37,084 nt of DNA. Origin: an uncultured Gemmatimonadota bacterium. GTDB taxonomy: Bacteria; Gemmatimonadota; Gemmatimonadetes; Gemmatimonadales; Gemmatimonadaceae. Where the stretch lies: the NCBI GenBank assembly GCA_902825965.1, contig CADEDA010000011.1, forward strand, positions 56,182-93,265, written 5' to 3'. Of the stretch, positions 1-37,084 are shown one piece after another (within the stretch, counting starts at the first letter, position 1; each line of letters starts with the position of its first letter). Position numbers and translations under genes: made by a program. The notes under the pieces are model-generated. The model searched no databases, was not told the origin of the DNA, and saw only the letters and a list, made by a program, of their open reading frames with translations.

Positions 1-156
1 CACATCAAGCTCGATCGCTACGTCACGCCCGACGAGTTCACGATGTTCCGCGTCGAAGGCAAGGCGATGGGCTTCAAGCACGTCGAATCCGGCCCGCTGG
101 TCCGCTCCAGTTACCATGCCTGGGAACAGGTCCAGGCGGCCGAGCTCGCGAAGTAG
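1..156 (+). CDS. lipA: Lipoyl synthase LipA, C-terminal end (partial, 5' cut by window)
   Basis: The window opens inside this gene; 51 codons and a TAG stop remain. The segment has the C-terminal signature of lipoyl synthases: RYVTPDEF, then [18 protein letters not shown] close to the end. LipA is a radical-SAM enzyme that inserts two sulfurs into the octanoyl chain on lipoyl domains. The CxxxCxxC cluster motifs would lie upstream and cannot be checked here. It is followed on the same strand by the pyruvate dehydrogenase genes and by lipB, so the enzyme, its partner octanoyltransferase and their main substrate (the E2 lipoyl domain) are encoded together. A hairpin and a heptad repeat separate it from pdhA. 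The family call is confident; the start is not visible. Confidence 0.93.
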
Positions 157-186
157 TCGCTGTCGTCGCATGCCGCGACATGAGCA

Positions 187-255
187 GAGGTGAGGGCGGA
201 GGCTTGCAGAAGCCCCGCGCCGCCCTCCTCACACCTCCCACCTCACACCTCCCAC
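187..255. repeat. Hairpin plus 28-bp heptad repeat (site A) between lipA and pdhA
   Basis: Positions 228-255 are two exact copies of the 14-mer CTCACACCTCCCAC, that is four 7-bp units alternating CTCACAC and CTCCCAC. Just upstream, 187-199 (GAGGTGAGGGCGG) is an imperfect inverted match to 220-237 at the start of the repeat. Nested inside is a perfect small hairpin, GGCTT (201-205), loop GCAG, AAGCC (210-214). The element fills most of the 109-nt spacer and ends 10 nt before the pdhA ATG. It may act as a weak terminator or processing site after lipA. Related elements lie at 2913-2957, 3677-3716 and 33144-33199. Confidence 0.8.
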
Positions 256-265
256 CTGCCCCTCC

Positions 266-1279
266 ATGGCCTCCAAGAAGAAAGCCGACGGAAAAGGCCT
301 CCCCGGCGACGCCGCGCTCCGCAAGGAGCTGCTGCACTCCATGCTCCTGCAGCGCCGCTTCGAGGAGAAGGTCGGCGAGGCCTACGCCCTCGGGAAGATC
401 GGTGGCTTCTGCCACCTCTACATCGGGCAGGAAGCCGTCTCCACCGGCATCATCTCCATGCTGCGCCCCGATGACTACGTGATCACCACGTATCGCGACC
501 ACGGACAGGCGCTCGTGCGCGGCATGACGCCGCGCTCCATCATGGCCGAGCTCTTCGGGCGCATCGACGGCTGTTCGCGCGGCAAGGGCGGCTCCATGCA
601 CCTCTTCGACCGCAACACGAACTTCCTCGGCGGGCACGGCATCGTCGGCGGGCACGTGCCGGTGGCCGCCGGCGTCGGCTTCGCGATCAAGTACCGCGGC
701 GGCGACCAGGTCATCGTCTGCTTCATGGGCGAGTCGGTGGTCAATACCGGCGCCTTCCATGAGGCGCTCAACATGGCCGCCCTCTGGAAGTTGCCCTGCA
801 TCTTCGTGATCGAGAACAACAAGTATGGCATGGGCACCGCCGTCGAGCGCGCCGCGGCCATCAAGGATCTCTCGCGTCGCGCCGACGCCTACGACGGCAT
901 GGACGGCGAGCACGTGGACGGCCAGGACGTGTTCGCGGTGCGGGAGGCGATGGAGCGGGCGCTCGAGATCGCGCGGCGCGGCCCCAAGCCGGTGCTGCTC
1001 GAGGTGCGGACCTACCGCTACATGGGCCACTCGATGTCCGACGCGGTGAGCGGCACCTACCGCACCAAGGCCGAACTCGACGAGTACCTCAAGCGCGACC
1101 CCATCAACCTGCTCAAGGCACGTATGCTCGAGGCCGGCGACATCGACGAGAGTGACGTCGCCGCCATGGAGCAGGAGATCAAGACGCTCTGTCAGGACGC
1201 ATGGGATTTCGCCGATGCCTCGCCCGAACCCCCGCTCGAGGCGCTCTACGAAGACGTCCTCGTCGACACCACGAGCTGA
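266..1279 (+). CDS. pdhA: Pyruvate dehydrogenase E1 component, alpha subunit
   Basis: 337 aa. E1 alpha/beta decarboxylates pyruvate with thiamine diphosphate (TPP) and reductively acetylates the E2 lipoyl group. Family signatures are clear: RRFEEKVGEAYALGKIGGF, YRDHGQAL, GKGGSMHLFD, GGHGIVGGHVPVAAG, and YRYMGHSMSD with the following YRT loop near the C-terminus. The TPP/Mg motif normally reads GDG and ends in NN; here it is GES (residues 155-157) with NN at 184-185, so the metal-ligand Asp is replaced by Glu156. The ATG at 266 has no Shine-Dalgarno but is the natural N-terminus, since the reading frame upstream runs through repeat sequence. The gap to pdhB is 9 nt. A branched-chain E1 alpha is possible, but the E1-E2-E3 cluster with lipA and lipB favours PDH. 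Confidence 0.93.
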   Translation: MASKKKADGKGLPGDAALRKELLHSMLLQRRFEEKVGEAYALGKIGGFCHLYIGQEAVSTGIISMLRPDDYVITTYRDHGQALVRGMTPRSIMAELFGRIDGCSRGKGGSMHLFDRNTNFLGGHGIVGGHVPVAAGVGFAIKYRGGDQVIVCFMGESVVNTGAFHEALNMAALWKLPCIFVIENNKYGMGTAVERAAAIKDLSRRADAYDGMDGEHVDGQDVFAVREAMERALEIARRGPKPVLLEVRTYRYMGHSMSDAVSGTYRTKAELDEYLKRDPINLLKARMLEAGDIDESDVAAMEQEIKTLCQDAWDFADASPEPPLEALYEDVLVDTTS

Positions 1280-1288
1280 CCGACTCCC

Positions 1289-2269
1289 ATGGCCATCATC
1301 ACCTACCGCGAAGCGCTCAACCAGGCCCTCCGTGAAGAGATGTCCCGCGACGACCGCGTCTTCCTCATGGGCGAGGAGGTGGCGGTCTACAACGGCGCCT
1401 ACAAGGTCTCCAAGGGCCTGCTCGAGGAGTTCGGCGAGATGCGCGTGGTCGACACGCCCATCACCGAACTCGGATTCGCCGGCGTCGGCGTCGGCGCGGC
1501 GATGGTGGGGCTGCGCCCCATCGTCGAGTTCATGACCTGGAACTTCGCGCTCCTTGCGCTCGACCAGGTCGTGAACGCCGCGGCCAAGATGCTCTACATG
1601 TCCGGCGGCCAGTATCCCATGCCGATCGTCTTCCGCGGCCCCAACGGCGCGGCGCTGCAGCTCTCGGCACAGCACTCGCAGGCCTGGGAGTCCTGGCTCG
1701 CCCACATCCCGGGCCTCAAGGTGGTCACGCCGGGCACGCCCTACGACGCGAAGGGCCTGCTCAAGGCCGCGATCCGCGATGACAACCCGGTCATCATGCT
1801 CGAAGGCGAGATGCTCTACAACACCAAGGGCGAGGTGCCGGCCGAGGACTACATCGTCCCCATCGGCAAGGCCGACCTCAAGCGCGAAGGCGAACACTGC
1901 TCGATCATCACCAATGGCAAGATGGTGCTCGTGGCGATGAACGCCGCCGACCAGCTCGCCAAGGAAGGCATCCGCGTGGACGTCGTGGACCTCCGCACGG
2001 TGCGCCCGATGGACGTGGCGGCGATCACCGCGTCAGTGCGGAAGACCAACCGTGCAGTGGTGCTCGAGGAAGGCTGGGAACTCGCGGGCATCGGCGCACA
2101 GGTGGTGGACTACATCCAGCGCGAATGCTTCGACGATCTCGACGCACCGGTGGTGCGGGTGCATCAGGCCGACGTGCCGATGCCCTACGCCAAGGCGATC
2201 GAGAAGGCGGCCAAGCCGGACCTCGCCAAGACCATCGCGGCGGTCAAGAAAGTCATGTATCTGGGATAG
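1289..2269 (+). CDS. pdhB: Pyruvate dehydrogenase E1 component, beta subunit
   Basis: 326 aa, the usual length. It forms the alpha2beta2 E1 heterotetramer with the product of the gene 9 nt upstream. Hallmarks: an N-terminal ITYREALNQALREEM segment, FLMGEEVAVYNGAYKVSKGL, the glutamate-containing VVDTPITELGFAGVGVGAAM region that contacts TPP, QYPMPIVFRGPNG, HSQAWESWLAHIPGLKVV, and a C-terminal transketolase domain ending with VPMPYAKAIEKAA. No Shine-Dalgarno precedes the ATG. The gene closes with TAG at 2267-2269, and a second type of heptad repeat starts 6 nt later. Function is confident by similarity and neighbours; pyruvate rather than a branched 2-oxoacid as substrate is inferred. Confidence 0.94.
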   Translation: MAIITYREALNQALREEMSRDDRVFLMGEEVAVYNGAYKVSKGLLEEFGEMRVVDTPITELGFAGVGVGAAMVGLRPIVEFMTWNFALLALDQVVNAAAKMLYMSGGQYPMPIVFRGPNGAALQLSAQHSQAWESWLAHIPGLKVVTPGTPYDAKGLLKAAIRDDNPVIMLEGEMLYNTKGEVPAEDYIVPIGKADLKREGEHCSIITNGKMVLVAMNAADQLAKEGIRVDVVDLRTVRPMDVAAITASVRKTNRAVVLEEGWELAGIGAQVVDYIQRECFDDLDAPVVRVHQADVPMPYAKAIEKAAKPDLAKTIAAVKKVMYLG

Positions 2270-2274
2270 ATGGC

Positions 2275-2314
2275 GGATGGGGGATGGTGGATAGTGGATG
2301 GAGAACTACCCACC
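2275..2314. repeat. 28-bp heptad repeat (GGATGGN family) and hairpin between pdhB and pdhC
   Basis: Positions 2275-2302 are four consecutive 7-bp units: GGATGGG, GGATGGT, GGATAGT and GGATGGA. The 3' half folds back on downstream sequence: GGTGG at 2286-2290 and TAGT at 2292-2295 pair with ACTA at 2305-2308 and CCACC at 2310-2314, nine base pairs with one mismatch. The layout (four heptads plus a hairpin, 28 bp) matches the CTCACAC elements nearby although the unit sequence differs. Confidence 0.75.
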
Positions 2315-2361
2315 GCCAACGACTGACATCAAGCATCTGCTCTCACAACTCGATCCCGACT

Positions 2362-3645
2362 ATGGCAACCAAAGTGTTCATGGAGGCCCTGAGCCCCACG
2401 ATGGAAGAAGGCCGCCTCGTGAAGTGGGTGAAGGCCGAAGGTGCGACCGTGAAGGCCGGCGACATCCTCGCCGAGGTCGAGACGGACAAGGCCGTGATGG
2501 AACTCGTCGCGCGCGGGGACGGGGTGCTGCGCAAGCAGCTGATCACCGAAGGCACCACGGCGCCGGTGAGCTCACTGGTGGGGGTGATCGGCAGTGCCGA
2601 CGAGGACATCTCCGCGCTGCTCGGCGGCACCGCAACGCCGGCGGCACCGGCACCGGCACCAGCCGCTGCGCCTGCTGCCGCTGCCGCCCCGGCGGCCGCC
2701 CCTGCTGCCACTCCTGCTGCCGCGCCACGTCCCGCTGCTCCCGCCGCACCCGCCGCGCCGGCTGTCCCTGCCGGCCGCGTGATCGCGTCTCCCCTCGCCC
2801 GCCGCCTGGCCGGCGACGAAGGCGTGAACCTCAACGCCATCCAGGGCTCCGGCCCCGGCGGCCGCATCGTCAAGCGCGACATCGAAGCCGCGATGGCGAG
2901 TGGTGGCAACGTGGGAGTGAGCGCAGCGCCTCACACCTCCCCCCTCACACCTCCCACCAGCAGTGTCCGCGACGAACCGCTGACCCAGATCCGCAAGACC
3001 ATCGCGCGACGCCTGTCGGAATCCATCGGCCCCATCCCGACGTTCTACCTCACGGCCGAGTTCGACCTCAATCGCGCCGCCGAGATGCGCGCCGCCGCGG
3101 CCGAGCTGGGCGAGGCGTACAAGTTCTCGTTCAACGATCTCATCCTGAAGGCCACGGCCACCGCGCTCACGCAGCACCCGGAAGTGAACGCGCACTGGCT
3201 CGGCGACCGCATCCGCTACTTCGGCAATGTGCACCTCGGCATGGCGGTGGCCACCGACGACGGCCTCATCGTCCCGGTGATCTTCAACGCCGAGCAGAAG
3301 CGCATGAGCGAGATCTCGGCCGAGGCGAAGGTGCTCGCGAAGAAGGCGCGCGAACGCAAGCTCAAGCCCGAGGAGTTCACCGGCTCCACGTTCTCGGTGT
3401 CCAACCTCGGCATGATGCAGATCGAGCAGTTCACGGCGATCATCAATCCGCCGGAGGTCGGCATCCTGGCCATCGGTGCGATCGAGGACAAGGTCGTCGT
3501 GGGCGCCGACGGGGCCTTCGAGGTCCGCAAGAAGCTCCGCGTCACCATGAGCTGCGACCACCGTGTGATCGACGGCGCCGTCGGCGCGAAGTTCCTGCAG
3601 ACGCTGCGCCGCTTGATCGAGAACCCGTTGTTGATGGTCTTCTAG
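2362..3645 (+). CDS. pdhC: Dihydrolipoamide acetyltransferase (E2) of pyruvate dehydrogenase
   Basis: 427 aa from the ATG at 2362, where the lipoyl domain begins; the open frame upstream only translates repeat and pdhB sequence. One lipoyl domain (about 1-80) carries the lipoylated lysine K43 in ETDKA. An Ala/Pro-rich swinging linker (about 90-138) follows. Next comes a peripheral subunit-binding domain (about 140-178, ASPLARRLA ... GSGPGGRIVKRDI), then a second linker (about 180-205). The trimer-forming acyltransferase domain has the catalytic motif DHRVIDG (H400, D404). The second linker includes PHTSPLTPPTS (190-200), encoded by the same 28-bp heptad repeat that sits in neighbouring spacers. 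E2 accepts acetyl from E1 and passes it to CoA. No clear Shine-Dalgarno is present. Confidence 0.94.
   Translation: MATKVFMEALSPTMEEGRLVKWVKAEGATVKAGDILAEVETDKAVMELVARGDGVLRKQLITEGTTAPVSSLVGVIGSADEDISALLGGTATPAAPAPAPAAAPAAAAAPAAAPAATPAAAPRPAAPAAPAAPAVPAGRVIASPLARRLAGDEGVNLNAIQGSGPGGRIVKRDIEAAMASGGNVGVSAAPHTSPLTPPTSSVRDEPLTQIRKTIARRLSESIGPIPTFYLTAEFDLNRAAEMRAAAAELGEAYKFSFNDLILKATATALTQHPEVNAHWLGDRIRYFGNVHLGMAVATDDGLIVPVIFNAEQKRMSEISAEAKVLAKKARERKLKPEEFTGSTFSVSNLGMMQIEQFTAIINPPEVGILAIGAIEDKVVVGADGAFEVRKKLRVTMSCDHRVIDGAVGAKFLQTLRRLIENPLLMVF
2913..2957. repeat. Heptad repeat (site B) inside pdhC, in frame
   Basis: Positions 2930-2957 are two 14-mers, CTCACACCTCCCCC and CTCACACCTCCCAC, the same unit as in the lipA-pdhA spacer with one change. 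Upstream GGGAGTGAG (2913-2921) is an imperfect inverted match to CTCAC-AC-CTCCC (2930-2941). The element encodes part of the linker between the subunit-binding and catalytic domains of E2. Confidence 0.8.
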
Positions 3646-3676
3646 CAGTCCGAACGACGAGCAGCGCCCGAAGTGC

Positions 3677-3716
3677 GTGAGGTCGTCCCTCACACCTCAC
3701 ACCTCACACCTTACAC
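3677..3716. repeat. Hairpin plus 28-bp heptad repeat (site C) between pdhC and lpd
   Basis: Positions 3689-3716 are four 7-bp units: CTCACAC three times, then CTTACAC. The first unit overlaps the 3' arm of a hairpin, GTGAGG (3677-3682), loop TCGTC, CCTCAC (3688-3693). The element ends 10 nt before the lpd ATG, the same distance as site A lies from pdhA. Confidence 0.8.
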
Positions 3717-3726
3717 CTCGCCACAA

Positions 3727-5130
3727 ATGCCCACTTTTGACGTGATCTATGTCGGCGGCGGCCCCGCCGGCTACGTCGGCGCCCTCCGCTCCGCCCAGCT
3801 CGGCCAGAACGTCGCCGTCGTCGAACGCGAAGGCCTCGGCGGCACCTGCGTGCTCTGGGGCTGCATCCCCGCCAAGGCGCTCCTCGAGGCGGCGAGCATC
3901 GCGCAGAAGGTCGCCAAGGGCAAGGAGTTCGGCGTGACGGCCGAGAAGGTGACGCTTGACTACGGCGTGGCGATGAAGCGCTCCCGTGCGGTCTCGGCGC
4001 AGAACTCCAAGGGCGTCGAGTTCCTCTTCAAGAAGAACAAGATCACCTGGCTCAAGGGCACCGGCGCGCTCGGCGCGGGCAAGACCGTGAAGGTCACCGG
4101 CGCGGACGGGAAGGTCGAGACCCACACCGCCACCAAGGCGGTCGTGATCGCCACCGGCTCGCGCGTGAAGGGCCTGCCGCAGATCGGCCTCGAGCTCAAC
4201 AAGACCACGGTGATCTCCTCCGACGAGGCGCTCACGCTCGACAAGGCGCCGGCGACCATGGCGGTCATCGGTGCGGGTGCCGTGGGCTGCGAGTTCGCCG
4301 ACGTGTTCAATGCGTTCGGCTCCAAGGTCACCATCCTCGAGGTCATGCCTCGCCTGCTGCCGGTCGAGGACGAGGACTGCTCCGTCGAACTCGGCAAGGC
4401 GTTCAAGAAGCGCGGCATCGAAGTGATCACCGGCGCCAAGCTCGGCACGGCGAAGGTATCGAAGACCGGCGTGACCATCCCGGTGGAAGCCGGTGGCGAG
4501 AAGAAGGAGATGACCTTCGATCTCGTGCTCGTCGCGGCGGGCCGTGCGCCCAACGTCGACGTGCCGGGCCTCAAGGAAGCCGGCGTGCAGATCACCGAGC
4601 GCGGCTTCATCAAGGTCAACGACCGGCTCGAGACCACCGCCAAGGGCATCTACGCGATCGGCGACGTCGCCGGCCCGCCGATGCTCGCGCACAAGGGCTC
4701 GCGCGAAGGCCACGTGGTCGCCGACATCATCGCCGGGGCGCACCACCACCCGGTGAACTACGGCAACATCCCCAACGCCACGTACTGCCACCCCGAGGTC
4801 GCCAGCATCGGCCTCACGGAGACGCAGTGCAAGGAGAAGGGCCTCAAGTACAAGGTCGGCAAGTTCCCGTTCTCGGCCAACGGCCGCGCGCGCACCAGCG
4901 GCGAGACCGAGGGATTCGTGAAGGTGATCCGCGACGAGAAGTACGGTGAGATCCTCGGCGCGCACATCATCGGCGCCCATGCGACCGAGATGATCCACGA
5001 GTTCGCCGTGGCCCGCGAGAACGAGTACACCGTCGAGGAGATCGATCTCGCGATCCACGCGCACCCGACGCTCAGCGAGGCGATCGCCGAAGCGGTGCTC
5101 GACTCGATGGGCAAGATGCTGCACGCGTGA
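3727..5130 (+). CDS. lpd: Dihydrolipoamide dehydrogenase (E3)
   Basis: 467 aa from the ATG at 3727; the frame opens earlier but would translate the heptad repeat. A flavoprotein disulfide reductase, it reoxidises the E2 dihydrolipoyl group and reduces NAD+. It shows the FAD-binding GGGPAGYVGA (10-19), the redox-active disulfide in GGTCVLWGCIPAK (C41 and C46), a second dinucleotide fold AVIGAGAVGCEF, the FAD-contacting YAIGDVAGPPMLAHKG segment, and the C-terminal catalytic dyad in HAHPTLSE (H446, E451) supplied to the partner subunit. This is the last gene of the E1-E2-E3 set; lipB begins 13 nt after its stop. It may also serve other 2-oxoacid complexes. Confidence 0.95.
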   Translation: MPTFDVIYVGGGPAGYVGALRSAQLGQNVAVVEREGLGGTCVLWGCIPAKALLEAASIAQKVAKGKEFGVTAEKVTLDYGVAMKRSRAVSAQNSKGVEFLFKKNKITWLKGTGALGAGKTVKVTGADGKVETHTATKAVVIATGSRVKGLPQIGLELNKTTVISSDEALTLDKAPATMAVIGAGAVGCEFADVFNAFGSKVTILEVMPRLLPVEDEDCSVELGKAFKKRGIEVITGAKLGTAKVSKTGVTIPVEAGGEKKEMTFDLVLVAAGRAPNVDVPGLKEAGVQITERGFIKVNDRLETTAKGIYAIGDVAGPPMLAHKGSREGHVVADIIAGAHHHPVNYGNIPNATYCHPEVASIGLTETQCKEKGLKYKVGKFPFSANGRARTSGETEGFVKVIRDEKYGEILGAHIIGAHATEMIHEFAVARENEYTVEEIDLAIHAHPTLSEAIAEAVLDSMGKMLHA

Positions 5131-5143
5131 CGGCGCGGGTGGC

Positions 5144-5866
5144 ATGAGGGACGTCCTCGTCCTCGACCTCGGCCTCCGCAGCTATGCGGAGGCCTTGTCG
5201 TTCCAGCGGCGGCTCGCGGCGGCGCGCATCGCCAAGCGGGTGCCCCAGGACGTGCTGGTGCTGGTGGAGCATCCGCCGGTGATCACGCTGGGCCGGTCCA
5301 CCAAGGCGGGGAACCTGCTCGCGTCGCGCGAGCTGCTCGCCGCGCGCGGCGTGGAGCTGTTCGAGGTGGAACGCGGCGGCGACATCACCTTCCACGGTCC
5401 CGGGCAGCTCGTCGGGTATCCGATCGTCGACCTCACCGAGCACAAGCAGGACCTGCACTGGTACCTGCGCCAGGTGGAGGAGGTGCTGATCCGTGCGATG
5501 GCGGCGTTCTCGATCACGGCGGTCCGCAATCCCGGCAAGACGGGTGTGTGGACCAGCGAACGCAAGCTGGCCAGCATCGGGGTGCACGCGCGGCAGTGGG
5601 TGACCTGGCACGGGTTCGCGCTCAATGTCACCACCGACCTGAGCTACTTCGACCTCATGGTACCCTGCGGCATCGCCGACGTGACCATGACATCGGTGGA
5701 GCGCGAGCTCTTGGAGGGGCGCGCCGGCGCCTGCCTCGCGCCGAATCCCGCGCTGGGAGATGACGTACGGGAGGCGGTGGTGCGATCTTTCGGCGAGGTG
5801 TTCGAACGGCGACCGGTGGATGCCACGCTGGCCGCGATCGAACCTGCACTCCTGGAGAGTCCGTGA
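5144..5866 (+). CDS. lipB: Octanoyl-[acyl carrier protein]:protein octanoyltransferase LipB
   Basis: 240 aa. LipB moves octanoate from acyl carrier protein to the lipoyl-domain lysine, after which LipA adds sulfur. Family motifs are all present: PPVITLGRS, RGGDITFHGPGQLVGYPI, the conserved lysine in ERKLASIGVHARQWVTWHGFALNV (K141) and the catalytic cysteine in MVPCGIADVTMTS (C175). The gene starts 13 nt after lpd, and its TGA overlaps the next start as TGATG, so coupled translation is likely. Placement of lipA before and lipB after the PDH genes makes this a self-contained module for building and lipoylating the complex. Length is slightly above the common 210-230 aa, with the extra residues at the C-terminus. 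Confidence 0.94.
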   Translation: MRDVLVLDLGLRSYAEALSFQRRLAAARIAKRVPQDVLVLVEHPPVITLGRSTKAGNLLASRELLAARGVELFEVERGGDITFHGPGQLVGYPIVDLTEHKQDLHWYLRQVEEVLIRAMAAFSITAVRNPGKTGVWTSERKLASIGVHARQWVTWHGFALNVTTDLSYFDLMVPCGIADVTMTSVERELLEGRAGACLAPNPALGDDVREAVVRSFGEVFERRPVDATLAAIEPALLESP

Positions 5867-7074
5867 TGGTCCGATCCTGTTCGCCTCTGCGCGCCATCGC
5901 CCTGTTCGGCGTCACGGTGCTCGCCGTCGCCTGTGGCAGCGGGGCCAAGCCGCCGGTGCTCACACCGACACCGGGCGTCGGCGACGGACTGACGGTGATC
6001 ACCCCGCCCCCCGAGTCGTTGCGCGCGGCGCCCGACCTGTTCCCGCCCGCCCCGGTGATCGTGCGCGCCGAGTTGCCGCGCGCGTGGGACGATCTCGACA
6101 CGAGCACGGTACGACTGCCGATCCTCGTTGCGACCACGCGCCGTGCGGTCGCGGCTGACCGTCCGGGCTTCCGGTTCGGGACCACCGACGCGAACGAACT
6201 CAGCTGGGGCCTCGCGCAGGTGAGCGTGCCCTCGTACCGCGTCCGCGCCGAAGGTGAGATCCCGCGCGCCGGGAGCGAGCCGGAGCCCGACGCGGCACGG
6301 CTCATGTTCATGAACTCCCTCATCCCGGCCGACTCCAACCGCTTCCTGCAGCGCGTGCGCGACGACCTGGCGCGCACCAAGTCGCGCGACATCCTCGTGT
6401 TCGTGCACGGCTACAACTCCTCGTTCGAGGATGCCGCGGTGCGCTTGGCGCAGCTGGTCGCCGACATGGGCTACGACGGCACCGCCGTGTTGTTCAGCTG
6501 GCCGTCCGCGGGTGCGCTCAGTGGATACGTGCGCGACCAGCAGACGGCGCGCAACGCGGGCTGGCACCTGCTGCGCCTGCTCCGCGACCAACTCCCGCGC
6601 ACCAACCCCGATCGCATCCATGTGATCGCACACTCCATGGGCTCCGAGGTGCTGAGCAAGGCCCTGTCGCTGATCGACCCGCGTGACTCGCTGCCGCGGC
6701 TGGCGCAGGTGGTCTTCGCGGCGCCGGACGTGGACGCGCGCATCTTCGGTCGGGAGATCCTGCCGGTGCTGCGTCAGCGGGCGCAGGGGGTCACGCTCTA
6801 CGCGTCGAGCGAGGACGAAGCGCTGCGGGCCTCGCGCGTGCTCAACGGCGTTTGGCGCCTCGGGCTGGGCGGCGACTCGCTCTCGGTGTTCGACGGCATG
6901 ACGACGGTCGATGCCACCCGGGTGCGTGGCGACCTGCTCGGTCACACGCTCTTCGGGAACGCGGCACTCCTCTCGGACCTGTTCGCGGTGCTCACCGAGG
7001 GGCGGCGGCCGAACGAGCGACGGCTGCTGCAGGTGCGACGGGCGGATGGGACGGTGTACTGGCGGTTCCGGTAG
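5866..7074 (+). CDS. Alpha/beta-hydrolase (DUF900 type) lipoprotein
   Basis: 402 aa from the ATG at 5866, which overlaps the lipB stop by one base; a GTG directly before it (5863) is an alternative. The N-terminus is a lipoprotein signal with lipobox LAVAC (Cys23), so the protein is probably anchored in a membrane. A Pro-rich stretch is followed by a DUF900-type hydrolase fold: the oxyanion-side motif FVHGYN, FSWPSAG, the nucleophile elbow AHSMGS (Ser257), an acidic residue in APDVDARIF and a late His in LLGHTLF. The substrate is unknown; this family contains esterase- or lipase-like proteins. Its link to the upstream lipoate genes may be only transcriptional. The 3' end overlaps the convergent gene by 83 nt. 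Confidence 0.8.
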   Translation: MVRSCSPLRAIALFGVTVLAVACGSGAKPPVLTPTPGVGDGLTVITPPPESLRAAPDLFPPAPVIVRAELPRAWDDLDTSTVRLPILVATTRRAVAADRPGFRFGTTDANELSWGLAQVSVPSYRVRAEGEIPRAGSEPEPDAARLMFMNSLIPADSNRFLQRVRDDLARTKSRDILVFVHGYNSSFEDAAVRLAQLVADMGYDGTAVLFSWPSAGALSGYVRDQQTARNAGWHLLRLLRDQLPRTNPDRIHVIAHSMGSEVLSKALSLIDPRDSLPRLAQVVFAAPDVDARIFGREILPVLRQRAQGVTLYASSEDEALRASRVLNGVWRLGLGGDSLSVFDGMTTVDATRVRGDLLGHTLFGNAALLSDLFAVLTEGRRPNERRLLQVRRADGTVYWRFR

Positions 7075-8374
7075 GCGGCGTCTCGTCCAGTCGCCACACG
7101 CGAACCACCGGACGCCCGCCGGCGTCCTCGTCGATGACGAGATAGCGTTCGTTGCTCCAGGCGCCCCGCGGCAGTGGTGACTGCATGGACGCGACGCGCC
7201 CGAGGAACGCCCCGCTGGAGTCGAACACCTCCCAGCGCCCGCGCTCGTGCGACGCGGTGGGCAAGCTCACCCAGATGCGGCACCACGAGTCGGCGTGCAG
7301 GGCACTCCACAGCGGTCGCATGCGCGGGATGTCCGAGAGCTGCACGACCCTCGACATCGGCGCCACGAACGCCCGCACGCCGTGCCCGGCGCGCGCCCGT
7401 TCGTAGGCGCGCTGACGCGTCGTGTCCGCGATCTCCACGGCAGGGGCGACGCTGCTGATGACCCGCAGCGAATCGAGGCCGTTCGACGAGACGATGAGCT
7501 CGTAGCGGTCCGTGACCCCGTGCACGAGCAGGCCGTCGACGCGGATCGCCATCTCGCGCGCGGGCAGGAACGGGATCGGCTCGCGCACCACGCGCGCGTC
7601 GCCGTCCACGCCGGCGGGCAACGCGAACTCCCACCACGCCTTCGCGCCGCGCCATTCCGGCGGTCGCGGCAGCGTGTCGTGCCGTGCTCCCGCGCGGCGC
7701 ACACGGACCACACCGGCCGAGGACCACACGAATACCTCGCCATCCGCGGACACATCGAGGGCGGGGCCGAAGAAGTTGCTCGAGACGGTCGCGGTCCGCA
7801 GCAGCGTCCCGTCGAGCGAGAACCGCATGAGGCGATGCTGCGTGGGATCGAATACGACCACCGTATCGACATCGATCCCCAGTTGGACGTAGCGATACTC
7901 GCCGGGTCCGGAGCCTTCGCGCCCGAGCGTGCGGACAAGCCGCCCTGCACGGTCGAACACCTTGATGGCGCGCGGATTGACGTCCGCCACGACCACGAGG
8001 CCGGAGCGTGTGCGCACCGCATGGCTCGGCTGCATCAGCGCGCCGACACCCGTGTCGGGCGGCGAGAGCGTGAGCTCCTCGACCCAGCGCCAGGGGAGCA
8101 ACGCGCTGTCCGTCGGGTCCGGGCGGTTCACGACCCGTTCCACGCCGCTCGGCAGCCGCTCGCGGCGCACCGTGGGCGGGGTCAGCTCCCGTTCACAGGC
8201 CGCCACCCACGTGGTCGCCAGCAGTGCAGCAGCCAACGGGAACGGTCGGGCGAATCGTGCCGCGCGCCGACTCGCCCAGTGCGGCGCCCGCGGCGCGATT
8301 CGGCACCGCCGGACCGCCGAGGTTACGGAGCGCGGCGCGGCATCGCGTAGAACGACTTGTTGATGATGCGCCAT
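6992..8374 (-). CDS. 6-bladed beta-propeller lipoprotein (hypothetical)
   Basis: 460 aa. The ATG at 8374 is preceded by GGAGACGA, an acceptable Shine-Dalgarno, although it lies inside the upstream gene (52-nt overlap) and gives a long N-terminus. After about 38 residues comes a hydrophobic stretch (FPLAAALLATTWVAAC) that looks like a lipobox. The body has repeats of NHL/6-bladed propeller type, for example SGLVVVADVNPRAIKVFDR followed by GREGSGPGEY, the typical 'G.GPGEF' blade turn. Such proteins are exported and of unknown function; no catalytic residues are evident. The C-terminal 28 or so residues are low-complexity (Ala/Pro/Ser) and are antisense to the end of the hydrolase gene, so they may be non-essential. 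Confidence 0.72.
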   Translation of the reverse strand: MAHHQQVVLRDAAPRSVTSAVRRCRIAPRAPHWASRRAARFARPFPLAAALLATTWVAACERELTPPTVRRERLPSGVERVVNRPDPTDSALLPWRWVEELTLSPPDTGVGALMQPSHAVRTRSGLVVVADVNPRAIKVFDRAGRLVRTLGREGSGPGEYRYVQLGIDVDTVVVFDPTQHRLMRFSLDGTLLRTATVSSNFFGPALDVSADGEVFVWSSAGVVRVRRAGARHDTLPRPPEWRGAKAWWEFALPAGVDGDARVVREPIPFLPAREMAIRVDGLLVHGVTDRYELIVSSNGLDSLRVISSVAPAVEIADTTRQRAYERARAGHGVRAFVAPMSRVVQLSDIPRMRPLWSALHADSWCRIWVSLPTASHERGRWEVFDSSGAFLGRVASMQSPLPRGAWSNERYLVIDEDAGGRPVVRVWRLDETPPTGTASTPSHPPVAPAAAVARSAAAPR

Positions 8375-8796
8375 TCGTCTCCGATCCTCAGCAACGTCAT
8401 GTAGTCGATGAAATGCGTCGCGGGATAGTCGAGCTCGATCACCGCGATCGCGGCGTTTCCCGTCACGTGTACACTCACGATGCGCCGCTTGCGCTGGGCC
8501 TCGTCCGCCGCCGGGCGACCACTCGCGCCACCGATGTACTCGTCGGCCGTCCGCGTCGCGAGCTGCCCGTCCCGGACCCAGTAGAGCTTCGCTTCCTTCC
8601 AGAACGCCCGCCGGAACGCGACGGAGTCACCGGTCGCGTGGCCGCGCAGGTACGATTCCAAGGGGACACGCACGGCGAGCTCCTCCTGGGACGAGACGCG
8701 ACCCTCCGCGTCCTGCGCGCGTGATGCGCGGGTCGGGACCAGCAGCGCGAGGGTGATGGCGAGCGTGGACGCCGCGCGGTGAGCGACAGTGGACAT
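8323..8796 (-). CDS. Secreted NTF2/SnoaL-like protein
   Basis: 157 aa. The start ATG at 8796 has a good Shine-Dalgarno (GAGGA, 5 nt away). An N-terminal signal peptide (TLAITLALLVPTRASRAQ) is followed by a single small domain: VPLESYLRGHATGDSVAFRRAFWKEA, LYWVRDG, then AIAVIELDYPATHFIDYMTLLRIGDEWRIINKSFYA. This pattern is that of the lumazine-binding-like/SnoaL NTF2 superfamily, small alpha+beta cones that act as ligand-binding domains or minor enzymes. Substrate and role are unknown. It is transcribed with the propeller gene, which starts within its last codons. Fold assignment is moderately sure; function is not assigned. Confidence 0.75.
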   Translation of the reverse strand: MSTVAHRAASTLAITLALLVPTRASRAQDAEGRVSSQEELAVRVPLESYLRGHATGDSVAFRRAFWKEAKLYWVRDGQLATRTADEYIGGASGRPAADEAQRKRRIVSVHVTGNAAIAVIELDYPATHFIDYMTLLRIGDEWRIINKSFYAMPRRAP

Positions 8797-8960
8797 GCGG
8801 TTCCTCTGGTGAGTGGACGCCGAAGGCTACCGGCGCGCTCGACCCCGCTCCAGCGCGCGCGAGTGCGCATTCCGTCAACTCGCCGGGCCTGCCGTCCGCA
8901 TCCGGCAATCGTTCGCCACGCATCGCAAGGTCCCGCATCCTGCCGGCGCCCGCTTCGGGA

Positions 8961-8966
8961 TATATT
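8961..8966 (+). promoter_or_regulatory. Candidate -10 element for a leaderless helicase transcript
   Basis: TATATT lies six bases (CAGTGC) before the GTG start of the helicase gene, so transcription would begin at about the start codon. There is no Shine-Dalgarno before the GTG and no obvious -35 box. The same TANNTT-N6-start layout occurs at 19975 and, on the minus strand, at 23116. Confidence 0.5.
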
Positions 8967-8972
8967 CAGTGC

Positions 8973-11063
8973 GTGTCCGACAGCCCCCGCGCCTACCCGC
9001 CTCGCGTCCGCGAGGTCGCCGCACGCCGCACGGTGGATTTCGCCGCTGAGCTGAACGACGCGCAGCTCAGGGCCGCGACCCATCCCGACGGCCCGCTGCT
9101 CATCGTCGCCGGGGCCGGCACGGGCAAGACACGCACGCTGGTCTACCGCGTCGCCCATCTCATCGATCGCGGTGTCCGGCCCGAGCGCATCCTGCTGCTC
9201 ACCTTCACTCGGCGCGCCGCGCAGGAGATGCTCGCCCGCGCCGAGCGCCTCGTGGGCAGCGAGAGCCGCGCCGTGCACGGCGGCACCTTCCACGGCACCG
9301 CCCATCGGTTGCTCCGTCGCTTCGGCCCCGAGGCGGGCCTGCCGGGCGACTTCACAATCCTCGACCAAGGCGACTCCGAGGATCTCATGCAGCTCTCGCG
9401 TGCCGCCTGCGGCCTCGCCGACAAGACCAAGCGTTTCCCCAAGAAGGAAACGCTGCACCATGTCTACTCGCGGCACGTGAATACGGAGATCCCCGTGGGC
9501 GCGATCCTCCGCGAGGAGTACCCGCGCTTCATCGAGTTCGAGGACGACTTCGGGCGCGTCTTCGCCGACTTCACGGCGCGCAAACAGGCGCGCGACCTGG
9601 TCGACTACGACGATCTGCTGCTCTACTGGGCCATGCTCCTCGAAGCCGAACCCGCGCGCGCCATCGGCGATCGCATGGGCGCGCTCTACGACCACATCCT
9701 CGTCGACGAGTTCCAGGACACCAACGTGCTGCAGGCGCGCATCCTCAAGGGCATGTGCCGCGTGCACCGCAACATCACCGTGGTCGGCGATGACGCGCAG
9801 AGCATCTACGCGTTCCGCGGCGCGACCATCCGCAACATCCTCGACTTCCCGCGCGACTACCCCGGCGCAGCCGTGGTCACACTGGAGCAGAACTACCGCT
9901 CCACGCAGCCCATCCTCGACGCGTCCAACCTGCTCATCTCCCGAGCCGAGGAGCGGTACAGCAAGGAGCTGTACACCACACGCACCGGCGGCGAGAAGCC
10001 GTGGTTGGTGACAGCGCAGGACGAACACCAGCAGACGCGCTTCGTGGTGGACCGCATCCTCGAGCTGCACGAGGCCGGCACGCCGCTGCGCGAGATGGCC
10101 GTGCTCTTCCGCGCGGGCTACATGAGCGCGGACCTCGAGATCGAACTCACCGCGCGCAACATCCCGTTCGAGAAATGGGGCGGACTCAAGTTCCTCGAGG
10201 CCGCGCACGTGAAGGATGTGCTGGCGTTCCTTCGTGTGCTCGAGAATCCGCGCGACGAGGTGAGCTGGTACCGGCTGCTGCTGCTCATGCCCGGTATCGG
10301 CGACACGACCGCGCGCAACGCGATCCAGTCGATGGTCGACGCGGCCTGGTCGCACGAATCGTTCGGCCGATTCAATGCACCGCCGCGCGCCAAGGCCGCC
10401 CACGGCGCACTCGTGCAACTGCTGGCGGCACTCCGCACGCAGTCCGCCGGGGACGACCACAGCGTCGCACACGAGATCGCGCGCGTGCGCGGCCTCTACG
10501 ACGACATCCTGCGGGAGCGCTACGACCGCGTGGAGCCGCGCCTCGCCGACCTCGAGCAGCTGCAGGGCATCGCCGGCGGCTATCCCGACCGCGCGAGTTT
10601 CCTCGCGGCACTCGCCCTCGACCCACCGTCCGCCACCAGCGACCTCGGCTTCGGCGGCGAGAACGAGGACGACACGCTCGTGCTCTCCACGGCCCACAGC
10701 GCCAAGGGCAAGGAGTGGGACGCGGTCTTCCTCATCTGGGCGGTCGACGGCTGGTTCCCCATGTCGCGCGCACTCGGCGACGACGACCAGATCGAAGAGG
10801 AGCGGCGACTCATGTACGTCGCCCTCACCCGCGCGCGACATCAGCTCGCGGTGACATACCCGATGAACGTGTACGACACGCGGCGCGGTGCGGACTACTC
10901 GTTCGACCAACTCAGTCGCTTCCTCGACCGCGGCGTGCGGAAGGCGTTCCAGCGCGTGGTGCTGCAGGTCAGTGAAGGGCTGCCCGCGCCCGACGCGCCC
11001 GCCGCGCCGCCCGTCGTCGACCTCAAGGGGATGCTGCGGTCGAGGTTCGGGGGTGGGGCGTAA
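8973..11063 (+). CDS. UvrD/PcrA-type superfamily 1 DNA helicase
   Basis: 696 aa with a GTG start. An ATP-dependent 3'-5' DNA helicase of the UvrD/Rep/PcrA group, acting in repair or replication restart. Motifs in order: Q-motif ELNDAQLRAATHPDGPLLIVAG; Walker A AGAGTGKTRT (46-55); TFTRRAAQEM; Walker B/DExx LVDEFQDTN (about 243-251); GDDAQSIYAFRGA; EQNYRSTQPIL; a late STAHSAKGKEWDAVFLIWAVDGWFP and the final EERRLMYVALTRARHQL. The C-terminus is short, without the Tudor-like tail of PcrA. The 1A to 2B layout is complete. The exact paralogue (uvrD, pcrA or rep) cannot be fixed from sequence alone, so no symbol is given. Confidence 0.9.
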   Translation: MSDSPRAYPPRVREVAARRTVDFAAELNDAQLRAATHPDGPLLIVAGAGTGKTRTLVYRVAHLIDRGVRPERILLLTFTRRAAQEMLARAERLVGSESRAVHGGTFHGTAHRLLRRFGPEAGLPGDFTILDQGDSEDLMQLSRAACGLADKTKRFPKKETLHHVYSRHVNTEIPVGAILREEYPRFIEFEDDFGRVFADFTARKQARDLVDYDDLLLYWAMLLEAEPARAIGDRMGALYDHILVDEFQDTNVLQARILKGMCRVHRNITVVGDDAQSIYAFRGATIRNILDFPRDYPGAAVVTLEQNYRSTQPILDASNLLISRAEERYSKELYTTRTGGEKPWLVTAQDEHQQTRFVVDRILELHEAGTPLREMAVLFRAGYMSADLEIELTARNIPFEKWGGLKFLEAAHVKDVLAFLRVLENPRDEVSWYRLLLLMPGIGDTTARNAIQSMVDAAWSHESFGRFNAPPRAKAAHGALVQLLAALRTQSAGDDHSVAHEIARVRGLYDDILRERYDRVEPRLADLEQLQGIAGGYPDRASFLAALALDPPSATSDLGFGGENEDDTLVLSTAHSAKGKEWDAVFLIWAVDGWFPMSRALGDDDQIEEERRLMYVALTRARHQLAVTYPMNVYDTRRGADYSFDQLSRFLDRGVRKAFQRVVLQVSEGLPAPDAPAAPPVVDLKGMLRSRFGGGA

Positions 11064-11123
11064 CCGCCTCCACCGCGGAGACATCGAGGGCGGCGGACCA
11101 CAGGGGCGCGGGTCTCACCGGGC

Positions 11124-11177
11124 GAAGCAACGCGGGGGATCCGGACTTAGTCGCGGGTCCCCCAACTGCATTGCTTC
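11124..11177. terminator. Large two-part inverted repeat between convergent genes
   Basis: The outer arms GAAGCAA (11124-11130) and TTGCTTC (11171-11177) are perfectly complementary. The inner arms GGGGGATCCG (11134-11143) and CGGGTCCCCC (11154-11163) pair over ten positions with one T.G, leaving a 10-nt loop. The structure lies between the helicase stop (11063) and the aminopeptidase stop (11211). It lacks a T-run on either side, so it is a candidate bidirectional terminator or mRNA 3' stabiliser rather than a textbook intrinsic terminator. Nothing else is recognisable in this 147-nt gap. Confidence 0.55.
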
Positions 11178-11210
11178 ACTGCGCATGCACGTGGAGGATG
11201 CCGCGCGGGA

Positions 11211-12323
11211 TCACCTTGGTGCCGGTGCCTGCCACGCACCACGCCGGTGCCTCGCCACGACGCTGGAGACAGCCTTCAGCAGATCCCCCCCTGCCTCTGC
11301 GTACACTCGCTCGAACGCCTCGAGGTCCGTCAGGTAGATCCGCCTCCCCATCAACGCCGCGTTGTCGAGCCTCACCCGCTCGGCGTACGCCGTCGGCAGG
11401 GTCCGCAGCAGCGGCGCGATCGAATCCACCAGCGTCCGCCTCGCCGCCGCATAGATCGAGTCGCGCAGCGTGATGCGCCGTGCCCGCAGTGAGTCCCCGG
11501 GATGCGCCGTGAAGGTCGAGTCCACCGCACGATACAGGACCGCCCAGTACGCGGCCAACACGCGGTCATCGGCCCACCGCGCCACCGACTGCCGCGCGCT
11601 GCTCGTGTCCCCGCGCGCCAGGAAGAACCGTTCCGCCCCGCGCGCCCCCACGAAGTTCGCGAACGACTCGTTGAACACCACCTCGTGCTTCGCGAAGTAG
11701 TGATTGTGCGTCAGTTCATGGATGACGGTGTTCACGAGGTCCACGGAGTCCGCACGCACGGTGCTCGACAGCAGTGGGTCGTTGAACCAGCCCAAGGTCG
11801 AGAACGCCGAGGCGGGACGCAGGTAGGTGTCGTACCCCTCGCGTTGGAGGGCTCGCTCCGCCTTGCCCGCCGCTGCGAAGTCGAAGAACCCCTTGTACGG
11901 CACACGCCCCACCACCGGGAACCACCAGGTCTTGGAAACCAGCGCATCCTGCCGTGCGCCGGAGAGCACCAAGACGAGCGTGTCGCGCTCCAGCTGCGTG
12001 AACTGCGTGAAGGTCTCCTTCGCCGGGAACCCGAGCGAATCGCGTGCGAAGTCGCGCGCCTGGAGCACCAGCTCGAGCTTGCCGAGCGTCACGGGGTCGA
12101 TCGCATCCGGCGACCCCGGGGCGGCCGCCCGCGCCCGACGCACGATCCCGTCGATCGGCCGCCGGCCCCGGAGGATCTTCCCTTCCTCCCACGCCGCCCG
12201 CGCCAGGTAGCGCCCGGTCGGCGTCGCGACCAGGAGCACCCCGCCGAGGGCCACCACACCCAACAGCACAAGCCCCACCCCGCCCCAGCGCAGCTGCAAT
12301 CGCCCTCCCGACACGGTTCGCAT
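11211..12323 (-). CDS. Membrane-anchored zinc aminopeptidase (PF10023-like)
   Basis: 370 aa from the ATG at 12323, chosen because GAGG lies 6 nt before it; the frame is open 57 nt further upstream without a better start. One N-terminal transmembrane segment (about 13-33, GGVGLVLLGVVALGGVLLVA) anchors a periplasmic domain. The zinc-metallopeptidase motif HELTH (202-206) is followed by the downstream acidic segment NESFANFVG (Glu219). Together with YKGFFDFAAAGKAER and PASAFSTLGWFNDPLL these mark the 'putative aminopeptidase' family known from proteobacteria. The gene is convergent with the helicase and divergent from dnaE. The family is assigned confidently; the natural substrate is unknown. 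Confidence 0.85.
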   Translation of the reverse strand: MRTVSGGRLQLRWGGVGLVLLGVVALGGVLLVATPTGRYLARAAWEEGKILRGRRPIDGIVRRARAAAPGSPDAIDPVTLGKLELVLQARDFARDSLGFPAKETFTQFTQLERDTLVLVLSGARQDALVSKTWWFPVVGRVPYKGFFDFAAAGKAERALQREGYDTYLRPASAFSTLGWFNDPLLSSTVRADSVDLVNTVIHELTHNHYFAKHEVVFNESFANFVGARGAERFFLARGDTSSARQSVARWADDRVLAAYWAVLYRAVDSTFTAHPGDSLRARRITLRDSIYAAARRTLVDSIAPLLRTLPTAYAERVRLDNAALMGRRIYLTDLEAFERVYAEAGGDLLKAVSSVVARHRRGAWQAPAPR

Positions 12324-12370
12324 GAAGGTCCTCAGCTGGTCATCCGGTGGAAGATGCCCCCGCCGAGGGC

Positions 12371-12376
12371 TAACTT
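12371..12376 (+). promoter_or_regulatory. Candidate -10 element for dnaE
   Basis: TAACTT ends 9 nt before the dnaE ATG, giving a predicted 5' leader of only a few bases. No Shine-Dalgarno is seen. It belongs to the TANNTT set described under findings. The spacing is the same as for the dsbA-like gene (TACCTT at 30904). Confidence 0.4.
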
Positions 12377-12385
12377 CCACGGTCC

Positions 12386-15300
12386 ATGTCTTTCGTACAC
12401 CTGCACTGCCACTCCGAGTACTCGCTCCTCGACGGGGCGAACCGGATCGATGACCTGATCCGCCGCGCCCAGGAGTTCGAGCAGCCGGCGATCGCGATCA
12501 CCGACCACGGCAACATCCACGCGGCGTGGGAGTTCCAGGAGAAGGCCAAGAAGGCGGGCATCAAGCCCATCCTCGGCATGGAAGCCTACGTGGCCCCGGG
12601 CGACCGCCGCCTCAAGACCCGGGCCGCCCAGGGCGAGAAGAACTACTTCCACCTCGTCCTCCTCGCCCGCGACCTCCAAGGCTACAAGAACCTCGTCAAG
12701 CTCACCTCCCTCGCCTACACCGAGGGCTTCTACGGCAAGCCGCGACTCGACCGCGAACTGCTCGCCAAGTACAACGAAGGCCTCATCGTCTCGAGCGCCT
12801 GCCAGGCGGGCGAAGTCGCGCGGCATCTCATCGAAGACCGCTACGAAGAGGCCAAGACCGTCGCCGGCTGGTACGCGGACGTCTTCAAGGACCGCTACTA
12901 CCTCGAAGTCCAGGCCCACGGCGCCGGCGATCAGCAGAAGCTCAACGAACAGATCTTCCGGCTCGGCAAGGAGCTCTCGCTCCCGGTCATCGCCACCAAC
13001 GACGCGCACTTCCTCAAGGCCGACGACCACGCCGCCCACGACGTACTGCTCTGCATCGGCCTCAAGAAGGACCGCCTCGATGCCGACCGCATGCGCTACG
13101 ATCGCGGCCTGTATCTCAAGAGTGGCCCCGAGATGGCGTCGTTCTTCCCCGGGCGCACCGACGTCGCCGAGAACACGCTCGCGATCGCCGATGCCGTCGA
13201 TGTGAAGTTCGAGAAGAAGTACTACGTCCCCGCCTTCCCGCTGCCCAAGGGCGTGAAGAGCGAGAACGACCTGCTCGTCAAGCTGTCCGAGGAAGGCGCC
13301 AAGCAGCGCTACGGCACGCCGCTGCCAGCCGAGGTGCGCGAGCGTCTCGACTACGAACTCGGCGTCATCACCAAGACGGGCTACGCGGGCTACTTCCTCA
13401 TCACCGCCGATTTCATCAAGGCGGCGCGGGACCGCGGCATCCCCGTGGGCCCGGGCCGTGGCTCGGCGGCGGGTTCACTCGTCGCGTACGCCACCGGCAT
13501 CACCAACGTCTGCCCGCTCAAGTTCGACCTGCTCTTCGAACGCTTCCTGAACCCGGAACGCGTCTCGATGCCCGACATCGACGTCGACTTCTGCGAAGAA
13601 CGTCGCGGCGAGGTCATCGAGTACGTCCGCGACAAGTACGGGCGCGACTCGGTCGGCCAGATCATCACGTTCGGGACGCTCAAGTCGCGCGCCTGCATCA
13701 AGGACGTCGGTCGTGTGCTCGGCTTCACGCCGGGCGAGACGGACGCCATCGCCAAGCTCATCCCCAACGCGCCCAACTTCTCGCTCACCGTCGCCGAGGC
13801 GATCGAGAAGGTGCCCGAGGTCGCGAAGCTCTACGAGCAGGACGAGCGGCACCGGCAGTTGTTCGACTTCGCGATCTCGCTCGAAGGGCTCTCGCGACAT
13901 GCCGGCGTGCACGCGGCCGGCATCGTCATCGCGCCGGGTCCACTCGACGACTACGTCCCGGTCTGCACCGCCGAGTCCAAGGGCTCCGGCGGCGGCGATG
14001 GCGACGAACGTGTGGTGGTGACGCAGTACGACATGATCGCGCTCGAGAAGGCCGGGATGCTCAAGATGGACTTCCTCGGCCTCACCACACTCACGATCAT
14101 CACCGACACGGTGAAGGCGATCAAGGCGCGCCGCGGCGTGGACATCGACGTCGACGCGCTGCCGCTCGACGACGAAGCCACCTATCGCCTGCTCCGCGCC
14201 GGACGCACCGCCGGCGTGTTCCAGTTCGAATCGCCGCTGGCCACGGACATGGTGCGCGCCATGCGCGCCGACCGCTTCGACGACTTGGTCGCATCGAACG
14301 CACTCATGCGCCCCGGCCCGCTCGACGCCGGCATGCACAAGGTCTACCAGCGCCGCAAGAAGGGCGAGGAGCCGGTGACCTACCAGCTCCCCGAGCTCGA
14401 GGAGATCCTCGCGCCCACCTACGGCGTCATCACCTACCAGGAACAGGTGATGCGTATCGCGCAGCGCTTGGCGGGCATCTCGCTCGCCGAAGCCGACGTG
14501 CTGCGCAAGGCCGTGGGCAAGAAGGACGCCGAGCTCATCAAGAAGGAACTCGGCAAGTTCGTCGAGAAGGCCGTCGCCAAAGGATTCCCGCCGAAGGTCA
14601 TCGAGGACATCTCCGCGCAGATCGAGACGTTCGGCCGTTACGGCTTCAACAAGTCGCACTCGGTCGCGTACTCGGTGCTCTCGTACCAGACCGCCTGGCT
14701 CAAGACGCACTACACGCCGGAGTTCATGGCCGCCGTGCTCTCGGCCTGCATCGGCGACACCGACTCGGTGGTGAAGTACATCAACGAGGCGCGCGACCTC
14801 GGCATGGAGATCCTCCCGCCCGACGTCAACGAGTCCGGGTGGAAGTTCACCGTGGTCGGCGACAAGCGCATCCGGTTCGGCCTGGGCGCGATCCGCAACG
14901 TCGGGCACTCCGCCGCCGAGTCCATCATCAAGGCCCGCGAGGACAAGCCGTTCACCTCGCTGTACGACCTCTGCGAGCGGATCGACCTGCGCGTGTGCAA
15001 CAAGCGCGTGTTCGAGGCGCTCATCCACGCCGGGGCGCTCGACAACCTCAACGGCCACCGCGCGCAGTTCGTCGCCGCCGTGGACGGCGCGATGCAGAGC
15101 GCCTCGCTCGCCCAAGCGGAGATCGCCACCGGCCAGGGCTCGCTGTTCGGCGACCTGCTGGGCGGGCCCGGCGACGGCGCCGCCCCCGCGCCGCTGCAAC
15201 CCACCCTGCCCAATCTGCAGCCGCTCTCGGACTCGGAGCGGCTCTCGGCCGAGAAGGCCATCCTCGGCTTCTACATCTCGGGACACCCGCTCGAGCCCTT

Positions 15301-15880
15301 CCGCGCGGAATGCGAGCTGCTCGCCACCCACACGGTGGCCCAGCTCGGCACCTGGACACCGGAACCGCTCGCGCTCGCCGGCGTCGTCACGGCCGTGAAG
15401 CGGCAGATCAGCAAGAAGTCGGGCGCGGAATTCGCGCGCCTGACCGTGGAGGACTTCGCGGGCTCGGCCGAGATCCTCGTCTTCCCGGAGGCCTGGGCCG
15501 CGCTCTCTGACCGCGTCAAGACCGACGTGCCCATGCTCATCAAGGGCGGGTACTCCCGGCGCGACCAGGAGGCCGAGAACCCGACCTTCATCGTGGAGAG
15601 CATGACGCGGCTGGCGGAACTCCGGGCGACCGGGCAGTTCGCCATCAGCCTGGAGCTCGACGCCGACTCGGGACTCCCCACGGACGTCATGCGGGACGTC
15701 CGCGCCGTGGCCGAGGCCCATCCCGGCTCGGCGCCCTTGGAGCTACGTTGGAGGGGTCGGGATGGCGCGCCGGCCCGCCTGCGCTCCAACTCCCTCAAGC
15801 TGTCCACCGCAGGTCCCGCGATCGGGGAACTGCGCGCGCTGCTGGGTCCGGAGCGCGTCCGACTCGTACGAGGAGGATGA
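12386..15880 (+). CDS. dnaE: DNA polymerase III alpha subunit (replicative polymerase)
   Basis: 1164 aa, the normal DnaE size. The N-terminal PHP domain begins HLHCHSEYSLLDGANRI and continues ITDHGNIHAAWEF and GMEAYVA. The polymerase core has PGRGSAAGSLVAY, the catalytic pair in MPDIDVDF (D399, D401) and the third acidic residue in MDFLGL (about D562). FQFESPLATDMVRAMRADRFDDLVASNALMRPGPLD and YGFNKSHSVAYSVLSYQTAWLK identify the fingers. A tandem helix-hairpin-helix and an OB domain (about 990-1060, LALAGVVTAVKRQISKKSG) follow. This is the DnaE1 class, not PolC, as no exonuclease domain is inserted in PHP. The final codons overlap the RBS region of accA. Confidence 0.96.
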   Translation: MSFVHLHCHSEYSLLDGANRIDDLIRRAQEFEQPAIAITDHGNIHAAWEFQEKAKKAGIKPILGMEAYVAPGDRRLKTRAAQGEKNYFHLVLLARDLQGYKNLVKLTSLAYTEGFYGKPRLDRELLAKYNEGLIVSSACQAGEVARHLIEDRYEEAKTVAGWYADVFKDRYYLEVQAHGAGDQQKLNEQIFRLGKELSLPVIATNDAHFLKADDHAAHDVLLCIGLKKDRLDADRMRYDRGLYLKSGPEMASFFPGRTDVAENTLAIADAVDVKFEKKYYVPAFPLPKGVKSENDLLVKLSEEGAKQRYGTPLPAEVRERLDYELGVITKTGYAGYFLITADFIKAARDRGIPVGPGRGSAAGSLVAYATGITNVCPLKFDLLFERFLNPERVSMPDIDVDFCEERRGEVIEYVRDKYGRDSVGQIITFGTLKSRACIKDVGRVLGFTPGETDAIAKLIPNAPNFSLTVAEAIEKVPEVAKLYEQDERHRQLFDFAISLEGLSRHAGVHAAGIVIAPGPLDDYVPVCTAESKGSGGGDGDERVVVTQYDMIALEKAGMLKMDFLGLTTLTIITDTVKAIKARRGVDIDVDALPLDDEATYRLLRAGRTAGVFQFESPLATDMVRAMRADRFDDLVASNALMRPGPLDAGMHKVYQRRKKGEEPVTYQLPELEEILAPTYGVITYQEQVMRIAQRLAGISLAEADVLRKAVGKKDAELIKKELGKFVEKAVAKGFPPKVIEDISAQIETFGRYGFNKSHSVAYSVLSYQTAWLKTHYTPEFMAAVLSACIGDTDSVVKYINEARDLGMEILPPDVNESGWKFTVVGDKRIRFGLGAIRNVGHSAAESIIKAREDKPFTSLYDLCERIDLRVCNKRVFEALIHAGALDNLNGHRAQFVAAVDGAMQSASLAQAEIATGQGSLFGDLLGGPGDGAAPAPLQPTLPNLQPLSDSERLSAEKAILGFYISGHPLEPFRAECELLATHTVAQLGTWTPEPLALAGVVTAVKRQISKKSGAEFARLTVEDFAGSAEILVFPEAWAALSDRVKTDVPMLIKGGYSRRDQEAENPTFIVESMTRLAELRATGQFAISLELDADSGLPTDVMRDVRAVAEAHPGSAPLELRWRGRDGAPARLRSNSLKLSTAGPAIGELRALLGPERVRLVRGG
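15871..15876 (+). promoter_or_regulatory. Shine-Dalgarno AGGAGG that fixes the accA start
   Basis: A perfect AGGAGG lies in the last dnaE codons. It abuts an in-frame ATG (15877), too close for initiation, but is 6 nt from the GTG at 15883. It is the strongest Shine-Dalgarno I found in the window. Confidence 0.75.
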
Positions 15881-15882
15881 GC

Positions 15883-16848
15883 GTGGGTACGTCTGCACTG
15901 GAATTCGAGAAGCCGATCGCCGAGCTCGAGAAGCAGATCGACGAGCTCAAGCGCATGGCGGAGGAACGCAAGCTCGACGTCGCCCCGGAGATCGCGCCCC
16001 TGCAGGAGCGCCTCACCGAGATGCGCCGTGACGTCTACCGGAAGCTGACGCCGCTGCAGCGCGTGCAGGTGGCGCGGTCGTCCCGCCGCCCGTTCACGCT
16101 GGACTACCTGCGCCTGGCGTTCAGCGACTTCATCGAGCTGCACGGCGACCGCGCGTACCGTGACGATCCGTCGATCGTCGGCGGCTGGGCCCGGCTCGAC
16201 GGCGAGACCGTGATGGTCATCGGGCACCAGCGCGGGCGCGACACCAAGGAGAACCTGCACCGCAACTTCGGGATGCCGCACCCCGAGGGCTATCGCAAGG
16301 CGCTCCGCCTCATGAAGCTGGCCGAGAAGTTCCACGTCCCCGTGATCACGTTCATCGACACACCGGGCGCCTGGGCCGGGCTCGGCGCCGAGGAACGCGG
16401 CCAGTCCGAAGCCATCGCGCGCAACCTGCTCGAGATGAGCCAGCTCACTGTGCCCATCGTCGCGACGGTCATCGGAGAAGGCGGCTCCGGTGGTGCGCTC
16501 GCGCTCGGCGTCGCCGACCGCATCCTGATGCTCGAGAACTCCGTCTACTCCGTGATCACCGTCGAGGGCTGTGCGGCGATCCTGTGGAAGGACGGCAAGA
16601 GCCCCGAGATGCGCGAGCGCGCCGCGGCCTCGCTCAAGATCACCGCGCCTGACCTGCTCGAGCTCAAGGTGATCGACGAGATCATCCCCGAACCCACCGG
16701 CGGCGCCCACGCCAACCACGCCGAGACGGCGAAGGCCGTGCACGACGCGGTGCTCCGGCACATCGACGAACTCCGCCGGCTCAAGCCGGACAAGCTCGTG
16801 CGCAAGCGCCGCGAGAAGTACCTCAAGATGGGCGCATTCAACGAGTGA
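15883..16848 (+). CDS. accA: Acetyl-CoA carboxylase carboxyltransferase, alpha subunit
   Basis: 321 aa from GTG 15883, chosen for its AGGAGG spacing; ATG 15877 would add two residues. AccA and AccD form the carboxyltransferase that moves CO2 from biotin carboxyl carrier protein to acetyl-CoA, the first step of fatty-acid synthesis. Signatures: LEFEKPIAELEKQIDEL, then RPFTLDYLRLAFSDFIELHGDRAYRDDPSIVGG, IGHQRGRDTKENLHRNFGMPHPEGYRKALRLM, ITFIDTPGAWAGLGAEERGQSEAIARNL, GEGGSGGALALGVADRI and the carboxylate-binding YSVITVEGCAAILWKD. The gene starts just after dnaE and its stop overlaps the next GTG start. AccD is not in this window. Confidence 0.95.
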   Translation: MGTSALEFEKPIAELEKQIDELKRMAEERKLDVAPEIAPLQERLTEMRRDVYRKLTPLQRVQVARSSRRPFTLDYLRLAFSDFIELHGDRAYRDDPSIVGGWARLDGETVMVIGHQRGRDTKENLHRNFGMPHPEGYRKALRLMKLAEKFHVPVITFIDTPGAWAGLGAEERGQSEAIARNLLEMSQLTVPIVATVIGEGGSGGALALGVADRILMLENSVYSVITVEGCAAILWKDGKSPEMRERAAASLKITAPDLLELKVIDEIIPEPTGGAHANHAETAKAVHDAVLRHIDELRRLKPDKLVRKRREKYLKMGAFNE

Positions 16849-18224
16849 CGGCCGCCGCAGTCGCGACACACCTCGTCGAGGTCGAGTTCAAGGGGAATCG
16901 GCGCGCGTTCTACACCTTCACCGGTGAGGCCGCGCCGTCCGTCCGCACCGCCGTGATCGTGCAGGTGGAGCGCGGGGAGGACTTCGCGCGGGTGCACGCC
17001 ACCGGCGAGCTCGCGGAGAAGCGCAAAGCCGGCACCACACACGGCAAGGCCTCGCCCGACCGGCTGCCCGAGATCGTCCGGATCGCGACCAAGCAGGAGA
17101 TCGACACCGCCGTGCGCCTGCGCGCCGACGAGGACGCCGTGCGCAAGGCCGCGATCGAGATCGTCCGCCAGCTCAAGCTCGACATGAAGGTCTCCGACGC
17201 CGAGTGGCAGTGGGACCGGCGCCGGCTCACCTGCTACTTCACGGCCGAGGAACGCGTCGACTTCCGTCAGCTCGTGCGCCAGCTCGAGAAGCGCTTCTCC
17301 ACGCGCGTGCACATGTGGCACATCGGGGTGCGCGACGAGGCGCGGCGGCTCGACGGCGTCGGACGCTGCGGGCGCCAGTTCTGCTCGAGTTCCTGGCTAC
17401 CGGAACTCCGGCCCGTCAAGTCGAGCTCCGCGAAGGACCAGCGCCTCTCCACGCTCAATCCCGCACAGATCTCCGGCACCTGCGGCCGCCTCATGTGCTG
17501 CCTGCGCTACGAGCACGAGTTCTACGTGCACTCGCGCAAGCGCTTCCCCAAGGAAGGCAAGATCATCACCACCGCGGTCGGCGAGGAGAAGGTCGCGCAC
17601 AACGACATCTTCCGTGACCTCGTCACGTTGCGCGACGCCGCCGGCGAATCGCGCAGCATCCCGCTCGCCCAGCTGCGCCGCGAGATGGGCGACACCAGCC
17701 TGCCCATCGAGGACGAATCGCCGGTCGACGAGTCCGGGCCCGAGGAGCAGGAGCTGGTTCCGCTCACACGCAACGCCGCCCCCGCCACACCCCCCAAGGA
17801 CCCGCGGCCCCGCGAGCAGCGCCCGCGCGAGCAGCGTGCCCGCGATGAACGTGCCCGCGAGCAGCGTCCCCGCGACCAGCGGCCCCAGCGCCCCCCGGCA
17901 CCCGCTCCGGCCCCAACGTCGACCCCGGCGCCGGCGCAGCGGCCACCGGCCGCCACGACACCAGCGCCCCACGTGCCACCCGCGCAGCTGCAGCGCCCGA
18001 TCGCGGCCGACCTCGATGCGGATGGGGCGGATGACGGGGACGACACCGACGAGGAGGACGGCACCCCGCCGACCGCCGACGGTTCGGCGTCGCCCGCGGG
18101 CGTCCCCAACGGTCCCAATGCCGGCGGTGAGGGGCGCAAGCGCGGCCGACGGCGGCGCGGACGGCGCGGCGGCCGGCGCGGGCGTGGCGGCCAAGGCGGT
18201 GGCGAGGGTACTCCTTCAGCATGA
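16845..18224 (+). CDS. RicT/YaaT-like PSP1-domain protein with Arg/Gly-rich tail
   Basis: 459 aa with a GTG start overlapping the accA stop by 4 nt. The first 275 or so residues form a PSP1 domain: HLVEVEFKGNRRAFYTF, FTAEERVDFRQLVRQLEKRFSTRVHMWHIGVRDEARRL, then the cysteine signatures GRCGRQFCSSSWL (C175, C180) and GTCGRLMCCLRYEHEFY (C213, C218, C219). In Bacillus subtilis the homologue RicT, with RicA and RicF, binds Fe-S clusters and directs RNase Y processing. Residues from about 300 on are unlike that: tandem PREQR/ARDER-type units, a Pro/Ala linker, an acidic patch (DADGADDGDDTDEEDG) and a terminal R/G stretch resembling RGG RNA-binding tails. A role in RNA binding is inferred. Confidence 0.85.
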   Translation: MTAAAVATHLVEVEFKGNRRAFYTFTGEAAPSVRTAVIVQVERGEDFARVHATGELAEKRKAGTTHGKASPDRLPEIVRIATKQEIDTAVRLRADEDAVRKAAIEIVRQLKLDMKVSDAEWQWDRRRLTCYFTAEERVDFRQLVRQLEKRFSTRVHMWHIGVRDEARRLDGVGRCGRQFCSSSWLPELRPVKSSSAKDQRLSTLNPAQISGTCGRLMCCLRYEHEFYVHSRKRFPKEGKIITTAVGEEKVAHNDIFRDLVTLRDAAGESRSIPLAQLRREMGDTSLPIEDESPVDESGPEEQELVPLTRNAAPATPPKDPRPREQRPREQRARDERAREQRPRDQRPQRPPAPAPAPTSTPAPAQRPPAATTPAPHVPPAQLQRPIAADLDADGADDGDDTDEEDGTPPTADGSASPAGVPNGPNAGGEGRKRGRRRRGRRGGRRGRGGQGGGEGTPSA

Positions 18225-19762
18225 CGCGCTTCTACCTCACCACCGCGATCGACTACGCGAACGGCGACCCGCATCTCGGACACGCCCTCGAGAAGATCGG
18301 CGCGGACGCCGTGTGCCGGTTCCACCGCCAGCTCGGCGAGGACGTCTGGTTCCTCACCGGCATGGACGAACACGGGCAGAAGGTCGCGCAGACCGCCGAC
18401 GCCGCAGGGCTCGGCCCGCAGGAGTTCGTGGACCGCGTCGCCGATCGCTTCCGCGCCATGTGGACCACGCTCGACGTCGCCTACGACCAGTTCATCCGCA
18501 CCTCGCACCCGGCGCACCACGCCGCGGTGAAGGACCTGCTCGAGCGCATCTTCGCGCACAGCCCGGACGACTTCTACGAGCGCCGGTACACCGGGCTCTA
18601 TTGCGTGGGCTGCGAGAGCTTCAAGCAGCCGGCCGACATCACCGACGGGAAGTGCGCCCTGCATCCCACGCGCACGCTCGAGGAGGTCACGGAACGCAAC
18701 TGGTTCTTCCGGCTCTCCGCGTACGCCGACCGGCTCAAGCGACATTTCGAGGCCCACCCGGAGTTCCTCGAACCCGCGACGCGGCGCAACGAGATCCTCG
18801 CGCTGCTCGAACAGGGCCTCGAGGACATCTCCGCCAGCCGCGCACGCTTCGCCTGGGGCGTGCCCTTCCCGCGCCCGCTCTCCGACGGGGAGATCCAGAC
18901 GACCTACGTCTGGTTCGATGCGCTTCCCAACTACTGGACCGCGCAGTTCTTCCCCGACTCCAAGGCGAGTTGGCCGGCGCAGGTGCACGTGATCGGCAAG
19001 GACATCACGCGCTTCCACACCGTGATCTGGCCGGCGATGCTCATGGCCGCGGGCCTGCCGCTGCCTGAACGCGTGTGGGCGCACGGCTTCATCTCGCTCG
19101 GCGGCGAACGCTTCTCCAAGTCCGCCGGCGTCAAGCTCGAGTTGGCCGAGGCGGCTGGCCGCTTCGGCACGGACGCCTTCCGCTACTACCTGCTCCGCGA
19201 CATCCCCTTCGACGGCGACGGGGCGTTCTCGTGGGAACGTTTCGAGGCCGTCTACACCTCGGAGCTGGCCAACGGACTCGGCAACCTCGCCAGCCGCACC
19301 ACCGCCATGATCGAGAAGTACTGCGACGGCGTGGTGCCGTCCGGTGCGCGTGGTGAGATCGATGCCGCCGATCTCGCCGATCTCGCCGACTGCCGCGCAG
19401 CCGTCGCCGGGCCCCGCGGCCTCCTGCTCCACGAGGCGGTCGCGGCGGTCTTCAGGACCGTCGTCCGGGCCAATCAGTTCATCCAGGACAGCAAGCCCTG
19501 GGTCCTGGCGAAGGACCCCGCGCAGCGCCCCGAGCTCGAGCGGGTGCTGGCCACCTTGGCCCGGCAGCTCGCGCGGCAGGCCGCGTACCTCGCCCCCGTG
19601 ATGCCGAACAAGGCGGAGGCGCTCTGGCAGGCCCTGGGCGGCCCCGGAACGGCGCGTGGCACCCTGTTCGAGCAGGCTGACCGCCTGGACTGCGTGGGCT
19701 GGCGTGTGAGCAAGGGCGAGGGGCTCTTCCCACGCCCAGAACCGCCGACACTGAAGCCCTAG
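18221..19762 (+). CDS. metG: Methionyl-tRNA synthetase
   Basis: 513 aa; the ATG overlaps the RicT-like stop as ATGA. A class I aminoacyl-tRNA synthetase that charges methionine. The HIGH-type motif is HLGH (18-21) in YANGDPHLGHALEKIGAD. The connective peptide has one zinc knuckle (CVGCESF ... CALHPTR), and tRNA-acceptor residues follow in EERNW-like TERNWFFRLS. The KMSKS-type loop is FSKSAG (298-301). The anticodon-binding helical domain includes NQFIQDSKPWVLAKD. It ends after this domain, so it is the short form without the C-terminal tRNA-binding (EMAP-like) domain. The neighbour order ricT-metG is also found in other phyla. Confidence 0.95.
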   Translation: MTRFYLTTAIDYANGDPHLGHALEKIGADAVCRFHRQLGEDVWFLTGMDEHGQKVAQTADAAGLGPQEFVDRVADRFRAMWTTLDVAYDQFIRTSHPAHHAAVKDLLERIFAHSPDDFYERRYTGLYCVGCESFKQPADITDGKCALHPTRTLEEVTERNWFFRLSAYADRLKRHFEAHPEFLEPATRRNEILALLEQGLEDISASRARFAWGVPFPRPLSDGEIQTTYVWFDALPNYWTAQFFPDSKASWPAQVHVIGKDITRFHTVIWPAMLMAAGLPLPERVWAHGFISLGGERFSKSAGVKLELAEAAGRFGTDAFRYYLLRDIPFDGDGAFSWERFEAVYTSELANGLGNLASRTTAMIEKYCDGVVPSGARGEIDAADLADLADCRAAVAGPRGLLLHEAVAAVFRTVVRANQFIQDSKPWVLAKDPAQRPELERVLATLARQLARQAAYLAPVMPNKAEALWQALGGPGTARGTLFEQADRLDCVGWRVSKGEGLFPRPEPPTLKP

Positions 19763-19773
19763 AGCCTCGGGCT

Positions 19774-19795
19774 CCACCGACGGCTCTGCCGGTGG
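19774..19795. terminator. Possible hairpin terminator after metG
   Basis: CCAC (19774-19777) and CGGC (19781-19784) can pair with GCCG (19788-19791) and GTGG (19792-19795), with a 3-nt bulge and a TCT loop, 12 nt after the metG stop. A weak CTTTA follows. The rest of the 224-nt gap to 19986 is GC-rich, includes another arm pair GCCCTT (19802-19807) and AAGGGC (19831-19836), and ends with the promoter of the peptidase gene. Confidence 0.35.
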
Positions 19796-19974
19796 CTTTA
19801 GGCCCTTCTGGCGGCCCTACCGGCGGCCCCAAGGGCTCGCAGCCGCCCTCTGCGGGCCACTGTCACGTCGTGAGAGCCCGGGTTTTCGCCTAGGGCGGCG
19901 CAAGAGTCTCCTCCCCGGAGCGAGGGACCTGACTGTTCGGGGTATCCTCGGGGCCGCTCTGCAGACTCCCACCC

Positions 19975-19980
19975 TATCTT
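19975..19980 (+). promoter_or_regulatory. Candidate -10 element for a leaderless M23 peptidase transcript
   Basis: TATCTT is followed by six bases (CTTCCC) and the ATG at 19987. There is no Shine-Dalgarno and no clear -35 box. Spacing is identical to that at 8961 and 23116. Confidence 0.5.
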
Positions 19981-19986
19981 CTTCCC

Positions 19987-20955
19987 ATGGATCGCAAGCG
20001 CTGGACCCTGCTCGTGATCGCCCCGAAGAACGGTCGGACGCGTGAGCTCTCCCTTCCAGGGTGGACCTTCCGCGCGACGGTCTACGGGGCCATCGCGGCT
20101 GTGCTCCTCATCGGGGCTGCGGTCACGGTGCTCTTCACGCCGTGGGGCACCCCGGGCTCCCGTCTGGTGGCGGCCCAGAACGCCGAACTCCAGCGCGAGA
20201 TCGCGGCCATCGAGGAACGCTTCAAGGTCCTCCAGGACACCATCGGGGCGATCGCGAAGCGCGAGGAACAGATGCGGATGCTGGCCGGGCTGCCCACCGG
20301 CCGCATGCCCACGGCGGATTCCAGCGCGCGGCTCCGTACCGCCTCGCTCTCCGAGCTCACCGTCCCCACCACCGCGGCCACGAACGACGCCACCGACGAC
20401 GCACCGGTCGCGCGGCGCCGACCGTTCCTCGGGCGCCTGGGCTGGAGCGCCCGGCCCGACGTGGAAGGACTCATCGACCGGGCCACGTCGCTCGCCCGCT
20501 CGTTCAGCGACGTCTCCGACACGCTGCAGCGGAACTACGACCGCTTCGCGAACACGCCGAGCATCATGCCGACCACCGGCTGGCTCTCGAGCCAGTTCAC
20601 CAAGAGCCGCTTCCATCCCATCCTGCACGAGAACCGGCCGCACGAGGGCATCGATGTCACGGCGCCCACCGGCACGCCGATCGTCGCGCCGGCGTCGGGA
20701 ACGGTGGTGTTCGCGGGCAGCGACAAGGGCTACGGCAACTCCGTGGTGATCGACCATGGCAACGGCATCCGCACACGCTTCGCGCACTGCTCCCGTGTCG
20801 CAGTACGGAACGGCCAGCGCGTCACGCGGGGCCAGCTCATCGCCGCCGTGGGCGCGACCGGACTCGCAACCGCCCCGCACCTGCACTACGAGATCCACGT
20901 GAACGGCAAGCCGGTGGATCCGCTCACCTACGTGCTCCCCGAAGCGGAGAAGTGA
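19987..20955 (+). CDS. M23 (LytM/NlpD-like) peptidoglycan endopeptidase family protein, membrane-anchored
   Basis: 322 aa. A short cytosolic N-terminus (MDRKRWTLLVIAPKNGRTRELSLPG is its first 25 or so residues in outline) leads to one transmembrane helix (about 31-52), then a coiled coil (AAQNAELQREIAAIEERFKVLQDTIG). The C-terminal M23 domain (about 200-322) has the zinc ligands H219 and D223 in PHEGID and the HLHYE motif (H298, H300). GTVVFAGSDKGYGNSVVIDHGNGIRTRFAHCS and GQLIAAVGATG are family hallmarks. All ligands being present suggests an active endopeptidase rather than an EnvC-like activator, though that is inference. It is probably involved in cell-wall remodelling in the periplasm. 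Confidence 0.88.
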   Translation: MDRKRWTLLVIAPKNGRTRELSLPGWTFRATVYGAIAAVLLIGAAVTVLFTPWGTPGSRLVAAQNAELQREIAAIEERFKVLQDTIGAIAKREEQMRMLAGLPTGRMPTADSSARLRTASLSELTVPTTAATNDATDDAPVARRRPFLGRLGWSARPDVEGLIDRATSLARSFSDVSDTLQRNYDRFANTPSIMPTTGWLSSQFTKSRFHPILHENRPHEGIDVTAPTGTPIVAPASGTVVFAGSDKGYGNSVVIDHGNGIRTRFAHCSRVAVRNGQRVTRGQLIAAVGATGLATAPHLHYEIHVNGKPVDPLTYVLPEAEK

Positions 20956-20970
20956 GCGCGGCGACGCGCT
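20955..20970. terminator. Hairpin with GCGA tetraloop between two convergent stops
   Basis: AGCGCG (20955-20960), loop GCGA, CGCGCT (20965-20970): a perfect 6-bp stem closed by a GNRA-type loop. It fills the 13-nt space between the peptidase stop (TGA 20953-20955) and the lemA stop (TAG, 20971-20969 on the minus strand). There is no T-run on either strand. It is probably a compact shared transcript end. Confidence 0.5.
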
Positions 20971-21532
20971 AGAACTTCACCTGCGGTGCCTCCTTCGCAG
21001 CCGCGTTGGTGACTTCGAAGTACTCGCGGGCCTTCGCACCCGTGACCTTCGCCGTCAGCACCGCCGGGAACCGGCGGATATAGGCGTTGTAGTCGCGCAC
21101 CGCGTTGTTGTAGTCCGTGCGCGCCACGCCGATCCGGTTCTCGGTGCCCGTCAGCTCATCCTGCAGGCGCAGGAAGGTGGCGTCGCTCTTGAGCGTCGGG
21201 TACGCCTCCGCGATCGCGATCAGCCGGCCCAGCGCGCCGGTCATCTGCTCGTTCGCGTTGGCCATCTGCTGCACGTTGCCGCCCTGCAGCGCACCGGTCA
21301 GGCCCGCGCGCGCCTCGGCGACCGCCGTGAAGATCTTCTCCTCCTGCGCGGCGAATCCCTTCACCGTCTCCACGAGGTTCGGCACCAGGTCGGCACGACG
21401 CTGGAGTTGCACCTCGATCTGCTGCTTGGCGGCGGCCGCCGCCTCGTCCATGGTCTGGATGGTGTTGTAGCCGCAAGCCGAGAGCAGGAACGGCAGCACC
21501 AGGATCAGCGGCAACCACTTCGACGTCTTCAC
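20969..21532 (-). CDS. lemA: LemA family lipoprotein
   Basis: 187 aa from a GTG at 21532, chosen because GGAG lies 6 nt upstream and it starts exactly at the signal peptide; the frame is open 300 nt further but over another gene. The lipobox is FLLSAC (Cys20). LemA hallmarks follow: YNTIQTMDEAAAAAKQQIEVQLQRRADLVPNLVETVKG, AEARAGLTGA, AYPTLKSDATFLRLQDELTGTENRIGVARTDYNNAVRDYNAYIRRFPA. LemA proteins are helical, membrane-attached and of uncertain function. They are commonly encoded beside TPM-domain proteins, as here (22313-23104). It is the third gene of that operon, 49 nt after the nucleotidyltransferase-like gene. Confidence 0.92.
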   Translation of the reverse strand: MKTSKWLPLILVLPFLLSACGYNTIQTMDEAAAAAKQQIEVQLQRRADLVPNLVETVKGFAAQEEKIFTAVAEARAGLTGALQGGNVQQMANANEQMTGALGRLIAIAEAYPTLKSDATFLRLQDELTGTENRIGVARTDYNNAVRDYNAYIRRFPAVLTAKVTGAKAREYFEVTNAAAKEAPQVKF

Positions 21533-21581
21533 GTGTCGCTCCGAGTGTGGGACAGAATGGAACAGGGGAAAGATGGGAACC

Positions 21582-22310
21582 TCAGCGGGTGTGCACCAGC
21601 GCGTCGACGTGCGCCACGAAGCGCTCCAGCCCCGCGTGGTACGCCTCGAGCACGGCGTCCGCCCGCGCCGCCGGGATGACCGCCGTACCGGCGACGTGAC
21701 CGAGCACGTCGAGGAACGGCGCGGGGTCGAACCCTGCGCGCGTCGCGGCCCGCTGCACCACCGCCGCGCTGCCATCGACGCCGCGCTCCCCGTGCACGCG
21801 CAGCAGCGTCCGGAACAACACCAGGACGGCACTCTTCGATGCGGCGAGCAGCGCGAGCTCCTGCGCCTGGTCCCCGTCGCAGCGCAGGATCCCCTGACGC
21901 AGCGCGATCAGCTTGCCCATCGCCTCGAACTCCAACTGGTGCCGCAAGTGGGCCGGGTCCACCGACGCGGGCTCCGCCGGCAGCGCACCCGCCAACACCA
22001 TGTGCCGGTCGAGGATGTCGGCGACCTCGATGGCGAACACGTCGCGGCTCGAGCGCCATTCACTCTCACTCAGCAGCAGCGGCGGCGGATTGCCGGCCGC
22101 CGCCCAGGCCTTGGCGGTCGCGGCACTCGCGCGCAGGGCGCGCGCCGTCAACGTCCGCACGATGACGAGCACATTCAGGTCGGAGCGTTGCTCCACCCGT
22201 TCCACCCGTTCGCCGCGCGCCGCCGATCCGTACAGCACCACTGCGATCAGCGCGTCGCCATGGATGCGCTGCAGGTCGGCCGTGAGTGCTTCCAAGGTCT
22301 GCGTCGCCAT
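21582..22310 (-). CDS. Nucleotidyltransferase-superfamily-like protein
   Basis: 242 aa; the ATG at 22310 is 2 nt after the TPM gene stop, with GGGAG 9 nt upstream. The N-terminal region reads AVVLYGSAARGERVERVEQRSDLNVLVIV, the shape of the pol-beta-like nucleotidyltransferase motif (GSxARGE ... SDxDxxV), but the usual second Asp is Asn (SDLNVLV), which may weaken metal binding. The rest is helical, with HLRHQLEFEAMGKLIALRQGIL and a C-terminal helix bundle reminiscent of the HEPN/substrate-binding helices found after such domains. It is sandwiched between a TPM-domain protein and LemA, an uncommon partner for them. The target is unknown; it could be a regulatory or inactive nucleotidyltransferase. 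Confidence 0.7.
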   Translation of the reverse strand: MATQTLEALTADLQRIHGDALIAVVLYGSAARGERVERVEQRSDLNVLVIVRTLTARALRASAATAKAWAAAGNPPPLLLSESEWRSSRDVFAIEVADILDRHMVLAGALPAEPASVDPAHLRHQLEFEAMGKLIALRQGILRCDGDQAQELALLAASKSAVLVLFRTLLRVHGERGVDGSAAVVQRAATRAGFDPAPFLDVLGHVAGTAVIPAARADAVLEAYHAGLERFVAHVDALVHTR

Positions 22311-22312
22311 CG

Positions 22313-23104
22313 TCAGAAACTCCCGCTCGAGCCACCACCGGAGAACCCGCCGCCACCACCGAACCCACCGAACCCACCACCGCCGAAACCACCGCCGCCG
22401 AACCCGCCACCCCAGGACCCACCGCCGCCACCGCCACCGCGCCCCACCGGGAACGGCACCACCACCAGACCGCCGCGCCGTCCACGACGGGACGAGAGCA
22501 GGCTCATGATGATGAAGAAGAGGAGGATGAAGACGACCGGCGGGATCCCCTGTTCGCGCTTCGCGCGCCGCCGCGGCACCAGCGTGCTGTCCAGCGAGAA
22601 CTGGAACTCCGCCGCGTAGCGCTGGGCCACGCGTGCCGTGATGAGCGCCAGCGCCGGTCCGTACTGCCCCTGCTGCAGTTGCGGCGTCGCCTCACGGATC
22701 ATGTCGCCCGTCATGCCGTCGGTGAGGAACCCCTCGGCGCCGTTGCCGACCTCGATCCGGATGTAGCCGCGACCGTCCTGGTTGCGCTCGCGCGGGACCA
22801 GCAGGATCACCACGCCCGCGTTGCGTGTGCGGTCGCCGATCGCCGCCTTGGCCCCCACGCCCCATTCGCGGCCGATCCGCAGCGCGACCTCGGCCACGTC
22901 GCGTCCCTTGAGGTCCGCCAGCGTGACCACGGCGATCTCACCGGCCGATCCCGCCTGCACCGTCTCGATCAGTCGCGTGATGCGCGCGCGATCCGCATCC
23001 GGGATGACGCCGGCGAAATCGCTGACGAAGCCCGTCGGGGCCGGGATCTGGGGATCCTGGACGGCGAGCAGCAGTGCGACGAGCGTGCTGGCGAAGAGGC
23101 TCAC
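22313..23104 (-). CDS. TPM-domain (YgcG family) membrane protein
   Basis: 263 aa with a GTG start. A short signal peptide (MSLFASTLVALLLAVQ) is followed by the TPM domain (about 22-160): PTGFVSDFAGVIPDADRARITRLIE, then SAGEIAVVTLADLKGRDVAEVALRIGREWGVG, NAGVVILLVPRERN and EVGNGAEGFLTDGMTG, the standard acid-rich blocks. A C-terminal transmembrane helix (PVVFILLFFIIMSLL) follows an RRRAKR patch. The protein ends in a long Gly tail (GGGGGGGSWGGGFGGGGFGG in part), typical of this family. TPM/YgcG proteins are paired with LemA in many bacteria and are thought to act in envelope maintenance or assembly; the biochemical role is not settled. It leads the TPM-nucleotidyltransferase-lemA operon. Confidence 0.9.
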   Translation of the reverse strand: MSLFASTLVALLLAVQDPQIPAPTGFVSDFAGVIPDADRARITRLIETVQAGSAGEIAVVTLADLKGRDVAEVALRIGREWGVGAKAAIGDRTRNAGVVILLVPRERNQDGRGYIRIEVGNGAEGFLTDGMTGDMIREATPQLQQGQYGPALALITARVAQRYAAEFQFSLDSTLVPRRRAKREQGIPPVVFILLFFIIMSLLSSRRGRRGGLVVVPFPVGRGGGGGGGSWGGGFGGGGFGGGGFGGFGGGGGFSGGGSSGSF

Positions 23105-23110
23105 ACCCGA

Positions 23111-23116
23111 AAACTA
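23111..23116 (-). promoter_or_regulatory. Candidate -10 element for a leaderless TPM transcript
   Basis: Read on the minus strand, TAGTTT (23116 down to 23111) is followed by TCGGGT and the GTG at 23104. Spacing is again six bases. It lies in the 34-nt gap after the carboxypeptidase-regulatory gene, so the TPM operon can be expressed on its own. No Shine-Dalgarno is visible. Confidence 0.5.
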
Positions 23117-23138
23117 CTGGGTGCGCGGCGCCGAAGTG

Positions 23139-23912
23139 TCAGGGGCGGCGCGGACCCGGCGCGGGTCGCCGACCGGGCTGCCGGTCGAGTCGCGAGCGGG
23201 TGTAGACGGCGATCGCACCGTTCGGCGCCCGGTCGCCGTACTGCACCCGCGACTCCGAGGGCGAGAGGATCGCGAAGAAGTAGATGTCGGAGGGAATGAT
23301 GATGGCCGTGGGACCGAGCACCTGTCCGTCGACCACGTACGTGAGGCAGCCCGGGGAGCGGGTGGTCCGGATGCAGCCCCCGTCGGCGCCGGAGACGAGC
23401 ACGGAGGCGCTGCCCACCGAGCGAATCAACTGGCTGAAGTTCTGCGCCCGATTCCGATGCTGCGCGACCAGCTCCGGCTCGAACACCTTCCATCCGCGGC
23501 GGATCGCCTCGTTGAGCCGCCGCTCGTTCAACGCGGACTCCGCCGTGACCGTGACCGCGCCGGCCTCGGTCGCGATCTCGGTCAACATGAAATCGAACTC
23601 CAGCGTGTCCGTCACCGGCTGCTCGCGGACCTGCGTGGTGCTCATCTCGAATCCGAGGCGACGCACCCGGAGCTCGAACGGTCCCGCCCGGCCGACCTTG
23701 AGCGCCCAGTTGCCCTGGTCGTCCGAGGTGGCCGTGGCGAGCGTGTTCCCGGCCGAGTCGCGAGCGACGATGTTCGCCGCCGGGATCGGTTGGGCAGTCC
23801 CGAGCACGCGGACGCTCCCGCGCACAACCTGGGCCCGCGCCGGAAGGGCGAGGAGGCTGAACGCGATCGGCGTGCCGAGCGCGACGAGTCGGAACAGGGA
23901 AGGGCGCGTCAT
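23139..23912 (-). CDS. Carboxypeptidase-regulatory domain plus TonB plug-like protein without barrel
   Basis: 257 aa. A signal peptide (FRLVALGTPIAFSLLALPARAQ) is followed by a CarboxypepD_reg-like fold (about 30-110): GSVRVLGTAQPIPAANIVARDSAGN, SDDQGNWALKV, FELRVRRLGFE. The second half resembles the plug of TonB-dependent receptors: CLTYVVDGQVLGP, IPSDIYFFAILSPSESRVQYGDRAPNGAIAVYTRS, the 'YVVDG ... DI ... YG..A.NGAI' pattern. No beta-barrel follows; the protein ends in a Pro/Arg-rich tail (RPAPGPRRP). It sits downstream of the susCD operon behind a strong hairpin. It could be a periplasmic partner or decoy of the SusC receptor, but this is speculation. No clear Shine-Dalgarno precedes the ATG. 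Confidence 0.72.
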   Translation of the reverse strand: MTRPSLFRLVALGTPIAFSLLALPARAQVVRGSVRVLGTAQPIPAANIVARDSAGNTLATATSDDQGNWALKVGRAGPFELRVRRLGFEMSTTQVREQPVTDTLEFDFMLTEIATEAGAVTVTAESALNERRLNEAIRRGWKVFEPELVAQHRNRAQNFSQLIRSVGSASVLVSGADGGCIRTTRSPGCLTYVVDGQVLGPTAIIIPSDIYFFAILSPSESRVQYGDRAPNGAIAVYTRSRLDRQPGRRPAPGPRRP

Positions 23913-23942
23913 GCGGGTGATGGACCTGATGGGAGAACGCCA

Positions 23943-23977
23943 GCGGCCACCGACTCCAGTGTGGAGTCGGTGGCCGC
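23943..23977. terminator. Perfect 15-bp hairpin below the susCD operon
   Basis: GCGGCCACCGACTCC (23943-23957), loop AGTGT, GGAGTCGGTGGCCGC (23963-23977) form a flawless stem. It lies 35 nt after the DUF4397 stop and 30 nt before the next start. The minus-strand sequence after it is not T-rich, so termination may be partial. It may also act as an attenuator or a 3' stabiliser that separates expression of the last gene. Confidence 0.7.
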
Positions 23978-24012
23978 GAACCGCAAGAGGCGTTGGGCCT
24001 GCTGCTGCCTGC

Positions 24013-24867
24013 TTACGGCGAGGTGGTGCGAGGCGGCTGACGGTCCGAGAACCAGACCACCGAACGCGCCGCCGAGGCAGCCGCCGGCGAGCCGACGACC
24101 GAGGGCGGGAACGCGATCGCGGTCAGGACCGAGCCGGCCACGGTCGCGCCCGCGATCGGGTCGGCCGTGGTGGTGCCAGCCACGCCAGCCGGAGCGGCTG
24201 CCGCAGCGAGAGAGACGGTGGTACCCGTCGCCGCGATCTGCGCCGAGAACTGGCCCACGGCGAGGTTCGCGTACGGCGACACTGCCTGGAACGCCACGTT
24301 GGCGAACGCCGGCGTCGCGCCGACGAGCGTCGTGGTGTTGGTGGCGGTGTTGAAGATGTCGACGTTCGCCGTGCCAAGTGCCGCGTGGATCGCGCGGATC
24401 GAGACCTGCGTGTTGGCCGTCGGGAGCGCGTCGTTGATGAGGATCACGCGCGCCGCCGGCGTCTGGCCGGCACGGGCGAAGCCGAGGTGCAGCATCGTGT
24501 AGTACTGACCGGCGACGAACGTGAAGGTCGTGTCGGCGATCTGCGCGGTGACTGCGCCCGATCCGCTGGTGTTGCTGTTGAGAGCCGGGTCATGGGTGAA
24601 GACGCGGAGGCGCTGGTCACCCGCCTCGACGCCCTGGTAGCCGCCCTGGCCCATCGCGCGGAACGCTACGTTCACGAACGTCTGCGGCACGTACTCGAGC
24701 TGGTCGATGAACCGCACGGTGAGGTTGTTCGTGTCCGGGACCGCGTTGATGTAGCGGACGAACGCGAGTGGCGGAAGCGTCCGGGTCACCGGACCTCCGT
24801 CGTCAGTCTGGCACGCAGCAGCGCCGAGCAGCAGCGCGCCGACAAGGCCGATTCGAGCAATACGCAT
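24013..24867 (-). CDS. DUF4397-domain lipoprotein
   Basis: 284 aa; the ATG at 24867 has GGGAG 9 nt upstream. Lipobox LLGAAAC puts the acylated Cys at residue 19. The body contains DUF4397-type repeats, each with 'VRYINAVPDTNNLTVRF', 'VNVAFRAMGQGGYQGVEAGDQRLRVF' and 'FTFVAGQYYTMLHLG', and a second copy beginning VSIRAIHAALGTANVDIFN with YANLAVGQFSAQI. These beta-sandwich-like domains occur in surface lipoproteins, often fused to or near fasciclin or anchoring modules; function is unknown. The position behind susC and susD suggests an accessory surface protein of the same outer-membrane system. A Ser/Ala-rich C-terminus follows. Confidence 0.82.
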   Translation of the reverse strand: MRIARIGLVGALLLGAAACQTDDGGPVTRTLPPLAFVRYINAVPDTNNLTVRFIDQLEYVPQTFVNVAFRAMGQGGYQGVEAGDQRLRVFTHDPALNSNTSGSGAVTAQIADTTFTFVAGQYYTMLHLGFARAGQTPAARVILINDALPTANTQVSIRAIHAALGTANVDIFNTATNTTTLVGATPAFANVAFQAVSPYANLAVGQFSAQIAATGTTVSLAAAAAPAGVAGTTTADPIAGATVAGSVLTAIAFPPSVVGSPAAASAARSVVWFSDRQPPRTTSP

Positions 24868-24920
24868 CAGTAGGAACTCCCTGGAGTGAGCGAAACTGGA
24901 GATGAGTGCGACGTGCGGCG

Positions 24921-25424
24921 CTAGCGCTCGTTGCAGTTCGGGGGGCAGTCACCGTCATCAGAAGAACGGCCACCTGCCACCCCGAGGATCGAGAATCCCG
25001 CGATGGCCGCACCGACGAGCAGAGCCACACCCGCCGTGAGCATCGCCGTCCGGGACCGGGAGAACTCCCGGAGCCGGAAGTGGCGGATCCCCTCGCGGGG
25101 GATCGCCACCGATTCACCGGTCCACACTACGGACGAACCCTGCATCAACACCGTACGGGCCACACTCAGCGTGACCTCGGAGCTGGTGGAATCGGTCAGC
25201 CGGCCTTCGACCCGCAAGACCGACTCCCCCAACCGTCCTGCGACCATCAGACGACCCCGGTCGTTCAACTCGACCGCGATTTCACGGCCGATCGTCGGAA
25301 CCGACTCCTGCACCGGCGAGTACGAGTGGCACCCGAATTGGACCGCCAACGCACCCGCCGCAACGAGGGCCGTGAGTCGACGGGACCACGAACGGTCCCG
25401 CCGGCCCAGGTCGTCATGCATCAT
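24921..25424 (-). CDS. Hypothetical lipoprotein with C-terminal transmembrane segment
   Basis: 167 aa; the ATG at 25424 abuts the susD stop with no gap (TAGATG), and a second ATG follows directly. A basic N-terminus (RRDRSWSRR) precedes a hydrophobic segment with lipobox-like AVQFGC. The central part (IAVELNDRGRLMVAGRLGESVLRVEGRL, VTLSVARTVLMQGSSVVWTGESVAIPREGIRHFRLREFSRSRT) looks like a small beta domain. A transmembrane helix (AMLTAGVALLVGAAIAGFSILGVAGG) and a short CPPNCNER tail end it. I recognise no family. Direct translational coupling to susD suggests a role with the SusCD complex, which is inference. Confidence 0.7.
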   Translation of the reverse strand: MMHDDLGRRDRSWSRRLTALVAAGALAVQFGCHSYSPVQESVPTIGREIAVELNDRGRLMVAGRLGESVLRVEGRLTDSTSSEVTLSVARTVLMQGSSVVWTGESVAIPREGIRHFRLREFSRSRTAMLTAGVALLVGAAIAGFSILGVAGGRSSDDGDCPPNCNER

Positions 25425-27074
25425 CTAGAACCCGTACGTCGACGGGCCCGCGAACGTCCGCGTCCCGTTGTAGTACGGCTGGCTACGCGCCTGCATCTCC
25501 TGGTACGGGACCGGCCACTCGATCGCGGTGTTCACGGGCAGGTCGCCCCAACCACGGCTATCGGTGAACCAGATCATGTAGCCCGTGAACGCGGTCTCCA
25601 TGCGCTTCTCGTACTTCATCGCCTCGAGCAAGGTGCCGCAGGTGCCGTTGGGGAGCCGCGGCACGCAGGCCGCGCCACCCGGGACGGTGCCCGCGCCGAC
25701 GCCCACCACGGACGGCAGGCCGTTCTTGATGCGCGAGCGGTCGATCAGCGGCTCCGCCAGCGCCGGCTGGCCGGTACGGAGATAGCCCTCGGCCGCGAGC
25801 ATCGCGACTTCTGTCGCGGACATCTCGGTGAAGTTGCCAGGGACCGTCGTGTTCGCGCGAGCGGCGCCGTAGCGGCGGTGGTCGTAGAACGACTCTCCGT
25901 CGCCGGGGATCAACACGTCATCGCCCGAGGGGCGGTTGCGCATATAGACGAAGCAGTCAGCCACTGGCGTCTGTCCGGCCGCGCGCATGGCAGTGGTATC
26001 GCAGAGCACCGGAACGATATTGTTGCCCGGCGTTGCAGCCTGCTGAAGCGCCCGCGTGTTTCCGCGCGCCCAACGCTTGTCCGGCGTGCGGACGAGGAAC
26101 GCGCGGCGAGAGGAGGACGGCGTGTTGTACCACGCCTGATAGGCACCGGAGGTGTCCGCCATGCCCGCGTACTTCATGGGCACCGAGTGCCACCCGCCAA
26201 CCACGTAGATCTGGTTCGCGTCGAACGCGACGGTGAACCCCGTCTGGCCATTGATGCTCACCACGTGGTCCGTTGTGATGCCGGCTGTGGCATCCGCGAT
26301 CACCAGCGCCCAGTTGACTGCGGCCCGCTCCGCCGCCGTTCGTGCCACTGCCGCGCGATACCGCGCCCGGTAACTGCGCGCCAGTTGGATGAAGTTCGCC
26401 TGGCTCATCGCCGTCGTGCCCGGGAGGCTCATCCAGCTCACCGGGACCGCGTCCATTCCGCGTCCGGCGATGGTGACCGCAGAGTCCAGAAACTCCATGG
26501 CCTTCGCGTTCGCCACCGCAGCGCTCACGAGCGGCGGGATGAACAGGCGATCGGTAATGGTCTCGTCCGAGAACGCCAACGAGTCATAGGCCACGGAAGC
26601 GGCGCCCAGTGACTGTCCGGCGATGAAATAGGCGAACGCCCGCATGCGGTTCGTCTCATTCGCGGTCAAGGTCGCCTTACTTGCTGCCGGCAGGGCGTTG
26701 TACGCGGTCAGAAGATTGAACGCCAAGCGGTTGAGCCGCTGGAACGAGAAATAGTTGGCGCGATTGCTCTCGGCGTTGTCGTTGCCCAACTCGTTGGAGA
26801 TGAGTGAGCGATTCGACGCGCGCGCCGCCATGCCGAAGTTCGCCACCGACGCGAACGACTCCTCGGACATGATCTTGCCCTGTGTGTTCACCGACTCGCT
26901 TGCGCGCTGCGGATTGAAAAGCTGAGAGCCCATTCCTGAGACGGCGCCCTGCAGTGACAAAGCCGTACCGGCGACGCGCTCGATTTCAGGAGCTCCGTAG
27001 TTGGTCACTCCCAGCTCGCAGGCTGTCAGCCCGAGAACCGTGAGCGCACCAAGTGCTCGTGCGTAATTTCGCAT
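25425..27074 (-). CDS. SusD/RagB-like outer-membrane nutrient-binding lipoprotein
   Basis: 549 aa; the ATG at 27074 is preceded by GAGGA, 6 nt away. Lipobox LGLTAC (Cys19) is followed by the SusD-like helical/TPR fold: QLFNPQRASESVNTQGKIMSEE, a helix with RLAFNLLTAYNALPAASKATLTANETNRMRAFAYFIAGQSLG, FIQLARSYRARYRAAV and, near the C-terminus, MLAAEGYLRTGQPALAEPLIDRSR, LLEAMKYEKRMETAFTGYMIWFTDSRGWGDLPV and IEWPVPYQEMQARSQ. In Bacteroidetes the SusD lipoprotein is the lid on the SusC channel and captures glycans or peptides. Here the substrate is unknown: there is no glycoside hydrolase or peptidase gene beside it. The preceding 62-nt gap holds a hairpin. Confidence 0.9.
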   Translation of the reverse strand: MRNYARALGALTVLGLTACELGVTNYGAPEIERVAGTALSLQGAVSGMGSQLFNPQRASESVNTQGKIMSEESFASVANFGMAARASNRSLISNELGNDNAESNRANYFSFQRLNRLAFNLLTAYNALPAASKATLTANETNRMRAFAYFIAGQSLGAASVAYDSLAFSDETITDRLFIPPLVSAAVANAKAMEFLDSAVTIAGRGMDAVPVSWMSLPGTTAMSQANFIQLARSYRARYRAAVARTAAERAAVNWALVIADATAGITTDHVVSINGQTGFTVAFDANQIYVVGGWHSVPMKYAGMADTSGAYQAWYNTPSSSRRAFLVRTPDKRWARGNTRALQQAATPGNNIVPVLCDTTAMRAAGQTPVADCFVYMRNRPSGDDVLIPGDGESFYDHRRYGAARANTTVPGNFTEMSATEVAMLAAEGYLRTGQPALAEPLIDRSRIKNGLPSVVGVGAGTVPGGAACVPRLPNGTCGTLLEAMKYEKRMETAFTGYMIWFTDSRGWGDLPVNTAIEWPVPYQEMQARSQPYYNGTRTFAGPSTYGF

Positions 27075-27099
27075 CTTGATTCCTCGATGTGGGGACAGC

Positions 27100-27127
27100 G
27101 CATCGGGCGGCCGAGACCGCCCGGTGC
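27100..27127. repeat. Intercistronic hairpin between susC and susD
   Basis: GCATCGGGCGG (27100-27110), loop CCGAGA, CCGCCCGGTGC (27117-27127). In the minus-strand mRNA the core is seven G-C pairs, then one mismatch, then three more pairs. It lies 9 nt after the susC stop and upstream of the susD Shine-Dalgarno. This is the usual place for a structure that sets different mRNA levels of receptor and lipoprotein. Confidence 0.6.
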
Positions 27128-27136
27128 GATGCCGGA

Positions 27137-30100
27137 TCAGAAGCTGGTGCTGATCTGGAAGGAGAACGTCCGGAGGTTCGGGAAGCCGAAGGCGTCGACG
27201 GCGTTCAGCACGCCCGAGCCCAGGTTGCCGCCGCCCAGGCCGACTTCAGGGTCGAAGCCCTTGTAGTCGGTGATCGTCAGCAGGTTGCGGCCCACCATCG
27301 AGAGGCTCCAGTCACCGACGCCGGCGAGGCGGCCGATGCGGTAGCCCAACGAGACCTCGCGGACCTTCACGAACGTCGCATCCTCGACCGTGTTGTTGTT
27401 GGGGCCGAGCACGTCGTACAGGCCACCCACGCCGCCCGTCGAGAGCGCGCGGAAGTAGTAACCGATCGGCTTGGCCGTGGCGACCGACTTGCCGCGCTGG
27501 TCGGCGTCGGCGTGCATGAAGTCACCCATGGACCACTGACGGGCCTCGTTCCACACCGACTTGCCCACCGTGGCGTCGAGCAGCGCGTACGCCGTGAACT
27601 TCTTCCACGACGCCTGCTGCGACAGACCCCAGCGGTAGCTCGGCAGCGCCTGGCCGAGCGAGACGTTCGGCACGGCACCGCTCGCGTCACGGAACAGGAT
27701 CGGCATGCCCCAGTTCAGATACTCTGCCGTCGTTCCGCCACCCCACGGCGCGTTGGCGGCCGCGAGGCGCGTGTTCCACAGATTCCGGGTGATGCCGTCA
27801 CCGAGCGCGTTGCCGGCGCCGACCCACACGATGAAGCCGTCGCTGTTCTTCTGGTACTCGGAGCCCGCGCCACCGCACTGCGCGGCGAAGGTCGCCGGCA
27901 GCTGCGAGCAGCTGGTGACGAACCGGCGTCCGAAGATCTCACCCATGCGACCACCCTGCTTGATCAGGAACATGGTCTCGGTGCCCTGCTGGCCGGCCGC
28001 CGTCGTGAAGAACTCGGGGATGTCGAGGCGCGAGATCGTCGAGCGCGTGCGGTCGAACGTCGCACGGATCGAGTAGTTCAGGTCGCGCGTCTGGATGATC
28101 GGGATGTTGAGCGCGACTTCGAACGTCTTGTTCGAGAGCTTACCCACGTTCTGCCACTGGCTCACGAAGCCGCTGATGCCAGGGAGCGAGACCGGCATGA
28201 TCTGCTGGTCGATGGAGTTGTTGGCCTGCGTGACCGTGATGCCGTACTTGCTGAAGAGCTCGAGGTCGAAACCGAACTCCTGCTCCGTCGAGACTTCCGG
28301 CTTGAGGGTCGCGTTGCCGACCTGCCCGCCGCCGCCGATGAGTCCGGTGGCCGTGAGGCCGTAGGTCTCATACTGCGCGTTGAACGTCGGCCGGTTGCCC
28401 GCCTGGCCCAACGAGTAGCGGAACTTGAGGTCCGAGACCTGGTCGATGCCGAACCAGGACTCCTCGCTGATGCGCCACGCCGCGGAGCCGCGGCCGTAGG
28501 TCTGCCAGCGGTTCGCCGCGCCGAAGAGCGAGGCACCGTCGCGCCGCACGAGGCCGCTGACGATGTACTTGCCCTGCCAGTCAAGGTCGAGGTTCACGAA
28601 CATGCCGAGCTGGCGCACGGTCTCTTCGAAGTTGCCGCCGTTGCGCGTGGTCGCCAGCGTGTTGGCGATCGTGCGCAGGCCGGCCACCGCGAGGGTCGCG
28701 CCGTTCACGTTGAGGCCGCGGTCCACCTGCGTCTCGTACAGCGTGCGGAACGTCATCCGAGACGTCAGGTTGTCGCTGAAGAAGTTGCGACGCGCCGTCA
28801 GGTCGGCCGAGGCGTTGAGCGAGTACGACCGGTTCGAGCTGCGCGTGATGTTGCCCAACTGCGTCGCACCGGCCGGGCCGGTGGTCGTGCGGAAGCCCTG
28901 CTCCTGCTGGTTGTCCTGCTGATTGCCGCGCGTGTCCACGCCGAAGTTGCCTTCCGCGTCCAGCCACAGCAGCGGCTGCCAACGGGCCGTCGCCTGGCCG
29001 ATGAAGCGGCTGATGTAGTTGACGGGACGGATGTTCTCCGCGTCGTACATCGGGTTCTGGTTCTGCGCCCCCTGCTGCTGCGGCACGGACCGGATGAAGA
29101 TGCGGCCCTGCGAGTCGCGGCGGAGGATGTTGGAGCTGGCCGGCTGACGGGTCAGGCGGAACCACCCGTTGCCGAAGGCCGTGTTGTTGTCGGTGGCGTC
29201 GGTGTAGTTGGAGCGCACGGAGAAGTTCCAGGCGCTGGCCAGCTGCTGGTCGACGTTCACGCGCATCGAGTTGCGGGTGTAACCGTCGAGGTAACGCACC
29301 GCGCCTTCTTGCCGGAGCTGGTTGGCCGAGGTGAAGAAGTTGGTGCGGCCCACGCGGCCCGTCGCATCCGCCGTCGCATTGATCGTCGCGCCGTTGGTCA
29401 GCGCCATGCGGATCGGGTTGTACGTGCGGACGAACGGCGTCACCTGGTACAGGTTGCGCGCGTTGTGCACGCCCGGGTTGCGGGCGATGCCCGCGTCGTT
29501 GGAAAACGTCAGCGGCGTCAGGGCGAAACCAATGCCGCCGTCGTTGATGCGGAACGCTTCCTGCTCGATGTCCACCGCGCGCGAGCAGTCCCGCTGGCCC
29601 GAGACCACCGTGCAATAGCGCGAGTAGTCCTCGTTCATCAGCATGAAGTGCGTCTTCGGATACTGGTACTCGTTCTCGATCGACTGCGTGCCGTACTCGA
29701 CCTGGGAACGGAACCGGATGCCTTCACCCGCGTTCTTGCCCGAGCGGGTCGTGATCTGGATGACACCGTTGCCGGCGCGCGAGCCGTAGAGCGAGGACGC
29801 CGCGGCGCCCTTCACGACTTCCACGTTCTCGATGTCCTGCGGATTGATGTCCTGGATGCCGCCCTGCGAGATCACGCCGTCCACGATGTAGAGCGGGTCC
29901 TGCCCACGACCCGAGGCGTTGATCGACTGGGGGCCACGCAGGATCACCGCCGGAGCCGAACCCGGACGACCGGTGTTCGAGACGATGTTCGCGCCGGGCA
30001 CCTTGCCCTGGAGCTGCGCCAGCGGGTTGGCACCCGGGACCGGCATGTCCTCCGCCGTCACCTGGGCCACCGTGAACGGCAGCTTCTTCACTTCGGTCGC

Positions 30101-30484
30101 GCCCGACACACCCGTCACCACGACCTGGCTGAGGCGGTTCACGTCCTGCTTGAGCGCGAAGTCCTGCGTCTGCGAGCCGGCCGCCACCGTGATGGTCCGG
30201 ACGACAGGGACGAAACCAAACATGCGGGCGCGGAGTACTACCTGCTGACCGCGTACCCGGGCCCCGGGCACGTTGATGGTGTACCGGCCGTCTTCGGCCG
30301 TTCCCACGGAGATCGCGAGAGCTTCGATCGTGACATTCGCTCCGTAGAGCGGCTGACCCGCCTCGCTCGTGACTCGACCGGTGACCGTCGCGCCTTGGGC
30401 GCTGGCCACCGATGCCGTCGTGAGGGAGAGGAGCAGCGCGAGGATGGAGGCGTTAAGCCCCCGCATCCCGTTCCGTCCCAGCAT
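27137..30484 (-). CDS. SusC/RagA-like TonB-linked outer-membrane receptor
   Basis: 1115 aa from the ATG at 30484, chosen because GAGG lies 7 nt upstream; the ATG at 30490 and an open frame to 30601 are possible but less apt. The signal peptide (about 1-30, ASILALLLSLTTASVASAQG) leads to a CarboxypepD_reg-like domain (GRVTSEAGQPLYGANVTIEAL, EDGRYTINVPG), a linker with VVVTG, the plug (LAQLQGKVPGANIV, RGQDPLYIVDGVI, IEVVKGAAASSLYGSRAGNGVI-like block NVEVVKGAAASSLYG, QITTRSG) and a long porin-like barrel. The C-terminus RTFSFQISTSF ends in Phe as an outer-membrane barrel signal. It imports an unknown polymer or nutrient with TonB energy, together with the SusD lipoprotein 62 nt downstream. Confidence 0.93.
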   Translation of the reverse strand: MLGRNGMRGLNASILALLLSLTTASVASAQGATVTGRVTSEAGQPLYGANVTIEALAISVGTAEDGRYTINVPGARVRGQQVVLRARMFGFVPVVRTITVAAGSQTQDFALKQDVNRLSQVVVTGVSGATEVKKLPFTVAQVTAEDMPVPGANPLAQLQGKVPGANIVSNTGRPGSAPAVILRGPQSINASGRGQDPLYIVDGVISQGGIQDINPQDIENVEVVKGAAASSLYGSRAGNGVIQITTRSGKNAGEGIRFRSQVEYGTQSIENEYQYPKTHFMLMNEDYSRYCTVVSGQRDCSRAVDIEQEAFRINDGGIGFALTPLTFSNDAGIARNPGVHNARNLYQVTPFVRTYNPIRMALTNGATINATADATGRVGRTNFFTSANQLRQEGAVRYLDGYTRNSMRVNVDQQLASAWNFSVRSNYTDATDNNTAFGNGWFRLTRQPASSNILRRDSQGRIFIRSVPQQQGAQNQNPMYDAENIRPVNYISRFIGQATARWQPLLWLDAEGNFGVDTRGNQQDNQQEQGFRTTTGPAGATQLGNITRSSNRSYSLNASADLTARRNFFSDNLTSRMTFRTLYETQVDRGLNVNGATLAVAGLRTIANTLATTRNGGNFEETVRQLGMFVNLDLDWQGKYIVSGLVRRDGASLFGAANRWQTYGRGSAAWRISEESWFGIDQVSDLKFRYSLGQAGNRPTFNAQYETYGLTATGLIGGGGQVGNATLKPEVSTEQEFGFDLELFSKYGITVTQANNSIDQQIMPVSLPGISGFVSQWQNVGKLSNKTFEVALNIPIIQTRDLNYSIRATFDRTRSTISRLDIPEFFTTAAGQQGTETMFLIKQGGRMGEIFGRRFVTSCSQLPATFAAQCGGAGSEYQKNSDGFIVWVGAGNALGDGITRNLWNTRLAAANAPWGGGTTAEYLNWGMPILFRDASGAVPNVSLGQALPSYRWGLSQQASWKKFTAYALLDATVGKSVWNEARQWSMGDFMHADADQRGKSVATAKPIGYYFRALSTGGVGGLYDVLGPNNNTVEDATFVKVREVSLGYRIGRLAGVGDWSLSMVGRNLLTITDYKGFDPEVGLGGGNLGSGVLNAVDAFGFPNLRTFSFQISTSF

Positions 30485-30519
30485 GAGCATACCTCGTGAA
30501 GGGGTTTTCCGACGGATGG

Positions 30520-30535
30520 TCACGTGCTCACGTGC
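30520..30535. promoter_or_regulatory. Tandem TCACGTGC pair upstream of susC
   Basis: Two consecutive copies of TCACGTGC, each holding the palindrome CACGTG (30521-30526 and 30529-30534). It lies about 36 nt upstream of the susC start codon, so it is probably in the 5' leader or near the promoter. It could be an operator; the 8-bp spacing is not a full helical turn, which argues for caution. Confidence 0.35.
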
Positions 30536-30642
30536 CATCGCCTCGCCAACGAACCGACGCCGCCAAACGACTGCGCCGGACACAACAAGCACAACAGACA
30601 CTACGCCCCTTCCCGCTGACGCGGAGGGGGGAACCGAAGGCC

Positions 30643-30655
30643 CGTTACGGTAACG
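30643..30655. promoter_or_regulatory. Palindrome CGTTACGGTAACG
   Basis: A perfect 6-bp inverted repeat with a single central G. It lies 159 bp upstream of the susC start in the divergent spacer. It is compatible with binding by a dimeric regulator. Confidence 0.4.
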
Positions 30656-30662
30656 CTACCTG

Positions 30663-30726
30663 GAAAGGGGCGCAACCCTAGCCCAGGACAGCACCTGCGC
30701 TACCGGCGCACAAAATCGCCCCTTTC
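30663..30726. repeat. 10-bp inverted repeat GAAAGGGGCG / CGCCCCTTTC
   Basis: Arms at 30663-30672 and 30717-30726 are exact complements separated by 44 nt. It could form a stem in an RNA leader or flank a regulator site. Confidence 0.45.
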
Positions 30727-30759
30727 GGGCCGATCCACGGTCTGTGCCCTGCATCACAC

Positions 30760-30775
30760 GGAATACGGGTATTCC
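30760..30775. promoter_or_regulatory. 16-bp palindrome GGAATACGGGTATTCC
   Basis: Seven-base arms GGAATAC and GTATTCC flank a GG centre. It is AT-richer than its surroundings and lies between the two divergent genes, 144 nt before the dsbA-like start. It is the best operator-like site in the window. Confidence 0.5.
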
Positions 30776-30828
30776 TTGTCTCCGTACCCGCCGTCGGGCC
30801 CCCGCGTCACATCCCCCGACCGACCCAG

Positions 30829-30876
30829 CGCCTGACCATCGCCTCACCAGCGCCTCACCAGCGCCTCACCAGCGCC
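30829..30876. repeat. 11-bp tandem repeat (about four copies)
   Basis: Three exact copies of CGCCTCACCAG (30840-30850, 30851-30861, 30862-30872) follow a diverged copy CGCCTGACCAT (30829-30839). CGCC begins a fifth. The period is about one helical turn. The array ends 42 nt before the start of the dsbA-like gene. Confidence 0.8.
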
Positions 30877-30903
30877 GTGGCTAGCCTCCCCGCCCGCGAC
30901 GAC

Positions 30904-30909
30904 TACCTT
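30904..30909 (+). promoter_or_regulatory. Candidate -10 element for the dsbA-like gene
   Basis: TACCTT ends 9 nt before the ATG at 30919. There is no Shine-Dalgarno in the intervening CCCCTCTAT. The spacing is as at dnaE. Confidence 0.4.
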
Positions 30910-30918
30910 CCCCTCTAT

Positions 30919-31653
30919 ATGAAGACGTCCTCCCGAAGCGCCGCGAGCACCGGCATCGCACTCGCCTCGCTGGTCCTGCTCGTCCTGCTCGTCCTGCTCT
31001 CCGCCCCAGCCGCCTCGGCAGCCGCTCAGGCCCAGGCCGCCCGCAGCGAGACCGGCACCAACGGAACCAACAGCACCACCGCCGATCGGCAGGCACGCGT
31101 CGCCACGGCTGACCGCGGGCGCATCCGCGGCAACACCGACGCGAAGGTCTGGGTCGTCGTCATCTCCGACTTCCAGTGCCCGTTCTGCAAGAAGTGGCAC
31201 CACGAGACTGAGCCGCGGATCACCGCGGAGTACGTGCGCACCGGCAAGGTGCAGATCGCGTACATCAACTACCCGATCGCCAGCATCCATCCCAATGCGC
31301 AGGCCACCCACGAAGCCGCGATGTGCGCGGCGGAACAGGGGAAGTTCTGGCCCGTCGCGGATGCGCTCTTCGCGACGCAGCAGGTGTGGAAGGGACACCG
31401 CGACATCGTGCGCTTCGCCGACTCGCTCACAGTCGCCGCCGGCGTGGATCCGGCGCGCTTCCGCGCCTGCGTCAGGGACGGCGTCATGCGCCCCTTGATC
31501 GACGCAGACCTCGATCGCTCCAAGCGCATGGGTGTGGGCTCCACGCCGTCGTTCCTCGTCGGCGGCCGCCCGCTCGTGGGGGCCCAGCCCTACGAAGCGT
31601 TCAAGCAGGCCATCGACGCCGCGCTCGCTGCCGCCGGCCAGTCGACCCCCTGA
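30919..31653 (+). CDS. DsbA/BdbD-like periplasmic thiol-disulfide protein
   Basis: 244 aa from the ATG at 30919; a GTG at 30877 would only add residues before the signal peptide. The signal peptide holds a Leu/Val run coded by a 9-bp tandem repeat. After a Thr/Ala-rich linker comes a thioredoxin-fold DSBA domain: KVWVVVISDFQCPFCKKWHHETEP with active-site CPFC (C87, C90), YINYPI, NAQATHEAAMCAAEQGKFWPVADALF, a helical insert, and SKRMGVGSTPSFLVGGRPLVGAQPYEAFKQAID with the cis-proline loop TPSFLV. This is the BdbD/ScoI-like DsbA_4 type, an oxidase or isomerase of exported proteins. No dsbB is in view. waaA follows 77 nt downstream. Confidence 0.88.
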   Translation: MKTSSRSAASTGIALASLVLLVLLVLLSAPAASAAAQAQAARSETGTNGTNSTTADRQARVATADRGRIRGNTDAKVWVVVISDFQCPFCKKWHHETEPRITAEYVRTGKVQIAYINYPIASIHPNAQATHEAAMCAAEQGKFWPVADALFATQQVWKGHRDIVRFADSLTVAAGVDPARFRACVRDGVMRPLIDADLDRSKRMGVGSTPSFLVGGRPLVGAQPYEAFKQAIDAALAAAGQSTP

Positions 31654-31730
31654 GCGCGACCGGCCCGGTAGAGCTCCCGCCCGCTCTCGACCCGCTCTCG
31701 CCTCGCCCGCACAACGCTCGCGCCGCGCCC

Positions 31731-33074
31731 GTGCATCCGCTCCTCGCGCTCCCCTACGCGGCACTCGCCCTCACGGCCGACGCACTCGCGCGACTGCCGG
31801 TGCGCAGCGAGCTCAAGGCATGGCGCGCCATCCAAGCCCGGCGCGGCGCACTTGAACGCCTGACGGCCTGGGGCCGCAACCACCGGGACGCGACGCGCCC
31901 CCTGCTCTGGATGCACGCCCCATCGGTCGGCGAGGGCCTGCAGGCACGACCGGTCATCGAGCTGCTGCGCGCGCGACATCCCGCACTGCAGGTCTGCTAC
32001 ACGCACTACTCGCCCAGCGCCGAACGGTTCGCCGAGGCCATGCGCGCCGCCGGCAGCGCGGACGTGGTGGAATACCTCCCGTTCGACACGGCCAGCAATG
32101 CGGTCGCCGCACTCGACGCACTCCGGCCCACCGCCCTCGTGTTCGCCAAGCTCGACGTCTGGCCCCGGCTCGTCGCCGAGGCCGCGGCGCGGCGGGTCCA
32201 GCTGGGTCTCGTCTCCGCGACGCTCAGCGCGGGATCCGGTCGCAGCGGCGCCCTCGCGCGCGCCATGCTCGGCGACGCCTACGCGGCCCTCGACGCCGTC
32301 GGCGCGATCGACGACGCCGATCGCGATCGGCTGGTCGCCCTCGGTGTGCGGGCGGACCGCATCCGCGTCGCCGGCGACACGCGGTACGACCAGGTCATCA
32401 CACGCGCGGCGGCGGTGGACCACAACGGCGCGATGCGCCAGCCGCTGCTCGAGCCGCTGCTCGCGCCGCTGCGCAGCACGCGCCCCACCCTGGTGGCCGG
32501 CTCCACCTGGCCGGCCGACGAGCACGTCCTGCTCGACGCCTGGCGGCGGCTGCATCGCGAGTTGCCGGAGGCCCGGTTGATCATCGCGCCGCACGAACCG
32601 ACGGCCGCGCACTGCGCGCCGATCCGCCGCTGGGCGAGCGACTGCGGACTCTCGCTCGCCGCCCTGGGCGATGCATCGCTCAGCGATGCCACGCCCACAC
32701 CGGATCCCGACGTGCTACTGGTGGACCGCGTGGGCGTGCTCGGCGACCTCTACGCCCTCGCGACCGCCGCGTACGTCGGGGGCGGTTTCCACGCCGCGGG
32801 CCTGCATTCGGTGCTCGAACCCGCGGCATTCGGCGCGCCGGTGCTCTTCGGCCCGCGGCACACGATGAGCCGCGATGCGGGGCTGTTGCTCGAGGCCAAG
32901 GCCGCGACGGCCGCGCCCGATGCCGCTGGGCTCGCGGACGCCTTGCGCATCCTGTTCACCGAACCCGACACACGCGCGCGCGCGGGCACTGCGGCGCTGG
33001 CAGTGGTACGTCGGGGGCAGGGTGCCGCCGAGCGATCGGCAGCGCTGGTCGAACGGCTGCTCGGGCTCGGTTGA
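31731..33074 (+). CDS. waaA: 3-deoxy-D-manno-octulosonic acid transferase (Kdo transferase)
   Basis: 447 aa from GTG 31731; the start is uncertain because no Shine-Dalgarno is visible, but it places a membrane-associating helix (LLALPYAALALTADALA) at the N-terminus as in the family. Kdo transferase adds Kdo to lipid A precursor at the inner membrane, so the organism makes LPS. Motifs: LLWMHAPSVGEGLQARPVIELLR, VEYLPFDTA, GDTRYDQV, GSTWPADEHVLL, IIAPHEPTA, and AAYVGGGFHAAGLHSVLEPAAFGAPVLFGPRH. The ETELWP block of proteobacterial enzymes reads AKLDVWP here, and GGGFHAAGLH resembles Bacteroidetes-type enzymes. The number of Kdo units added cannot be predicted. It is convergent with the barrel gene. 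Confidence 0.87.
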   Translation: MHPLLALPYAALALTADALARLPVRSELKAWRAIQARRGALERLTAWGRNHRDATRPLLWMHAPSVGEGLQARPVIELLRARHPALQVCYTHYSPSAERFAEAMRAAGSADVVEYLPFDTASNAVAALDALRPTALVFAKLDVWPRLVAEAAARRVQLGLVSATLSAGSGRSGALARAMLGDAYAALDAVGAIDDADRDRLVALGVRADRIRVAGDTRYDQVITRAAAVDHNGAMRQPLLEPLLAPLRSTRPTLVAGSTWPADEHVLLDAWRRLHRELPEARLIIAPHEPTAAHCAPIRRWASDCGLSLAALGDASLSDATPTPDPDVLLVDRVGVLGDLYALATAAYVGGGFHAAGLHSVLEPAAFGAPVLFGPRHTMSRDAGLLLEAKAATAAPDAAGLADALRILFTEPDTRARAGTAALAVVRRGQGAAERSAALVERLLGLG

Positions 33075-33143
33075 CGCGGAGCGAGGAGCGAGAGCGAAGT
33101 CAGGGGAAGTCGAAGGAAAGGCCAGAGGAAGGAGGGGTAAGAC

Positions 33144-33199
33144 GAGGAAGGCCGCCCGAACGGGCGGCCTCCTCACACCTCACACCTCCCCCCTGCCCT
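33144..33199. repeat. Hairpin plus heptad repeat (site D) after waaA
   Basis: GGCCGCCC (33150-33157), loop GAAC, GGGCGGCC (33162-33169) is a perfect 8-bp stem, extended by GAGG (33144-33147) and CCTC (33171-33174). From 33172 four 7-bp units follow: CTCACAC, CTCACAC, CTCCCCC and a diverged CTGCCCT, which touches the stop codon of the barrel gene. Upstream, 33078-33091 holds two exact GGAGCGA heptads. The structure lies between convergent genes, so it may also end both transcripts. Confidence 0.75.
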
Positions 33200-33824
33200 A
33201 CCTCCTCAGCCCCTTCGGCGTCCACGCAAACGAGATGCCGATCGCGTCGGCATCGCCGAGCACGGCGGCGAGACGCAGCGCCATGTTCGACTTCAGCTCG
33301 AAGTTGGCGCCGATGTCGAGTTCGAGTTCGGTGTCGCTGTCGTCGAACGTGTCGGCATCCGTGCGGTTGTAGCTGAGCCGCGGGTGGACGAACGGCGAGA
33401 TGGCGTAACCGCCTTCGAGGTCGAAGCGGTGACCGACGACCGCGCCGAACGGGATACGCAGGATGGTGACATCGTCCCCGGTGGAGAAGCCGAGCCCGCC
33501 GGCGAGCACGATATCGAACGGCATCTCGCTCGACGACCGCGTGAGCTGGTACGCGAGCCCGCCGCCGAGGATCAGGCGCGTGTCCGCATTGTCCGGGTCC
33601 GCGAACCCGGCGTCGAACGTGAGCTGGAGCTTGGGGTTGCCCAGACCCTCGCGCCACTGGAACAGCAGCGCGGTGCCGAAGTCCCCGCCGTCGGCGAGCG
33701 CGAAGTTGTACTCCCGCTCGGCGATGCGGGACGGCTGGAAGGCCGGGTACGCATAGGCCTGCGCATTGGCAGCGGACGCGGAGACGAGGACGAGGGCCCC
33801 GACGGCAAGTAGGCGACGCAGCAT
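33198..33824 (-). CDS. Small outer-membrane beta-barrel protein
   Basis: 208 aa from the ATG at 33824, which starts the signal peptide (RRLLAVGALVLVSASAANAQ); the frame continues upstream without a good start. The mature part alternates short hydrophobic strands with turns: YNFALADGGDFGTALLFQWREGL, KLQLTFDAGFADPDNADTRLILGGGLAYQLTR, FDIVLAGGLGFSTGDDVTILRIPFGAVVGHRFDLEGGYAISPFVHPRLSYNR, ELELDIGANFELKSNMALRLAAVLGDADAIGISFAW. This is a typical 8-stranded outer-membrane barrel pattern. The protein ends KGLRR rather than in an aromatic residue. No ligand or enzyme function is evident. It is transcribed toward waaA and away from atpC. Confidence 0.75.
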   Translation of the reverse strand: MLRRLLAVGALVLVSASAANAQAYAYPAFQPSRIAEREYNFALADGGDFGTALLFQWREGLGNPKLQLTFDAGFADPDNADTRLILGGGLAYQLTRSSSEMPFDIVLAGGLGFSTGDDVTILRIPFGAVVGHRFDLEGGYAISPFVHPRLSYNRTDADTFDDSDTELELDIGANFELKSNMALRLAAVLGDADAIGISFAWTPKGLRR

Positions 33825-33970
33825 GGGTGGATCTCTCGGTTGTTGGAGGGAAGACTCTGGTCCACACACCGTGGGACCGGCACACGAACGGGCGCCACGC
33901 GTACCGCGCAGCGCCCGTGGTGCAGACGAATACACTGGGGAGCGGGTTTCAGTTCCCTCCCCCGGTGCGG

Positions 33971-34221
33971 CTAGAGCTTCGACGCCTTCTCGGTCACGAC
34001 GCGCACGACGTCGTCCACCACCTGGAGGAATCCGCCCTCGACCTGGAAGCGCGTGGCCCCGCCGCCGATGCTGAGCACGCCGGCCCCGAGCACGGTCACC
34101 ATCGGAGCGTGCAGCGGGAGGATGCCGACCTCGCCGTCGAACGCGGGCGCCGTCACCGACGGCGCCTCGCCCTCGAACAGCGTGGCTTCGGGCGAGATGA
34201 CCGAGACCTTGAGCGCCGCCA

Positions 34222-34222
<1 letters not shown>
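33971..34222 (-). CDS. atpC: ATP synthase F1 epsilon subunit, short form
   Basis: 83 aa; the ATG overlaps the atpD stop by one base (TGATG). The N-terminal beta-sandwich of epsilon is present: LKVSVISPEATLFEGEAPSVTAPAFDGEVGILPLHAPMVTVLGAGVLSIGG and FQVEGGFLQVVDDVVRVVTEKA. The usual C-terminal two-helix domain (about 50 residues), which in many bacteria inhibits ATP hydrolysis by inserting into F1, is absent. The end is a clean TAG, not a frameshift: downstream sequence shows no continuation. It is the last gene of the atpA-G-D-C cluster. The shortened form implies another mode of hydrolysis control, an inference. Confidence 0.9.
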
Positions 34223-35655
<1,433 letters not shown>

Positions 35656-36519
35656 TCAGCCCTGGAGCGCAGAGGCACCGCCGACGATCTCGGCGATCTC
35701 CTGCGTGATCTGCGCCTGACGGGCGCGGTTGTAGGTACGACGGAGGAGGTTCAGCATCTCGCCGGCGTTGTCGGTCGCGTTCTTCATCGCCGTGCGGCGG
35801 GCGGCCTGCTCGGCCGCCACGGTCTCGACGAGCGCGCGGTACACCGCATTGCGCACGTACGAGGGGAGCAACTCGGTGAGGATGGCCTCAGCCGACGGGT
35901 ACAGCAGGTAGTCCTTCTGTGCGCCCTTGGCAGCCGGCGGCTGCACCGGCAGTACGCGGTCGGCGGTGGGCGGGGTCGAGAGCACCGAGTTGAAGCGCGA
36001 GCCCACCACGTACACGGCGTCGAGCTCGCCCGCGATGAAGCGCGCCATCAGGGCGTCGACCAGCGACGCGGCATCGGCCGCCGTCGGACGGTCGGTGATG
36101 TCGGTGCGGCTCTGCGCCAGCGCGCGGTTGATGTACTTGAAGTAGCCGACCCCCTTCTTGCCGACCACGTGCATCTCGACCTGCGTGCCGGCCCCCTCGA
36201 GGCGGGCCAGCAGCGTCCGCGCCTCCTTGATGAGGTTGGCGTTGAACGCGCCGGCCAGGCCGCGGTTCGACGTGAGCAGGATGACCGCCGCGCGCGACTC
36301 CTTCGCCGGCTGCCGCAGCAGCGGGAAGCGCTCGGCCAGTTCGGGGTTGTACAGGCTCGCGATCACGTCCGCGAGGGCGCGCGCGTACGGCCGCGCCGCC
36401 ACCACGCGGTCCTGCGCCCGCTTCATCTTGGAGGTCGCGACCATCTCCATCGTGCGCGTGATCTTGCGCGTGTTCTCGACGGACTTGATGCGCCCCTTGA
36501 GCTCTCTCCCCTTGGCCAT
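35656..36519 (-). CDS. atpG: ATP synthase F1 gamma subunit
   Basis: 287 aa from the ATG at 36519, 2 nt after the atpA stop; the frame is open into atpA but the family starts at MAKGRELKGRIKSVENTRKITRTMEMVA. The central rotor shaft: two long helices (N-terminal, above, and C-terminal, ATDNAGEMLNLLRRTYNRARQAQITQEIAEIVGGASAL) with a Rossmann-like domain between. AVILLTSNRGLAGAFNANLIKEA is the conserved mid-region. No cyanobacterial- or chloroplast-type regulatory insertion is present. It is the second gene in atpA-G-D-C. Confidence 0.96.
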   Translation of the reverse strand: MAKGRELKGRIKSVENTRKITRTMEMVATSKMKRAQDRVVAARPYARALADVIASLYNPELAERFPLLRQPAKESRAAVILLTSNRGLAGAFNANLIKEARTLLARLEGAGTQVEMHVVGKKGVGYFKYINRALAQSRTDITDRPTAADAASLVDALMARFIAGELDAVYVVGSRFNSVLSTPPTADRVLPVQPPAAKGAQKDYLLYPSAEAILTELLPSYVRNAVYRALVETVAAEQAARRTAMKNATDNAGEMLNLLRRTYNRARQAQITQEIAEIVGGASALQG

Positions 36520-36521
36520 GC

Positions 36522-37084
36522 TTAGCGGCTCTTCTTGTACTGCTCGATGGCGCGGCGGAGTTCGGCCTCGGTCTCCTTCGACACCACCCGCTCCTTCTTG
36601 ATGGTCTCGCCGATGTTCGGGAACTGCGCCTTCATGTACGCGTGGAACCCGGTCTCCCACTCGCGGACCTTCGACACCTCGACGTCGTCGATGAAGCCGT
36701 TGGAGACCGCGAAGATGATCATGACCTGCTGCTCGACCGGCATCGGCTGGTACTGGCCCTGCTTCAGCACCTCCACCGTGCGCGCGCCGCGCTCGAGCTG
36801 GCGCTTGGTCGCCGCGTCGAGGTCGGAGGCGAAGGCGGCGAAGGCCTCGAGCTCGCGGTACTGCGCGAGGTCCAGGCGGAGACGGCCGGCGACCCCCTTC
36901 ATCGCCTTGATCTGCGCCGAGCCACCGACCCGCGACACCGAGATGCCCACGTTGATCGCCGGGCGGACGCCGGCGAAGAACAGGTCGGCCTCGAGGAAGA
37001 TCTGGCCGTCGGTGATCGAGATGACGTTCGTCGGGATGTAGGCCGACACGTCGCCGGCCTGCGTCTCGATGATCGGCAGCGCGG
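36522..37084 (-). CDS. atpA: ATP synthase F1 alpha subunit, C-terminal part (partial)
   Basis: The 3' 187 codons of atpA; the gene continues past the window edge, and the GTG at 37049 is an internal Val, not a start (the frame runs on as [13 protein letters not shown]). Visible marks are [53 protein letters not shown], containing the conserved arginine SVSRVGG ('arginine finger' region), and the helical C-terminal domain ending [32 protein letters not shown]. It is the non-catalytic nucleotide-binding subunit. The order alpha-gamma-beta-epsilon is standard. Confidence 0.96.

Follow-up and report, generated by a model that had tools for sequence, protein, structure and literature searches.

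Plug domains are usually encountered inside the barrel of a receptor, and the TonB-dependent transducers of cell-surface signalling are built in the order STN, plug and barrel. Closest to the protein described here are SusC-type receptors such as Bt1763, for which the accessible portion of one study (PMC7782687) describes closed states with a barrel devoid of its plug and names DEVVVTG as the Ton box. The same portion reports growth defects like those of SusD loss when this Ton box is deleted or mutated, a block of Bacteroides thetaiotaomicron growth upon loss of the N-terminal extension (NTE) of SusC, and a dominant-negative effect on growth when the NTE of Bt1763 is deleted. The NTE has also been implicated in the receptor-TonB interaction in B. 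thetaiotaomicron, according to the part of PMC12204202 available to us. Our literature search covered titles and abstract openings, with most subscription papers outside its scope, and within these we found no free plug protein of the kind described below; the accessible part of PMC12611786 held nothing bearing on the plug.

We analysed a stretch of 37,084 nucleotides (hereafter, the window) from an uncultured Gemmatimonadota bacterium, and all coordinates are those of the window unless a locus label of the form Lnnn (e.g., L036), used for the compared loci, is given. The window holds a gene for a free plug protein, kept beside a SusC that has a plug of its own.

Domains and predicted fold of the plug protein

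The plug gene and its parts are as follows.

23139-23912, minus strand: stand-alone NTE-plug protein (open reading frame with ATG start, 257 aa; relatives; Ka/Ks 0.22)
23832-23912, minus strand: putative signal peptide, residues 1-27 (AxA/Q cleavage site by eye; pLDDT below 50 at residues 1-24)
23583-23831, minus strand: CarboxypepD_reg domain, or SusC NTE, residues 28-110 (Pfam and fold match)
23541-23561, minus strand: Ton-box-like segment GAVTVTA, residues 118-124 (profile alignment with Bt1763; conservation; low-confidence linker at 114-125)
23190-23537, minus strand: plug domain, residues 126-241 (domain predicted alone, and structure matches)
23346-23375, minus strand: Cys180-Cys189 loop directly before YVVDG, with a probable disulfide (both cysteines in 35 of 35 family rows)

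The original prediction had described a CarboxypepD-regulatory plus plug protein that stands alone and lacks a barrel, and this description holds, with the domains, the quoted motifs and the stop all present. YVVDG occupies residues 192-196 and YGDRAPNGAIAVYTR residues 225-239; the latter is followed by a basic, proline-rich tail of 18 residues and then by the stop codon. No barrel follows the plug, as the stop lies 18 residues past residue 239 and the next called reading frame begins 34 bp downstream. The signal peptide was assigned by eye from the sequence, without a predictor, and a lipobox cysteine, also read by eye, is absent.

The N-terminal domain was recognised by Pfam CarboxypepD_reg (PF13620; residues 30-107, E = 1.7e-10, 41.5 bits against a cut-off of 32.3), and a match to CarbopepD_reg_2 spans residues 30-122. 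For the remainder of the protein, single-sequence searches gave weaker signals. Pfam Plug (PF07715) did not match the window protein at E ≤ 1, staying below its gathering score, and matched 1 of 15 family members (E = 0.019), while the NCBIfam SusC/RagA model TIGR04056 aligned to residues 40-239 with E = 2.4e-4 and 19.6 bits, against a cut-off of 368.25. Judged by curated cut-offs, the protein thus falls outside both SusC and Pfam Plug. A profile of 15 family members found Bt1763 SusC in the PDB (E = 4.6e-11), and hhalign against the SusC N-termini from the same loci covered residues 29-240 (probability 98.3, E = 1.7e-14). Neither STN nor TonB_C (PF03544) models matched the protein at E ≤ 1 in Pfam; on the former result we set aside cell-surface signalling through an STN domain.

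Structure models, built on three sequences, agree with these assignments. The model of the whole protein had a mean pLDDT of 67.2, with residues 1-24, 114-125 and 241-257 below 50. Its N-terminal domain has the transthyretin-like fold of CarboxypepD_reg and the SusC NTE, aligning with carboxypeptidase D (1qmu; VIA Z 12.4, rmsd 1.6, 80 residues aligned) and with the NTE of SusCdex (9hfj; VIA Z 11.3, rmsd 2.4, 80 aligned). No plug appeared among the best 50 matches listed for the whole model; because that search was filled by matches to the N-terminal domain, residues 126-241 were predicted alone. This C-terminal domain, as the original prediction would have it, is predicted as a plug (pLDDT 86.3, pTM 0.81). 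All of the best 50 PDB matches listed by Foldseek are TonB-dependent receptors by title (some rows are models), with a best E of 1.3e-3, so that none among those listed reaches 0.001. VIA-align placed the domain on the Bt1763 plug (6z9a_B) with Z 10.0 and rmsd 2.4 over 100 residues; a Z of 8 was reached by 4 of 440 chains. Given the plug model, the receptor-only Foldseek matches and the alignment with the Bt1763 plug, we regard the plug as real, and its model suggests that it can fold in the absence of a barrel. By fold and profile, the protein is a SusC NTE plus plug without the barrel.

Linkage to a SusC cassette

Upstream of the plug gene lies a cassette of four genes, and downstream of it a gene outside this unit.

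27137-30601, minus strand: SusC/RagA TonB-linked receptor that has an NTE, a plug and a barrel region of its own (TIGR04056, 477.9 bits; Plug, E = 3.8e-17)
25425-27074, minus strand: SusD-like putative lipoprotein, cassette gene 2, divergent in sequence (position after SusC; family matches)
24921-25424, minus strand: putative lipoprotein of 167 aa, cassette gene 3 (synteny; lipobox by eye)
24013-24867, minus strand: DUF4397 putative lipoprotein, cassette gene 4 (domain match and synteny; lipobox by eye)
22313-23104, minus strand: TPM-domain protein, downstream neighbour, outside the unit (domain match; in several genomes, at a distance from the plug gene)
23943-23977, no strand: perfect 16-bp inverted repeat (hairpin) between the DUF4397 and plug genes (repeat search)

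A SusCD locus had been placed near the plug gene by the original prediction. The SusC part of this is secure (477.9 bits to TIGR04056), and the SusD part is weakly supported: the window copy matched neither a SusD model in Pfam or NCBIfam nor, at E ≤ 1, any PDB chain; Pfam SusD_RagB was matched by 3 of 14 family members (best E = 5.3e-5); and the family profile gave two weak matches in the PDB. We therefore call this gene SusD-like. The 167-aa putative lipoprotein has a hydrophobic stretch near its C-terminus and no convincing family match.

The order SusC, SusD-like, 167-aa lipoprotein, DUF4397 and plug protein is conserved. We compared 34 distinct loci (the window, 14 and 19 others; L038 and L088 were left out because they duplicate L036 and L037), and in 29 of them DUF4397 was the next match upstream of the plug gene. 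Matches here are tblastn hits of window proteins, so that the count may overlook a small unrelated gene lying between two of them. Among the five exceptions, L046 ends at a contig edge, L050 has no DUF4397 match and the 167-aa gene comes next, and L101, L103 and L107 are second copies of the plug gene away from any such cassette. The stand-alone protein is accordingly tied to the SusC cassette, as predicted.

On its other side, the plug gene is usually followed by genes for TPM, nucleotidyltransferase and LemA proteins. It is conceivable that it belongs to this group and follows the Sus cassette only by coincidence, given the gap of 34 bp to the TPM reading frame and the terminator-like hairpin on its Sus side. 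We consider this very unlikely, since the plug protein is homologous to SusC and DUF4397 is kept where TPM lies farther away or does not adjoin. In L093, L094, L099 and L104 other genes stand between the plug gene and TPM and the plug gene is still beside DUF4397, and in L037, L040, L043 and L097 no TPM match adjoins the plug gene. The first four loci in particular show that the plug gene follows the Sus side. The nucleotidyltransferase-like gene of the window (21582-22310, minus strand) is kept in the TPM-LemA group; it has weak ANT(3'') matches far below the cut-off.

The hairpin was the only inverted repeat of at least 13 bp within 20001-32000. Its exact sequence is present as a single copy in its own genome, which gives no ground for a dispersed terminator motif and allows us to claim only a hairpin. 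Inverted repeats of 13-21 bp occupy the gap between DUF4397 and the plug gene in 15 loci that were preselected for a strong repeat (the window, L036, L039-L045, L047, L089, L091, L095, L098 and L106); no strong repeat was found near the plug-gene start in L037, L050, L093, L094, L100, L102, L104 and L105, among others. Hairpins of at least 13 bp also occur elsewhere, e.g., in the gap between SusC and SusD-like genes of L039, L040, L042, L043, L044 and L106. A weak T tract comes after the hairpin in several loci, and a paired change separates the window from L036. The hairpin is possibly a terminator, an attenuator or an operator. It could stop the Sus transcript or reduce plug-gene expression, and thus counts against simple membership of the plug gene in a Sus operon.

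Related cassettes without the plug gene exist as well (L119, L120, L123 and the second cassette of L041), which excludes a strict rule that such a cassette brings a plug gene; those of L124, L125, L126, L128 and L129 are cut by contig ends and were left unjudged. An FG-GAP protein stands in the place of the plug gene in L119 (9336-11405), L123 (3031-5283) and L041 (19303-19899), accompanied by UnbV_ASPIC in L119 and L123.

These cassettes also bear on the idea that the protein is an assembly or quality-control factor for SusC, whose free plug would occupy or test the barrel during folding or while the receptor's own plug is absent. The linkage of the plug gene to one group of SusC would suit such a factor, as would the closed states of Bt1763, with the plug out of the barrel, and the dominant-negative NTE deletion (both from the accessible portion of PMC7782687). 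Related cassettes nevertheless manage without the gene, and we find an assembly role improbable.

Persistence in the phylum and barrel-less relatives

We surveyed 395 Gemmatimonadota genomes with up to six candidates scored per genome, so that the counts, tallied by eye, are lower bounds; genes in relatives were called by GC by codon position. The survey extended the single case to stand-alone relatives above 185 bits in at least 48 of the 395 genomes, with the next listed match at 113 bits. Among the matches listed, all of these relatives fall within the family-level group of the window and represent six genera. Of the records that carry a name, the two nearest are MAGs from Gemmatimonadaceae and Gemmatimonadetes, which places the window in Gemmatimonadota. 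At least five of the 48 or more genomes carry a second copy of the plug gene. At L091 the gene is tandemly duplicated inside the cassette, at about 9373-10086 and 10136-10792.

Barrel remnants in relatives at the same place would be expected if the protein were a recently truncated receptor, and we did not see them. In copies outside the closest relatives, the frame ended 0-10 residues past the profile match in 20 of 20 measured, i.e., at the plug; in closer relatives a tail follows that reaches ~45 residues at most and is often rich in proline and basic residues. Ka/Ks of the plug gene against the nearest relative (L036) was 0.22, and the cassette genes in the same comparison gave 0.20 (SusC), 0.25 (SusD-like), 0.22 (DUF4397) and 0.32 (167-aa gene). 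The stand-alone form therefore persists across genera and is under constraint. Recent truncation is ruled out by the spread over at least 48 genomes, the 20 of 20 distal ends, the cysteines kept in 35 of 35 rows and the Ka/Ks of 0.22. For the same reasons a decaying remnant, to which the domain order of a receptor N-terminus might point, is scarcely credible. Since related species carry it intact, the protein probably has a function.

Plug proteins without a barrel occur widely in the phylum. Among the best 150 plug matches listed, 82 lay in frames no longer than 400 residues, 45 in frames of 401-700 and 23 in longer ones; these counts are no census, since barrel-less proteins made up most of the query. 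The plug profile found 12 places in the window's own genome at E ≤ 0.001, including the window protein and the adjacent SusC. Two of the proteins in this genome join the NTE and plug to a TonB C-terminal domain.

G000:C9:106410-107585 (L141:3908-5086), minus strand: secreted NTE-plug-TonB_C fusion
G000:C9:104562-105653 (L141:2033-3220), minus strand: secreted NTE-plug-TonB_C fusion

In the fusion of 392 residues, CarboxypepD_reg (1.9e-15), Plug (1.2e-9) and TonB_C (6.3e-10) all exceed their Pfam cut-offs, and the same three domains do so in that of 395 residues. Both come after a SusC (TIGR04056, 439 bits) and a 414-aa protein that is SusD-like by position only, no model matching it. A Kyte-Doolittle scan showed no hydrophobic segment in the fusions past the signal-peptide region, and hence no evident inner-membrane anchor. 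Nine TonB_C matches were counted in the window's own genome. Full-length fusion matches were present in at least 21 of 61 genomes (tallied by eye). We re-found 20 fusions in 17 loci from 17 genomes; a long SusC or SusD-like match was nearby in 5 of the 17 and the NTE-plug part of SusC only in 3 more, and several of the remaining loci end early at contig ends.

Further variants stand beside related cassettes. L121 encodes a fusion-like protein and a double-NTE-plug protein (7206-8369, plus strand, and 6060-7280, minus strand); NTE, plug and TonB_C of the former are each just below the Pfam cut-off, and it lies on the other strand from the cassette. In L127, from another family of the order, a lipoprotein-like plug-only frame (8672-9145, plus strand; Plug E = 0.0011, below cut-off) directly follows DUF4397. 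Additional barrel-less NTE-plug frames lie upstream of, and divergent from, SusC at L045:8274-9170 (plus strand) and L127:928-1842 (minus strand), with Plug E-values of 1.8e-4 and 0.003, both below the cut-off.

Ton-box-like segment, proposed role and known systems

A Ton box was among the features to be expected of a protein that meets TonB, and the search for one returned a Ton-box-like segment at the Ton-box position of Bt1763. The usual family pattern is D-[AT]-V-x-[VI]-T-[AG], which the family profile alignment sets on DEVVVTG of Bt1763; the window copy reads GAVTVTA. Its conservation is good, not strict: V120 is present in 28 of 35 rows, V or I at position 122 in 32 and A or G at 124 in 31, and the segment is degenerate in L049 and L102 and variable in others. 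Because the CarbopepD_reg_2 match reaches residue 122, retention of this strand need not mean use; it may reflect inherited structure and not a working motif.

Conservation elsewhere in the protein is stricter. Cys180 and Cys189 are present, and A136, G140, W141 and P146 kept, in all 35 family rows (2 rows cut by contig ends); the two cysteines are probably joined by a disulfide, the bond itself being our reading of their conservation. The window also encodes a DsbA/thioredoxin-fold protein (30877-31653, plus strand; Thioredoxin_4, E = 4.9e-31), divergent from SusC; such a gene is often near the cassette and is a candidate source of the putative disulfide.

The cysteine-closed loop before YVVDG and the four invariant residues suggest a family-specific surface, as might be expected if the protein were a repurposed periplasmic binding or scaffold protein, e.g., one that receives imported substrate, with a plug fold unrelated to TonB. 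The many and varied barrel-less plug proteins of the phylum would fit such a binder, and so would the second copies and several distant relatives that adjoin other genes. On the other hand, the Ton-box-like segment is retained in most members and a TonB C-terminal domain occurs in related proteins; we regard a TonB-independent binder as somewhat unlikely.

We tentatively favour a periplasmic accessory protein that would contact TonB on behalf of the adjacent SusC-type transporter, because of the homology to the SusC NTE and plug, the constraint, the linkage, the Ton-box-like segment and the fusions in the same genome. The segment and the TonB_C-fused relatives make contact with TonB, which the original prediction had raised, more plausible; competition with the receptor or its regulation, likewise raised there, would be candidate effects. 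In such a role, a free and probably disulfide-stabilised NTE and plug would sit in the periplasm beside the SusC transporter, and the NTE and Ton-box-like strand would engage TonB. The protein could thereby tune the supply of TonB to the adjacent SusC, in one direction or the other, as a decoy, adaptor or docking factor, and its plug may also contact the barrel of SusC whenever the receptor's own plug has left it. Against a TonB-coupling role count the possibly inherited, partly degenerate Ton-box-like strand, the hairpin, the cassettes without a plug gene and the three second copies outside cassettes. A wider reading, in which soluble periplasmic plugs, some of them TonB_C-fused and without an evident inner-membrane anchor, act as relays or decoys between TonB and SusC-type receptors in Gemmatimonadota, appears doubtful at present.

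If the plug protein does tune access to TonB, it would represent a form of control over TonB-dependent transport that we did not find in the literature searched, and relays or decoys of the wider kind would add an extra control layer between TonB and receptor, likewise not found there. The protein is moreover a natural soluble plug for biophysics and offers a route to asking what the SusC NTE does with TonB.

Compared with known systems, the plug protein shares the NTE, the Ton-box position, the plug and the order of parts with SusC/RagA receptors (TIGR04056; Bt1763, RagA). It differs from them in the missing barrel, in a helix of its own with a conserved A..RGW before the plug core, and in the Cys180-Cys189 loop. 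Its NTE has the same fold as that of SusC (9hfj), followed here by a plug without a barrel. TonB-dependent transducers likewise combine a plug with a periplasmic N-terminal domain, whereas the plug protein has neither an STN match nor a barrel. The model of the myxochelin receptor MxcH (NF038079), a receptor with a barrel, gave a weak match, with the model start aligned to a TonB_C stretch; MxcH, like the fusions, carries TonB_C and receptor parts on one chain, and the plug protein has neither TonB_C nor barrel. The NTE-plug-TonB_C fusions, some of them beside SusC, resemble it in having a signal sequence, NTE and plug and no barrel; compared with these, the plug protein lacks the TonB C-terminal domain and is ~135 residues shorter.
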